Shown here: positions 1-47,628 of the stretch, piece by piece | How the letters are laid out: each line of letters starts with the position of its first letter | Numbering within the stretch: the first letter of the stretch is position 1 | From: a virus | Direction: 5' to 3' (one strand) | DNA length: 47,628 bases | Virus record (IMG/VR): IMGVR_UViG_3300025141_000169 | Location: 1 to 47,628 of that record | Notes under the pieces: generated by a model | The model's database searches: none | What the model was told of the DNA's origin: nothing | What the model saw: the letters and a program-made list of their open reading frames with translations, nothing else | Position numbers and translations under genes: made by a program

Positions 1-1939
1 CGGGGAAGTTGAATCTTAAAGTATCATATATGTTTGAGCCGCTTAACACATTGGCAGCACCAACGTCGGCACTAATTAAGCTCGAACCAGCTAAAATATA
101 AGGATTGCCACTACTTGGCTGCCCGGCAGCATAAACAACATCAACCCACTTTGTTGGGCCGGTGACGCCATAAGGAATGTACGATGAGTCAAACCCATTA
201 ACGAACTCAGAACTGATTTCGACGCGAATATACTTAGAACGATTATCAAATTCGCCAACCTCATAAACGCGGCCGGCGTTCTCATCATATGCAACATATT
301 TAGTACCAACCTTGCGTAACAAGTAGTTGTCTGAATTTGGATCTAAATTACATCCTTCAAAACGCTCTACAATTCTAGGAGCGGTGTCATCGTCACGCAG
401 CTGTCGAACTAAAACTGTAAATGAGCCATAAGCATATACATTTTCATTTATCGAAGGACGAATGTTTGTTAAGGATATCTTAAGATTGTTTTGCGTCCAC
501 TCACCAGCATCAAGACCAACAAAGCGGAAAAGCTTTTTAATGCGGTCGGCGGTGATCGCTGCCGTAACAGTGGTAAAAGTGCTAGTGTCGCTTGACATGT
601 CTTGGCTTAAGAACCAACCAGATTTAGCATAAGTGCTACTTTCTAAAGCGCCCTGTCCCAAGAAGTTGTTTTGGTAGATGGTGCTACCGCTAGCTAAACC
701 AACAATGGCGCCGGCAAAATCACCGCCAGTATATGTCGAAGACCCGCTACCTAGCTGATCTAAAAAGGTATTTTCATACGTTTCACCCAAGAAATACTTA
801 ACCTCGCCCTTGTCACTTAAACGGCCTAGCAACGTGGGATCTGTATTAAAAACCTTGCGAATGTAATTGGCCTTGCCCTTATTAAAACTAAATGTAAAGT
901 CTGCACTGGGCAAGCTGGTTCCACTAAATCTAACTGTGAACTCCGGTGCGCTCGCGGCTGAACCTGCGGCGCCGCCGATGAGAGTGCTGGTTTTTGCAAC
1001 GCTGGTACCACTTTCTAAATCATTGCCAACAAGATCTAAATTCCCGGCCTCTAAATACCAAATAGCCGCAACAGAGCCCGTAGCGTTACTTGTGCCGGTG
1101 TCGGCACCCCCCGTAAACGTATCGGCTGTGGTGGGGCTAACGCCGGTGACGCTCAAGTTGCCCGATGCGGCGGCGGCCGTATTTCCAGCGATGCCTCGCG
1201 TTACCTGAGTCACCGTAATCGCGCCGGCGGCCGCCGCGGTCGGGACAGTAATCGACGCAAGGCGCCCAGTGGATGAATCATAACCATGGCCATTTGCGGA
1301 CAATATGCAATCTCTGAGTGAGTCGGCCATTTCCGTAACCGTATACGACCCCCCATCGCCAGTGAATTCGGGTGGGGTTGCTGTCAAATCCTCGGTTGCC
1401 CGGGCTGTATACGCTACCGATCGGCCTTGGCCATCAGTTATTGTGAAGAGGGTGCCGTAAGGGATCGCGCCACCGGTGAACGTAATTATGGCCTGCGCGT
1501 GGGTGCCGCTGCCAGAAGGGGCAACAATCAATGCATAAGCGCCACCAACAGCAGTGCCATCATAAGCATCGCCAACTTTCCAGCCGGCATCGCCGGTACT
1601 CGTTTTGTTTACTGATTCAACGCCCAAAAGTCGAATATAAGTGGCAGTTTCGCCATTCTTTAACCACGACTGCATTCCATAAGTTCCATACATAGGAGAA
1701 GTCCGATTTCCTTCTCTCCACACATCACCGCCAGCCCCACCGGGAACCGGATTACCAAACGTTTGAACGAACTCTGAAAAGCTCTCAACTCTTACTGGTG
1801 TAAATGCAGGGCCTCTTGCCGCTCGGCCTATAATAACTGGACCCACAGCAGGAATCGCTGCAGGGATTTGAGACTTGTCTATCTCTTCAATGTGGATTTG
1901 CGGTGAGACAAACTTAAAATTCTTAGCTGAAACTGCCAT
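1..1939 (-). CDS. Tail sheath protein, gp18-like (3' end outside window)
   Basis: This gene forms the contractile sheath around the tail tube. The frame is open from ATG 1939 to the window edge, giving about 646 residues with no stop. The N-terminus reads MAVSAKNFKF, then EEIDKSQIPAAIPAVGPVI and a GRAARGPAF segment followed by FGNPVPGG; this is the typical opening of T4-type sheath proteins in environmental myophages. Roughly residues 150-340 are a Gly/Ala/Thr/Ser-rich, beta-type insertion (segments such as ITVTQVTRGIAGN and TFTGG) of the kind found as exposed add-on domains in phage virion proteins. This part is clearly GC-richer than the flanks. A strong Shine-Dalgarno (AAAGGAG) precedes the ATG. 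The tail tube gene would be expected just beyond position 1. Sheath identity is firm; the role of the insert is inferred. Confidence 0.9.
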   Translation of the reverse strand, partial: MAVSAKNFKFVSPQIHIEEIDKSQIPAAIPAVGPVIIGRAARGPAFTPVRVESFSEFVQTFGNPVPGGAGGDVWREGNRTSPMYGTYGMQSWLKNGETATYIRLLGVESVNKTSTGDAGWKVGDAYDGTAVGGAYALIVAPSGSGTHAQAIITFTGGAIPYGTLFTITDGQGRSVAYTARATEDLTATPPEFTGDGGSYTVTEMADSLRDCILSANGHGYDSSTGRLASITVPTAAAAGAITVTQVTRGIAGNTAAAASGNLSVTGVSPTTADTFTGGADTGTSNATGSVAAIWYLEAGNLDLVGNDLESGTSVAKTSTLIGGAAGSAASAPEFTVRFSGTSLPSADFTFSFNKGKANYIRKVFNTDPTLLGRLSDKGEVKYFLGETYENTFLDQLGSGSSTYTGGDFAGAIVGLASGSTIYQNNFLGQGALESSTYAKSGWFLSQDMSSDTSTFTTVTAAITADRIKKLFRFVGLDAGEWTQNNLKISLTNIRPSINENVYAYGSFTVLVRQLRDDDTAPRIVERFEGCNLDPNSDNYLLRKVGTKYVAYDENAGRVYEVGEFDNRSKYIRVEISSEFVNGFDSSYIPYGVTGPTKWVDVVYAAGQPSSGNPYILAGSSLISADVGAANVLSGSNIYDTLRFNFP

Positions 1940-2005
1940 GCTTGTGATTCTCCTTTAGACTCAATATTGTTTCTAAGGTAAATAGTTTTCGAAAAAGCAA
2001 AATGC

Positions 2006-2866
2006 TTACTCTCTATAAAAACCGTTTTTAATTGTTTCGTTAATATCGCCCGTCACTACTCTTTCGCGAGTAAAGCGAATAAGAACTGGGCCTTCTCGTT
2101 TTACCACAACTGGGGTATCTTGATTAACACTATTTGAAGTTACGTAGCCCAACACCTTAACTTTAATTTCTGAATCAAACCTCTTTTCCTCTTCGCCCAA
2201 AGCAGTAGAATTACTACCAACCGAATAATCAGACTCAATAAAGGCCTCGTAAACATGCTTTTCATGATTAACCAAAAATTGATTAATGCCGCCAGTATAA
2301 GTTTGAAAAGGCTGCAAAATTTGATTTAATTGTTGTAGATAGTTGGTTCTTGCTTTGATCGAATAATTGACATCTAAAAACACAGGATAAGGAATATAAA
2401 GAGTCTCGTAAACCGGTCCAACGCCATCTACTCCTTCTGGATATTTAAAATTATTTTGATTGAACAGCCTCTTTGATTCAGCATTTTTAAAATTTCTTGA
2501 TTTATCTTTTACAATCTTTCTTGAAATAGGATAGGCGCCGGCTTTCACATCCCCCTCAAACATCCTTATTGGAAATATATTACCGGGAATGGCGCGCTCA
2601 TCAACACTTGTTTTAGATATGCTGGTTCTCTCAACTATCATAGCCGGATAAATAATAGATTGTGAGTCAAGTTCTCTTAATTCTTTATTATTTTTAACTT
2701 GAAAAGCCCTTTCCGCGCTAATCCAAATAACTGGAACTTTTCTCATTCCTTCGTTGGAATCAGTATAAAGATTTAAAGTATCATTTAACCAATTGTAAAG
2801 CGCAGAATCAATCGTCTCTAAAGAAGATGGGGACATTACTTTATCTGGTGTTGATTTATCTTGCAT
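2006..2866 (-). CDS. Tail sheath terminator, gp15-like
   Basis: A 286-residue protein resembling T4 gp15, which caps the top of the sheath and joins tail to neck. It is close to the T4 length (272). Visible family-like features are the early segment VPVIWISAERAFQVKNN, then SIIYPAMIVERTSISK, then a helix with YLQQLNQILQPFQ and an acidic/beta C-terminal half. I chose ATG 2866; a TTG one codon upstream keeps the frame open but is less likely. The start overlaps the end of the gp14-like gene by 11 bases, which suggests translational coupling. The gene sits between gp14-like and sheath genes, the T4 order (13-14-15-18). Assignment rests on partial sequence resemblance plus synteny. Confidence 0.75.
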   Translation of the reverse strand: MQDKSTPDKVMSPSSLETIDSALYNWLNDTLNLYTDSNEGMRKVPVIWISAERAFQVKNNKELRELDSQSIIYPAMIVERTSISKTSVDERAIPGNIFPIRMFEGDVKAGAYPISRKIVKDKSRNFKNAESKRLFNQNNFKYPEGVDGVGPVYETLYIPYPVFLDVNYSIKARTNYLQQLNQILQPFQTYTGGINQFLVNHEKHVYEAFIESDYSVGSNSTALGEEEKRFDSEIKVKVLGYVTSNSVNQDTPVVVKREGPVLIRFTRERVVTGDINETIKNGFYRE

Positions 2867-3356
2867 CAAACTTGCCCTTTCTAGATCTCACACAATTCGC
2901 CACAATCTCATATCTGTAATCTATTTGACCAAATAATTGTTTTGGCTCGTTTAATTTAGTAATTTCGTAAAATATCTTACCATAAAGAACAAAATCGCCT
3001 TCTCTAACATATAAATCTTGATCTTCAGTTAAGCGCCTTTTACTAAAATGAACTATTAATGTGGCTTTTTTATCCACGCCGAACTCTAATGTTTCCGTTT
3101 CATAGCCGCCAAACTCTACTAAAGCATAAATCCTCACAGGGGGTAAAAACGTCTTCTTTATTGCCTCTCCATAAACTGGATGGTAATTTGAATGTTCTAT
3201 GCTTATAGGATAATATAAAATTGGCTGTGCAACAACACGCTCAGTAACTTCGTCTGTAACTTGTTTAACAAAATTTCTTTCTTTTTTATTAAAAAACAAA
3301 GGCCCCGGTGGAGCAGCAGGCTGAGTCCATTCGTCCTTTCGTGATTTAGTTGCCAT
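2856..3356 (-). CDS. Neck / head-completion protein, gp14-like
   Basis: A 166-residue protein likely to form part of the neck that seals the filled head and receives the tail. It is shorter than T4 gp14 (256). The pattern YYPISIEHSNYHPVYGE, then a VEFGGYETE strand, then VREGDFVLYGKIFYEI with EPKQLFGQ, follows the order seen in gp14 (YYVPREY, FEGYEG, KEGDLIYFP, EPYDPFYQLGQ). The N-terminal 20 residues are polar and probably disordered; the end is basic. It starts 3 bases after the gp13-like stop, with GGGGTGATAA in front of the ATG. The family call comes from aligned motifs by eye plus gene order; a head-tail adaptor of another family is the main alternative. Confidence 0.7.
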   Translation of the reverse strand: MATKSRKDEWTQPAAPPGPLFFNKKERNFVKQVTDEVTERVVAQPILYYPISIEHSNYHPVYGEAIKKTFLPPVRIYALVEFGGYETETLEFGVDKKATLIVHFSKRRLTEDQDLYVREGDFVLYGKIFYEITKLNEPKQLFGQIDYRYEIVANCVRSRKGKFDAR

Positions 3357-3359
3357 TTA

Positions 3360-4631
3360 TCACCCCTGAAAAATAACCATTGGAATATTAGCAAAAGTCT
3401 CATTTGTATTCTTTGCCATTGCCAGATTAGTTTCTGACATTTTAGCGTATGTTAGTTCTTCTAAAATCTTATTAAGCTCTTCTTTTAAATCGCCTTTTTC
3501 TTTTTCTGCTTGGCCCAATAGATCACTTGCGTTTAAGGTTACCGTATCTCCGGGGATTGGCACGGAGCCGCCGAATTTACCACGTATTTGGCCCAACATT
3601 TCTTTTGTAACTGCTAAAGCATACCTTCTAATCCACTGCTTGCCTATGCTATTAATATTGGTATAAGCAATGTTATTAAATGGCAACGTGTTCATGTTGT
3701 TTATGCCGGTGAGGCCCTCTTTTCTACTAGTATCTTCATTTAGGGCGCCCAGTTCAACGTACCAACGAAACCAAATTCTATCTGGATAGCCGCCGGCCTG
3801 TGGTTGTGGAAATAAGCGTAAGTAATTATCAATAATTTCATAGGAATAGTGACTCACTCTTGTATAAATCGAATCTTCATAGGCCATAGCTTGTAATTTG
3901 TTTTGCCAAGATGGGACAACTTCAAAAGTTGAATCATCCGAATATTGTCCGTAAGTACTTAAATTACCAATAACATTAAGAGCCCCATAATAGGCATAAA
4001 AGCGCCACATAGTAAATGGCGACTTATACCATACCTGATCAACAATAATTCTTTTTTGATTGCCTGCAGGGCCCACGACTGATCCATGACTAGAAGACGC
4101 CCAATATTGTAAATCATAATCCGAGACTTCATCAGTTATTGTAATCGAAGAAGAATAAAATCTAACATCCCCATTTAGGCCGGCGTAGGTGGAAATCCCT
4201 CTAGCAATCCTTGTTGGATATTCCATTCTAAATTTTGGAAATTTAATTTCGGCATTACTGCCAGAAGCATCTCCTGCAACTGGATTGCCATTGTGGTCAA
4301 AACTAGCTGTTGCGCTTCCTAAAAGATTTGGCAGCGCATTTTTTGCTTGGTGTAAATTTATAATATAAGAATATTCTAATACAGACTCTTCATAAGCAGC
4401 AAAAACGTTTTCCTTGGTTAATTCAATATCAAGAACGTCTCCACCCAATTTGCGATATGTAAAAGCAACCTGATCAGAGGCTCCAGACGCAAAATAAACA
4501 GAGTCTAATGAGCCGCCCGATTTATATATTCCGAAAGGATAGCTTCCCGTGTAAGCTGCGAGTGGTGTTGACCCACTTGCTAAAATAACAGTAGAAGTAG
4601 AACTGGCTGGTGTTAAGGTTGGTTTTGCCAT
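3360..4631 (-). CDS. Neck protein, gp13-like
   Basis: A 423-residue protein, longer than T4 gp13 (309), expected to sit under the portal and help close the packaged head. The first 60 residues are Ser/Thr/Gly-rich. The middle is rich in aromatic residues (KSPFTMWRFYAYYGALN, DNYLRLFPQP, RIWFRWYVELG). The C-terminal helix IRRYALAVTKEMLGQIRGKF, followed by VPIPGDTVTLNASDLL and a charged coiled-coil segment, is a hallmark of this neck protein group. ATG 4631 has GAGGAG about ten bases upstream and is the first gene after the capsid terminator. The gp14- and gp15-like genes follow directly. Function is inferred from family pattern and synteny. Confidence 0.75.
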   Translation of the reverse strand: MAKPTLTPASSTSTVILASGSTPLAAYTGSYPFGIYKSGGSLDSVYFASGASDQVAFTYRKLGGDVLDIELTKENVFAAYEESVLEYSYIINLHQAKNALPNLLGSATASFDHNGNPVAGDASGSNAEIKFPKFRMEYPTRIARGISTYAGLNGDVRFYSSSITITDEVSDYDLQYWASSSHGSVVGPAGNQKRIIVDQVWYKSPFTMWRFYAYYGALNVIGNLSTYGQYSDDSTFEVVPSWQNKLQAMAYEDSIYTRVSHYSYEIIDNYLRLFPQPQAGGYPDRIWFRWYVELGALNEDTSRKEGLTGINNMNTLPFNNIAYTNINSIGKQWIRRYALAVTKEMLGQIRGKFGGSVPIPGDTVTLNASDLLGQAEKEKGDLKEELNKILEELTYAKMSETNLAMAKNTNETFANIPMVIFQG

Positions 4632-4674
4632 TTAATAAATAACTCCTCACTATTAAATAGTTTGTATAAAGAAG

Positions 4675-4700
4675 AACCCCCGGCCCTAAGACCGGGGGTT
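4675..4700 (-). terminator. Strong intrinsic terminator after the major capsid gene
   Basis: A perfect 9-bp stem (AACCCCCGG at 4675-4683 pairing with CCGGGGGTT at 4692-4700) encloses an 8-base loop. On the minus strand the hairpin is followed by CTTCTTTATA, a T-rich tail; on the plus strand it is followed by CCAATTTTT, so it could also stop leftover plus-strand transcription. It lies 37 bases past the capsid stop codon in the only clear gap of the left half. It probably sets the 3' end of the abundant capsid mRNA and lowers read-through into neck genes. Confidence 0.85.
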
Positions 4701-4737
4701 CCAATTTTTACGCTATGTTATTGTAAAAACAACCAGA

Positions 4738-6579
4738 TTAACCAGTCATGTTCTCAACAACAACAACGCCGTACATATCAGGACGAACCATCTTCTTGGC
4801 GTAGCGAGTCAACACGCCCTTGCGGGGCACGAAGTCTTCCACACCAAAGATAGTTGGCGTAACCTGCAGTGGCACGTATGGAGCGTATACGAAGCCGCTT
4901 TCAAGGAAGCTATTGCCTCTGCGGCCAACCAAGACCACAGAACGCGGGAAGTAAGGATCAACGTAAACGTCGAACTTCTTACTCATAGAGCCAACCTTAG
5001 CCGCACCAACACTATTGCCCTTAAGCTCATCAGCGCTAATCGTTGCACGGAAGCCAGAGGTGAACTCAAGCAAATTGGCAACTTCTGGCGAGCAAACAAC
5101 AAAGTTCGCGCCGCCACGAAGCGTCTTACGATGAATACGAGCCGACACATCATTGATGGTTTCAGCAAGAGTCTCATACCACTCACTAACCGTACCGGTG
5201 AAGTCCGGTGGCGCTGTAGCCGATGCCAAGTTGACACCAGTTTCGCGATTCACAAACTTACCGGGTCGGCGTGACCAATAAAGACGGGCGCCGGTGGCAC
5301 CCTTGAGAAGATCCTCAAGAATCTCCTGATCAATCTCAAGCGCAATCTGCTCAGACAAAATGCTCGTAAGCTCGACTTCGGCGTCGAGATTGTGATAAGC
5401 ATTCAAATCCTGAGCAAGCTCTGGCGACCACTTCGCCTTGAGCTTCTTGGTCTCTGCCGTAACGCTGATCGAGTCAACCTGAATGTCGATCTCGGGGATG
5501 ACGAAGTTCTGGCCAGCCAGACCAGTGTGGGTCGATGACCCCACGCCGTCGCCGGCGCCTTCGTCCCAGAGATCCAAGTCGAGAGCACCGATCGAAGTTG
5601 TATTTGCATTTGCAAGATCTGCGCGTGACCATGAACACCCCGAATTCGTGATACCTCGCGTTGTGATAGCGCGAGATGAATAGTCGTTCGCCGCATCAGT
5701 ACCGAAATTGGTAATGATAGACTGGGTAGAACTGTAAAGAACAAAGATAACCTTACTCCTATCAGCCGGATCGAGCTTGGTTAAGCGACGAACGGTTGAT
5801 ACGGTCTGCGCACCGCTGGTGCCGGCTCCACTAATCTCCGAAACGTCCATAGCAATAAGATCATTAACACTAGAATTAGTGAAATCAGTCAATGTGCCGC
5901 TAGCGGCAACATAGTAATTGGTACCATCATTCGTCACATCCGGATCCCAACTCAGAATGCGCAACGAAGGCTCATCAGTAATTGCGTTACCCAGCACGCC
6001 AGCGCCACCACCTATGCCTGCTGCTTGTGCAGCGAGCACACCATCGTAGGAAACGTGAGGTTGCAACTCGATCTTCGCGACATTCGTACCAGAAGGCGAA
6101 GAATAGGCGTTATTCAAGCTGTAAAAACTAGTTTCAGCATTGGCGCCACCAAGGTTAACACCACCAGTAATATCAGCACCACGAACGGCGCCACCATAAA
6201 TTGATTGGCCGGCCGTTGCGCCGGCGTACTCGCGAGTGTTAGCAAACGTAAAGTCCAAGAAGAAGATGAGGCCCGAGGGCAAACTCATCGGCTGGACTGA
6301 AACCAATTCGTTGGCAATTAAGCCACCGAATACACGACGGACGATCGGAAACGCGACGGCTGCGAAGCCCTCAACATCACCAGCACTCATCGTGCTTGCT
6401 TCACGAAGAAGCTCTTTTGCTTGATTCTCAAGCAACCGCGCCATACTCTGTCGAGTGCGCTCATTGTCAAGTCCTTCCAAGAGGCCGGTCTTTTCCCACT
6501 TATTCAGTAGGGCAGCACCTTCCTTCTGGAGGTCGCGACTGACAATATTTTTTGTTAAACTTTCAACTATTGTAGACAT
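4738..6579 (-). CDS. Major capsid protein, gp23-like
   Basis: The main shell protein, 613 residues against 521 in T4 gp23. Recognisable segments are LLNKWEKTGLLEGL (24-37), MARLLENQAKELLRE (46-60), FPIVRRVFGGLIANELVSVQPM (77-98) and KLKAKWSPELAQDL (379-392) followed by ELTSILSEQIALEIDQEI. All align with T4 gp23. ELLRE/A at 56-61 fits the L/I-x-E rule of the gp21 protease and lies near the T4 maturation site (E65/A66), so cleavage after E60 is predicted. The extra length sits mainly between about residues 130 and 360, where T4 phages carry the exposed insertion domain. The gene is GC-richer than its neighbours, has an ideal ribosome site and ends at a terminator, as expected for the most abundant product. 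Confidence 0.95.
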   Translation of the reverse strand: MSTIVESLTKNIVSRDLQKEGAALLNKWEKTGLLEGLDNERTRQSMARLLENQAKELLREASTMSAGDVEGFAAVAFPIVRRVFGGLIANELVSVQPMSLPSGLIFFLDFTFANTREYAGATAGQSIYGGAVRGADITGGVNLGGANAETSFYSLNNAYSSPSGTNVAKIELQPHVSYDGVLAAQAAGIGGGAGVLGNAITDEPSLRILSWDPDVTNDGTNYYVAASGTLTDFTNSSVNDLIAMDVSEISGAGTSGAQTVSTVRRLTKLDPADRSKVIFVLYSSTQSIITNFGTDAANDYSSRAITTRGITNSGCSWSRADLANANTTSIGALDLDLWDEGAGDGVGSSTHTGLAGQNFVIPEIDIQVDSISVTAETKKLKAKWSPELAQDLNAYHNLDAEVELTSILSEQIALEIDQEILEDLLKGATGARLYWSRRPGKFVNRETGVNLASATAPPDFTGTVSEWYETLAETINDVSARIHRKTLRGGANFVVCSPEVANLLEFTSGFRATISADELKGNSVGAAKVGSMSKKFDVYVDPYFPRSVVLVGRRGNSFLESGFVYAPYVPLQVTPTIFGVEDFVPRKGVLTRYAKKMVRPDMYGVVVVENMTG

Positions 6580-6586
6580 TTTTTTT

Positions 6587-6592
6587 CCTCCT
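6587..6592 (-). promoter_or_regulatory. Consensus Shine-Dalgarno site of the capsid gene
   Basis: On the minus strand AGGAGG is followed by seven A residues and then the capsid ATG at 6579. This is a full consensus site with ideal spacing in an unpaired A-rich context. It directly follows the scaffold stop codon (TAA, 6596-6594). It supports the chosen capsid start and very high translation. Confidence 0.75.
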
Positions 6593-6593
6593 T

Positions 6594-7850
6594 TTAGTTA
6601 ATAATGTCAATTCCTGCCAATCGTTTCATTCGCGCAGCAAAAGGATCCTTTTCAGGTTCTTTAGCTTTTGGATTACGAACTAACAATTGTGAAGAACGTC
6701 GTGAAACTGCCTCACCCAGCGATTCCGGACCTCTTGAACGAGTTACCTGCACTGTGTTTTTTAACGTGTCATACACGATCTTCGCTTGTTCCACACTTTC
6801 AGTTTTTTCTAGACTTTCGACAATTCTATCTTTCTGTCGTCTATTAAGAGATCGGTCAGACAAAACCTTATTTGTGTAGAGCATCTTAACGTTCATTAAT
6901 TGAGACTCTTCAAATTTCTCTTTGAGTCCATTAAAGCCCTCAATTAATGTGTTATATTGCTTTTTAAAATCATTAAATGTTTTCTTACTCTCTTTGAGAG
7001 CTACATTTAATGATTTATTCTTTTGAATTAGTAAATTGTTTTTCTTTACTAATGATTCGTTCTTTTTTTCAAGATCTTCGGCTTCTTCAACCATCTGGGC
7101 TAGCAACAAATTTATGCTACTTTGCTCATCAGAGGTGCCGAAAGAGTCATTTGTTTCTTTGGCATATTTGTAATCTACCTTAATGCCTTCTTCTACATAC
7201 TTATCATCTTCTTCAACTTCTTCTTCGTCATCATCGTCGTCGTCTTCTTCATCGTCGTCTTCGTCGTCGTCTTCTTCATCGTCGTCTTCGTCTTTCCCAG
7301 TAGCAGAGCTAAGTCCCACCAGCTTGTCTTCGTCAATGGCGGCTTCGGCCAGCATGTTATCATCCAAATCAAGAAGCTCTTCGCCAAGCAACTCTTCCAA
7401 CAAATCCTCTTCTATTTCCAGAGACTCGGCAAGGTTGCGCGCTGTTGGGCCACGATCTGGATCCATTTCATAATCATTTAGGGCATCTAAATTAATAGTA
7501 ATTAATTCGCCCTCTTGTGGGTATTCTGTATATCCAATGGTCGCACCATCTAAAGCCGCATATTCAACCTTGCTTGGCAAATGATCTTTATCTTCGCCGG
7601 TTGCAGCGAAATCAACAGGCGTTGGTGCGGGGCCGGTGGCTGTGGCGGCTTCGTCGGCGCCTAAATCCATACCACCGCCTGCTCCAAGATCGGCACCCAA
7701 ACCAGCAATATCTTCTTGCTCCAGCAATTTTTCCATTTGGTTTTTAATTTCACCTGAATATTTTTCAATAATAAGATGCTCTGCATTGCGAACTGCTGCG
7801 TCTTTTAACGACTTGGCGTCTATTATAGCCTGCTCTAACATTGATGACAT
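6594..7850 (-). CDS. Prohead core scaffolding protein, gp22-like
   Basis: A 418-residue internal scaffold on which the capsid shell assembles before it is cut up by the protease. It has an N-terminal helix (MLEQAIIDAKSLKDAAVRNA), a Gly/Asp-rich stretch with LGADLGAGGGMDLGAD, several L/I-x-E sites, an extreme Asp/Glu run of about 30 residues (encoded at about 7199-7290 by GAA/GAT-type repeats), then about 140 residues of coiled coil, and a C-terminus RMKRLAGIDIIN like the T4 gp22 end. T4 gp22 has 269 residues; the surplus is mostly the acidic region. It lies immediately upstream of the capsid gene, as gene 22 does in T4. The family call is strong from architecture and position. Confidence 0.85.
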   Translation of the reverse strand: MSSMLEQAIIDAKSLKDAAVRNAEHLIIEKYSGEIKNQMEKLLEQEDIAGLGADLGAGGGMDLGADEAATATGPAPTPVDFAATGEDKDHLPSKVEYAALDGATIGYTEYPQEGELITINLDALNDYEMDPDRGPTARNLAESLEIEEDLLEELLGEELLDLDDNMLAEAAIDEDKLVGLSSATGKDEDDDEEDDDEDDDEEDDDDDDEEEVEEDDKYVEEGIKVDYKYAKETNDSFGTSDEQSSINLLLAQMVEEAEDLEKKNESLVKKNNLLIQKNKSLNVALKESKKTFNDFKKQYNTLIEGFNGLKEKFEESQLMNVKMLYTNKVLSDRSLNRRQKDRIVESLEKTESVEQAKIVYDTLKNTVQVTRSRGPESLGEAVSRRSSQLLVRNPKAKEPEKDPFAARMKRLAGIDIIN

Positions 7851-7906
7851 GTGGTGGCTCCCATACTTTTACTCTTAATAATTAGTAATCAAAATTTTAA
7901 AATGAC

Positions 7907-8140
7907 CTATGGAGTCGGAGGGTTGTTCGGAATTGTATAGCCATTCTCTATTAGCCACACATCTACTGTTTCTTTTGGCCACATGGTTTGCTTTTTTATT
8001 ATGGCACTTGAAGGATTTGTATGCCCCCAATCAACGTGGGCGATATATTTAGTGCCGCTTTTGTAAACTTCTATTCCCGTGGTCGTCGAGGTTGCGACCG
8101 TTTGTACATAATAAGTTACAGACTGGGGTTGGGTACTCAT
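7907..8140 (-). CDS. Small unknown virion-region protein
   Basis: A 77-residue protein I do not recognise. The sequence is mostly beta-prone: SVTYYVQTVATSTTTGIEVYKSGTKYIAHV, then a Trp/Pro-rich tail ending in NNPPTP. There is no signal peptide, membrane helix or cysteine. It sits between a LamG-like protein and the scaffold gene in the head block, 56 bases before the scaffold start. Its size and context are compatible with a small capsid decoration or accessory protein, but nothing in the sequence proves it. Confidence 0.6.
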   Translation of the reverse strand: MSTQPQSVTYYVQTVATSTTTGIEVYKSGTKYIAHVDWGHTNPSSAIIKKQTMWPKETVDVWLIENGYTIPNNPPTP

Positions 8141-8150
8141 TTTTTGTTTC

Positions 8151-9014
8151 CTATAAAATAGCCACGCTGCCGTTTACGTTCCATCGATCTAACACTGCCA
8201 TTTGTAATCTGCTCATTTCACCGTCAGTTAATCCCCTCATAATTGCAATGGCGCAGCCTATACTTCCGTTCCAGAAAAGGCTTGAATTGCCTCTTGATCC
8301 CAAATGAAGCTTTTTAGTCTGATTAAACGCGTCGGTGATATTAAGGGCCGTTGTCGAATACAAGTCAGCGGCCGGAACATGGGCGCCGTCGATGTAGGTT
8401 TTGGATCCATTATCTACTCCGACGCCGACGCCGTTGGCATTAAACACCGCGCCGCCGGCGTAGGGCTGGCTGCAATCCATATACGCGGGTTTCGTTGCTG
8501 AAACATTATAAGGGGAATTCCCTAGAGCGTAGTAGCTTTGATAATTTGCGTTCGAAGGATCGTCTCCCATTACAAAAGTGCCGGCGTTTGAGTTATAAGT
8601 TGGAGAAAGCTCTAAAATATTGCCCCACGCGTCGGTATTATGTTTTGAAAAGAAAACAATGCTTAAATCTTTTATGCCGTTTAATTGTGCTTCGGCCGCG
8701 GCGCCACGCATGAATTGCTCGCCGACCCACGCGGTTACTCTTTTGCCGTTATAAACACCAAGCTTGGGCGCATCGTCGACTTCGGCTTCCTCAAAGTTTG
8801 TAGCCCAGACACCCCAAGCATCGCCCCAAGTTGTTACTGCGGAGCCAGATGCGATATCATTAATAGAAAGCGCATCAACACAGAAGAGAAGATCGTCGCC
8901 TGCTATCGATCTAACTAAATTTAAAAAATTGCTGCTTTTGTCTGCAGGGCGGATTTTGCCAGCGGATCTAGCTGATTTGGTACCATGTCTGCCGCCGAAA
9001 CCACTTCGCTGCAT
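8151..9014 (-). CDS. LamG / concanavalin-like domain protein, possible capsid decoration
   Basis: A 287-residue protein. After about 40 basic, Gly/Arg/Ser-rich residues it has a beta-sandwich pattern typical of LamG-like lectins: FCVDALSINDI, TTWGDAWG, KDLSIVFFSKH, a Gly/Asn/Tyr-rich middle, then KLHLGSRGN, FWNGSIGCAIAIMRGLTDGEMSRLQ. Such domains often bind glycans. It lies between a beta-rich 148-residue gene (TAATG overlap) and the scaffold, where capsid decoration proteins often occur, so display on the head surface is a reasonable inference. The basic N-terminus could be the capsid anchor. No catalytic motif is seen. Confidence 0.6.
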   Translation of the reverse strand: MQRSGFGGRHGTKSARSAGKIRPADKSSNFLNLVRSIAGDDLLFCVDALSINDIASGSAVTTWGDAWGVWATNFEEAEVDDAPKLGVYNGKRVTAWVGEQFMRGAAAEAQLNGIKDLSIVFFSKHNTDAWGNILELSPTYNSNAGTFVMGDDPSNANYQSYYALGNSPYNVSATKPAYMDCSQPYAGGAVFNANGVGVGVDNGSKTYIDGAHVPAADLYSTTALNITDAFNQTKKLHLGSRGNSSLFWNGSIGCAIAIMRGLTDGEMSRLQMAVLDRWNVNGSVAIL

Positions 9015-9460
9015 TAACCTATACCCGTATTACCGGACCAATTTGTCCAGCCGCCGACAGACTCAACAGGAATGCCAGTTAAGCCAGCAACAACAGAGGC
9101 TGAAGTCTGTGCTGCTGTGTCGGCCAATAAAAACACAGAGCCAACGCGCCATTCTCCCGTATAAGACTCGCCATTATCTAAGACAACGTAATTTTGGGCG
9201 GCTGCAACAGTGCCACTAACTCCAATAGAGCTAAACCCAAGCCTTAAAGCCGAATTGGCGCCGATATTTGTGTTTGTAACAGTTACAAATTTAGTTATAT
9301 TGTAAAAGTCATATTCATCTGGTGCATTTCCCAAGGCCGGCACAGTAATTGACGAACTAGCCCATGGAATAGCGCTTGATTGATATTGCCCTACCGACCC
9401 TAGGCCCGGTGTATAGACTTGGAATCTGCCATCTGCATAACTTGTATTTTCAATTCCCAT
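9014..9460 (-). CDS. Beta-rich unknown, candidate head decoration protein
   Basis: A 148-residue protein rich in Gly, Ser, Ala, Val and Thr with alternating strand pattern (ITKFVTVTNTNIGANSALRLGFSS, NYVVLDNGESYTGEWRVGSVFLLAD). No cysteines, signal peptide or membrane helix are seen. The ATG has GAGGT eight bases upstream, where the bS21 gene ends. Its stop overlaps the LamG-like gene start by one base, so the two are probably made together. The composition is that of a virion surface protein; function is not established. Confidence 0.6.
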   Translation of the reverse strand: MGIENTSYADGRFQVYTPGLGSVGQYQSSAIPWASSSITVPALGNAPDEYDFYNITKFVTVTNTNIGANSALRLGFSSIGVSGTVAAAQNYVVLDNGESYTGEWRVGSVFLLADTAAQTSASVVAGLTGIPVESVGGWTNWSGNTGIG

Positions 9461-9463
9461 TTT

Positions 9464-9679
9464 TTACCTCGATCTCTTTTCTTGTTGTAACTTCTTAATT
9501 AGTTTCTTTCTTCTAATTTTTTCTCTTCTTCTTTTAACTGAGGGCTTTTCATAATACATGTTTTCACGATATGTTTCTAAAATGCGCTCCTTCTTCACCT
9601 TTTTATTAAATTTTCTAATAAGCACCTCAAGTGGTAAATTATTATAATTTTTTACTTCTACATTTATTGGTCTTGCCAT
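9464..9679 (-). CDS. rpsU: Phage-encoded ribosomal protein bS21 homologue
   Basis: A 71-residue, strongly basic protein with the full bS21 pattern: VEVKNYNNLPLEVLIRKFNKKVKKERIL, then YYEKPSVKRRREK and a Lys/Arg-rich helical tail. Bacterial bS21 is about 70 residues and carries the same xEPxExALRRFKRxxxKxGxL and FYEKPsxKRKR segments. bS21 sits on the 30S subunit near the anti-Shine-Dalgarno region and acts in initiation. The phage copy could replace or outcompete the host protein on ribosomes. It starts after GAGGTTAAA, within the head operon between a core-type gene and decoration genes, so it would be made late. Identity is firm; the effect on translation is inferred. Confidence 0.87.
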   Translation of the reverse strand: MARPINVEVKNYNNLPLEVLIRKFNKKVKKERILETYRENMYYEKPSVKRRREKIRRKKLIKKLQQEKRSR

Positions 9680-9686
9680 TTTAACC

Positions 9687-10082
9687 TCAAATTAATTTGC
9701 TCCAATTACCCATGCCGGGAATATTAGCAATATCAACACCAGAATCATTTGGATCCACGTCTGCCATTGAGCCACCTTGTGGTGATCCATTGGCCTCAGT
9801 CTCAGTAAAAGCGCTTGTTCCCTCAAAAAGATCAATTCCCCCATAAGCACCTGATCCGATAGCGCCCAGCAATTGTTTCTTTTTATCTTCAATTTGTTTG
9901 TTTGGAGGCTTTCTCTTTGGGCTCTTTTTCTGCTCAACAATTGGTTGTGGGGCGACTTTTCCAGAAGCCCCCCTAATTGATTCTGAAATAATTGTAGAAA
10001 GAACGCCGTCTTCAAAGATAATTTCTTTGATGCATTCTTTAATTAATGGCTTGAGCATTTTTTTTAATTTTTGCTCTTTCAC
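9687..10082 (-). CDS. Unknown prohead-region protein, possible core component
   Basis: A 131-residue protein starting at GTG 10082 with AAGGAAG eight bases upstream; the GTGA junction overlaps the protease stop. The N-terminus is an amphipathic helix (KKMLKPLIKECIKEIIFEDGVLSTIISESIRG) followed by a basic Pro/Lys linker and a Gly/Asp/Asn-rich tail ending GMGNWSKLI. Its place next to the prohead protease matches the small T4 core genes 67 and 68, and it has IFE and other L/I-x-E sites. I know no function for this family; core or chaperone roles are inference only. Confidence 0.6.
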   Translation of the reverse strand: MKEQKLKKMLKPLIKECIKEIIFEDGVLSTIISESIRGASGKVAPQPIVEQKKSPKRKPPNKQIEDKKKQLLGAIGSGAYGGIDLFEGTSAFTETEANGSPQGGSMADVDPNDSGVDIANIPGMGNWSKLI

Positions 10083-10684
10083 TTTTTTTCTTCCTTTAGA
10101 ATACTATTAAGTACCCTATTAATCCGATCTGCTTTTGTAAACACGGAGTTTTCTTTTCCTTCACGAAGCATATAAGCCCCGGTTGTTGAGGGTTCTGAAA
10201 CCAAATCAAAACAAATTAATTGAAAATCATCCTCTACATATGTTTTGCCGTTCTCTTCGCGAGTTGAGCCAAGACCACGAGATGAAATGCCCAATTTAAC
10301 GCCGCCGCGAAGCAATTCTTTAACTGTCTTGCCCGGGCCCGTTTCTAAAATGCGCACTTTTCCAACAACACTGTCGCCTTGCATGGCGATTTGAGTAACC
10401 AAGTGTGAAACGTTCTTTAGCTCAACAACTGAACTTTCAGGGTGATCTAATTCACCAACTGCTCGACCTTCTCTAACAATTTTTTGATAATTTTCAACTT
10501 CTCTTTCTAAAATATCTCGCGAATAAACTCTTCCATTGCCATTTAACGAATCTGCCCTTTGCATGACGCCGGCCAAATAAACCTCGTCACCCTCGTCCAT
10601 CAGCTTTTGTTCTTTTTCAGTAAGAAGCTCACGATCCATTGAAAGTTCTAAAAATTCAGTTAAAATGAGCTTATTTGACATCAT
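10079..10684 (-). CDS. Prohead maturation protease, gp21-like
   Basis: A serine protease of the herpes-assemblin-like clan that cuts scaffold and capsid proteins inside the prohead, 201 residues (T4 gp21: 212). The fold markers are in order: VYLAGVMQRADSLNGNGRVYSRDIL (36-59), GELDHPE with likely catalytic His81, VSHLV (92-96), VVGKVRILETGPGK (107-119), and KLGISSRGLGS (130-140) with the nucleophile serine in the ISSRG motif, followed by FQLICFDLVSEPS. The start overlaps the 74-residue gene's stop (TAATG); a second ATG lies one codon in. Cleavage after L/I-x-E is the known T4 specificity and fits sites in several proteins here. Confidence 0.93.
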   Translation of the reverse strand: MMSNKLILTEFLELSMDRELLTEKEQKLMDEGDEVYLAGVMQRADSLNGNGRVYSRDILEREVENYQKIVREGRAVGELDHPESSVVELKNVSHLVTQIAMQGDSVVGKVRILETGPGKTVKELLRGGVKLGISSRGLGSTREENGKTYVEDDFQLICFDLVSEPSTTGAYMLREGKENSVFTKADRINRVLNSILKEEKK

Positions 10685-10908
10685 TACACCCCTAAACCGC
10701 TAATCGCATCCATAAGCGCCTGAAGTTTTATGGGATCCGTCACTTCTTGTATTTTAGCTGGTAGTTCTTGCAGTGCCGCGAAAACTTGGGCCTTTACATT
10801 GGCAGCTTCCGCCTCGGGTGTGACAGCGACCTCATTCAGCTTAAACTTTTGAATTTCTTCTAAAATAATTTCTTCTAATCTGCGTTTTGGCAATTTTACT
10901 ACGTTCAT
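10684..10908 (-). CDS. Small helical unknown, possible prohead core protein
   Basis: A 74-residue protein. I place the start at ATG 10908, where AGGAGAG lies just upstream; the longer frame to 10938 lacks a good ribosome site. It begins MNVVKLPKRRLEEIILEEI followed by QKFKLNEVAV: a basic/amphipathic helix ending in Leu-Asn-Glu, then an Ala/Glu/Val-rich remainder. LNE/V at residues 24-27 would be a site for the neighbouring gp21-type protease, so this could be a core protein or targeted internal protein. There is no recognised family. It overlaps the protease gene by one base. Confidence 0.55.
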   Translation of the reverse strand: MNVVKLPKRRLEEIILEEIQKFKLNEVAVTPEAEAANVKAQVFAALQELPAKIQEVTDPIKLQALMDAISGLGV

Positions 10909-10941
10909 TTTCTCTCCTAAAGCGGGCATTATCCGCACGAG

Positions 10942-11019
10942 TCACTTTCCACGACAACAATTTGTTGGAGGCCTAAGCATCCAGTGATTGTCGGTGTAAA
11001 CATTAATTTTGTTTGACAT
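10942..11019 (-). CDS. Possible 25-residue mini-protein
   Basis: A short frame starting at ATG 11019 with AAGGAA about four bases upstream and ending in TGA at 10942. It encodes a 25-residue peptide beginning MSNKINVYTD, with a Trp in the middle and a C-terminal Cys-Cys-Arg-Gly-Lys. It overlaps the membrane protein gene by 17 bases and fills most of an otherwise empty 94-base gap. Spacing and ribosome site are plausible, but at this length chance cannot be excluded. Confidence 0.3.
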   Translation of the reverse strand: MSNKINVYTDNHWMLRPPTNCCRGK

Positions 11020-11287
11020 TTATTCCTTCATCTCCAATAAGCATACACAACGCATAGGAAGTGCCAGAACTCAAACAACCCAATAAAAATGGAGTTGCCC
11101 AATTGAGTTCAAAAGTAAATAGTTCTGTATAAAAAGAAAGTCCGTAGACCAATATACCAGCCCAAAAACCCACACACATAGGGCAATGAAAAAAATGATG
11201 TTTAGGTCTTATTTTTTGAAATATTGTTCCATAAACTAAAGTTTGTGTGAATCCATAACACACAAGAATAAATAATAATAATTGCAT
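11003..11287 (-). CDS. Small membrane protein with a CPMC motif
   Basis: A 94-residue protein with three hydrophobic segments (about residues 1-22, 37-57 and 65-85). A Cys-Pro-Met-Cys motif sits in FHCPMCVGFWAG at the start of the second. The CPxC-GFW arrangement resembles small DUF1360-like membrane proteins seen in phages and bacteria, whose function is unknown to me. It is odd to find it among head assembly genes; membrane-linked head assembly or redox activity would be speculation. It starts 6 bases after the preceding gene. Confidence 0.6.
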   Translation of the reverse strand: MQLLLFILVCYGFTQTLVYGTIFQKIRPKHHFFHCPMCVGFWAGILVYGLSFYTELFTFELNWATPFLLGCLSSGTSYALCMLIGDEGINVKQN

Positions 11288-11293
11288 TTTACC

Positions 11294-11857
11294 TCAAATT
11301 CTATAAAGCAGCCCATAAGGCTTATCATATGGAGATGGAAGGGTACCCTTTTCAGCCGACTGTGGAACTTCGCCATATTCTGTTGAATCTTCTCTATCCG
11401 GATCTACATACATATCATCAATATCGTCCATATACTTGAAAAGTTTGTTGAATGTTTGCGCGTGTTCTTGTAAATAAGTGTGTATTAAAAGCAATAAAAC
11501 TTGTAAAACATCAATTTCTTCATTAACGGGGTAAAAAGACTCCAAAGACCCAAATACGTTGCCCGATCGAATACTACCATTTACAACAGCGCCACGTTGA
11601 GAGAGAAATGCAAAAAAATGATCCATCATTTCATAAACATCAAGAGTTTGATTTGTCTTTGGAATAGTTAAAATTTTATTTTTAAATGGAATAAGAATAA
11701 TATCAAAAAATTTATGATCGAAAACCATAATATTTCCATCGAGTGATTTTCTAGCATCCAGCTTTATTCTAACAATCTTGCCCTGTAAATCAATTATAAG
11801 GCCCGGGCCTGCGGGGCCCTCTTCTCTTTCTACGCCGATGGCTATTTCTAATGGCAT
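11294..11857 (-). CDS. Conserved unknown between portal and protease
   Basis: A 187-residue protein with a beta-rich N-terminal half (EIAIGVEREEGPAGPGLIIDL, KIVRIKLDARKSLDGNIMVF) and a helical, acidic C-terminal half (LQVLLLLIHTYLQEH, YMDDIDDMYVDPDRED). It ends with STEYGEVP and a Tyr/Pro-rich tail. I have no named family for it, although the pattern looks like a conserved gene of environmental T4-like phages at this place. It overlaps the 274-residue gene's stop by one base (TAATG), so it belongs to the head operon. A core or assembly role is inferred from position only. Confidence 0.65.
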   Translation of the reverse strand: MPLEIAIGVEREEGPAGPGLIIDLQGKIVRIKLDARKSLDGNIMVFDHKFFDIILIPFKNKILTIPKTNQTLDVYEMMDHFFAFLSQRGAVVNGSIRSGNVFGSLESFYPVNEEIDVLQVLLLLIHTYLQEHAQTFNKLFKYMDDIDDMYVDPDREDSTEYGEVPQSAEKGTLPSPYDKPYGLLYRI

Positions 11858-12681
11858 TAACTTTTTATTTCCTTAACAAGCTGCTGCATCTTTAAAATCA
11901 GAGCAAGACCCTTTTCATTAAGGGGGCCCCTTTGTTTAAAAGAATCAACCACTTTCAAAACCTTCTTGCTGTTCTCCAGCATAATCTTGTCTTCTTTAAT
12001 TTCTTTTGTCTTAAAAGACTCGACAACAATATCACGAATTCTTTCTAGCTCTTCATTAATAAAAACCTTTAATTCAGTGTCTTCCTCAAAAGAAGATGAA
12101 ACAAACTTAGATAAAAGGGCCCTTTGCTCTTTTAACAAGCCCCCATAAATTTCGTTGAACTTTTTAGCAAAGGCTCGGACAACAAATTTGTCTATCGGCC
12201 TTTTTGTTTCTTTGGCCTTTTCTTTTTTGGCAACCATGCTTTCAACAATCTTGCGCTCCATCAAGACGCGCTCTTTAATGTTTGTTTCATCCATTTTAAA
12301 AAAATTATATATCATGGCTAGAGACTTATAGTTTGGAACAAATTTAGTAAACACTTCTGGGGTAATCTCATGATTAACGTGATGAATGGCAGCAGTTTGA
12401 GCATCATAAAGCTCTTTTTGGTCAAAAGTTGAATAAACTCTACGAACTTCATATAAGATTTTTTCAGCAGTTAAATAATCAACTTCCTGAGTTTCCAATA
12501 GAGTATTATAAAGTCTCAATTCTTTTCCTAAAATAGTGCCCCTAGAGAAAAGACTTTTGATTGTTTCTTGAATTCTTTTCTTTTTGTTTTCTTCTTTATT
12601 TAATGAAACAACTGTTAATTCTCTTATAAGCGCTTCATAAACAAACGCAACATTTCTCTTTTTATTGTGTCTGAATTTCAT
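11857..12681 (-). CDS. Conserved helical unknown downstream of the portal
   Basis: A 274-residue, Lys/Glu-rich, almost wholly helical protein. It starts MKFRHNKKRNVAFVYEALIRE and contains long amphipathic stretches (ERVLMERKIVESMVAKKEKAKE, VFINEELERIRDIVVESFKTKE). I chose ATG 12681; a TTG one codon upstream also keeps the frame. The start lies inside the end of the portal gene (20-base overlap), indicating coupling to portal synthesis. In T4 the place after gene 20 holds core genes 67 and 68, but I see no direct similarity. A scaffold or core component is the simplest guess. Confidence 0.65.
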   Translation of the reverse strand: MKFRHNKKRNVAFVYEALIRELTVVSLNKEENKKKRIQETIKSLFSRGTILGKELRLYNTLLETQEVDYLTAEKILYEVRRVYSTFDQKELYDAQTAAIHHVNHEITPEVFTKFVPNYKSLAMIYNFFKMDETNIKERVLMERKIVESMVAKKEKAKETKRPIDKFVVRAFAKKFNEIYGGLLKEQRALLSKFVSSSFEEDTELKVFINEELERIRDIVVESFKTKEIKEDKIMLENSKKVLKVVDSFKQRGPLNEKGLALILKMQQLVKEIKS

Positions 12682-14629
12682 CAATTATTTTCTCCGCTTC
12701 ATCAACTATCTTATTCCCTTCTTCAGTTAATGATGTCAACTGAGATTCTAAGTTACTATAAATAGTTTCTTTTGATTCTACAATACCTCTTGCCAAGCGA
12801 TCTAAGTGGCGCGACTTTCCGGACAGGTGTTTATAATGCTTGCCTTTCCCGGCAGTCTTGCGACCATCTTTAAACGATGGGACGGGCTTATACCGCTTTT
12901 GTTTGCCCTTCCCAACATATATTTCACTGCCGTCATCAAACGTCATTTTAACAGGGCGCGTGCCGTCGTCTCTTTTTGCTGCACCGGGCTCTGTTAATAA
13001 GGGTGTCGTTTCTTCTTCAGCGGCAGGTATCGCTTCGGCTGCAGCCTCGCCACCCAGTTCAGCACCAAGGTCGCCACCAAGTTCAGCGCCAAGTTCGCCA
13101 CCCAGTTCAGCACCAAGTTCGGCGCCGGCTTCTGCTCCGGATGGGCCTTCAAACATCGGCTCTTGAGCAACCGCCTCAAGGGCAGTATCCATCTTCTTAT
13201 CAAAGAATCTTTCACGCTGACACCGTAGAAATTCTTCATGGGGCATACTAAATATATTTTCTGCAACCCACCGACGACTGAAATAAACGTCTTGTGCTGA
13301 GCCTGCTGTGTCCATCTTTGTCTTCAAGAACTCCAGTTCTTGTAAAAGTGCCAATTTAGACGGATTATTTAATTGCAAATCAAACGAAATAATGTCATCT
13401 CCTCTATATCCCAATGTATAAAGGTGGATAATTCCAATTTTTTCTAACTCCGCTACGACAGCCCTTTGTAGACGCTGAACTGTGCGAGAAAAACGAATGT
13501 CTTTTTGAGCCAAAGTTGTTTTATCTTCGGGCACAGAGTCTTGTTGTGAAAGATATGCTTTTGGAATCTTAATAGCTGAAAAAAGCTTATCTCTTAAATA
13601 ATTGACATCATCAATTGCGGCTGCATTTTGACCACCGGGAAGGGAAACAATATCAGTCATGGATCCCTGTCGTACGGGCAAATAATAATCCTCTTCCACG
13701 CTCATTGGATTATAGCGAAGATCAATTCTGCCATTGTCCTCGTTCACAACTTGATGCCGCTTCATGGTAGTGATGATTTTTTGCATATAAGGCTCAATAT
13801 CTTCAGGTGGAATTCCCCCCACATCAATTTTAAAAATTCTTCTTTCGGGCGCCCTGACAATTCTGTAAGCCATCATTGCATCTTCCATAAGAGTCAGTTG
13901 GCGCCAAATTCGTCGGGCCGGCTCTAAAACTGAAGTGCCATAAGGAGCATATTTATCATTTCCAAGAATTCTAAAATGAGCCATTTGCCAATTTTCAAAA
14001 GTCATCCCCCCAGAATTCCATTGATATTGAACATAGTTGGGGTTGCTATCATCTTCGCCCTCTAATCTTTCAATTTCTCTAGTTGGCAAGCCAATAACAG
14101 AAGTGATCCCAAGCTTTTCATCAATATCCAAATATAGAAAATAATCACCATATTTACACATATTGCGACACCAACTATACATATTTGAATTTAAATTCAA
14201 AACATTAAAGAACAATTCTTCCAAAATTGCCTTAATTTCTTGATTTGGGCATTTGATATCTAGTAAAGGATTCAATAAATTATGAGTTGTCATTTCATCC
14301 GCATAAATGTCCATTGCGGAGGCCAATTCTGGCGTATACTCCATCTGATCAAAGTCTAAATAGCGCTCACCGCGGTTGTGATTAACCATAATTTGGCTGT
14401 TCATATAATTGTAAGGATTATAGTTTGACTTTTTGAAATCTAATCCCGATAAAGATCGAAATCGTTTTGAATATTTATCTAAATTCCTGCGTCGATCAAG
14501 TGCAATGCTTTTAGATTTATAATTTACAATTGGCCCCGAAAAAAGCCTCGTAAGTGCTTTAAAAAGCGGAGATATTTCATTACGAGGATTTCGTGCACCA
14601 CCCCTTACTCTTCTTGTATTTATAGCCAT
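12662..14629 (-). CDS. Portal vertex protein, gp20-like
   Basis: Forms the dodecameric ring through which DNA enters and leaves, and which nucleates the prohead. It has 655 residues (T4 gp20: 524). Portal markers are YLDFDQMEYTPELASAMDIYADE, NMYSWCRNMCKYGDYFLYLDI, QMAHFRILGNDKYAPYGTSVLEP, WRQLTLMEDAMMAYRIVRAPERRIF, and KIPKAYLSQQ followed by ALAQKD-type helices. Unlike T4 it has a C-terminal extension with an eight-residue repeat of the type GAELGGEL (encoded at 13047-13118), then a basic KGKQKRYKP region and a helical end. It starts 2 bases past the terminase stop. The extension's role is unknown. Confidence 0.94.
   Translation of the reverse strand: MAINTRRVRGGARNPRNEISPLFKALTRLFSGPIVNYKSKSIALDRRRNLDKYSKRFRSLSGLDFKKSNYNPYNYMNSQIMVNHNRGERYLDFDQMEYTPELASAMDIYADEMTTHNLLNPLLDIKCPNQEIKAILEELFFNVLNLNSNMYSWCRNMCKYGDYFLYLDIDEKLGITSVIGLPTREIERLEGEDDSNPNYVQYQWNSGGMTFENWQMAHFRILGNDKYAPYGTSVLEPARRIWRQLTLMEDAMMAYRIVRAPERRIFKIDVGGIPPEDIEPYMQKIITTMKRHQVVNEDNGRIDLRYNPMSVEEDYYLPVRQGSMTDIVSLPGGQNAAAIDDVNYLRDKLFSAIKIPKAYLSQQDSVPEDKTTLAQKDIRFSRTVQRLQRAVVAELEKIGIIHLYTLGYRGDDIISFDLQLNNPSKLALLQELEFLKTKMDTAGSAQDVYFSRRWVAENIFSMPHEEFLRCQRERFFDKKMDTALEAVAQEPMFEGPSGAEAGAELGAELGGELGAELGGDLGAELGGEAAAEAIPAAEEETTPLLTEPGAAKRDDGTRPVKMTFDDGSEIYVGKGKQKRYKPVPSFKDGRKTAGKGKHYKHLSGKSRHLDRLARGIVESKETIYSNLESQLTSLTEEGNKIVDEAEKIIDEIQTQ
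13047..13118 (-). repeat. Three 24-bp tandem repeats inside the portal gene
   Basis: Three near-identical 24-base units (13047-13070, 13071-13094, 13095-13118) encode an acidic Gly/Ala/Glu/Leu octapeptide repeat in the portal's C-terminal extension, with a decayed partial unit beyond. The period is a multiple of three, so copy number can change without breaking the frame. Confidence 0.85.
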
Positions 14630-14631
14630 AA

Positions 14632-16209
14632 TTATCCTTTAAACAGCCAAGAAAAATCTGTATATTTTTTCTTTTCAGCAGGCAAGCCGGTTTCTTGGCG
14701 ATACCCTTCTTGACCATGTATTTTAGTGTGAAAAACCTTTCCATCGGTCGAAATTGCGTCGACAAGGGCGCGCCTATATTCCATTTCTCGTTGATTAACC
14801 ACCAAAGCTGTATCTCTCACCCAACAAGCAATTGCACACGACATGACCAAATCATCATTATAGCTTCTCATGGCTTCGGCTTTGCCGTTATTCCAAATAA
14901 AGGTTTTAAACTCATTGGCGAGTCGTTTCGAATTTATTGTAATTAGTTTATTCCTAATGAATTCTTCTAATTTTGCAATTATTAAAGGCCTATTTCTCGA
15001 AGATATAGTAACCCCAGCTATAGAATTAGAAAGATTCTGAGCTTCAAATTGATCAACGTGTATATTGGTGGATTTCACTGAATAAAACAGATTGGGATGT
15101 TGCATATCTACCAACTTATTTAAAGCCGCCAAACCAATTGAGTTGTTTTCGACAACCGTTAAGCAAAATCCATATTCTTTGCTAGCATCATAAATTGTTT
15201 GTGCATACATATCAATATTTGCCTTTCCTTGATATTCTGCAACCTGCTCCATTGTCTCAGAATCAAAAATATGAAAAGCTGAAAAATCTTTGCCGTCGCC
15301 TCTAGCAACATCAGCAACAAGAAAGTATTTTTTTCCCGGCTCATAATTTTTCCAAATCCAAAAATTACGATCATAGCCCGTTTTATATTGTGGCTCACAA
15401 CATTCTTTTTGAAGCCTTTCTAGGTCATCGCCATGGAGCAAAGTTTCACCTGAAAAGTTAAAATTACATTCAAGTTCTTGCGCGATTTCCCGCGAAGACA
15501 TGTTTCTGGTTTCCTTTTTAAACCACGCGTCGTCTCTTTCCGGATGAACGCTCCATGGCAACTTCATAGAGTTAAAGTCATTTTTTTCCTCTTCTGCTTC
15601 TGTATAAGTTCGATGAAACCAATTACCAACACCATAAGGAGTGCTTACTGCGATACAGCGGCCGCCAGTAGATAGCGTTGGATATAGGCCGGCCCAGAGT
15701 TCGTCCATTCCTTCAATAATGGCCGCCTCATCCACAATCAAAAGAGTTAATGCCTCTGAGCGGCCGGCGTCGGTGGCCGTTGATGATGCTTTTATCTGAG
15801 AATTGTTTGATAGCTCAAAAGAGCCCCTATTATCAATTGTTATTTTTGAAATTAAAAGCCAAGATGGCAAGCTCTTTATAATAAGCTTTACCTTCTTAAC
15901 CAAATTTGTTGCTGTAGCTAGTTTAGTCGCAACAACAAGAATATTCTTATCGCGATGAAACAACATTAACCATGCAGTATATGCAGCGATTGTAGTTGAA
16001 ATTCCAAGCTGCCTTCCTTTTAATATTACATTAAAACGATAATTGTTAAAATCTTTTATGGTATCTTCTTGAAAGTCATATAATTTAAAAGGAATCAGCC
16101 CTTTTAAGGGATGGGAAATTTTAGCAAACGTGTTGATAAAATAGCCCGGGCTTTTGCCACACTTAATAATTTCTTGAACTATTTCTTGTTTGGTTAATCG
16201 ATAGGCCAT
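14632..16209 (-). CDS. Large terminase subunit (packaging ATPase-nuclease), gp17-like
   Basis: The motor that pumps DNA through the portal and cuts concatemers, 525 residues (T4 gp17: 610). The ATPase has a Q-motif region at LYDFQEDTI (43-51), Walker A KGRQLGIST (64-72) and Walker B LLIVDEA (156-162) with catalytic Glu161, followed by CIAVSTP coupling motif (185-191). The RNase H-type nuclease has VADVARGDGKDFS with Asp300, an acidic TVVENNSIG segment and NDDLVMSCAIA near the C-terminus. All key residues are present. It lies immediately upstream of the portal gene, whereas T4 has 17 then 18, so gene order is altered here. No separate small terminase is recognisable. Confidence 0.95.
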   Translation of the reverse strand: MAYRLTKQEIVQEIIKCGKSPGYFINTFAKISHPLKGLIPFKLYDFQEDTIKDFNNYRFNVILKGRQLGISTTIAAYTAWLMLFHRDKNILVVATKLATATNLVKKVKLIIKSLPSWLLISKITIDNRGSFELSNNSQIKASSTATDAGRSEALTLLIVDEAAIIEGMDELWAGLYPTLSTGGRCIAVSTPYGVGNWFHRTYTEAEEEKNDFNSMKLPWSVHPERDDAWFKKETRNMSSREIAQELECNFNFSGETLLHGDDLERLQKECCEPQYKTGYDRNFWIWKNYEPGKKYFLVADVARGDGKDFSAFHIFDSETMEQVAEYQGKANIDMYAQTIYDASKEYGFCLTVVENNSIGLAALNKLVDMQHPNLFYSVKSTNIHVDQFEAQNLSNSIAGVTISSRNRPLIIAKLEEFIRNKLITINSKRLANEFKTFIWNNGKAEAMRSYNDDLVMSCAIACWVRDTALVVNQREMEYRRALVDAISTDGKVFHTKIHGQEGYRQETGLPAEKKKYTDFSWLFKG

Positions 16210-16223
16210 ATAATAATTATAGC

Positions 16224-16775
16224 TTATCTCCAGAAAGGTTTAAACTTTAAAGCCTTTTTAATTTTTTCTTCTTTTAAAGACGTGTAAAGACTCTTCATAT
16301 ATTCTGGAGTGGTCCTTACTTGACCCGGCTCTTGCTCGGCAGGGAGGCCGACGATACGATAGTAACAATATGATTGTACAATATTGCGAATTTTCGAAAG
16401 TGGCTGAATCAGCGTGTCGACTTCTCCCACTTTCGTCAATTTAAGAGAAGAGCCTGTGACCTTTTTATATTCCTTTTTCAAATACTTAACAATATTTCCC
16501 ATCACTTGGCCCATTTCGTCTTGATATTTTTCAACGCCGCCCATATTATGGATATCTTTAATAAGAACTTCAGTATTATAGGTGACCATCAAAACATTTT
16601 TACTAATCTTAACGCCAAAACCATCCATTTGCCCCTGACGTGAATGAAGGATTGGATTGCCCTCTTCTCTCTTAAGGCCTATCTTAATCTTTTCCTCATC
16701 ATCTTGTGGTGCGCCGTCATAAGCATTTGCGACTGCCTGCTGAATTCCTTGAACGATTTCATATGTGGTTGCCAT
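16224..16775 (-). CDS. Conserved unknown upstream of terminase
   Basis: A 183-residue protein with a polar N-terminus, the segment EKIKIGLKREEGN, a central MDGFGVKISKNVLMVTYNTE beta region, and a helical, basic C-terminal half (VMGNIVKYLKKEYKKVTG, PLSKIRNIVQSYCYYRI). It begins at ATG 16775, inside the end of the zinc-ribbon gene (17-base overlap), and ends 14 bases before the large terminase. The position is that of a small terminase in many phages, including T4 gene 16, but I see no helix-turn-helix or oligomerisation motif that confirms it. Unknown function; small terminase is only a positional suggestion. Confidence 0.65.
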   Translation of the reverse strand: MATTYEIVQGIQQAVANAYDGAPQDDEEKIKIGLKREEGNPILHSRQGQMDGFGVKISKNVLMVTYNTEVLIKDIHNMGGVEKYQDEMGQVMGNIVKYLKKEYKKVTGSSLKLTKVGEVDTLIQPLSKIRNIVQSYCYYRIVGLPAEQEPGQVRTTPEYMKSLYTSLKEEKIKKALKFKPFWR

Positions 16776-17124
16776 TTTTTTCTCTTCCCTCTATGTTTTT
16801 TACATAGCACGTAAAACAACAAGCGTGTTTATACATGCATATTTCATCTTTAACATTTAGCCCATATTTTGAACACACTGGACAAACATCAAAGCCACTC
16901 TTATTAATTAGTTTTGTGGAAACTAAAATACCATCCACTTCTTTGTGCTCTTTCCTAGAAGAGCGGGCGTCTTCTTTCTTGCGCTGCTCTTTAAGCTGCT
17001 CTAAATATTCTTTTTCTTTGTCCTCATCCCAATAGCGACTTGGATTGTGCGTTGCCACATCCCCATATTTTTTAGCTATAGCCTTTTCTAAACGAGCAAT
17101 ATAATCCCAGTCTTTTTCCTTCAT
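16759..17124 (-). CDS. Zinc-ribbon protein of unknown function
   Basis: A 121-residue protein; I use ATG 17124, which overlaps the upstream stop as ATGA, rather than the longer frame to 17202 that begins inside the neighbouring gene with an unlikely Cys/Trp-rich sequence. The first 70 residues are a charged helix (DWDYIARLEKAIAKKYGD, then KEYLEQLKEQRKKEDARSS). The C-terminal half has a metal-binding ribbon: C81-x2-C84, C96, C102-C103 and C106, followed by KNIEGREK. It may bind nucleic acid or a protein partner in packaging, given its place two genes before terminase, but that is inference. Confidence 0.65.
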   Translation of the reverse strand: MKEKDWDYIARLEKAIAKKYGDVATHNPSRYWDEDKEKEYLEQLKEQRKKEDARSSRKEHKEVDGILVSTKLINKSGFDVCPVCSKYGLNVKDEICMYKHACCFTCYVKNIEGREKNGNHI

Positions 17125-17570
17125 TTTGCCGTTTGAACCGCCGCATAAAAAATACCCATCGACAAAGCAACGCCGCCCAAGAACCCACCAGCAAACCACC
17201 AATGGCTGTATGCGTTGGGCTGCTCAAGTGTTATTTTTTGAAGATGGTCGATTTGGCCATTTTTAATTTTTAAAATAGCGTCGTATTTCTTTTGTGTGGC
17301 GTCCAGCGAAGCCTTGACAGTAGAAGTGAGCATATCACACCTAGCTTTTTCTTTAGCTACGTTATTTTTAAGCTGCAATGTGCACTCTAATTGTCCTTTT
17401 TCTTTGGAAGCCAACAATACTGCGTTTGCTTGGTAGTTATAAAGGATCCCATTGAAGGGGGCCTTCTGGCCTTGTTTTATTTCTGCTACTTTGGGGGTTT
17501 CTGCAAGCGACGTTGATGGCAACCAAGCCAAATTAAAAATCAACAACGTTGCGCAAATCTTTTTCACCAT
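17121..17570 (-). CDS. Exported coiled-coil protein with C-terminal membrane helix
   Basis: A 149-residue protein with a Sec-type signal peptide (MVKKICATLLIFNLAWLPSTSLAE, likely cut after SLA), a motif QGQKAPFNGILYNYQA, a coiled-coil region of about 65 residues, and a hydrophobic helix at about 126-145 (WWFAGGFLGGVALSMGIFYAA). The KAPFxGIL motif with signal peptide, coiled coil and tail anchor recurs in phage proteins of unknown function. It overlaps the preceding membrane gene by 38 bases out of frame, a layout reminiscent of spanin pairs, but no lipobox is present. An envelope or lysis role is possible, unproven. Confidence 0.65.
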   Translation of the reverse strand: MVKKICATLLIFNLAWLPSTSLAETPKVAEIKQGQKAPFNGILYNYQANAVLLASKEKGQLECTLQLKNNVAKEKARCDMLTSTVKASLDATQKKYDAILKIKNGQIDHLQKITLEQPNAYSHWWFAGGFLGGVALSMGIFYAAVQTAK

Positions 17571-17982
17571 CTGTTAATACCAATTCAAAGCCAAATTCTT
17601 CAGCGATCTTTTTAGCTCTGCCCTCTGGATCATTATGAGTCTCTTTGACAATTTTTTTAACTTTTTTCTTTTCCCATTCGTGAAGTTTAAGGTTTTGCTT
17701 CTTGTATTCGTCATCAAGCTTCATGACAGTCTTGGCATAGTCCACAACGATCTTGTCTCTTTTTGTCAACTCTTCTTTATGGGCCAGATTAATCACCTTA
17801 AGCTCTTCTTTGTGAGACTCTTTAGACATTTTGAATGCCTGCTTAACACTTTCGGTGTTGCTGCCCTTTCTTAATACAAGGAACATAGCGACGGTGTAAG
17901 CAGCGAGAGCGAAGTATTGCCAGTATTTAATGACTGTTGCATATACTTTCTTAAAAAACGTTTTGACTGCTAACCAAGTCAT
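17533..17982 (-). CDS. Membrane-anchored coiled-coil protein, i-spanin-like layout
   Basis: A 149-residue protein with one N-terminal membrane helix (about residues 19-38, YWQYFALAAYTVAMFLVL) preceded by basic residues, then a long Lys/Glu-rich coiled coil (SKESHKEELKVINLAHKEEL, LHEWEKKKVKKIVKETH). This type II topology resembles inner-membrane spanins. The downstream gene starts 38 bases before this one ends, in another frame. The first seven codons (MTWLAVK) are repeated upstream at 18406 as a remnant mini-frame. The start overlaps the preceding stop (ATGA). Spanin function is a suggestion from topology only. Confidence 0.6.
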   Translation of the reverse strand: MTWLAVKTFFKKVYATVIKYWQYFALAAYTVAMFLVLRKGSNTESVKQAFKMSKESHKEELKVINLAHKEELTKRDKIVVDYAKTVMKLDDEYKKQNLKLHEWEKKKVKKIVKETHNDPEGRAKKIAEEFGFELVLTDGEKDLRNVVDF

Positions 17983-17988
17983 TTATAC
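17966..17988. repeat. 23-bp direct repeat, copy A
   Basis: A 23-base sequence identical to 18390-18412 (begins ACTGCTAACC, ends CATTTATAC on the plus strand). It spans the stop of the second cargo-type gene and the first codons (MTWLAV) of the membrane coiled-coil gene. Flanks on the stop-codon side are also similar, with a one-base shift. Confidence 0.9.
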
Positions 17989-18374
17989 TCTTCTTCTGGG
18001 CCCTCAAGCTCTTTATCATCAATGAACGAATCGTCGCCTGCGAGATCGCCCGGAGTTATACCTAAATTTTCTTCCATATCATGAATAAACATCTTTGAAT
18101 TTAATTTAAATATTTCAAGGAATTGCTTCTGTTTTTCACTTGGCGCTCGCCCAGCACCACCGGTCTTTTCAATGTGCTCCCGATCGCCGCTCCAGCCCGC
18201 TATAGCGTTATAGGTCTCGCGCATATGCATAAATGTATCAGAAAGCTTTTGTATCCACCAGTTCTTCGGGTCGGGGTCGTGCCCCGGGGGGCGCTTAAGG
18301 CCGAGTGCCTTCTCGATGGGGGTTCCGCGTGCTTCTTTCAAGTGCTTCCGCCAGTTTTCCATTAATAGCTTCAT
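17979..18374 (-). CDS. Candidate internal (cargo) protein with capsid-targeting-like peptide
   Basis: A 131-residue protein of unknown fold. Its first 15 residues, MKLLMENWRKHLKEA, closely match those of the gene upstream and have the architecture of T4 internal-protein targeting peptides (MKTYQEFIAEA type): short, basic/aromatic, ending in Leu-x-Glu/Ala. Cleavage after E14 by the gp21-type protease is predicted. The remainder is hydrophilic: a Pro/Asp/Trp-rich segment, a Gly/Arg-rich part and an acidic tail with TPGDLAGDDS. There is no membrane helix. The start overlaps a 12-codon mini-frame's stop (ATGA). The cargo role is an inference from the peptide. Confidence 0.65.
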   Translation of the reverse strand: MKLLMENWRKHLKEARGTPIEKALGLKRPPGHDPDPKNWWIQKLSDTFMHMRETYNAIAGWSGDREHIEKTGGAGRAPSEKQKQFLEIFKLNSKMFIHDMEENLGITPGDLAGDDSFIDDKELEGPEEEYK

Positions 18375-18406
18375 TGTTTATTTACCTTAACTGCTAACCA
18401 AGTCAT
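18371..18406 (-). pseudogene. Remnant 5' end of the membrane coiled-coil gene (mini-frame)
   Basis: A 12-codon frame MTWLAVKVNKQ-stop. Its first seven residues, and 17 of the bases encoding them, repeat the start of the gene at 17982. It begins directly after the TAA of the upstream gene and its TGA overlaps the ATG of the next gene, so it could still pass ribosomes along as a coupling leader. It looks like a leftover of cassette duplication or insertion rather than a functional peptide gene. Confidence 0.6.
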
Positions 18407-18412
18407 TTATAC
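18390..18412. repeat. 23-bp direct repeat, copy B
   Basis: Identical to 17966-17988, 424 bases away. It covers the TAA of the 173-residue gene and the first codons of the remnant mini-frame. Together the two copies bracket the 131-residue candidate cargo gene. Confidence 0.9.
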
Positions 18413-18928
18413 CTCTTCTGTTGGTTCTTCCACGGAAACCTGGCCAGTGGATTCACCTTCTCCCTTTTCTGCAACAGCGGTCCAATCGCCTTTTTTGCCA
18501 ATCTCTCTAGCATCAAGCAATGTCGGATCGTCTTCGATGGCATCAGCAAGTTTCTTAAGAAGCTCTACAACGCGCCCCTGTTCTCCTTCTGGGATTATAT
18601 CATCTAAATATACCGCTTTATAAAATGGATTTCTCTTCTCCTCGTCGTCAACTGCGCGTAGATCTTTAGCAAACAAAGGCGCTAATCTCTTTTGATTTTC
18701 GGGATCCCGCTGCGGGTTCAACGATCGTATCCTTGCTGCATAATCATTGAAATGGCCTGTAATTGTAAGACCAATCCATTCTTTCGATCTCGGTGAGATT
18801 TCTTTACTTTCTTCTCCTTCAAGATCGCCCGGGCCGATGGCAGCCAATTCGTCTGCATCGTCATAACCATCGTCGTCAGTATCAACCTCCGCCAAATACT
18901 TTCGCCACTCATTTAATATTTTTTTCAT
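18407..18928 (-). CDS. Candidate internal (cargo) protein with EF-hand-type loop
   Basis: A 173-residue acidic protein. It starts MKKILNEWRKYLAEV, sharing M1, K2, W8, R9, K10, L12 and E14 with the following gene; LAE at 12-14 is a predicted gp21-type cleavage site. Residues 16-27 (DTDDDGYDDADE) match the canonical 12-residue calcium loop at positions 1, 3, 5, 6, 9 and 12. Then comes GPGDLEGEES, echoed by TPGDLAGDDS in the other cargo candidate, and an unrecognised helical domain (SKEWIGLTITGHFNDYAARI). The ATG follows AAGGGTAAG and directly abuts the holin-like gene's stop. Packaging in the head and calcium binding are inferences. Confidence 0.65.
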   Translation of the reverse strand: MKKILNEWRKYLAEVDTDDDGYDDADELAAIGPGDLEGEESKEISPRSKEWIGLTITGHFNDYAARIRSLNPQRDPENQKRLAPLFAKDLRAVDDEEKRNPFYKAVYLDDIIPEGEQGRVVELLKKLADAIEDDPTLLDAREIGKKGDWTAVAEKGEGESTGQVSVEEPTEEV

Positions 18929-19144
18929 TTACTTACCCTTCTTCAACAACTGCCCTGATTTCCAAGCTGTGGCAATGTCTGCCAAGCCCTGAGAGCCTAT
19001 GTAAGCAAGGGATATTGCAACCCATTGCTCGCTATTAACGTATTCTGCGAGAAGCAAAGAGGTTGTGGAAAGCCACACCAACAGTTTTCTCGACATAAAT
19101 CTTTCTAAATGTTTATCTGCAAATGCTTTCATTCTTGCCATCAT
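18929..19144 (-). CDS. Small two-helix membrane protein, holin-like
   Basis: A 71-residue protein starting at ATG 19144, where GAGG stands just upstream; the longer frame to 19198 lies inside the nuclease gene. A basic amphipathic N-terminus (MKAFADKHLERFMSRK) is followed by two hydrophobic helices at about 21-36 and 41-58 and a basic C-terminus (GQLLKKGK). Small size, two helices and a charged tail fit holin or antiholin proteins, but no endolysin is recognisable in the window, so the call is tentative. It lies 7 bases after the Mre11-Rad50 fusion gene. Confidence 0.6.
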   Translation of the reverse strand: MMARMKAFADKHLERFMSRKLLVWLSTTSLLLAEYVNSEQWVAISLAYIGSQGLADIATAWKSGQLLKKGK

Positions 19145-19151
19145 TTTACCC

Positions 19152-22100
19152 TCACTGATTAACGTAAGCATACCCGTTTGGTACTTTTGTAATATCAATT
19201 GTCATATCAACCACATCTTTAAGACTGTCTACATGAGTAATTAGTAGGGTGATATTGAAATAACTTTTAATCAAATCCAAGATACGTACAAACCCTTCCA
19301 TGTTATCTGCATCCAGTGAAGTTCCCGGCTCATCCAAAATAAAAATGTTGCTTTTGGGCATATTTGAAACGTTTAATAGCGCAATACGAATGGCTATCGC
19401 GGCCAAAGTCTTCTCTGCTCCCGACCCATTCTCCAGTGGTCGCGATTCATGCTTGGGGTGCTTAATTAAAATGTCCAGTTTGTTATCGGTGTTCTCAAAA
19501 AAGACTTCGAATTCAACCACATTGGCCAGAACCTTGCTGATCTCTTCATTAATGACAGGAAGGCCCTTCTTGATTAGGTCAAAAGAGATCCCTCCACTGT
19601 GCATACAGCGCATAAAAAGGTCATAAGCCGAATATTCAATGCTCAGCGCCTCTTTTTCTTGCTTTTGTTCTTGCAGGTTCTTTAATTTTTGTTCGGTGGC
19701 GCCCTGTTGGCCCACCAACTCCAGTATTTCGGCATTGCACGACTCCAAACAGTGAGTTAAACTATGAACTTCTTTCTGTTTTTCGTCGCGCTGCCTTACA
19801 AGCCCATTGTAATCCTCGATGGCCTCTTTATTTTCGTTATAATAGCCAATCTTCTTCCGATATTCGCCTATTGCAACCTCTGAAGTTTGTATTTTATTGG
19901 TATTTCGTTCAATTTCCAGCCGCAATCTTGTCTGTTCTTGTTGAGAAGCGTCCTTTTTATTAACCAGCTTCTCATAATTGTCCAAATGACGATCAATTGC
20001 TTTAGGGTCCAGTTCTTTAATTTCATTTTTAATGTTGGTTTCCTGATTTTGAAGCGCTTCAATCATTTTTTCGACGACATCTATCTTTTGAGATGCCCCA
20101 TATGCCTCTTTAATAAATTGACAGCTAGTAACATAAGACTTTCCACAAGGAATCGCATCCAAAGTCTTTACTTGATTATTAAAAATCTGGAATGTCTTTT
20201 GTTCATCCAAAATTTGTTGAGCCAGTTCCTCCAAATGCTTAAGTTTTGATGCTTCTATGGTCTTTTTTCTTTTTAAGTCCTCAATATCAAAATCACGCAA
20301 GAATTCCTTGGCCTTTTCAATAAAAGCGTTGTTTCTCCCCACCTTGGCCTTCAAATTACGACTATTTCTTTTTAAATCGGAGATTTGGCCCCTTGTTTCC
20401 TTTAAAGTTGCCTTTAGATCTTCAATGTTTATGGGTTCTGCCGGCACAGCGTCAATTTTGTCATTAAAGTCCTTTAAAGCGGCCTCGATTTCATGAAGGG
20501 CGGCTTGAAGGTCGGTACACTCATTCTTTTTCTTCAAAGAGTTGGCTTCGGCAACAAAAATATTATTTTTGGCCTCCTTAATCTCTTCATCGAACTCTCT
20601 TCCTTCCAGCCGGCGCAATGCTCCGCGCAAATCCATGGCGTCTTCTTTGGCCATCTTAAATTTCTTTTCAAAAAACTCTAAATCAAGAAATTTAGCTAAA
20701 ATTTCCTTACGTCTTGTAGAGCCTTCGTTAATAAACTGTAAGGCGCCTGCCTGAGAGGACATTGAGGTCATTAAGAAGTCTTCAAGGGGGCCGAACTTGC
20801 TGCGAATGTTCTTCTCAGTCCCTCCGCGCTCAGTGGCGTTGTGACTTAAGATTTCTCCCGAAACATGGTCCACCGATTCAAAATCTAAGGTTGTTTTAGC
20901 CTCGTCCGTAACTTTGCCTTTAAGTTTCTTAACGTACTTATCCGATCTCCTAGTAATCTTGTAAGTTTTATTATTCGCCTCAATCTCCAAGTAACCAGAT
21001 CCATACTCTTTATGCTCATTAATGATATTGAACGTCTTTCTAATGTTCTTAGAGGTGTTATTATACATTGTGTAGAGTAAACTATCAATAATGCTTGACT
21101 TGCCACTGAAATTTTTACCAAATATTCCAACAATCCCAGACAATTTAGCAAAATCAATAGCGTTATCCTCCGCATAATTAAAAAGATTGTTCCACTGCAG
21201 TTTTTTAACCTTCCAATGCACATTGCGCGATAGATCCTCTGTTGCTTCTACGAGCCTATTGTACTTAGCATTAAGTTCAAAGACCCCTTGAAGAGTTTCA
21301 GTGTCCGGACTGTAGTCTTTTAAATACTCTTTAATTAGCTCCTGCTGAATCTTTTCATCTCTTAGGTTTTCCTTAATTGCGGCGTCGACCTTATCTTCAA
21401 TGTTTGAATCCAAGAGACTTCCCTTGTTTAAGAAAGTAACGCTTTCTGGCTTAAATCGACTTTTTGCAATATCAACTGCTTTCCGAAGCTTTTCAAGAGG
21501 AATGTTACTCTGGGAAATCAATCGTAGTCGTGCATTAGGAGGGCACGTGAATTTATTTGGTATGCGGCCCGTTTTAGTAAGATAGACACTTATAAAGGGC
21601 TTCGGATTTTGAAAAATAGCCCGCTCACAAGTAAAATTTCCCTTACCTTCAATATCCCATAGTAAAATACCCTTATCTACGTCTTCTCCAAAGTTCTGTT
21701 GAATGGTTGAGCCGGGATAAGCCACCGTTCCTGCGCTATTTAACACCTGTGGCTTGTGAATATCGCCCAAAAAAGCATAATCAAAGTCATCAAAAATGTT
21801 AATTTCATGATCTGTCTCGCGCATTACCCACCCGATGTCCGTTTTGCACTCATAAATGGATCCATGATAGGCCGCAATGTTAATTTTAGTAGGATCGGAG
21901 GGCTTTGTCCAGCTTTCTTCATCAAAAACCGACAAAACGTTCAAACAAAACTCGTTATTAATGTGTACCTCCCCAGAATTCTTACATAAATGAAGATTTG
22001 GATGATTCAAGGCCCTTGTAATGGGTGAAATTGCATCTTGACGATAAGAATTCCTTAAATTTCCATCATGGTTGCCCAAAACAATATAGGTTGGAGCAAT

Positions 22101-22307
22101 ATCAGCCAAATTTTTAAGAAAATCAGAGCACATTTGCACGAATTCGGGTGAAATTTGCGTTTTTGTGTGTGCAATATCACCACAATGAACAATACAGTCT
22201 ACTTTTTCTTCTCGCAGGGTGGTGTATAACTGTTCAAAAACCGCCCTATATTCTTTATGATATTTTAAATTGCGAATGTGCGTATCTGCTATGTGAGCAA
22301 ACTTCAT
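19152..22307 (-). CDS. Single-chain Mre11-Rad50 (gp47-gp46 / SbcD-SbcC) fusion
   Basis: A 1051-residue recombination nuclease joining two subunits that are separate genes in T4 and E. coli. The N-terminal phosphoesterase has IADTH (D8, H10), CGD (D44), LGNHD (N79, H80), YHG (H148) and GDIHK (H184). A linker leads to the ABC ATPase: Walker A GKNFSGKSS (397-405), a long coiled coil broken at 721-729, signature ENGSGAEKT (959-967), Walker B IFILDEP (988-994, E993), D-loop SLD and H-loop THVD. All catalytic residues are present. The hook apex has C721-x7-C729 instead of the usual C-x2-C. It probably resects DNA ends for recombination-dependent replication. It follows the primase gene by 7 bases. 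Confidence 0.92.
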   Translation of the reverse strand: MKFAHIADTHIRNLKYHKEYRAVFEQLYTTLREEKVDCIVHCGDIAHTKTQISPEFVQMCSDFLKNLADIAPTYIVLGNHDGNLRNSYRQDAISPITRALNHPNLHLCKNSGEVHINNEFCLNVLSVFDEESWTKPSDPTKINIAAYHGSIYECKTDIGWVMRETDHEINIFDDFDYAFLGDIHKPQVLNSAGTVAYPGSTIQQNFGEDVDKGILLWDIEGKGNFTCERAIFQNPKPFISVYLTKTGRIPNKFTCPPNARLRLISQSNIPLEKLRKAVDIAKSRFKPESVTFLNKGSLLDSNIEDKVDAAIKENLRDEKIQQELIKEYLKDYSPDTETLQGVFELNAKYNRLVEATEDLSRNVHWKVKKLQWNNLFNYAEDNAIDFAKLSGIVGIFGKNFSGKSSIIDSLLYTMYNNTSKNIRKTFNIINEHKEYGSGYLEIEANNKTYKITRRSDKYVKKLKGKVTDEAKTTLDFESVDHVSGEILSHNATERGGTEKNIRSKFGPLEDFLMTSMSSQAGALQFINEGSTRRKEILAKFLDLEFFEKKFKMAKEDAMDLRGALRRLEGREFDEEIKEAKNNIFVAEANSLKKKNECTDLQAALHEIEAALKDFNDKIDAVPAEPINIEDLKATLKETRGQISDLKRNSRNLKAKVGRNNAFIEKAKEFLRDFDIEDLKRKKTIEASKLKHLEELAQQILDEQKTFQIFNNQVKTLDAIPCGKSYVTSCQFIKEAYGASQKIDVVEKMIEALQNQETNIKNEIKELDPKAIDRHLDNYEKLVNKKDASQQEQTRLRLEIERNTNKIQTSEVAIGEYRKKIGYYNENKEAIEDYNGLVRQRDEKQKEVHSLTHCLESCNAEILELVGQQGATEQKLKNLQEQKQEKEALSIEYSAYDLFMRCMHSGGISFDLIKKGLPVINEEISKVLANVVEFEVFFENTDNKLDILIKHPKHESRPLENGSGAEKTLAAIAIRIALLNVSNMPKSNIFILDEPGTSLDADNMEGFVRILDLIKSYFNITLLITHVDSLKDVVDMTIDITKVPNGYAYVNQ

Positions 22308-22314
22308 ATAAACC

Positions 22315-23256
22315 TCAAATCATTAATGCGGAAAAAAGAGCCATTGTATCATTTGTAACCAACTCTGCCGCATTTTTTCTACGTTGGAACTCAAACTTGC
22401 TCATTGAGCCAACATCCTCATAGCCCTGTGTGTCTATTTTACACACTTCTACCCCATAAAGCAAGAACTTTTGTATTAAACGCAAGGATTTTTTCTCAGC
22501 ATCAACATCCAAAGCCACATAAACCTTGGAATCGTGTTCCAAGATCTCCTTAAAAAGGACAGCCTCTTCATTTAATGTTGACCCTAACAGCGGAATGGCA
22601 TTTTGTCCCACTGTTACAGCATCAAAAGCGCCCTCTACCAAAACCACGTCTTCATCAAAATCCACAAACAATTCATTAAATACAATGTCTCGCGATACAT
22701 TGGGATTTTTATATTTTAAGCGGGAATTCCGGTCATAAGATCGAGCAATAAAATAATTTACATCGCCATTTTTGTCAAAAGAAGGAATAATAATTCTATC
22801 TTTGTATTCTCCAACAGCACAATATCCCATTTTCCAATATAAGATATCAGCAGTGTCGATTCCCCTTCTCTTTAAATAAGATATGGCTGGCAACGCTGGT
22901 GAAGCCCGGACCTTGTTTGTTAGGGTCCTAAATTCTTTTGGTAAATTAATTTTTATTTTTTCTTTTTTTTCAGCTTCATCAAACAAATCTTCTAAAACTG
23001 AAGAGTGGTCAACAATATTACAAAGTAATCGCCACTGCCTTTTGTGGTCGAAGGTTCCGCATCTTCGAATAAGCCTCATAATGGACCTACCAGAATAATC
23101 ACAGACCCAGCACTTAAACTTGTCTTTTTCTAAATTTATCGATAATTTTTTTTTGTGATGCTTACATATGGGGCAATAAAAAAGATACTCATCGTTACTT
23201 GTACGATAAGTGCCTAAAACATCATATAAAATCTCTAATTTTTTTCTTGTTGACAC
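22315..23256 (-). CDS. DnaG-type DNA primase (gp61-like)
   Basis: Makes RNA primers for lagging-strand synthesis; 313 residues, similar to T4 gp61 (342). A zinc-binding domain has C28-x2-C31 and C49-x2-C52 (YCPIC ... CWVCDYSG). The catalytic core includes SYLKRRGI, RIIIPSFDKNGDVNYF, and a TOPRIM domain with VLVEGAFDA (E208) and ALDVDAEKK (D250, D252). It begins at GTG 23256, inside the end of the RuvC-like gene (22-base overlap), with no clear ribosome site, so translation is probably coupled. No helicase domain is fused. The replicative helicase must lie outside the window. Confidence 0.9.
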   Translation of the reverse strand: MSTRKKLEILYDVLGTYRTSNDEYLFYCPICKHHKKKLSINLEKDKFKCWVCDYSGRSIMRLIRRCGTFDHKRQWRLLCNIVDHSSVLEDLFDEAEKKEKIKINLPKEFRTLTNKVRASPALPAISYLKRRGIDTADILYWKMGYCAVGEYKDRIIIPSFDKNGDVNYFIARSYDRNSRLKYKNPNVSRDIVFNELFVDFDEDVVLVEGAFDAVTVGQNAIPLLGSTLNEEAVLFKEILEHDSKVYVALDVDAEKKSLRLIQKFLLYGVEVCKIDTQGYEDVGSMSKFEFQRRKNAAELVTNDTMALFSALMI

Positions 23257-23759
23257 TGCAAATAACCAGTACGAGCAATAATATAACTGTCTGCTCTATC
23301 ATAACTTCCCGCCTTTGGGTTGTTACTCCTAGTATATTGTACCTCAAATCCAACTACATTGTCAAGCACATGCTGAAGGACGATTTCTTTGGCTTTTTGG
23401 CCTCTTTGTATTTTTAAACCGCATATTTTTCTTGCTGATGGGGCTGAAATATATTCTGGTGGAGTCCCAAATACATCATAACACAACCAACTCACCACTC
23501 CATTAAATTTTGAAAGAAGTGTGAGCGTTTTAGCCGATGAAAAGCCCGCTCTAAACATTTGTAAAGATTGTTCAATTACAATTCTATTAATAGGAAAGTC
23601 TGCCCTTACATCCATTAAGCGGTGTTTAATGTTGGTCGCTTTATCAAAAAAGCTTTTAATTTTACGAGTATCCCACGCCTCACAGAAAACAACATTGCCA
23701 CTATCGTCTATTACAGTTGCGCCCGTAATGCTCGTTGAAACATCAAGTCCAAGTATCAT
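23235..23759 (-). CDS. RuvC-like Holliday junction resolvase
   Basis: A 174-residue RNase H-fold nuclease that resolves four-way junctions or branched DNA before packaging. The four acidic positions of the RuvC site appear: D6 in LGLDVSTSITG, E63 in RIVIEQSLQMF, and D154/D157 in SYDRADSYIIA. PSARKICGLK followed by GQKAKEIVLQHV is also RuvC-like. T4 uses the unrelated gp49 for this step, so a RuvC-type enzyme marks a different lineage. It starts at ATG 23759, overlapping the upstream structural gene's stop by four bases. Confidence 0.85.
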   Translation of the reverse strand: MILGLDVSTSITGATVIDDSGNVVFCEAWDTRKIKSFFDKATNIKHRLMDVRADFPINRIVIEQSLQMFRAGFSSAKTLTLLSKFNGVVSWLCYDVFGTPPEYISAPSARKICGLKIQRGQKAKEIVLQHVLDNVVGFEVQYTRSNNPKAGSYDRADSYIIARTGYLQCQQEKN

Positions 23760-24976
23760 AAATCTAATTTTAACTTAAAAGTGTAGTCTTGTTCATTGGT
23801 TTTTCGTACTGGGTTCGCAACCCGGCCAATTGCAATTAAATTATCATAATCATCATAAACACCAATCGTTGAAATAAAAGTTTGTGGTACATAAGAAGAC
23901 GAATAGTTTGAAAAAGAACTAGAGACGGTGTTTTTAATCAACCAACTGTCTTTATCCTCTAAATAAACGTTCGAAGCGCTACTCATAATACCGCTGCCAC
24001 CAGCAGAAACTAAATAGGTTGGATTATTGCTCCAATTTAAATCATTTTTTGGAGCATAAGCAAACATGGTTAATGTAGGGATCGTTTGTGTCCCCTTAAA
24101 CTCCATGCTATAAGAAGAAGACGCAAGGCCCGGAACTGCAACATTATTATAGCTCATAAAATGCGCCCAGCTTGCCGATACCAGAACTGGAGTTCCGGCT
24201 GAAGCGGTTGGCTGAATATAATTGTCCATGGAAGTCCCAAGGCTGGAAGAGTTTGTTAAAACAACCATCCCTTCTTTATATAAAACAAACCCAACATGCG
24301 TGCTTGCCCCTATTCTCGTGTTTGTCTGTTCTCGTAAAACACCATCCTTTAACGCGTCGGTGGCGTTAGCGGCCAAAGTTCCAGTAATATAAAATTTAAG
24401 ATCTACAGAGCCCTCTTTAATGCCGCTTCCAACAAACACCGAATCCACATAAATCAAATTAAGGTCTTGTTTCGGGCTTGCTTTTTGTGCAGCGTCTAAT
24501 TCAGCAGCGGGGGTGGCGTTTGTACTTTTTGTTTCTGGTAGCCCATATAGGCCAGAAGAGTTTGAATTAAAATAATTGCTAAATTTATAAATTGGATTCA
24601 AAGTTTCATAATTTTTCATTGAATTTTGAATAGAAAGAAACTTAAATAGAGTTCTTGGATTCGTATATTCAACATTATAAGAATTATCGGGCGACGTATG
24701 ATAAACAAAGTCACGATAAAGAGTAAAGCTTATGGGACTTGAAGAAGTTACAGCATATCCCTGAATGCTTCCGGTGAGACTTAAATTTGATGTTACAAGA
24801 AAATTTAATTCACTACCAGATAAGTTTAAATTATTAACATACACGGCGCCGGGGGTGAATGCCCCTTCGTTATTTGAATTGTTAATAAATAAACTGCCAC
24901 TATAAGCAACAAACTTAGTTACTGGGTAGGTTTTGACTGTGTTATAAATAATATCATTATTTTTAAATCTGTACAT
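23756..24976 (-). CDS. Virion structural protein, paralogue of the next upstream gene
   Basis: A 406-residue, Ser/Asn/Tyr-rich, beta-type protein. Its C-terminal 45 residues (TFISTIGVYDDYDNLIAIG, RVANPVRKTNEQDYTFKLKLDL) match the end of the protein at 24983-26113 (TYLTTVGLYSADNELLAVA, then PLKKRSDTEFTLRVRLDY), and both share a central HVGFVLYKEGMVVL / YGFVFYQAGLVAL segment. I know no named function. The location at the end of the baseplate block suggests a baseplate or fibre-attachment component. It overlaps the RuvC-like gene start by four bases. Confidence 0.7.
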   Translation of the reverse strand: MYRFKNNDIIYNTVKTYPVTKFVAYSGSLFINNSNNEGAFTPGAVYVNNLNLSGSELNFLVTSNLSLTGSIQGYAVTSSSPISFTLYRDFVYHTSPDNSYNVEYTNPRTLFKFLSIQNSMKNYETLNPIYKFSNYFNSNSSGLYGLPETKSTNATPAAELDAAQKASPKQDLNLIYVDSVFVGSGIKEGSVDLKFYITGTLAANATDALKDGVLREQTNTRIGASTHVGFVLYKEGMVVLTNSSSLGTSMDNYIQPTASAGTPVLVSASWAHFMSYNNVAVPGLASSSYSMEFKGTQTIPTLTMFAYAPKNDLNWSNNPTYLVSAGGSGIMSSASNVYLEDKDSWLIKNTVSSSFSNYSSSYVPQTFISTIGVYDDYDNLIAIGRVANPVRKTNEQDYTFKLKLDL

Positions 24977-24982
24977 GACATT

Positions 24983-26113
24983 TTAATAATCTAATCTCAC
25001 CCTCAAGGTAAATTCAGTATCCGATCTCTTTTTGAGCGGCTCTGACACTTTTGCTACGGCCAAAAGCTCATTATCAGCAGAATAAAGTCCAACCGTAGTA
25101 AGATAAGTTACCGTTGGATCAGTTGCAACATTCTTTACCACCATTTTTGATGCGCTCGTAAATGAAGGATTTGAACTATAATTAAATTCATTCGCATTTG
25201 CGCGACAGAAATAAATGGTTGAATTTAATTCTGTTGTATTATTAAATTGAATGTTTTTAATGGCGGCGCGGGCTCCATTTACAAGATTTTCTATACTTGA
25301 TGAAATAAAAGCCTCATCGGGCTCTTGGGCGACCGGAGGATTAAACATCGTGATTACGGTCGACCCACTAATCATTTCTGTTCCCCACATGTTGGGGTTT
25401 CCGAGTAGTGCAACAAGGCCGGCCTGATAAAAGACAAAACCATAATCAGTCCACGTAGGTACCGGGGTCGTAGCGGTCCCCACCTTTAATAATCCATATT
25501 GGCCCATGGGCGAATTGTCTTTATAGCCAGTCGTGTCTGTGGCGTGGGCATCAGAAATAGTTAATAACTCGGCGTTGGCGCCTGCAGTTTTAAAATAAAC
25601 ACTGTCCCACGATCCCGTTTTTAAAGTCATTTCGAAAGAGCCTTTTTTAATCTCGTCTTTCATCAAAACTCTAGAAAAATCAAGAAAAACCATTGAATCA
25701 ATCTTATCGCCAGAGGCGACCATCCATGTATCTAGGGGGTTTAAGGTGCCCGATCTATTAAATGGAATAACGCTTTGATTTTGATCATATCCCACATACT
25801 GTTGAGCAAATTGCCTATACATATTGGCCTTTTTATCTTGCATCGACCATGTGGCGCCCTCCGAATCATAAAGATCAGAGCCAGAAGCCACTCCAGCCGT
25901 CATACTAAAAATAAAATTAGCCGACGAACTCGCATAAGGATAATCATAAATATCAACATGGTCCACAGCACTAAAATATTTAATATTAGAGCCACTCGGG
26001 AAGGTACCATAAGTGCCCGATACCACAGCACCCGTAATTGGAATTGATTCATGTAAATTAGTGTTTGTTTTTATTATATCGTTGGCGCCGATCTCTTTAT
26101 ATGTACTAGCCAT
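24983..26113 (-). CDS. Virion structural protein, paralogue of the following gene
   Basis: A 376-residue beta-rich protein with SVYFKTAGAN, YGFVFYQAGLVALLGNPNMWG and FCRANANEFNYSSNPSF, ending in TTVGLYSADNELLAVAKVSEP followed by FTLRVRLDY. The second half resembles the 406-residue neighbour, so the pair arose by duplication. The N-terminal part (KEIGANDIIKTNTNLHESIPITG) is also similar in style to its neighbour's start (NNDIIYNTVKTYPVTKF). The gene follows the 326-residue tail gene by 16 bases. A baseplate-periphery role is inferred from context. Confidence 0.7.
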   Translation of the reverse strand: MASTYKEIGANDIIKTNTNLHESIPITGAVVSGTYGTFPSGSNIKYFSAVDHVDIYDYPYASSSANFIFSMTAGVASGSDLYDSEGATWSMQDKKANMYRQFAQQYVGYDQNQSVIPFNRSGTLNPLDTWMVASGDKIDSMVFLDFSRVLMKDEIKKGSFEMTLKTGSWDSVYFKTAGANAELLTISDAHATDTTGYKDNSPMGQYGLLKVGTATTPVPTWTDYGFVFYQAGLVALLGNPNMWGTEMISGSTVITMFNPPVAQEPDEAFISSSIENLVNGARAAIKNIQFNNTTELNSTIYFCRANANEFNYSSNPSFTSASKMVVKNVATDPTVTYLTTVGLYSADNELLAVAKVSEPLKKRSDTEFTLRVRLDY

Positions 26114-26129
26114 TTTTATCTCCGTTCAT

Positions 26130-27110
26130 TTAAGTTATTTTAGCAATTACTTCAACTGGAATGCTCACTGATGCACCCATTGAGCCGCCCACTACCCGTA
26201 TTGTCGTTGTTATGACTGACATTGTTCCGAAATCTGTATCAAAGGCGGCCACCTCAGAACCAAAATTATCATAGTAATAAGCCTCATTTGTCTGAAGCTC
26301 GGTTGATGCTTTTACGTGCAGCAACAAGTCCCTTTCTGCGCTAGGTCCAAGAAAAGCTGGCGTCGTGGGACGACTAGCAAACAAGGCCGAGTCTGAAAAC
26401 ATACTTACAGTATATACTCGCAAATTCTTTGCACCCGAAAAGACATTAGATCTTACAGTCGCCGTCATCGCGGTGCCTCCTCCAGCCTCATTTGGCGACA
26501 CCAACTCTAAATATCTCCTATCCATTATAATAGAAAATTGTGTTTCAACTAAACCACTTTGTAAAATAGTTGTGTCGCCGCCGGCGGCTGCATTGTTCAT
26601 TCCCTGTGCAACGCGAAACCCTGTAGAGGCAACTGAGCCGGCTACAGTTCTACCATCAACATAACCATCGCGAAGCTTAAGCTTTACTGACCCGGGATTT
26701 GGATCCGTAATGGCATCATAGGCGTCATCTTCTGAAATAACGACATAGGCATTTCGGCTTGTGAGCGCTTCTTGGGCCACCGAAGTTGTGTTTAATTTTA
26801 ATTCGGGTAAATACAGCAAGCCCTGCTCGCCGGTTGGAGAGGTTGGGGCGGCCATCGTATAAAGTTTGTTTCTAAGTGAAATCGTAGAATCCGTGTGAGC
26901 CGCTTCAATGGGAGTTTGAAGAATTGTCAAATCATAATAAGCACTTCCGTTAACATTTGTTTTATCATACAAACTATAATTAAGCTCATCATCGCCAAAA
27001 GCATATTTTGTAATTTTGAAAGAACCGTTGCCGGCGGCAAGCCTCTTCCGGCCTGCGTCAGTTAAAACTGCGTCAAGAATGATGTCTCCCGAGTTGTCTA
27101 AAAATCCCAT
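26130..27110 (-). CDS. Tail/baseplate structural protein with LTDAGRKRLAxG motif
   Basis: A 326-residue protein. The opening IILDAVLTDAGRKRLAAGNG, SFKITKYAFGDDELNYSLYD, is a module seen in structural proteins of environmental myophages; a related opening occurs in the gene at 32544-33398 (VLDMVLTTKGRELYASGTLS, PAYYKFYDENIIYD). The remainder is Ala/Thr/Ser-rich beta sequence ending TTIRVVGGSMGASVSIPVEV. ATG 27110 is preceded by GAGGAG. A 44-base AT-rich gap lies upstream. The exact function is unknown to me; a baseplate component is the best inference. Confidence 0.72.
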   Translation of the reverse strand: MGFLDNSGDIILDAVLTDAGRKRLAAGNGSFKITKYAFGDDELNYSLYDKTNVNGSAYYDLTILQTPIEAAHTDSTISLRNKLYTMAAPTSPTGEQGLLYLPELKLNTTSVAQEALTSRNAYVVISEDDAYDAITDPNPGSVKLKLRDGYVDGRTVAGSVASTGFRVAQGMNNAAAGGDTTILQSGLVETQFSIIMDRRYLELVSPNEAGGGTAMTATVRSNVFSGAKNLRVYTVSMFSDSALFASRPTTPAFLGPSAERDLLLHVKASTELQTNEAYYYDNFGSEVAAFDTDFGTMSVITTTIRVVGGSMGASVSIPVEVIAKIT

Positions 27111-27154
27111 TGTTGTTTCTCCTCATAACTAATTAGCTAATTAAATTTTTTAAT

Positions 27155-30100
27155 TCATTTTGATACTTTTTTTACTATTTTTGCGTTGGGTGAAAGCTTT
27201 TTAAGCTCTTTTTCGTCTTTTACCCCTTGAATATTTAATATATACTTAAGATTTAAATCGAATGCGCGCTTGGTCTTTTTCGAACGAACCCTTACTTTAA
27301 TTTTTGGATAATACCGATCATCGCCGTTGGCTCCAGCATTAGCATTAAGTGGGCCAATATCAACATATAGGCGCTTGTCGCTACTAAGGCCGATGTCGAC
27401 TTGGTTTTGCGTAGTATCTAAATTATTAACTATTTTTTGAGCAAAAGACGGCTCTATTCTTAAATACTGCGAAAAATCTTTTTTAAATTCTTTTTTTTCT
27501 TCCATTTTTAAGACAACATCAACATCAAAATGATTTATAACTGGGTAAACAAAGCCAGAATCCTCCACCATTTCCAATTCATAGATTATTGATGGGTGCG
27601 AATTCAAACCATAAAGGTCTTGACTTAAAAAAGTATAATAATATTTAACATTTGATCTTATTGAATCAGCATATCCAGTTTGAAACTTATCAAACTGAAG
27701 CTCTGTTTGTATTCCATTTGTAATAAGATCCTCATAAATCTCTTCTTTGGTTTCCCCAGAAGGGCGCCTGTCCAAACGAAAAGCAATTATTTTTCCAATA
27801 TCACCCTGAGATTGAAAATAAACCTCTGGAGGGCTTTTGGTAATCGGCAAGACGAGTTGGCCGCCCATGAGCGCCTGAGAGGTGTAGCCTTCTGTAGTTT
27901 TGTCGAGTTGCAACCAATAAACAAGAGTCTTAACGACAAGACCGGCCGCGACCTTGGGATCGTTCGTTTGAGTAAAATAAGGTCTAAGCTCTGGTACGCC
28001 TTGCATCCCTTCTTGAAAAAAGATTTTAACCTTATCAGCAGTCCCTTCCAAGGGATTAAATTCCACAATTGGTGGAATTGGAGGAAAGTTCATTGTCATC
28101 GTCATAGCGCTTGCAACAACCTTCTCAGACCCGGGCTTTATAACTTTTTGCAGTGCTTCTTGGGAGGCGCCAACATTTTTAAAACCAATTTCTAGTGGCA
28201 CCTCATATATCCGTCGTTTGGCGCGGCTGTGAATGTTAAACTCAACGGCACGTGGCATCTTCGTAAATTGTTTCAAAGCTTGAGAAGGGTTGTTTATGTC
28301 GCTAGAATAATATACGTCGGCCTCCATAAGACGGTCGGGGGATACATATGTATACTCACTTCCAAATACTTCATAAACACCAATCAACGTATAATAATAG
28401 GCCTGTTCCATCTTAACTTGAGAATCATAAAAAACGATATTCTGTTCTTCTTCTTTTATTGTTGCGTTAAAAAAGAATGTTTGAATTATATCCTCTGGTT
28501 TAAACCCCAAGTCGGATTTGTTGGCGGCCATTGCTTTTGAGGTTTTTAAAATTTTTATACCAATTAATTTACTTGGATTCATGGATAAATCAGGGCCATG
28601 GTTCAAAAGCTCCCACCAGCTATCGTGGTCAAACTTTCCCCAAGTAAGCTTTTGTCTCTTTAAATTTTTCCCATAACCAAAATACATTGGCGCGTTTATC
28701 GGAAAGAATGGGCCGAAAGGGTGCGCGGAGTTCGTCCAGGGCAACTCGACACCGGTGCCGAGGCTCTGCTCTTGCAATTTTACATTATTAAGAGAAAACT
28801 TCGCAGGCACATTCTGTAATGGTTTATTCCAATCGTCGCTTTTTAATAAAGTTGTGTATTTGTAGGTATTAAGCTTCAGTGCTTTGGTACAGTGGATCCA
28901 CTGGCCGGCGCTATCTTTGCATTTTTTCGCTGCATGGTGCCAATTTAAAAGATTTTTGTTTGCGAAACGATTAAAAGACGGGGTTTTCAGGCCGGCGTCG
29001 TAATTCGTGCCACCGGGAACATAAGAAAAGCGGCTGATGGTCTTGTTCGACTCGTTAGCAATGGATGCAGGTAACGGAGTATATAAATAATTCATTGCGG
29101 GTGACGCAAGGTAGGTCAGCGCAGCATACACCGGCGCAGCTAGCTTAATCTTGGCGCCAAGGGCTGGTGGTGTCGTGGCTCCGGGGAAGGTGCCGGCCCA
29201 CCCAGCTGTTTCATCAATGACAGGCGCCTTCCCAACAGGGGTTTTTTTAACTATGCTTGGTTTTACGCCAGACTCAATAAGAGAATAATCCATAAAATCA
29301 AGATAAGCAAAATCTTCATGAAGGAGAGAACCATAATTCTCGTAGGTAGCATCAACATACCCGGACCAAGAAGGTAACGCGACGGTGTGGCCATAGGGCG
29401 CTTTGATGGTATTTTTTGGCTTGGTTCGTGGGATGGTAATTTCAATCTTATTGTAAGTTTTGTTAATATCAATATTTGCGCCGCCCTCTACTTTTGGAAT
29501 ATCATCATTTGCTCCTTCTAAGGCCTCGACATCAACAATAATGTTTTTCAACTCACCTACACTCAAAATTGAACTCCTGTTCGATACATTTTCAGCAATA
29601 TTAGAAGCATTTTGACAACTCCGAACAGGAATTACCGCGCCGCTTGAGTCTTTAGCGTCGTATGCATATGCAAAAGTCAAGCCACTTTCGTGTTTCTTGG
29701 CGTTTAAAAGTCCTGATGTTAGTGGTGAATTGGTGGGGAGATCATATGGGTCTATTGCTTCAATGACGCTTGTGACCGATAAATCAAAATCGTCTTCTTC
29801 AATTTTAAAATTATAATCAGGAAAATATATATTTTTTGACGCAACGTTCTCTAAAGTGTTTAGCACCTTCTCCCAATTCTTTAAAAATTGTTTTCTTTGT
29901 TCATACGCGACGGCTTTATCTTCAGAGAGGCCCGTGATCTTGTTGCCCTTCGCGTCAACGCCGGGGGTTTTTAGAATATTATAAGAGCCCGCCGGGCCCT
30001 TCGAGCCCGCCTCCCACTTCATCACGCGATTGCTATCGAGGTACACGCGAATCTTATTTGTTTTTTTATCAAGGGCGACATAAAACCACTTAAGTCGTTC

Positions 30101-30289
30101 TTGTCCAAGAGAAAGTTCATTATAAAGTATCGGAGATGCATCCGGACCAGATTTCATAAGCGGCCTAATGACTTGTCCAAGAAACTCACGGAAACCGTCT
30201 GGTGTCGGCATCATGCCGGGTGAAAACGAGGCGCCGATTGGAAAGCCGCCAAATAAGCTAAAATGATCTGTTAATATTATTTTTGCCAT
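27155..30289 (-). CDS. Large virion structural protein, 1044 residues
   Basis: Unrecognised by name. It opens MAKIILTDHFSLFGGFPIG and includes a region (about 30-330) with FREFLGQVIRPLMKSGPD, WFYVALDKKTNKIRVYLDSN and VTSVIEAIDPYDLP; a Gly/Pro/Ala-rich middle that is GC-richer than the flanks (about 28690-29240); and a C-terminal half with paired beta segments (AYYYTLIGVYEVFGSEYTYVS, KYYYTFLSQDLYGLNSHPS) that look like repeated fibronectin-like strands. It ends very basic (KELKKLSPNAKIVKKVSK). Its start overlaps the upstream stop by one base. Baseplate or tail-fibre network protein by context. Confidence 0.7.
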   Translation of the reverse strand: MAKIILTDHFSLFGGFPIGASFSPGMMPTPDGFREFLGQVIRPLMKSGPDASPILYNELSLGQERLKWFYVALDKKTNKIRVYLDSNRVMKWEAGSKGPAGSYNILKTPGVDAKGNKITGLSEDKAVAYEQRKQFLKNWEKVLNTLENVASKNIYFPDYNFKIEEDDFDLSVTSVIEAIDPYDLPTNSPLTSGLLNAKKHESGLTFAYAYDAKDSSGAVIPVRSCQNASNIAENVSNRSSILSVGELKNIIVDVEALEGANDDIPKVEGGANIDINKTYNKIEITIPRTKPKNTIKAPYGHTVALPSWSGYVDATYENYGSLLHEDFAYLDFMDYSLIESGVKPSIVKKTPVGKAPVIDETAGWAGTFPGATTPPALGAKIKLAAPVYAALTYLASPAMNYLYTPLPASIANESNKTISRFSYVPGGTNYDAGLKTPSFNRFANKNLLNWHHAAKKCKDSAGQWIHCTKALKLNTYKYTTLLKSDDWNKPLQNVPAKFSLNNVKLQEQSLGTGVELPWTNSAHPFGPFFPINAPMYFGYGKNLKRQKLTWGKFDHDSWWELLNHGPDLSMNPSKLIGIKILKTSKAMAANKSDLGFKPEDIIQTFFFNATIKEEEQNIVFYDSQVKMEQAYYYTLIGVYEVFGSEYTYVSPDRLMEADVYYSSDINNPSQALKQFTKMPRAVEFNIHSRAKRRIYEVPLEIGFKNVGASQEALQKVIKPGSEKVVASAMTMTMNFPPIPPIVEFNPLEGTADKVKIFFQEGMQGVPELRPYFTQTNDPKVAAGLVVKTLVYWLQLDKTTEGYTSQALMGGQLVLPITKSPPEVYFQSQGDIGKIIAFRLDRRPSGETKEEIYEDLITNGIQTELQFDKFQTGYADSIRSNVKYYYTFLSQDLYGLNSHPSIIYELEMVEDSGFVYPVINHFDVDVVLKMEEKKEFKKDFSQYLRIEPSFAQKIVNNLDTTQNQVDIGLSSDKRLYVDIGPLNANAGANGDDRYYPKIKVRVRSKKTKRAFDLNLKYILNIQGVKDEKELKKLSPNAKIVKKVSK

Positions 30290-32541
30290 TATTTTTTAAT
30301 CACAAAATGCCTACTATAAATAGGCAACGTTAATAGTTTTGGTTGGGAAACCCCCAACTGCCCACTCTTGTAGGGAGAAACCCTACAAAGCAGATCTCTG
30401 CTTTTTGTTTCTAAATTATCAGCAAAAGAAATGCCATCCAAATCTTTAAAATGGCCAGTATCAACATCTAAATATTGAATACGAAATAAACATTTTATCA
30501 TTAAATATAACAACCCAAAATTAATAAAATTATTTAAAACCGGTTCATCAGCCGCAAATCCTTTAAGGGCGCCCTCATTAATATATGATTGGGCTGCAAA
30601 AACTAATGGAACAGCAAGTTTATTTGTTTCTTCTAATTTAGTTAAGGCGCCTCGGTCGGAAAAAACGCTTTTAAAATTATAGAGGCTTGTTTCGTTAATT
30701 GGCTGAACATCTTTTGCCACAATTGGCGCCAACAAGCTAGCTGGAAGCGCATTTGTAACATTTAAATCAGCAATATCAATGTATACGGAACTCTCTTCTG
30801 TTGTGTCGCTGTCCAAACACAAATTTGTCTTTAAAGAGGCCGGCAATTTTACCACATCTACATCGATTGATGTTGAAAAAACATTTGCCTGCGCAACCTC
30901 TTCTGCAGGGTCAATAGATTGAGCCACAATGATTAAAGAATCAAGCATAAATGCTAATTGTCTAGACTGTTCTTGAGCCAAGTACTGTTCATATGAAATT
31001 CCATCCAAATTAACTTTTTTTGCCAACTTTATCTCTTGTTCACTATTAATCTCTATAATTTTTAACAAAATGTTGTAATAATCATAAATTTCTTTCGAAG
31101 TAAGCTTACTTTTCATAAAATTAAAATAATTTTCATATTTTTTACCATTTAGCTTAAACATTCTTGCCGGAAAACAACCATAAGACATAGGAACCAAATT
31201 ATAAGTAGAGGGGCCAACCTGCGCCGTTGTAGAATCAAAATATTTAAAAATATTATCTTCGGCTATACTTGCAAAGTCGTTTTTATTAATAGTGGGAAGC
31301 CCAAATTCTGTTTTTTCTATTGGAATCACACTTACATATTTATTTTTTGGAAGTACTTCTATCATTTCATCAAAATCAATTTGTAGCTCCGGATATATAG
31401 AGGATGAAACTGGATCACTTGCCAACAAGCCCTTAAAGTGGTCTTGTAGTTTTTGATTTACTTTAATAAGGGCGCCTAATAGTTCTTGATCACAATATAT
31501 AAGATTTGCATCATTGGCGACTATGGATAAATTATTTTTTTGACTAAACAAAATTAAAGTTCCATAAAAAAGCGTATTTTCAATTTGTGAATAATTTAAA
31601 CTACCAATATTTGAATCTGAAGACGCGTAACCTACTGTAGAATATAGTGTTTTAAGCTCATTTTGTAACGCCGGAATAAGAATTGTATTTAAAAACTTTT
31701 GAATTGGCTCTTCATACCAAATGGTTGTCTGGCATTTCAAAAGATCTGATGTAAATTGAAGAGTTTCTATCTCTAAGGAGCCATTAATAATGTTAGAAAA
31801 CCCCATCTCAAAACTATTAATAGTCTCCGCAGACGGAACATCATAAGAAAAATTGCCATCATAGAGCGTAGTCTTAATATTCTTAATAAAACCGGTTTTT
31901 AAATAATCTTTAAACTTTTGATCGGCCGAAAGTTGCGGTATATAAGAGTTCTCTAAAATAAATGTGTCAAAATTCACTCCAAACATTAATTTTAATTCTC
32001 TCGGAGGGTCACAAAAACTATAATAAAGAGGGCCACCATACTTTTTTCCATATGTACTGGCGAGCGACTGCTGATAAGCCTCTTGAGCCATCTCCATTTC
32101 TGTCATTTCTGGAGAGTCAATATTTTTATCGAACGTATGTACTATTCTTGTATCTATAAAATTGGTAACTTGAAGAACTCCCCCCATGTCAAATATTTGT
32201 TCTTCAAAAACCTGAAATTCTCCATACATTGAAAGTTTGGTGGTCATCCACAAATTATTAAAAGCAATCTTGATAGGAATATTAATTTCATAATTTAATA
32301 AATTTGTTTCCTCATCATAAACATTTGCCAACATAAATGAATTTGAAAAGTTCGTTTCATTATATTCTTGTAATTGAGGACCAAAATTAACACTTGCTTT
32401 CATAAAAGGCGCCAATGAAGCATCTTCTAAAACAAGACGAACAGAACAACGCAAATATAGCTGAGAGCCTTTAAAATAAAGTTTATATTTTAAGGATTCT
32501 AAAATATTATTAAAATAAAGTTGATCTTGTACAAGCTTCAT
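30289..32541 (-). CDS. Large virion structural protein, 750 residues
   Basis: An Asn/Lys/Ile-rich protein starting MKLVQDQLYFNNILESLKYK. ATG 32541 lies three bases after the upstream stop; a GTG at 32556 is in frame but its GGAGGA would abut the codon, so I prefer the ATG. Features are a beta N-terminal domain (LYFKGSQLYLRCSVRLVL, NYEINIPIKIAF), a helical middle (LLGALIKVNQKLQDHFKGLL, YDYYNILLKIIEINSEQEIKLAKK) and a C-terminal part with LLYLMIKCLFRIQYLDVDTGH. No known domain. It sits in a strictly coupled run of baseplate-type genes; function is unknown. Confidence 0.7.
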   Translation of the reverse strand: MKLVQDQLYFNNILESLKYKLYFKGSQLYLRCSVRLVLEDASLAPFMKASVNFGPQLQEYNETNFSNSFMLANVYDEETNLLNYEINIPIKIAFNNLWMTTKLSMYGEFQVFEEQIFDMGGVLQVTNFIDTRIVHTFDKNIDSPEMTEMEMAQEAYQQSLASTYGKKYGGPLYYSFCDPPRELKLMFGVNFDTFILENSYIPQLSADQKFKDYLKTGFIKNIKTTLYDGNFSYDVPSAETINSFEMGFSNIINGSLEIETLQFTSDLLKCQTTIWYEEPIQKFLNTILIPALQNELKTLYSTVGYASSDSNIGSLNYSQIENTLFYGTLILFSQKNNLSIVANDANLIYCDQELLGALIKVNQKLQDHFKGLLASDPVSSSIYPELQIDFDEMIEVLPKNKYVSVIPIEKTEFGLPTINKNDFASIAEDNIFKYFDSTTAQVGPSTYNLVPMSYGCFPARMFKLNGKKYENYFNFMKSKLTSKEIYDYYNILLKIIEINSEQEIKLAKKVNLDGISYEQYLAQEQSRQLAFMLDSLIIVAQSIDPAEEVAQANVFSTSIDVDVVKLPASLKTNLCLDSDTTEESSVYIDIADLNVTNALPASLLAPIVAKDVQPINETSLYNFKSVFSDRGALTKLEETNKLAVPLVFAAQSYINEGALKGFAADEPVLNNFINFGLLYLMIKCLFRIQYLDVDTGHFKDLDGISFADNLETKSRDLLCRVSPYKSGQLGVSQPKLLTLPIYSRHFVIKK

Positions 32542-32543
32542 AA

Positions 32544-33398
32544 TCAATCTTCGCACTCCTCCATCTCGTACCCCATGGGATCCGGCACCACTCCTGTATA
32601 AATATTTTTAATTTTTAAATTATTCTGCTGAGCTGCTGCAGAGTCAGTTAAAATGTTTAAAAATGTTTCTACTGTATTTTCGTCAAATTTTTCTTCATTA
32701 AATTCTAATTTTTTAAGAGATGCTGTTTCTTCTTGGGCCACGAGGTCTACCAGCCACTTGTTATTATCATTAAAATCTACAATTTTAAAAACTTCTATTT
32801 CTAAATCTTGGCGTTCTGATCGCAGAAAAGAATTTTTTTCTTCAATATTTAAAAAAATGTCTCGGTTTTGTTCATCTTCGTAAAGTGTAAGTGCATCTTG
32901 ACCATCCATTTTGTAATATTTTAATTCGACATTCATATTAAACTGAGGGACTCTCTCTTCATAAGTGTTTATTGTTCCAAGTGACGCGCTACCTTCTACA
33001 ACATTATTTTTATTTAATAAGGTAAGCTCATTAGGGAATTTAGAAAAACTACCAGAATCATAAGTGGCATCATTGAAAAAGATTCTCCATGCTGGTGCAT
33101 TCTGTGATAGGCAATCATATTCGCCCAACTCATTATGAAGCATTGGTATGTCTGTTCTTTGGCCGCCACCGGACTCTAAAAACTGGCCCTCTGATATTAT
33201 TGGCTTTTCATAAAGCGCATTTCTAATTCTTTCATACGTTTCATTTTGTAATTCTGTATTGTCGGCGTCATAAATGATGTTTTCATCATAAAATTTATAA
33301 TAGGCTGGGCTCAGTGTTCCGCTAGCATAAAGCTCTCTACCCTTGGTGGTCAAAACCATATCTAAAACATCCTGCTTTTTATTAAAAATTGAAGCCAT
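32544..33398 (-). CDS. Baseplate-region structural protein with LTTKGRELYASG motif
   Basis: A 284-residue acidic protein. The start ATSIF-like segment is followed by DVLDMVLTTKGRELYASGTL, PAYYKFYDENIIYDA, the same module that opens the 326-residue protein at 26130-27110. Later parts include NVELKYYKMDGQDALTLYED and VFKIVDFNDNNKWLVDL, and the C-terminus is acidic and Met-rich (PMGYEMEECED). It starts two bases after the giant gene's stop. I cannot name it; the shared module suggests both proteins attach to a common partner in the baseplate. Confidence 0.7.
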   Translation of the reverse strand: MASIFNKKQDVLDMVLTTKGRELYASGTLSPAYYKFYDENIIYDADNTELQNETYERIRNALYEKPIISEGQFLESGGGQRTDIPMLHNELGEYDCLSQNAPAWRIFFNDATYDSGSFSKFPNELTLLNKNNVVEGSASLGTINTYEERVPQFNMNVELKYYKMDGQDALTLYEDEQNRDIFLNIEEKNSFLRSERQDLEIEVFKIVDFNDNNKWLVDLVAQEETASLKKLEFNEEKFDENTVETFLNILTDSAAAQQNNLKIKNIYTGVVPDPMGYEMEECED

Positions 33399-33400
33399 TA

Positions 33401-36400
33401 TTAATATCCTCCTCGACCGGAGTCATCGTCGTCCCGATCGGGGAACGTCATGGGGCCTCCTGACTTCTGTGCCGCGGCGGGACCGGAAGTGCCTGTACTG
33501 CCAACTATCTTTTTGCAACGGTCAGTTGGCACATCAAGGACAAATCCATCAGGGCAAGAAGCCGCAGGGGCTGCAGCCCCCCTTGTTGGTGTGCCGACAA
33601 GATCTATTAGCCCCGTCAATAAGGCCGGTGATCGAGTCGCAGTTGGTCGCTCGGTCGATCGCGTGGCCCTCTCTCTTTCAGTGGTGGTGGCACCAAACGG
33701 AAGCCGTAGAAGCGGCATAGACGGCTCGGCCTGCGCTGCGGGTCGTACGACCCCTAACGCCGTTAACTCGCCTTCTACAGCGTCTGAGGGGCTTACACGG
33801 ACCACATTACCCAGACTATCGCGGGGTTCTCCGAACTCAAACTCCACCTCGACCTTGGCCATCTCAACCAGAGAATAAAAATCATAAGGCCAGTTGTAAG
33901 TATAGCCCGTTTTACTTGTCCTGAAGCCGTAAGATTGATTTAAGATGTCATCGTAAGTTCGCAACCCGCGCTCCTTGACCTTAAAGATTTTAAATCTCAT
34001 TTGTGATGGTAGTTTACCACCATAAAGATCATCACTTAATAGTTTTGGACTAATTAATTCCCCATCCGCAATAGGATGCTTAATTGTTATATTATCCAAG
34101 ACAGCTTTTGTTCCTTGGCTTGGAATAACCCCTTGCCACCAGTCTGAGAGGTCTTTTTCATTCATTAATTCAGAAAATTCAAAAATATACATTGCAAAAG
34201 GCGGCAAAACTGGAGAATAGTCTTTTCTATCCGCAAACCTCTTGCCACGAGTGCGCAGTCTCTGTTCTAAGAAGTCGAGTTTTGGTGGAAGCACAATTTT
34301 TTGCATCTTGTCTATCATTTCTTGCACAGAATTCCGAATAATTCCTTGCTCTCTATATTCTCCCAAAGAAGATTCCCACTCATCAATTGGCAAATAGAAA
34401 AACACTTCTTCATCACACTCATTAACAAAGTAAGGAACCACAACAACGTATTCATTTAAAAGTTTTGATGTGGCTCGTTGAGAAACAATTTTTTGTTCAG
34501 TATCAAATCCACAAGCGGTGGCCAAATTTCCAACATCAGCAGACGACCCAGAAGGCCTTACAGCCAACCTAAGTGAGGGGCTCTGATCAACAGCCGTAGT
34601 ATCAAGGTTTAAATATTGATGCCAAACCCCCTCAACAACAGTTAATCCATCAGTTGAAGATGGAACTCCTGCGGCGCCGCCGGAATTCTCGGTGGTGGAC
34701 GTAGCAAAATTATGTACTGGGAACTCACATCTTGTATTAATATTCCAAGTATTATTAGCTGAATTATAATTAAAAAGGTTTACTCCCGCCTCAATAGTCA
34801 TATAAGGAGAAGATTGATTATTTGTTGATTGTTCATCCAAAACACCACTAAGTTGAGTCCACATGTCTTGATTAACATAAGTTTTTGTTGAAAATTTAAG
34901 TATTTCTGTTAATGTTGGTTTGGCAATCCTTGCACCACTCCCCAAAGACGCAGTGTAGGCAGCCACATCAAAATCAACTGTAACATAAGCTTCGTTGTCT
35001 TCCCACGATGCCACTACGGGTATTTCACAACTTGAGCTACCCAAGGTTATGTGTTTTGACCACCAATTCGCACCTGCATTATTATTTTGAACCTGATAAA
35101 ATGCTGCGTGTGCAGTGTAAGGGGCGCCGTTGGCCGATGGATCTGAGTGGTTGCTGTTTCTACTGTTGAACTTGGTTTTAGCAAAAACAATGTCCATTAC
35201 ATAATTGTCATATTTGCCAGACAAATCAAAATTCCAAGTCGACTCTGGGGCTGATGATATAGTGGCCAATTTTGATCCTTCAATAAAAGTATCCACAACA
35301 TTTGCGTAAAAATTACTTGCGGCGGGGGCATAAGTTGTTGAATCTTGTTTAAAGCTGGCAGTTGAATCAATTAAATTTTGAGGGTCATTTTCTATAAGAT
35401 CCACCCCTGCAGCATATGCCACTGGACTTAATATTGTTTCAAATGGTAGACGATACCAAGAGGCGGTTGGATTATATTGATTCGGAAGAGTGGCGCTTCC
35501 TGTCAATTCGCCACTTTGCCAAATAGCCGAATCGGTCGCGACACCAGCACGTATAGAGCCGTATGTCAATCTAGAAAATATAGTATTGCCAAGTGTTTGA
35601 TACGTACTTTCGGTACCGCCGAGGGTTACATTGTCTGTTGTATAGTAATCACCAAACAAGGTCGCTAGCTGCATTGTTCTTTGCGCAGGATAAAAGCCAT
35701 CATAAGGCATCAGCTTTTTTAAACCATTTATAGTTATTGAAATGCTGTTTGCCCCTTCATTGTGAAGTTCCTGAATATAATCATATGAAGACAAATAATC
35801 ACTATTGCAAAACTTCTCTAAAAATTCATTATTATCAATTGTCGCGGCCGAACCAGTAAGAGTTAATGCTTGTCGGGCGCTAGTATATTGATCTGATCCC
35901 TTTAAAACATCTCCAATATAGCCATTCATATTATATTCAGGAAGAATTGAATAGTTTTGGCCTATAAGCCGAATGTCTTGAGAAAAATCTTCTTGGGTAT
36001 CAGGAAAGGGTCCGCGGCCCGCTTGAGACTGCACTAAGTTTTTAGGAGTACAGTACAGCCTATCACCACCAATAAGCCATCGGCCATATCTTACATTTAA
36101 GTTGGCCGTGGACACCACCTCTGCTGCAGACTGTGTAATGTTCATTAACTCGCCAGTTCTTAAAGCGCCATCAACCAGTTCATAGTCCATGGGCCAATAA
36201 GACATGTCCATTGTGGTGTTGGCGATGGCGCCAGTTAATTTATCGGCGCGATTGGCCATAGAATCTCGCCACTGGAAGATAAACCGAGTCCTTTCTCTTG
36301 TCGTTTCTTTATAGGTCTCTGTTTCTTTTGGCCAAACAACCTCATTATACGCCAAACGAATCATTTTTGGAAATTCAACTGGCTGGCTCAAAAAGCGACC

Positions 36401-39400
36401 AGTATAAATTCCTGATAAATTGTATAAAACAGAGTCTTTTTTATCAACAGTTCTTATATTTTTGTCTGGATAAAGATTGTCTATCTTTGATCCGGTGGCA
36501 TCATAATAATCTCCATAAAATCCGTAATTGTTGGCATATGTATATTGTATTTTGCTATAACGTTCCGGGGCGCGGTCTCCAAGCAACTCTTTTGTAAGAA
36601 GCTCATGAACCAGAGGCTTATATTTGCTTGTTATTTTAGCCTGCTGAACTCTTGTGCCGCCCACGTCGGCGAGTGCAAAGTTATTTTTATTTAGATATCT
36701 TGCAACAGGATGTTCGGCGCCCCTAATTTGTTTCCACGACGGATAACCATAATCACCATTAATGTTTAAGAAATAAACACTGACCAGTGTTGGCAACGTG
36801 CCATCCGTAAAAACCGTAGGCGCCACTAATAAATTTTGATCACCAACTATTTCATAGTGTGCGCCGGCGGTATCTATGATCTCAGCCGGGGTTATATAGC
36901 CGGCAAAATTAATAAAAGTACTCTCCGGTGAAGACGTGGGCCCGCGCATCGCCCCACTAATAAACGCTATTCCATTAGAACTGGTTGCAAATCCGTAAAG
37001 CGCATCCATGTTGCTTTGTAAAGTTGGGTCGGCGGATGCACTAATCCAAAAATACCCAAAATCCTTGTTTGGAATGTTGTAAGAAACAAAACCGTTGTCA
37101 AAGAAAGACCCACTATAAAGAGTGCCGGCGATATTATATTTTAATCGTCTTACTGGATTTGGATTAACTTTGTAATATGAAGCTGTTACTTGAGAGCCGC
37201 TTTGATATCCATGATAAGTGACATTGCCCGGTATCTGCAAAAAATCTTGTAATGCATCATGTGCCAACAAATTCCTATAAGGCAGCGCATTATAAGCACT
37301 AAACTGAGCGGATGCATAATCTAAATAAATCGGCGTCATCGTTGTATCATCGCCGGGAGCGGAAAAGCGCTGAACAAAAACAGTTTGATTGTAAGTTCCG
37401 TCCGCTAATGCCCTATTTGGTTTCACATAATCAAGAGTTCCGGAAACATAAGGGCTCTCAAGTTCAACCAGTGTGAAGCCGCCCTGTTGGACAAAGGCCG
37501 GATTATTTGCGCTGCGATCTGCAGTTGAAATAACTTGATAGTTTTTATCATAATTGCCTTGAACACGCGTCGATTGAGAGCCGGTAGTTGATTTAATATT
37601 TCTTATATTATAGACACGTTTAGCAAGCTCTTCTCTAGAATATTTAACTCTTGGAATATTAAAATTATAAGTCGGCGCGGTGAACGCGGCGACAATACGC
37701 GGATTATAAATTCTTAACACGGGGCCCGCGTTTTCGACTTTATAAATTTCAGGGCGGTCTTGTTCTATCGCAGTGGTACCATCTGCTGGGTCTAGAACAA
37801 GCGGCTGGTGGCGGTGTTTAAACCCTCCAACATGTTTCTCTACAAATGGCCCTTGAAGTGGCGTTTCCCCATTATGATAAAGGGCATCATTATGCAGCCC
37901 TTGAATAATTACATATTGATCATTAACACGAGTCGTTGAAACTGCCGAGGAGGCGCTTATAAATGTAATTGGTAATTGTTTGCTATCAAAAGTTAATTCT
38001 CTCGAATGGAAGGATGCATCTAAAAGCGTCTGCACCTTGTTTTTAAAAGGAGCGTTGCCAAAATCAAAAAACGTCTGAGTTGGTACATTTTCTACACCTA
38101 TTTGGTTGGTTTCCTGCTCTTCTTGTAAAAAAGAAAGAAGAACATCTGGCGTATTGTTAATGCCGGTTTTAATAAACGATTTAATGCTGGTTTCTAGGTC
38201 AATACTCAATTTTGCTGCTGTGGTGCTGGCCAATGTCTTTGCAGCCAATTTGGCAGCAAACTGAGTCGACATAAGCGTCTCTCTGATGCCAGCGTCGGAT
38301 GAATAAATTTCCAAGTCCGGGCTGTTTCTTTTAGCATCAAACTTATACCAAGAATTGTATCCAATTGCATTATTTGCACCGAAATAACTGTTTTGAGAAT
38401 ACTTGTTTAATTCTGAATTGGCAAAATCTCTTGCGGCGCTGGTATTCGCAAAAGAAAAAGGTCGATGCCAAGTTGGATTTGTTTTCGCCACATTTGCTAC
38501 ATTTCCTTCACTTTGCATTCCAGAGTTTTTTGTTATAACCTCAACACCGTCGCCGCCAACAGATGGATTGCCATTTTCTTTTTCATCAGAAGGATATATG
38601 CCAGTATTAGGATCGAGCTTAGAGGGAGGAATTACGGCCTTTTTATTGAACTTTGCCGCATCCTGAATGGCTGATGCATCCAGAAAAACCGGTTTTGTAT
38701 ATTTTGATCTTTCCAAAATATGATTTTCTATAACACTTCTTACGCGCTGGCTGGTTTCTGCCGATGCTGGTATTAAATTATGAACCACTCCCTCAATCGC
38801 GCCATCTAAAAACTTATAAAGATTGACAAATTTATCTAAATCGGGAACATTTTCTACCTTATCATAGAATAAATCGCGCAGAATGCGAAAATCTTTATAA
38901 TCCTGCTTATAATAATTTAGTGGACTGCCAATTAAAGTATTAAAATCCACCACAGAAGAAAACATATTGAGCATTTCCCGAGAAATAACATCATACATGC
39001 TAGCTTCAAATGCTATAAAAAACCTAATTGGTCGCGAATCTCTAAATATTAAATCATCATCAGACTCCAATATACTTACCATGCTAGAAACACTTAAATT
39101 TTCCGGCAATTGCTGTTTAGAAAGATTAATAAAATCTATCTTTTTAACTTGAGACGAAACAGCGAAACCAGCACCCTGAGCCGTGTTTTGAATGTTTACA
39201 ACCTCAGAATAATTTGATGGATACTCCGTTGAATTGACTAATGATAATGAGCCCGAACTCAAATCGGAAACGGTGAATTTTCCTGCCGTATTTGAAGAAG
39301 TTGCTGAATTAAATCCCCAATGTGACGCAAGAGTCTTAATTCTGGGGATATAAACCGCGCCGAGACCACCATAGGCCTCAAAAACAAAAGTATTTTGGCT

Positions 39401-42052
39401 CGGGGTCGCACGGCCATAAGCCTCAATATCGCGTGCTCTGGACTTTAATTCAGTAGTGGTTAGATAATCCGCCCATGAAAGTGCAGACAATAGCCTCATG
39501 TTGGTTCTATATTGAAGGGCGCCTGTAACATTTGTTTTTTCGGCGCCAACATAAACTCTTTTGTTTGATCCTGTTAAAAAAGCCGCACCATTGGCATTAC
39601 TAATCTCTTGATATCCTTCAAAAGAATTGGATAAAATGTCTAAATTATAATTATAACCATTAAATTCTATAGTATATGTTGATGCCGCGGCAACTTCGCT
39701 ATTAAATGGGTGCTCCGTAGGCTTAACGGCAACAGAAATACTCCACCTAGAATTGTCATAAACATCATAAAAGGCATCAGTCTCCAAAGGGCCACTAAAT
39801 AAAGACGAAGTTAATTGAAATTTTGTTGTATTATCTCTTCTAATGGCACGAACTTTAATATCCGCGTTGTCTCCCGCTGGTGTAATTACTGTAGTATCTG
39901 TGGGCAGGGACGCACTGGCAATGCCGAAAACAGATGCCGTCACAGTCGTTGTCGGAGGATAAAAATTTATCGTATCATCATAATTGGGCGGCTTTTGGGG
40001 AAAAATAGCATCAACTGCAACAGTAAAACCAACATTAACATTAGTAGACGCACTTATATAGCCAGAACTGTTAGAATCGCCGCCACTTTGAAAATTATAA
40101 ATAACCCCTTCAGCATTTTGAGCATCTGAAAACGGAGTCATGTCAATGTAATCTTTCTTAATTACAGTATTGATATAATCTCCCTCTATAGTATACTCAG
40201 TATTGGTTGCATAAATGTTATAATTAAAAATAGAATCATCAATGCCATAACATCGCATCAAGTTTCTAAATGCTTTTAAAGTTCCCTTAGATTTGTTGAT
40301 ATAAACAAGATTATTATAAATGTTTTTATAAATTAGGTTTTTAAGAGTGCTTATCTTTTCTTCATATTTCCTTTTGTCGTCCTGATCAAAAACAGCCTTT
40401 AAAACATCAGCATCTACAAATAATTCAGGAGCTTCAAAGCCCAACGAATTTAAAAGTCGAGCATTATATGGATTAGGGTCTACAGCACCATTTTGATGAT
40501 ATTCCGCATCTTTAAATTTGCGCATTTGAGCAATTTGCACATGAAGCGTATCAAAATAGCTTGCCATCACTTGCAAAAAGTTGCTTAAAGTTTCGCCTGT
40601 AGAATTATCTTCGTCCAAAACCCACAGGGGCATTGAATTTACTAAACTGCCATTGTTGGTGGCATCGTATTGAGTTCCGGACATCTCCAAATTGGTAGAA
40701 AGTGTAATAACATCCGGATGTACACTATAAATGATGGGGTCTGGAGTCTCTGTTGAAACTCCGGAAAGAGTTATTGCAGAGCCGGTATTGCGACTCGTGG
40801 CCGTATAGCCAGTCCACGAACCATTTGAAAGGCGCCCTGAATAATCTAAAACAACACTATCAAGATTAGTATACCCAGTAATGCCGCCATTAAACTTAAA
40901 ATAAACACCAAGGTCAACTAAAGAACTATCGCCAGCAGTGCTATAATAATATTTTGAAGTGTCTGTATTGGTACCGCCATAAACATTCCTAAAATAATTT
41001 TGGCCGACATGTTTTGCATTTCTCTCTGTCTTCCAAAAACGGAATTCATCAATTGATCCGCTGGCTTTGTACCAGCCTAGGTCGGCGGTGCCGGTGTCAA
41101 TATGTCGCGCTGCATAAGCCCCCAAGGCTGCATATGAAATTTCACCATCTGGAGCCGAAAATCCAGCCCACGCTTCTAAAGTGGCATACGTGTTGGATAG
41201 ATCACTATCTACATATTCACCATCAACATATAAAGAGGCCCTTATATTATTGTCGTCAGCATTTTTTTTAATTGTTATCGCATAATGATGCCACTGACCA
41301 TCAGCGATGTCAGACAAGCCGGTATTTAAATAAACACCAATGATCGCGGTGGCGCTGGTGCCATTAACACGATCGAATACGCCGATGTTGGTATCGGAGG
41401 TACTATCCAAAAATACCTCTAGCGCTCTGTGGTTTTCTTCATCGAACGCGGCGGGCGATCTTAAATCACAAATTACCTCATATCGAGTTTGAGTTGAGAA
41501 GCTTGTCCACTCATTTTTTTTAAACCAAAACTCTATAGTGTTTCCCCGCACATAATCAAGCTTAAGATTGTTTTCTTGACCGACGTCTGTATCATAAACG
41601 TTGTCGACAACATTGCCATAAAACAAAATATATTCTTTATCTTCTGGATTGCCATCGACGGCATCGTCTGGGTCGCGGGCGCCCCACCCATCCGGTGAAA
41701 ATACCGCGTAGCCTGTTGTTTTTGGATAAAGCTCGTCCAAAACATAGCGCTCTAACTGCGTTAAGTTGTTTTTAAACTCTAATTGTTCTGCACCAGACCC
41801 ATCATAAGGATATTGAGAGTAAATTCTCTTGATGGCATTATCATAATATTTTGTAGCAGACCCGTATTTGGCAAAACTGCTGGCTGATGAATAATCTAAA
41901 TCAGCAATTACCTTGGATTCTTGAGCAGCATACTGCTTAACATAAGCAGCCGACTCTACTTCTTGAGAAAACTGATCTAGAGTTTTCTTAGATTGGCCGC
42001 GATTACTAATACTTTGTGATTTTTGCTCATCAAAGAGATCCTTAATAGCCAT
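33401..42052 (-). CDS. Giant 2883-residue baseplate/tail protein with LamG-like domain
   Basis: By far the largest gene of the window. After a helical N-terminus (1-110) it has a LamG-like fold at about 120-355: NTIEFWFKKNEW, DGQWHHYAITIKK, ASLYVDGEYVDSD, and SGSIDEFRFWKTERN. It continues with helical parts (NLIYKNIYNNLVYINKSKGTLKAFRNLM), very long beta-rich Ser/Asn/Tyr/Thr regions, and near the end KIVLPPKLDFLEQRLRTRG, FAMYIFEFSELMNEKDLSDWW. The last 130 residues are low-complexity, Pro/Ala/Thr/Arg-rich with CPDGFVLDVPTDRCKK and end DRDDDDSGRGGY; that tail is GC-rich. It follows the DNRLRE-type gene with an 11-base overlap. It occupies the place of T4 gp7, but similarity is not visible. Confidence 0.85.
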   Translation of the reverse strand: MAIKDLFDEQKSQSISNRGQSKKTLDQFSQEVESAAYVKQYAAQESKVIADLDYSSASSFAKYGSATKYYDNAIKRIYSQYPYDGSGAEQLEFKNNLTQLERYVLDELYPKTTGYAVFSPDGWGARDPDDAVDGNPEDKEYILFYGNVVDNVYDTDVGQENNLKLDYVRGNTIEFWFKKNEWTSFSTQTRYEVICDLRSPAAFDEENHRALEVFLDSTSDTNIGVFDRVNGTSATAIIGVYLNTGLSDIADGQWHHYAITIKKNADDNNIRASLYVDGEYVDSDLSNTYATLEAWAGFSAPDGEISYAALGAYAARHIDTGTADLGWYKASGSIDEFRFWKTERNAKHVGQNYFRNVYGGTNTDTSKYYYSTAGDSSLVDLGVYFKFNGGITGYTNLDSVVLDYSGRLSNGSWTGYTATSRNTGSAITLSGVSTETPDPIIYSVHPDVITLSTNLEMSGTQYDATNNGSLVNSMPLWVLDEDNSTGETLSNFLQVMASYFDTLHVQIAQMRKFKDAEYHQNGAVDPNPYNARLLNSLGFEAPELFVDADVLKAVFDQDDKRKYEEKISTLKNLIYKNIYNNLVYINKSKGTLKAFRNLMRCYGIDDSIFNYNIYATNTEYTIEGDYINTVIKKDYIDMTPFSDAQNAEGVIYNFQSGGDSNSSGYISASTNVNVGFTVAVDAIFPQKPPNYDDTINFYPPTTTVTASVFGIASASLPTDTTVITPAGDNADIKVRAIRRDNTTKFQLTSSLFSGPLETDAFYDVYDNSRWSISVAVKPTEHPFNSEVAAASTYTIEFNGYNYNLDILSNSFEGYQEISNANGAAFLTGSNKRVYVGAEKTNVTGALQYRTNMRLLSALSWADYLTTTELKSRARDIEAYGRATPSQNTFVFEAYGGLGAVYIPRIKTLASHWGFNSATSSNTAGKFTVSDLSSGSLSLVNSTEYPSNYSEVVNIQNTAQGAGFAVSSQVKKIDFINLSKQQLPENLSVSSMVSILESDDDLIFRDSRPIRFFIAFEASMYDVISREMLNMFSSVVDFNTLIGSPLNYYKQDYKDFRILRDLFYDKVENVPDLDKFVNLYKFLDGAIEGVVHNLIPASAETSQRVRSVIENHILERSKYTKPVFLDASAIQDAAKFNKKAVIPPSKLDPNTGIYPSDEKENGNPSVGGDGVEVITKNSGMQSEGNVANVAKTNPTWHRPFSFANTSAARDFANSELNKYSQNSYFGANNAIGYNSWYKFDAKRNSPDLEIYSSDAGIRETLMSTQFAAKLAAKTLASTTAAKLSIDLETSIKSFIKTGINNTPDVLLSFLQEEQETNQIGVENVPTQTFFDFGNAPFKNKVQTLLDASFHSRELTFDSKQLPITFISASSAVSTTRVNDQYVIIQGLHNDALYHNGETPLQGPFVEKHVGGFKHRHQPLVLDPADGTTAIEQDRPEIYKVENAGPVLRIYNPRIVAAFTAPTYNFNIPRVKYSREELAKRVYNIRNIKSTTGSQSTRVQGNYDKNYQVISTADRSANNPAFVQQGGFTLVELESPYVSGTLDYVKPNRALADGTYNQTVFVQRFSAPGDDTTMTPIYLDYASAQFSAYNALPYRNLLAHDALQDFLQIPGNVTYHGYQSGSQVTASYYKVNPNPVRRLKYNIAGTLYSGSFFDNGFVSYNIPNKDFGYFWISASADPTLQSNMDALYGFATSSNGIAFISGAMRGPTSSPESTFINFAGYITPAEIIDTAGAHYEIVGDQNLLVAPTVFTDGTLPTLVSVYFLNINGDYGYPSWKQIRGAEHPVARYLNKNNFALADVGGTRVQQAKITSKYKPLVHELLTKELLGDRAPERYSKIQYTYANNYGFYGDYYDATGSKIDNLYPDKNIRTVDKKDSVLYNLSGIYTGRFLSQPVEFPKMIRLAYNEVVWPKETETYKETTRERTRFIFQWRDSMANRADKLTGAIANTTMDMSYWPMDYELVDGALRTGELMNITQSAAEVVSTANLNVRYGRWLIGGDRLYCTPKNLVQSQAGRGPFPDTQEDFSQDIRLIGQNYSILPEYNMNGYIGDVLKGSDQYTSARQALTLTGSAATIDNNEFLEKFCNSDYLSSYDYIQELHNEGANSISITINGLKKLMPYDGFYPAQRTMQLATLFGDYYTTDNVTLGGTESTYQTLGNTIFSRLTYGSIRAGVATDSAIWQSGELTGSATLPNQYNPTASWYRLPFETILSPVAYAAGVDLIENDPQNLIDSTASFKQDSTTYAPAASNFYANVVDTFIEGSKLATISSAPESTWNFDLSGKYDNYVMDIVFAKTKFNSRNSNHSDPSANGAPYTAHAAFYQVQNNNAGANWWSKHITLGSSSCEIPVVASWEDNEAYVTVDFDVAAYTASLGSGARIAKPTLTEILKFSTKTYVNQDMWTQLSGVLDEQSTNNQSSPYMTIEAGVNLFNYNSANNTWNINTRCEFPVHNFATSTTENSGGAAGVPSSTDGLTVVEGVWHQYLNLDTTAVDQSPSLRLAVRPSGSSADVGNLATACGFDTEQKIVSQRATSKLLNEYVVVVPYFVNECDEEVFFYLPIDEWESSLGEYREQGIIRNSVQEMIDKMQKIVLPPKLDFLEQRLRTRGKRFADRKDYSPVLPPFAMYIFEFSELMNEKDLSDWWQGVIPSQGTKAVLDNITIKHPIADGELISPKLLSDDLYGGKLPSQMRFKIFKVKERGLRTYDDILNQSYGFRTSKTGYTYNWPYDFYSLVEMAKVEVEFEFGEPRDSLGNVVRVSPSDAVEGELTALGVVRPAAQAEPSMPLLRLPFGATTTERERATRSTERPTATRSPALLTGLIDLVGTPTRGAAAPAASCPDGFVLDVPTDRCKKIVGSTGTSGPAAAQKSGGPMTFPDRDDDDSGRGGY

Positions 42053-43544
42053 TTTCTACCCTAAATTTAAAACTCGCTTCTTGCTCTTGATTGTCACCAG
42101 CAACATTAAACATAAATTTTAATTCATATGAGTACCCCGATTCTAGCATAGATGTATCAAAGTCAAAATAACTTCCCGATGCGTCATAAGACATCAATGT
42201 ATAGGCATCGTTGCCACTTCCGTTTCCATAATCAACGATAACCAGACCATCCGCAACGCGACTTAATTCCCAATATGATTTCTCAATAATTTTATTTTCT
42301 ATCTTTGTCTTTGCCACTGTATAAATTGTGGGATTCCAATCTTTGGGTCTTGTATAAAGCTGAAATCTCGCCACATCGCCTCTCCTATAAACCGGCTTCA
42401 AATTTGTAACATTTATTACGTAATCCTTTATAGGATAAACCGAGCCGCCATCAAAAGCATTGGGGGTGATAGCAGAGCCAGTGTAATATTCTACACTGCC
42501 ACTATGCCACACTGGAAAAACTTGAGTAACCGACGAACTCGCGTAAGCCAAAGAAGCAGAATAAATACCAGTTGTGCCAACATGCCCTCCAGTGATATTT
42601 GTATCGCCCTTTGCCTGAACCCCTCCACCAACAGGCAGAAACAGCTTACTTCCCGATGGGGACGTATTAACTAAAGAACCAGAATAAAGACTAACTGCAA
42701 TAGTGCCAGTGCCAACAGTAGGAAGATTCGTTAATTGGCCGCGCACATAATTATAAAAATAAAGCACGTTTAAATTATCAGCCGCAGGCGCACGAGAACT
42801 ACTAACATAAAAATTTCCAGCATCATCTTTTACAGAATCGTCCCAGCGAGCTTCTATAACAGGCCGTTTGAAAAAGAACTCAGACCCACTAGCAAAAAAT
42901 TTCTTTGTATAGTGTGAGTCTGCAGCGGCTTCTTGGCTTGAGGTTACATGTACCCCAAAACCATAACTGCCAGTTGTGCCAATCAGCCATTCTTCTACTA
43001 TAGAAGTAACATTAACATTTAGGTCTTCAGTGCCTTCAGTAAAAAGTTGTGAAGTAAACATCGATGGGCCGCCTGTCCATGTCGAAGAGCCTGTTAAATA
43101 ATCACCACCTTCAACTGTCCAGTCGGACGTGCTGGTGGCTTTTATCCAGTTTGAAGCGCCATCATTCTTATATGTGGTCATATCAAGACCAGTACCCTGA
43201 GTCCACGATTGTGAAACAGCGGCGATCGTCAAAGTAAGCTGTGTTGGCGTTGTCTCAGTGTGAGGCGCGGCGAACATCCTTAAATAAAAATTAACACTAC
43301 CCGAAGCAGGGATTGTGGCTGCAGTTCTGGCGGCGGCGATCTCGGTTGTCGAAAAACCAACAAGAACTCTAGATAATTCAGAACTTCCTCCCGATAAGGT
43401 ACCAGATGACTGACCCCAAATATGGAATGTTTCCACAATATCCGATTCGCCCATATTTGAACCGGTTGCACGCGTAGAAAGGTCGGCCTTAAAAGCATTT
43501 GTTATGGTATTGTTTTTATTTGAAAAAAATCTTTTGACCGCCAT
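42042..43544 (-). CDS. DNRLRE-like domain virion protein
   Basis: A 500-residue structural protein. Its first half follows a DNRLRE/disaggregatase-type beta-sandwich pattern: SRVLVGFSTTEIAAART near residue 65, SVNFYLRMFAA, a QSWTQGTGLDMTTY segment, SNWIKA, NVNVTSIVEEWL and YGFGVHVTSS. The second half is further beta sequence ending YELKFMFNVAGDNQEQEAS with a DVARFQLYTRPKDWNP segment. Such domains are extracellular or surface modules elsewhere. It lies between the gp6-like wedge protein and the giant protein, so it probably links wedge to baseplate periphery. The domain call is by eye. Confidence 0.72.
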   Translation of the reverse strand: MAVKRFFSNKNNTITNAFKADLSTRATGSNMGESDIVETFHIWGQSSGTLSGGSSELSRVLVGFSTTEIAAARTAATIPASGSVNFYLRMFAAPHTETTPTQLTLTIAAVSQSWTQGTGLDMTTYKNDGASNWIKATSTSDWTVEGGDYLTGSSTWTGGPSMFTSQLFTEGTEDLNVNVTSIVEEWLIGTTGSYGFGVHVTSSQEAAADSHYTKKFFASGSEFFFKRPVIEARWDDSVKDDAGNFYVSSSRAPAADNLNVLYFYNYVRGQLTNLPTVGTGTIAVSLYSGSLVNTSPSGSKLFLPVGGGVQAKGDTNITGGHVGTTGIYSASLAYASSSVTQVFPVWHSGSVEYYTGSAITPNAFDGGSVYPIKDYVINVTNLKPVYRRGDVARFQLYTRPKDWNPTIYTVAKTKIENKIIEKSYWELSRVADGLVIVDYGNGSGNDAYTLMSYDASGSYFDFDTSMLESGYSYELKFMFNVAGDNQEQEASFKFRVENGY

Positions 43545-45337
43545 TATTTGATTACTCCAACAATATCTGATCCCATGTTTTTAATTTCCAAAACAGTTTG
43601 ATCCGGAACATAAATGACTCTACCATCTCGCGAAGTGTGGTCATCAACATCAAATGGAATTGCACTATAGCCGGAACCCGTCTTTCTAGAAATCTTTATC
43701 GATGTTGTGTCCACAACACCATCCACGTCATTTAAAATTTTATAAATATCGGATATATAAATTGGTTGCCCAATTTTATACTTAGTGGAAAAATATTCTT
43801 TTAAAGATTCCAGAGCGGCATTAAGAACCGTACTATAATCTTTTTCTAATTCTCCCAAAATTTCAAAATCAACTCCCACATTAACAATTTTAGCGTCTAA
43901 AATATCAATAGTGTCGTTAATCATCTTATATTGATTAAGCCAAACTTTAAGATTTCGCTTCAACGTTGTAGATGCTGCAATAAAATCTCCATTGACATCT
44001 TCTGCCAAGACATATAAGTTTAAATTTCGTTTAGCAGAGTCCGGATCTTGAATAATGTTTGCTCTCTTGATAGAACCAAATTTTGCTGGCATTCTATAAA
44101 TTACACTCAAATAATCTTGGCGCGTGACTGCCCTATTTTGCGAAGCATAAGAATTAATTGCACGCATTTTAAGCTCATCCACCGAAGGAGCGGCAACAGA
44201 GCCAACAATTGGCTCTTCATTTTCAACTTCAAAATTAGAAATTAAATTTATTGCATCCGCTTCAGAATAAGAACTATTTCTAAATTCAACTTTTGGGCCA
44301 ATTACACTATTAATAGAATTAACTGCGGCATTTACGCTATCTGAACTATTTTTTCGCATAGCAATTGTTAAAGTTGTATTGTTTGGAACAATTCCCAACT
44401 TTTCCGTTTTTAACAACGCACTTGGATCAAAAGAAGAGTCTGAAAAATACTCTTTTCCATGCAATTGCAATGTTGCGTTTGAAGGATCAGGAAAACTTTT
44501 ATTTTCAATTGAGGTCTCAGAACCAAACCCAAATTGCAAGAACACGTTGTTGTTTATATCATGTTCAACGGTAAATCTTCGTGGTACCTGCATTTCTCTT
44601 AAAACATAGGGCACCTTTTCAGTGGCGCTTCCAACAATATTTCGAATTGCACGGAAAATCACATTTTGTGATAAATAATCAACTTCAAAATATTCATTCC
44701 CTTCTGAATCTATCACTGATACAATTTCAGAAACATTAGAAGTGCTTAATTTTAAACGCAAAAATCTTTCAAAATCACCAATATCTATTGTTTCTTGTGT
44801 TTTTTCTCCGGAAACAACTTCCCCATATGCTTTCATAGCATATTGTGTTGCGGTACCGCCCGCATCGACTGTTGCAACCTTAATTATTGTATCAGATTTA
44901 GAGAAATCTACATCTTCACTTAAAGTAAAGATTAGACCCGAATCAGATGCTAAAATAGTACCAGATTTAAGAATTGGTATTAAACTTGTGTTTGGGCCTG
45001 TGCCATCGGTACTTGCAGGTACCGTAACATAAAAAGCACATTGCCCTGTTGATTGTGCAATTCCTTTAAATTTATAACCAAGCTGCTTTGCAATTCGAAT
45101 AACCGAGTCTTCTTCGATCGCAGTGTCTAATAATGATTCATTTGTTTGATAATCGATATAAAAAGAAAGCATGTCGCCGACATAAGCAACCATATCTATC
45201 ATCATGGCGCCAAAAGAGGCTTCATTAAAATCCCGATAAGTCTCTGGATAATAGATTTTCGCATAATTAACAAGCTCACTTTGAATGGTTGCAAAATCGC
45301 GATTTGTAAAAGAAATTGGTGGTCTAATTTTTGCCAT
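43544..45337 (-). CDS. Baseplate wedge protein, gp6-like (baseplate J family)
   Basis: A 597-residue protein (T4 gp6: 660) that builds the inner ring of the baseplate. The opening ISFTNRDFATIQSELVNYAK, FNEASFGAMMIDMVAYVGDML, SFYIDYQTNESLLDTA and IRIAKQLGYKFKGI is characteristic. The C-terminal part has the J-like order INSYASQNRAVTRQDYLSVIYRMP, NLNLYVLAEDVNG, NDTIDILDAKIVNVGVDFEI and IYISDIYKILNDVDGV. It shares one base with the gp25-like stop and one with the next start, so the genes are coupled. Confident family assignment. Confidence 0.92.
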   Translation of the reverse strand: MAKIRPPISFTNRDFATIQSELVNYAKIYYPETYRDFNEASFGAMMIDMVAYVGDMLSFYIDYQTNESLLDTAIEEDSVIRIAKQLGYKFKGIAQSTGQCAFYVTVPASTDGTGPNTSLIPILKSGTILASDSGLIFTLSEDVDFSKSDTIIKVATVDAGGTATQYAMKAYGEVVSGEKTQETIDIGDFERFLRLKLSTSNVSEIVSVIDSEGNEYFEVDYLSQNVIFRAIRNIVGSATEKVPYVLREMQVPRRFTVEHDINNNVFLQFGFGSETSIENKSFPDPSNATLQLHGKEYFSDSSFDPSALLKTEKLGIVPNNTTLTIAMRKNSSDSVNAAVNSINSVIGPKVEFRNSSYSEADAINLISNFEVENEEPIVGSVAAPSVDELKMRAINSYASQNRAVTRQDYLSVIYRMPAKFGSIKRANIIQDPDSAKRNLNLYVLAEDVNGDFIAASTTLKRNLKVWLNQYKMINDTIDILDAKIVNVGVDFEILGELEKDYSTVLNAALESLKEYFSTKYKIGQPIYISDIYKILNDVDGVVDTTSIKISRKTGSGYSAIPFDVDDHTSRDGRVIYVPDQTVLEIKNMGSDIVGVIK

Positions 45338-45729
45338 TATGAACGTCCCTCGCCAGCATTTAGGAACAAATTGTCTTCCTGTCCCAAAGGTTTAATGTAG
45401 TAATTAATCGCTACAATCAATTTGTTTTCATCTTGCGATTCATAACCGCCAAAATTAATTGATCTAATTTCAATAAATGGCATGTAGCGTGATATTTGGC
45501 TATAAATACGAGAACGAATTTTTTCTTGTAATTCAGAAGTATAATTTTCAAATAAAAGAGCAGATAGTCCAACACCAAAGTCGACATCCATTATTCTTTC
45601 ACCGGGAGCAGTTAAAACAAGCCCTTTAAAGTTTTGTTTAATCGCATCAGTTAAATTTTTATTTAATGCAAAAGGGCCGTCTTTATCCGTTCTTGTAAAC
45701 GGCAATTTTACAGAAATTCCTACTGCCAT
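45337..45729 (-). CDS. Baseplate wedge protein, gp25-like
   Basis: A 130-residue member of the GPW/gp25 family (T4 gp25: 132). It shows the family core LTAPGERIMDVDFGVGLSAL followed by LLFENYTSEL, then IRSRIYSQISRYMPFIEIRSI and a C-terminal beta segment. gp25 forms part of the wedge core and helps set up sheath polymerisation. It lies directly upstream of the gp6-like gene, the expected neighbour, with 9 bases to the preceding gene. All core features are seen. Confidence 0.92.
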   Translation of the reverse strand: MAVGISVKLPFTRTDKDGPFALNKNLTDAIKQNFKGLVLTAPGERIMDVDFGVGLSALLFENYTSELQEKIRSRIYSQISRYMPFIEIRSINFGGYESQDENKLIVAINYYIKPLGQEDNLFLNAGEGRS

Positions 45730-45738
45730 CTTTACCTC

Positions 45739-47628
45739 TTAACCACTCTTATTGAAATTTATAAGCTTATCAAGTATTTCATCAATCATCTCATTATGAT
45801 TTACTAAAGGTGATCCTTCTATTAAAAAGAACTTAGAAAGATTTAAATCTTCATTTCTTAGCACATTATAAATAGGGGTTAAACTCATTATTACAGGAAG
45901 CCCAATCTGGTCATCAAAAAGAAACTTCGCATTTTCGGTATTTGCTAATCCAAACAACAATAATGGCAACATTTCCCTTTCAAAAGTTCCGGTTTCAATA
46001 TTGTTGTCTGGGTCTGCAAGAAATTCCATCGTGGTGAGAGTCGAGAACGTTGCGGCTTCGGCGGGTAACAAAATTTTTGTTAAATCGCTTAATAAAAATT
46101 CTGCTATTGGGAGAGAAAGAAGAACTGCCGCCTTTTTTGGAGCCCAGTTCTGAACAGCAGAAGGCGGAACGCCCTTAGAATATTCCACTTGCATAAATGA
46201 TTTTGTTGATAAAGTTATTCCGGGTTGCACATTAATATTATTATAAATTAATTTATTTAATTTGTCCAAAAGGTCCCATCCCGTGCCGTCCTTCGGAGGG
46301 TTTGACCGGGCAAGAAGCATGGGGGAGTGCTGCAGCTTGGTCTGTGGATCCACCCCGGCCCCTGAAGAAAAGCGCCTTGAGGATGACTTCGTTGCGATCT
46401 TGTTGTTTTCACCTTCTATGGCTTCGCGAAGCTTGGCGCCCAATCGCCTCATTACGTCGTCTTGAATGGCATAATTTGTTTTATCTTTTTTGGCACCTAT
46501 ATAAGGGAGGTCAATAGCGGACAAATCATATTCGGCCTTCCCCTCGTCATATTTCCACTTGACTGTAGGGAAAAAATCTTTAGTCGCATTAAACATCAAC
46601 CTGACCCCTATATCAAAATCCGTCAATTCTATTATTTTAGCGCCCTTGCCTTTACCGGAATTGGGCGCGCCGTCGAGTCGGGGGCCCTTAGATAACTCAA
46701 TTAATTGAAACACCTCATCGTAAGAAAGATATTGAGATGCCAGCCTAATATCATTTAAAAAACCTTCTTTCGAAAGATAGGGCATTCCACTAGTATAAAA
46801 CGCCTCCTTCGCCAACTCGGTGTTCGCGGTGTAGTCGTCTTCGAGGGCCTCAATTCGTTCTCTAAGCTGTACCCACCCTTGGTTGCCGTTATTCCAAATA
46901 AAAGCTCCGTTGGAAGAAGCAAATTTTTCTCCAATAAAAGATGTGCCGGATGGGACTTCGATGCCAATATTAATATTTCCGGGGGGACTTATTTTAATTT
47001 TGTCCATGGCCTCGTCTTTCAATCGAAAAAACACCTCTAAATAAAACGTTAGTGGCGCGACCTCATCGAGGCCGCGAAACAAAGAATAATTATTTTCTTC
47101 TCCATTTAATTTCTTGTTATTTTTAAGACTAATGTCTATAGCAAGTGGGGAAACATCCATCAAGGAGGTCGCAGCCGTGAGATCATCTGTGGTTTTTTTG
47201 ACGACGGCAAGAGGGCCATTATATAAATAGCGCCGGTGGTCATGCTCAGCAGCGCGAGCTTCGCTTGCAAACGTATCACCCTTTAAGCTTTTTGCACCAG
47301 CGGCAGGGTACGACTTTGGTGTCGGTTCTGGTCGCGTTGTTTTGCCCTTCGATTGGATTCCGCCAGTAGAACGCAAATTCCACAATGGTCCGACAGCACT
47401 ATAAAGAGGATAAGATGACGGGTACGTTGTAGAAATCATTCTAAAATATCCTTCTGAAACTAAAGAATTAAAAAACATAACGGTCGAATCAGGAGCATAA
47501 TTTAAATCTATTAATTTTTGTGGTAAGAATTTTTTTGGATTTGGATTAAACTTTTTTATAAATGCCTGAGAAAATTCTTTAAGCGATTTTGCAAATTGAA
47601 CAAACAAAGCGTCCTTCCCTTTTTTGAA
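45739..47628 (-). CDS. Virion structural protein (5' end outside window)
   Basis: The frame is open from the window edge (…KKGKDALFVQFAK) to TAA near 45739, at least 629 residues; an in-frame TTG at 47607 is not a convincing start, so the gene is treated as cut. Recognisable stretches are YPSSYPLYSAVGPLWNLRS, a basic linker, LTFYLEVFFRLKDEAMDKI, FIWNNGNQGWVQLRER, FDIGVRLMFNATKDFFPTVKW and LPIAEFLLSDLTKILLPAEA. I know no name for it. Location before gp25- and gp6-like genes suggests a baseplate hub or tail component. GC-richer patches lie at about 46270-46370 and 46650-46690. Confidence 0.7.
   Translation of the reverse strand, partial: FKKGKDALFVQFAKSLKEFSQAFIKKFNPNPKKFLPQKLIDLNYAPDSTVMFFNSLVSEGYFRMISTTYPSSYPLYSAVGPLWNLRSTGGIQSKGKTTRPEPTPKSYPAAGAKSLKGDTFASEARAAEHDHRRYLYNGPLAVVKKTTDDLTAATSLMDVSPLAIDISLKNNKKLNGEENNYSLFRGLDEVAPLTFYLEVFFRLKDEAMDKIKISPPGNINIGIEVPSGTSFIGEKFASSNGAFIWNNGNQGWVQLRERIEALEDDYTANTELAKEAFYTSGMPYLSKEGFLNDIRLASQYLSYDEVFQLIELSKGPRLDGAPNSGKGKGAKIIELTDFDIGVRLMFNATKDFFPTVKWKYDEGKAEYDLSAIDLPYIGAKKDKTNYAIQDDVMRRLGAKLREAIEGENNKIATKSSSRRFSSGAGVDPQTKLQHSPMLLARSNPPKDGTGWDLLDKLNKLIYNNINVQPGITLSTKSFMQVEYSKGVPPSAVQNWAPKKAAVLLSLPIAEFLLSDLTKILLPAEAATFSTLTTMEFLADPDNNIETGTFEREMLPLLLFGLANTENAKFLFDDQIGLPVIMSLTPIYNVLRNEDLNLSKFFLIEGSPLVNHNEMIDEILDKLINFNKSG

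What the first reader, a model, noticed from the sequence alone, without database searches (positions are those of the whole stretch)
9464..9679. Ribosomal protein bS21 encoded inside the capsid operon
The 71-residue protein has the complete bS21 signature and basic tail. Phage-encoded bS21 has been reported in environmental phages. Here it lies among head genes rather than early genes, so it would accumulate while capsid mRNA, with its full-consensus AGGAGG site, is translated. A late ribosome specialisation for Shine-Dalgarno-led virion mRNAs is a testable idea.
Basis: partly seen in the sequence, partly recalled or inferred. Interest (0 to 1): 0.7.

Follow-up and report, generated by a model that had tools for sequence, protein, structure and literature searches.

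The report
Phage ribosomal protein among head genes
This environmental T4-like phage carries a genuine gene for a small bacterial ribosomal protein (bS21) inside its block of virus-head genes, an arrangement and a late-infection role already described for phages, and the added idea that it favours Shine-Dalgarno-led head messages is not supported by the sequences.

Summary
[quoted passage not shown] The MCP does have a full AGGAGG site. In IMG/VR relatives chosen by their protease, bS21 sits between protease and MCP, same strand, in 56 of 68; dN/dS is mostly below 0.2. It is a core, selected gene of an unclassified T4-like lineage, not a stray acquisition. The isolate Microcystis phage Mel-JY01 has RpsU in the same slot. 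Late expression with head genes and ribosome re-tuning toward phage mRNAs were published by Chen et al. 2022 (PMC9723584), and phage bS21 incorporation into ribosomes by Mizuno et al. 2019 (PMC6375957). SDs are used genome-wide, not only on late genes. Late genes of the same block such as terminase lack them. bS21 presence and SD use dissociate in distant relatives. The unusually strong, conserved capsid SD is real, but a simpler cause (very high capsid demand) suffices. Host unknown: phage bS21s form their own group apart from bacterial ones. Verdict: new member of a known kind.

The parts
9464..9679 (-). bS21 (rpsU-like) gene, 71 aa
   Evidence: AlphaFold model with three helices whose best PDB match is E. 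coli bS21 4ybb_AU (weak, E=0.15)
9685..9688 (-). GAGG Shine-Dalgarno of bS21, overlapping the stop codon (TGA 9687-9689) of the upstream gene
   Evidence: sequence, (dG -6.3)
9687..10082 (-). p131: conserved unknown protein just upstream; adjacent upstream ORF in 49 of 55 bS21+ relatives with a match
   Evidence: no Pfam or PHROG match
9014..9460 (-). p148: unknown protein 3 bp downstream of bS21, often conserved next to it
10079..10684 (-). prohead protease (gp21-like, Peptidase_S77)
   Evidence: E=6.7e-25
12662..14629 (-). portal protein (gp20-like)
   Evidence: E=8.2e-76
14632..16209 (-). terminase large subunit; no Shine-Dalgarno
6594..7850 (-). 418-aa protein in the scaffold (gp22) position before the MCP
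   Evidence: position only; conserved there in relatives
4738..6579 (-). major capsid protein (gp23-like)
   Evidence: phrog_138 E=5.5e-69
6587..6592 (-). AGGAGG Shine-Dalgarno of the MCP
   Evidence: dG -11.8, strongest of the window's genes
4673..4702 (-). intrinsic-terminator-like hairpin (13 pairs, 9 G-C) after the MCP, probable end of the head transcript

Best explanation
A functional phage bS21, inherited as a core gene of an unclassified T4-like lineage, is translated from the late head-gene transcript. Made in bulk late in infection, it exchanges with or supplements host bS21, which is loosely bound on the 30S platform near the anti-SD, and keeps or tunes initiation on phage mRNAs in general rather than on SD-led head mRNAs in particular. 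Shown here: identity, position, packing, conservation, purifying selection, genome-wide SD use. Inferred: late timing (from the operon), incorporation into ribosomes (shown elsewhere for HTVC008M bS21 in E. coli) and any effect on initiation.
For: Pfam and PHROG matches; PDB bS21 chains by profile. Gaps of 7 and 3 bp, SD overlapping the upstream stop, no strong terminator on this strand between bS21 and the MCP and one just after the MCP. 56 of 68 relatives chosen by protease carry bS21, all 56 on the same strand, 39 of 39 with an MCP have it between protease and MCP; 3 more have a clear divergent copy. dN/dS 0.03-0.29. bS21 and protease divergence correlate (Mantel rho 0.28, above all 500 permutations), so inheritance is at least partly vertical. 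Late transcription of phage bS21 with head genes in other phages (PMC9723584); stable incorporation of HTVC008M bS21 into E. coli 70S (PMC6375957).
Against: No expression or proteomic data for this phage. Chen et al. found no single operon in their phages, where bS21 lies on the opposite strand. Ribosomes with HTVC008M bS21 gave about 5% of normal in vitro translation in an E. coli system, which fits impairment as well as re-tuning. The vertical signal is weak.
Confidence: 0.7

Rival explanations
1. One reading: phage bS21 specialises late ribosomes for strong-SD virion mRNAs, above all the capsid mRNA.
For: Capsid SDs of this lineage are unusually strong: median -8.9 kcal/mol over 47 distinct upstream regions, 17 with AGGAGG, against a median of -5.1 in 13 other T4-like phages sampled. 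Relatives lacking bS21 (L158, L162/L163, immuto) have weaker capsid SDs (+2.0 to -4.3; L157 -6.8).
Against: SD use is genome-wide, with no rise in the head block. Terminase and portal in the same block have weak SDs. The capsid SD ranks only 6th of 137, 27th of 142 and 13th of 130 genes in three relatives. bS21+ LR756508 avoids SDs; LR756511, without bS21 near its head genes, uses them. The bS21-less relatives differ in GC and probably host, and are few independent lineages.
Confidence: 0.12
2. Phage bS21 mainly shuts down or slows host translation by displacing the host protein.
For: HTVC008M bS21 cut in vitro translation to about 5% in E. coli ribosomes.
Against: Late, head-linked position is a poor time for shut-off, and the phage itself needs maximal translation then. 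The in vitro effect may be a species mismatch, as the authors say.
Confidence: 0.1
3. bS21 is packaged in the head (or acts in head assembly) and is delivered to act at the start of the next infection.
For: Co-location with head genes; proposed in PMC9723584; small basic protein.
Against: No data; conserved ribosome-binding signature and constraint are explained by ribosomal use.
Confidence: 0.06

Closest known systems
bS21-encoding Bacteroidetes myophages of Chen et al. 2022 (PMC9723584)
   Same: bS21 among terminase, portal, protease and capsid genes; late role proposed; preferential translation of phage mRNA proposed
   Different: There bS21 is on the opposite strand, not in one operon, and keeps an aromatic residue at the Tyr54 position that helps hide the anti-SD. 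Here it is on the same strand, tightly packed, with Lys59 there, and the phage uses SDs.
Microcystis phage Mel-JY01 RpsU (PP395634)
   Same: T4-like isolate with RpsU on the same strand in the same slot, protease - unknown gene - RpsU - ... - capsid
   Different: 32% identical in sequence; in the tree its bS21 falls with bacterial ones on a long branch
Pelagibacter phage HTVC008M / pelagimyophage bS21 (PMC6375957, PMC7029224)
   Same: Myovirus bS21; shown to enter E. coli 70S ribosomes
Cellular bS21 (rpsU)
   Same: Core motif, length, basic C-terminal helix
   Different: All but one of the phage sequences form a separate group (99/89 support)

Membership tests
Ribosomal protein bS21 (PF01165) | Profile match above the curated cut-off over the whole domain | tested here: met
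   44.7 bits vs 27, profile 3-52 of 55
Ribosomal protein bS21 (PF01165) | Helical fold of ribosomal bS21 | tested here: inconclusive
   Three helices, pLDDT 80 but pTM 0.36; best PDB match is E. coli bS21 but E=0.15
Ribosomal protein bS21 (PF01165) | Incorporation into the 30S subunit | not testable with these tools
   Shown only for HTVC008M bS21
Head-linked late phage bS21 (Chen et al. 2022) | Located within about 10 genes of head genes | tested here: met
   Two genes from the protease, in the capsid block; 56/68 relatives
Head-linked late phage bS21 (Chen et al. 2022) | Transcribed late with structural genes | not testable with these tools
   Inferred from operon packing only
Bacteroidota-type anti-SD-hiding bS21 | Aromatic residue at F. 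johnsoniae Tyr54 position | tested here: not met
   Lys59 in the window; 57 of 66 distinct phage copies have Arg/Lys, 3 are aromatic or His; the Bacteroidota control Thermonema has Tyr

The most novel reading that the evidence does not exclude
In this SD-using T4-like lineage the phage bS21 and the exceptionally strong capsid SD have co-evolved, so that ribosomes carrying phage bS21 initiate preferentially on extended-SD capsid mRNA late in infection.
Probability: 0.1. Interest if true: 0.65.

Novelty: new member of a known kind. Interest (0 to 1): 0.3.

Why it matters
It shows that head-operon bS21 is not limited to the Bacteroidetes phages in which it was described: an SD-using T4-like lineage keeps it in a fixed slot under strong constraint. 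Because this lineage uses SDs and lacks the anti-SD-hiding residue, any ribosome effect here cannot be the Bacteroidota anti-SD mechanism, which makes it a useful contrast for experiments on what phage bS21 does.

Tried and rejected
tblastn of bS21 in the phage collection gave nothing, probably because the K/R-rich protein is masked as low complexity (Mel-JY01, which has one, was missed). So absence of bS21 from the 13 control phages was not proven genome-wide: their 3.7-4.6 kb capsid stretches were fetched only for the capsid upstream sequence and annotated features. Host by bS21 phylogeny: nearest cellular hits spread over many phyla and phage copies group apart, so no host call. A locus in an Acidiferrobacteraceae MAG (L177) proved to be a relative of this phage, most likely binned with the MAG. 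T4 late-promoter motif TATAAATA: one site on the coding strand, inside the portal gene, so no late promoter was identified. Rfam and tRNA searches of the window: nothing. Bacteroidota anti-SD mechanism rejected.

Full report
Observation. The gene is real: window 9464-9679, minus strand, 71 aa, Pfam Ribosomal_S21 E=1.1e-11 and PHROG 'ribosomal protein S21' E=2e-8. By profile it matches bS21 chains of many solved ribosomes. It is the only bS21 in the 47.6 kb record, an IMG/VR virus fragment.

Setting. On the minus strand the order is terminase, portal (gp20-like), unknown genes, protease (gp21-like), p131, bS21, p148, p287, a 77-aa ORF, a 418-aa protein in the scaffold position, capsid (gp23-like), 423-aa head-tail adaptor-like protein. 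bS21 starts 7 bp after p131, its GAGG overlapping the p131 stop, and ends 3 bp before p148. The terminator scan lists a strong hairpin on this strand just after the capsid gene (4702-4673) and, between bS21 and the capsid start, only one weak site inside p148 (9089-9073); such scans are not evidence of function. Co-transcription with the capsid gene, and so late timing, is an inference from this layout.

Relatives. The closest isolates by terminase are only about 42-43% identical: Flavobacterium phage immuto and Microcystis phage Mel-JY01. immuto has no annotated bS21 in this block; Mel-JY01 has an annotated RpsU in the same slot and strand. To avoid choosing relatives by bS21 itself, I collected 79 further loci by the protease. 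Of 68 with enough downstream sequence or a bS21, 56 carry bS21, all on the same strand; wherever a capsid gene is also present (39) bS21 lies between protease and capsid. A rebuilt profile finds a divergent copy in three of the other twelve (L129, L139, L140) and a marginal one (E=0.046) in L144, L146 and L147; L157, L158, L162 and L163 show none. Some loci are near-copies; 47 distinct protease sequences, window included, underlie the bS21+ set. dN/dS between close pairs is 0.03-0.29. bS21 distances follow protease distances weakly but beyond 500 permutations (rho 0.28, largest permuted 0.22). In a tree of 95 short sequences, all phage copies except Mel-JY01's fall on one side of a branch with 99/89 support, bacteria on the other; with 56 columns, inner order is unreliable. 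The protein therefore gives no host.

Shine-Dalgarno test. Upstream 20-mers were paired with the anti-SD (ACCUCCUUU). In the window 64% of genes reach -5 kcal/mol against 13% at internal ATGs; three long bS21+ relatives give 58-67% against 16%. The signal is spread over the whole genome with no rise in the head block. Across relatives the capsid site is the strongest of ten head-block genes (median -8.9; 17 of 47 with AGGAGG) while the terminase has essentially none (median -0.6). In 13 other T4-like phages the capsid site has median -5.1 (range -2.4 to -8.8). So a strong capsid SD is a real trait of this lineage. It does not track bS21 in the wider sample: LR756508 has bS21 (Pfam E=4.7e-10), though 11 kb after the protease, and avoids SDs; LR756511 shows no bS21 near its head genes and uses them. 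Within the lineage the clearly bS21-less G012 has weak SD use (30% against 17%), but it has 53% GC, may have another host, and with its kin counts as very few independent events. Start codons in these counts were chosen by rule (first ATG), which adds noise to all genes alike.

Anti-SD contact. In Bacteroidota, bS21 Tyr54 helps hide the anti-SD (PMC9723584; mutants in PMC9976891). The window has Lys59 there; 57 of 66 distinct phage copies have Arg or Lys, and the Bacteroidota control Thermonema has Tyr. Together with SD use this speaks against a Bacteroidota-type mechanism and, less strongly, against a Bacteroidota host.

Prior knowledge. Chen et al. 2022 (PMC9723584) reported bS21 among head genes, late co-expression with them, head genes near bS21 in 388 of 900 published genomes, and proposed substitution into ribosomes to favour phage mRNAs. 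Mizuno et al. 2019 (PMC6375957) showed incorporation of HTVC008M bS21 into E. coli 70S, with translation reduced to about 5% in vitro. Pelagimyophages carry S21 as a core gene outside any specific cluster (PMC7029224). What this window adds is a second, SD-using T4-like lineage in which bS21 is a same-strand, tightly packed member of the head operon, conserved in place.

Verdict. New member of a known kind. The general late-ribosome idea is published and plausible; the SD-specific version is unlikely on present evidence but directly testable.

Noticed in passing
window 4738-6579: The capsid protein (613 aa) matches capsid profiles only at 32-102 and 350-596, suggesting an inserted stretch of roughly 200 aa relative to gp23-like proteins.
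   Followed up: no
window 6587-6592 and the same site in relatives: Capsid Shine-Dalgarno is exceptionally strong and conserved in this lineage, while the terminase lacks one.
   Followed up: partly
window 19152-23759: SbcC-like, primase-like and RuvC-like genes lie between the baseplate/tail genes and the terminase block.
   Followed up: no
window 33401-42052: 2883-aa ORF without any Pfam match, next to baseplate genes; homologues in relatives are split or shorter.
   Followed up: no
window 14632-16209: Terminase is at most about 43% identical to any phage isolate in the collection, so the lineage looks unclassified.
   Followed up: partly
L177 (PBOB01000007.1): A relative of this phage sits in an Acidiferrobacteraceae MAG, probably by binning; a possible but unproven host hint.
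   Followed up: partly
L144, L146, L147 (e.g. L146:6632-6940): Possible very divergent bS21 (E=0.046) close downstream of the protease, with a changed central motif.
   Followed up: partly
window 9687-10082: p131, unknown, is the adjacent upstream ORF of bS21 in most relatives; a candidate partner or head-core protein.
   Followed up: no

What the first reader, a model, noticed from the sequence alone, without database searches (positions are those of the whole stretch)
17979..18928. Two genes with near-identical N-terminal peptides that look like protease-cleaved capsid-targeting sequences
Seen: the proteins at 18407-18928 and 17979-18374 start MKKILNEWRKYLAEV and MKLLMENWRKHLKEA. They align without gaps (M1, K2, W8, R9, K10, L12, E14 identical) and are otherwise largely unlike. 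Known: T4 internal proteins carry an N-terminal capsid-targeting peptide (MKTYQEFIAEA type) removed by gp21 after L/I-x-E. Inferred: these are encapsidated cargo proteins, cut after E14 and possibly injected with the DNA. The phage encodes the matching protease (10079-10684). This could be a general way to find cargo genes in this phage group.
Basis: partly seen in the sequence, partly recalled or inferred. Interest (0 to 1): 0.8.

Follow-up and report, generated by a model that had tools for sequence, protein, structure and literature searches.

The report
Shuffled cargo tag in T4-like phages
Two neighbouring phage genes begin with the same removable 14-residue tag, and this tag recurs on more than 100 unrelated proteins in uncultured T4-like viruses, so it is most likely an address label that sends proteins into the virus head (to be cut off there and probably injected into the host), which would give a direct way to list such cargo from genomes.

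Summary
Both proteins start with a 14-residue tag (consensus MKLLLENWRKYLxE) followed by unrelated, family-less bodies. I collected 272 unique tagged ORFs in 123 loci, with bodies in 114 unrelated clusters (GNAT, ADP-ribosyltransferase, protein kinase, zeta-toxin kinase, NUDIX and others). Conservation stops at residue 14. In tags one residue longer, L/I/M-x-E moves with the glutamate in 16 of 16 cases; this is the [L/I]-x-E motif cut by T4-type (S77) prohead proteases. All 13 tagged records over 130 kb encode an S77 protease and a Gp23 capsid protein. Near-identical tag DNA sits on unrelated bodies, and a second 14-residue tag (MKITKSxLKxIIKE) replaces the first on homologous bodies. Packaging, cleavage and injection were not shown. 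The principle is known from T4; this tag class and cargo repertoire appear undescribed: a new variant of a known kind.

The parts
18333..18374 (-). Tag of gene 1: MKLLMENWRKHLKE, predicted cut after E14
   Evidence: 41 of 42 bases identical to the tag of an unrelated body in L006
17979..18374 (-). Tagged gene 1 (131 aa), body of unknown fold
18887..18928 (-). Tag of gene 2: MKKILNEWRKYLAE, predicted cut after E14
18407..18928 (-). Tagged gene 2 (173 aa), body shared with L002 under a different tag version
10079..10684 (-). Prohead protease, Peptidase_S77 (T4 gp21 family), predicted to cut the tag
   Evidence: Pfam PF03420, E 6.7e-25; PHROG head maturation protease
4738..6579 (-). Major capsid protein Gp23; precursor arm ends LLRE|A, the same cut pattern
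9687..10082 (-). Conserved small protein beside the protease, candidate prohead core protein; its start resembles the second tag
6594..7850 (-). Acidic protein in the position of T4 gp22, candidate scaffold and possible tag receptor
   Evidence: Position and composition only; no family match

Best explanation
The 14-residue N-terminus is a capsid-targeting sequence. Shown by sequence: it is a separable module, shared at the DNA level between unrelated genes, selected as protein, ending at an [L/I]-x-E site, and found in phages with a T4-type (S77) prohead protease and Gp23 capsid. Inferred: as a short helix it binds the assembling prohead core (or the inner shell), so any protein fused to it is built into the prohead. 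The phage's S77 protease cuts after E14 during maturation, frees the cargo inside the head, and the cargo leaves with the DNA at infection. The two window proteins would be small cargo proteins of unknown activity.
For: (1) 272 unique tagged ORFs in 123 loci; information falls from 3.6 bits at E14 to 0.9 at position 15 and 0.2-0.5 beyond; the same in the 134 ORFs that did not match the search pattern. (2) Bodies form 114 unrelated clusters with many folds; an alignment of 114 representatives conserves little but MKLLxENWRKYLxE. (3) Register test: 16 tags have the glutamate at 15 instead of 14, and all 16 have L/I/M at 13, against 4 of 248 unshifted tags (Fisher P 3e-22). (4) 13 of 13 tagged records over 130 kb carry both S77 protease and Gp23; 11 of 12 large records found by the second tag carry S77. 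(5) The capsid protein's own precursor arm ends LL[RK]E in 16 of 16 sequences. (6) Tag DNA at least 41/42 identical on 29 pairs of unrelated bodies, with the next 60 nt near random at 18.8/60. (7) Tag swap: tag 1 FLQE|A and tag 2 IISE|A precede homologous bodies 65-77% identical. (8) 95 of 104 motif occurrences in other ORFs lie in the first 20 residues; only 3 pattern matches in 257 Gb of cellular genomes. (9) T4 uses the same logic: two T4 genes begin with MKTYQEFIAEA; reviews describe internal proteins that share only the CTS (PMC3012670) and propeptide removal by gp21 (PMC5694885).
Against: No proteomics, localisation or cleavage data. The tag is absent from the four cultured relatives tested (T4, immuto, Mel-JY01, RM378), so no isolate lets one check. 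8 of 272 ORFs have glutamate at neither 14 nor 15 (two of these end I-K-E at 16). One body family also occurs with another N-terminus (L098 9384-9833). The rate of S77 genes in large viral contigs without the tag was not measured.
Confidence: 0.85

Rival explanations
1. The tag is a localisation or docking peptide for something other than the prohead, such as the replisome, a host target, the membrane or a phage compartment, and is not cleaved.
For: Fits a shared N-terminal peptide on many enzymes; no virion data exclude it. Tagged genes are often far from head genes.
Against: Does not explain why L/I/M-x-E shifts with the glutamate in longer tags, why the second tag ends I-x-E at the same length, why the tagged large records carry S77 and Gp23, or why Gp23 shows the same pattern at its predicted cut.
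Confidence: 0.08
2. The tagged proteins are packaged scaffold-like or core structural proteins of the head, cut as part of capsid maturation, with no role after injection.
For: T4 core proteins are also cut by gp21 (PMC5694885). The window bodies have no enzyme match and one carries an acidic stretch.
Against: Most recognisable bodies elsewhere are enzymes or effector-like domains (kinase, GNAT, ADP-ribosyltransferase, NUDIX), and sets differ between genomes, unlike conserved structural genes.
Confidence: 0.05
3. The shared start is a nucleic-acid element (translation enhancer, regulatory or recombination site), and the peptide is incidental.
For: Near-identical DNA on unrelated bodies; E6 is GAA in 216 of 224 and codons 2-7 are AT-rich.
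Against: All six codons occur for L3, L4, R9 and L12; E14 uses both codons freely; one-residue insertions keep L-x-E. The DNA identity is better read as the route by which the tag spreads.
Confidence: 0.02

Closest known systems
T4 internal proteins (IPI, IPII, IPIII, Alt) and their capsid-targeting sequence
   Same: Short N-terminal peptide as the only conserved part of otherwise diverse cargo; ends at [LI]-x-E before A (T4 MKTYQEFIAE|A); phage with gp21-type protease, Gp23, Gp20; an ADP-ribosyltransferase among the cargo (Alt in T4, ART-PolyVal here).
   Different: 14 residues instead of 10; invariant W8 and near-invariant R9; no alignable sequence beyond the cut site; up to 12 hits per record; over 100 body clusters; two interchangeable tag classes; absent from T4 itself.
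Propeptides of giant phage head proteins (phiKZ, SPN3US)
   Same: Head and ejection proteins processed by a prohead protease after a glutamate; two SPN3US paralogues share an N-terminal 15-mer (PMC5694885).
   Different: SPN3US motif is A-x-E (phiKZ S-x-E), propeptides mostly over 100 residues, and not a general tag on unrelated enzymes.
Polyvalent proteins of phages and conjugative elements
   Same: Overlapping domain kit, such as ART-PolyVal.
   Different: Polyvalent proteins string many domains in one chain (PMC5512222, abstract); here domains sit mostly on separate small proteins under a common tag.

Membership tests
Capsid-targeting sequence of T4-type phages (functional class) | Short N-terminal peptide shared by otherwise unrelated proteins | tested here: met
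Capsid-targeting sequence of T4-type phages (functional class) | Ends in the gp21-type cleavage motif [LI]-x-E | tested here: met
Capsid-targeting sequence of T4-type phages (functional class) | Encoded by phages with an S77 prohead protease and Gp23 capsid | tested here: met
   Window; 13 of 13 large records:
Capsid-targeting sequence of T4-type phages (functional class) | Tagged protein is found inside the virion | not testable with these tools
   No virion data for this group; tag absent from the isolates tested
Capsid-targeting sequence of T4-type phages (functional class) | Propeptide removed by the prohead protease | not testable with these tools
   Needs N-terminal proteomics or an in vitro assay
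T4 CTS by sequence homology (MKTYQEFIAEA) | Sequence match to the T4 CTS | tested here: not met
   The T4 genome has no match to the tag profile; only the cut-site pattern is common
T4 internal proteins IPI-III / Alt | Body homologous to a known internal protein | tested here: not met
   Window bodies have no Pfam or PHROG match and no tblastn match to T4

The most novel reading that the evidence does not exclude
Uncultured T4-like phages run a general protein-loading system with at least two interchangeable 14-residue cleavable tags. Tags and cargo recombine freely, so each phage loads its own set, up to about a dozen, from a pool of over 100 enzyme and effector families into its head and delivers them with the DNA at the first moment of infection.
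Probability: 0.6. Interest if true: 0.85.

Novelty: new variant of a known kind. Interest (0 to 1): 0.72.

Why it matters
Which proteins a phage injects is hard to know without virions. A short, specific, sequence-readable tag turns this into a genome search for a group that has no tagged isolate in the collections searched, and yields a list of candidate injected effectors (anti-defence, RNA repair, host modification). The two swappable tags also make the recognition rule of the prohead core and the S77 protease directly testable, and could serve as a packaging handle.

Tried and rejected
tblastn of both proteins against 50,697 phage genomes: only weak unrelated hits, none over the tag. Short tag query there: one weak hit, E 3; second tag: one weak hit. 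PDB sequence search of both bodies: nothing significant. AlphaFold of both: mean pLDDT 56-58, tag as a separate N-terminal helix, too weak to rely on; Foldseek against PDB: no match with E <= 0.001. Similarity of the tag to the capsid precursor arm (MARLLENQAKELLRE): rank 4 of 14,437 positions with a profile one residue longer, so only suggestive. Peptide strings in the paper library: no paper. Two of the three cellular-genome matches are not at an ORF start; one (Aminicenantes MAG, L212) is at a possible start and was left open. Considered and rejected: divergent paralogues of one fold (bodies belong to many folds) and a purely nucleic-acid element (synonymous codons vary).

Full report
Observation. 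Seven of 15 residues are identical without gaps. These are the only start-anchored WRK motifs of this kind in six frames of the window. A profile made from tags of other contigs scores them 44.0 and 31.7 bits, the next best of 14,472 positions 8.0. The bodies have no family.

Context. The window is a 47.6 kb virus record, probably a fragment. It carries Gp23, S77 protease, Gp20 and a T4-type terminase. Reading along the minus strand, the tagged genes come first, then terminase, portal, protease, the acidic scaffold-position gene and the capsid gene; T4 has 17, 18, 19, 20, 67, 68, 21, 22, 23. The nearest annotated cultured capsid proteins are those of Flavobacterium phage immuto and Microcystis phage Mel-JY01, at about 45% identity.

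The tag on other proteins. Searches with each protein returned one syntenic relative of the whole 18407 protein (L002) and six loci that matched only the first 14-30 residues. From these loci I collected 272 unique ORFs in 123 loci, many in tandem runs. The 15 large tagged records searched hold 1-12 tag hits each at E <= 0.1; T4, immuto, Mel-JY01 and RM378 hold none.

The tag ends at a cleavage motif. Information content is 3.6 bits at E14, 0.9 at 15 and 0.2-0.5 beyond. The 134 ORFs that did not match the search pattern behave the same way, so the pattern did not create the result. The strongest test is the register test: 24 ORFs lack E14, 16 of them have E15, and all 16 have L, I or M two residues before it (for example WRKYLLTE), where unshifted tags have L, I or M at that position in only 4 of 248 (Fisher P 3e-22). 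Related sequences are included, so the P value is optimistic, but the 16 carry varied bodies. Two more tags end I-K-E at 16. That T4's gp21 cuts after [LI]-x-E is established knowledge, also cited in the finding; that T4 and giant phage proteases cut C-terminal to a glutamate is stated in PMC5694885.

Separable from the body. 271 bodies fall into 114 single-linkage clusters at E 1e-4, 59 of them singletons. Pfam finds GNAT, ART-PolyVal, protein kinase, zeta toxin, AAA_33, tRNA ligase phosphodiesterase, NUDIX, M23 and C39 peptidases, HAD, RNase_T, nucleotidyltransferase and others among the 114 representatives. Synonymous codons vary widely (six codons each for L3, L4, L12 and R9), so selection is on the peptide. 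In the other ORFs of the same loci 95 of 104 occurrences of the motif lie in the first 20 residues.

Shuffling. 29 pairs of unrelated bodies share tags with at least 41 of 42 identical bases, while the next 60 bases match at 18.8/60. One such pair is window 17979 and L006; there the match also covers nine bases upstream. In L002 the 18407 body (103/114 aa, 314/342 nt) carries a tag closer to that of window gene 17979 (37/42 nt) than to its own counterpart (30/42). The tag therefore seems to move as a DNA cassette, probably by recombination.

A second tag. It too has I-x-E at residues 12-14 (the E14 was part of the search expression). Eleven of 12 large records found through it have S77 and seven also carry the first tag. 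Homologous bodies occur with either tag; the cleanest case joins at the predicted cut, T1 ...FLQE|AITLDIEVGD... and T2 ...IISE|ALELDIEEGD..., 65% identical over 54 residues and up to 77% over 44 with another T1 member. Some other T1/T2 pairs share only a short domain. The conserved small protein beside the protease has a start similar to the second tag, which suggests, but does not show, that this tag copies a core protein.

Link to the protease. All 13 tagged records over 130 kb in the set contain both S77 and Gp23; tagged records without them are shorter fragments. I did not measure the base rate. The Gp23 precursor arm ends LL[RK]E in 16 of 16 sequences, the window included. In several contigs genes next to the protease carry tag variants.

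Mechanism. Shown by sequence: a separable, protein-selected, recombining 14-residue module ending at [LI]-x-E, in S77/Gp23 phages. Inferred: core binding, cleavage after E14, retention in the head, injection. T4 provides the precedent: foreign proteins fused to its CTS are packaged, and its internal proteins share only the CTS (PMC3012670). I put 0.85 on capsid targeting with cleavage and about 0.6 on general delivery into the host.

Novelty. The principle is T4's. No held paper contains the peptide strings I searched, but preprints and most subscription papers are not held. I file it as a new variant of a known kind: it works like the T4 CTS but is not a member by sequence.

Noticed in passing
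L002 9231-9779, L006 1342-2121, L004 11992-12288 and many others: Second N-terminal tag class MKITKSxLKxIIKEELxxVLxE on many small unrelated proteins; swaps with the first tag on homologous bodies.
   Followed up: partly
18845-18883 (residues 16-28 of the 18407-18928 protein): Acidic EF-hand-like stretch DTDDDGYDDADEL directly after the tag; in L002 a similar stretch sits at the C-terminus of the same body, and in L022 one follows the tag of another protein.
   Followed up: partly
19152-22307: One 1051-residue ORF with a metallophosphatase-like start and a P-loop (GKNFSGKSS) ATPase part, apparently a fusion of T4 gp47 and gp46 types; L002 has the same arrangement. Read by eye, no family search.
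   Followed up: no
17121-17570, 17533-17982, 18929-19198: Small proteins with hydrophobic stretches around the tagged genes, possibly a lysis or membrane cassette; no convincing family match for those searched.
   Followed up: no
L015 2179-3006, L004 7589-8413, L125 2634-3458, L044 2078-2893, L203 683-1504: One body family (VHGYIKPE...) with strongly diverged tags that all keep W or an aromatic residue and the terminal F[LI]xE.
   Followed up: no
L035 5504-5815, L099 3828-4079, L102 10774-11025: Conserved 83-residue protein MSLDxxWxxFLNE... carrying a tag variant in many of these phages; candidate core protein.
   Followed up: no
L212 4812-4853: Single N-terminal match (MKEIITEWRKYLAEA) in an Aminicenantes metagenome-assembled chromosome; chance or a prophage remnant.
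   Followed up: no
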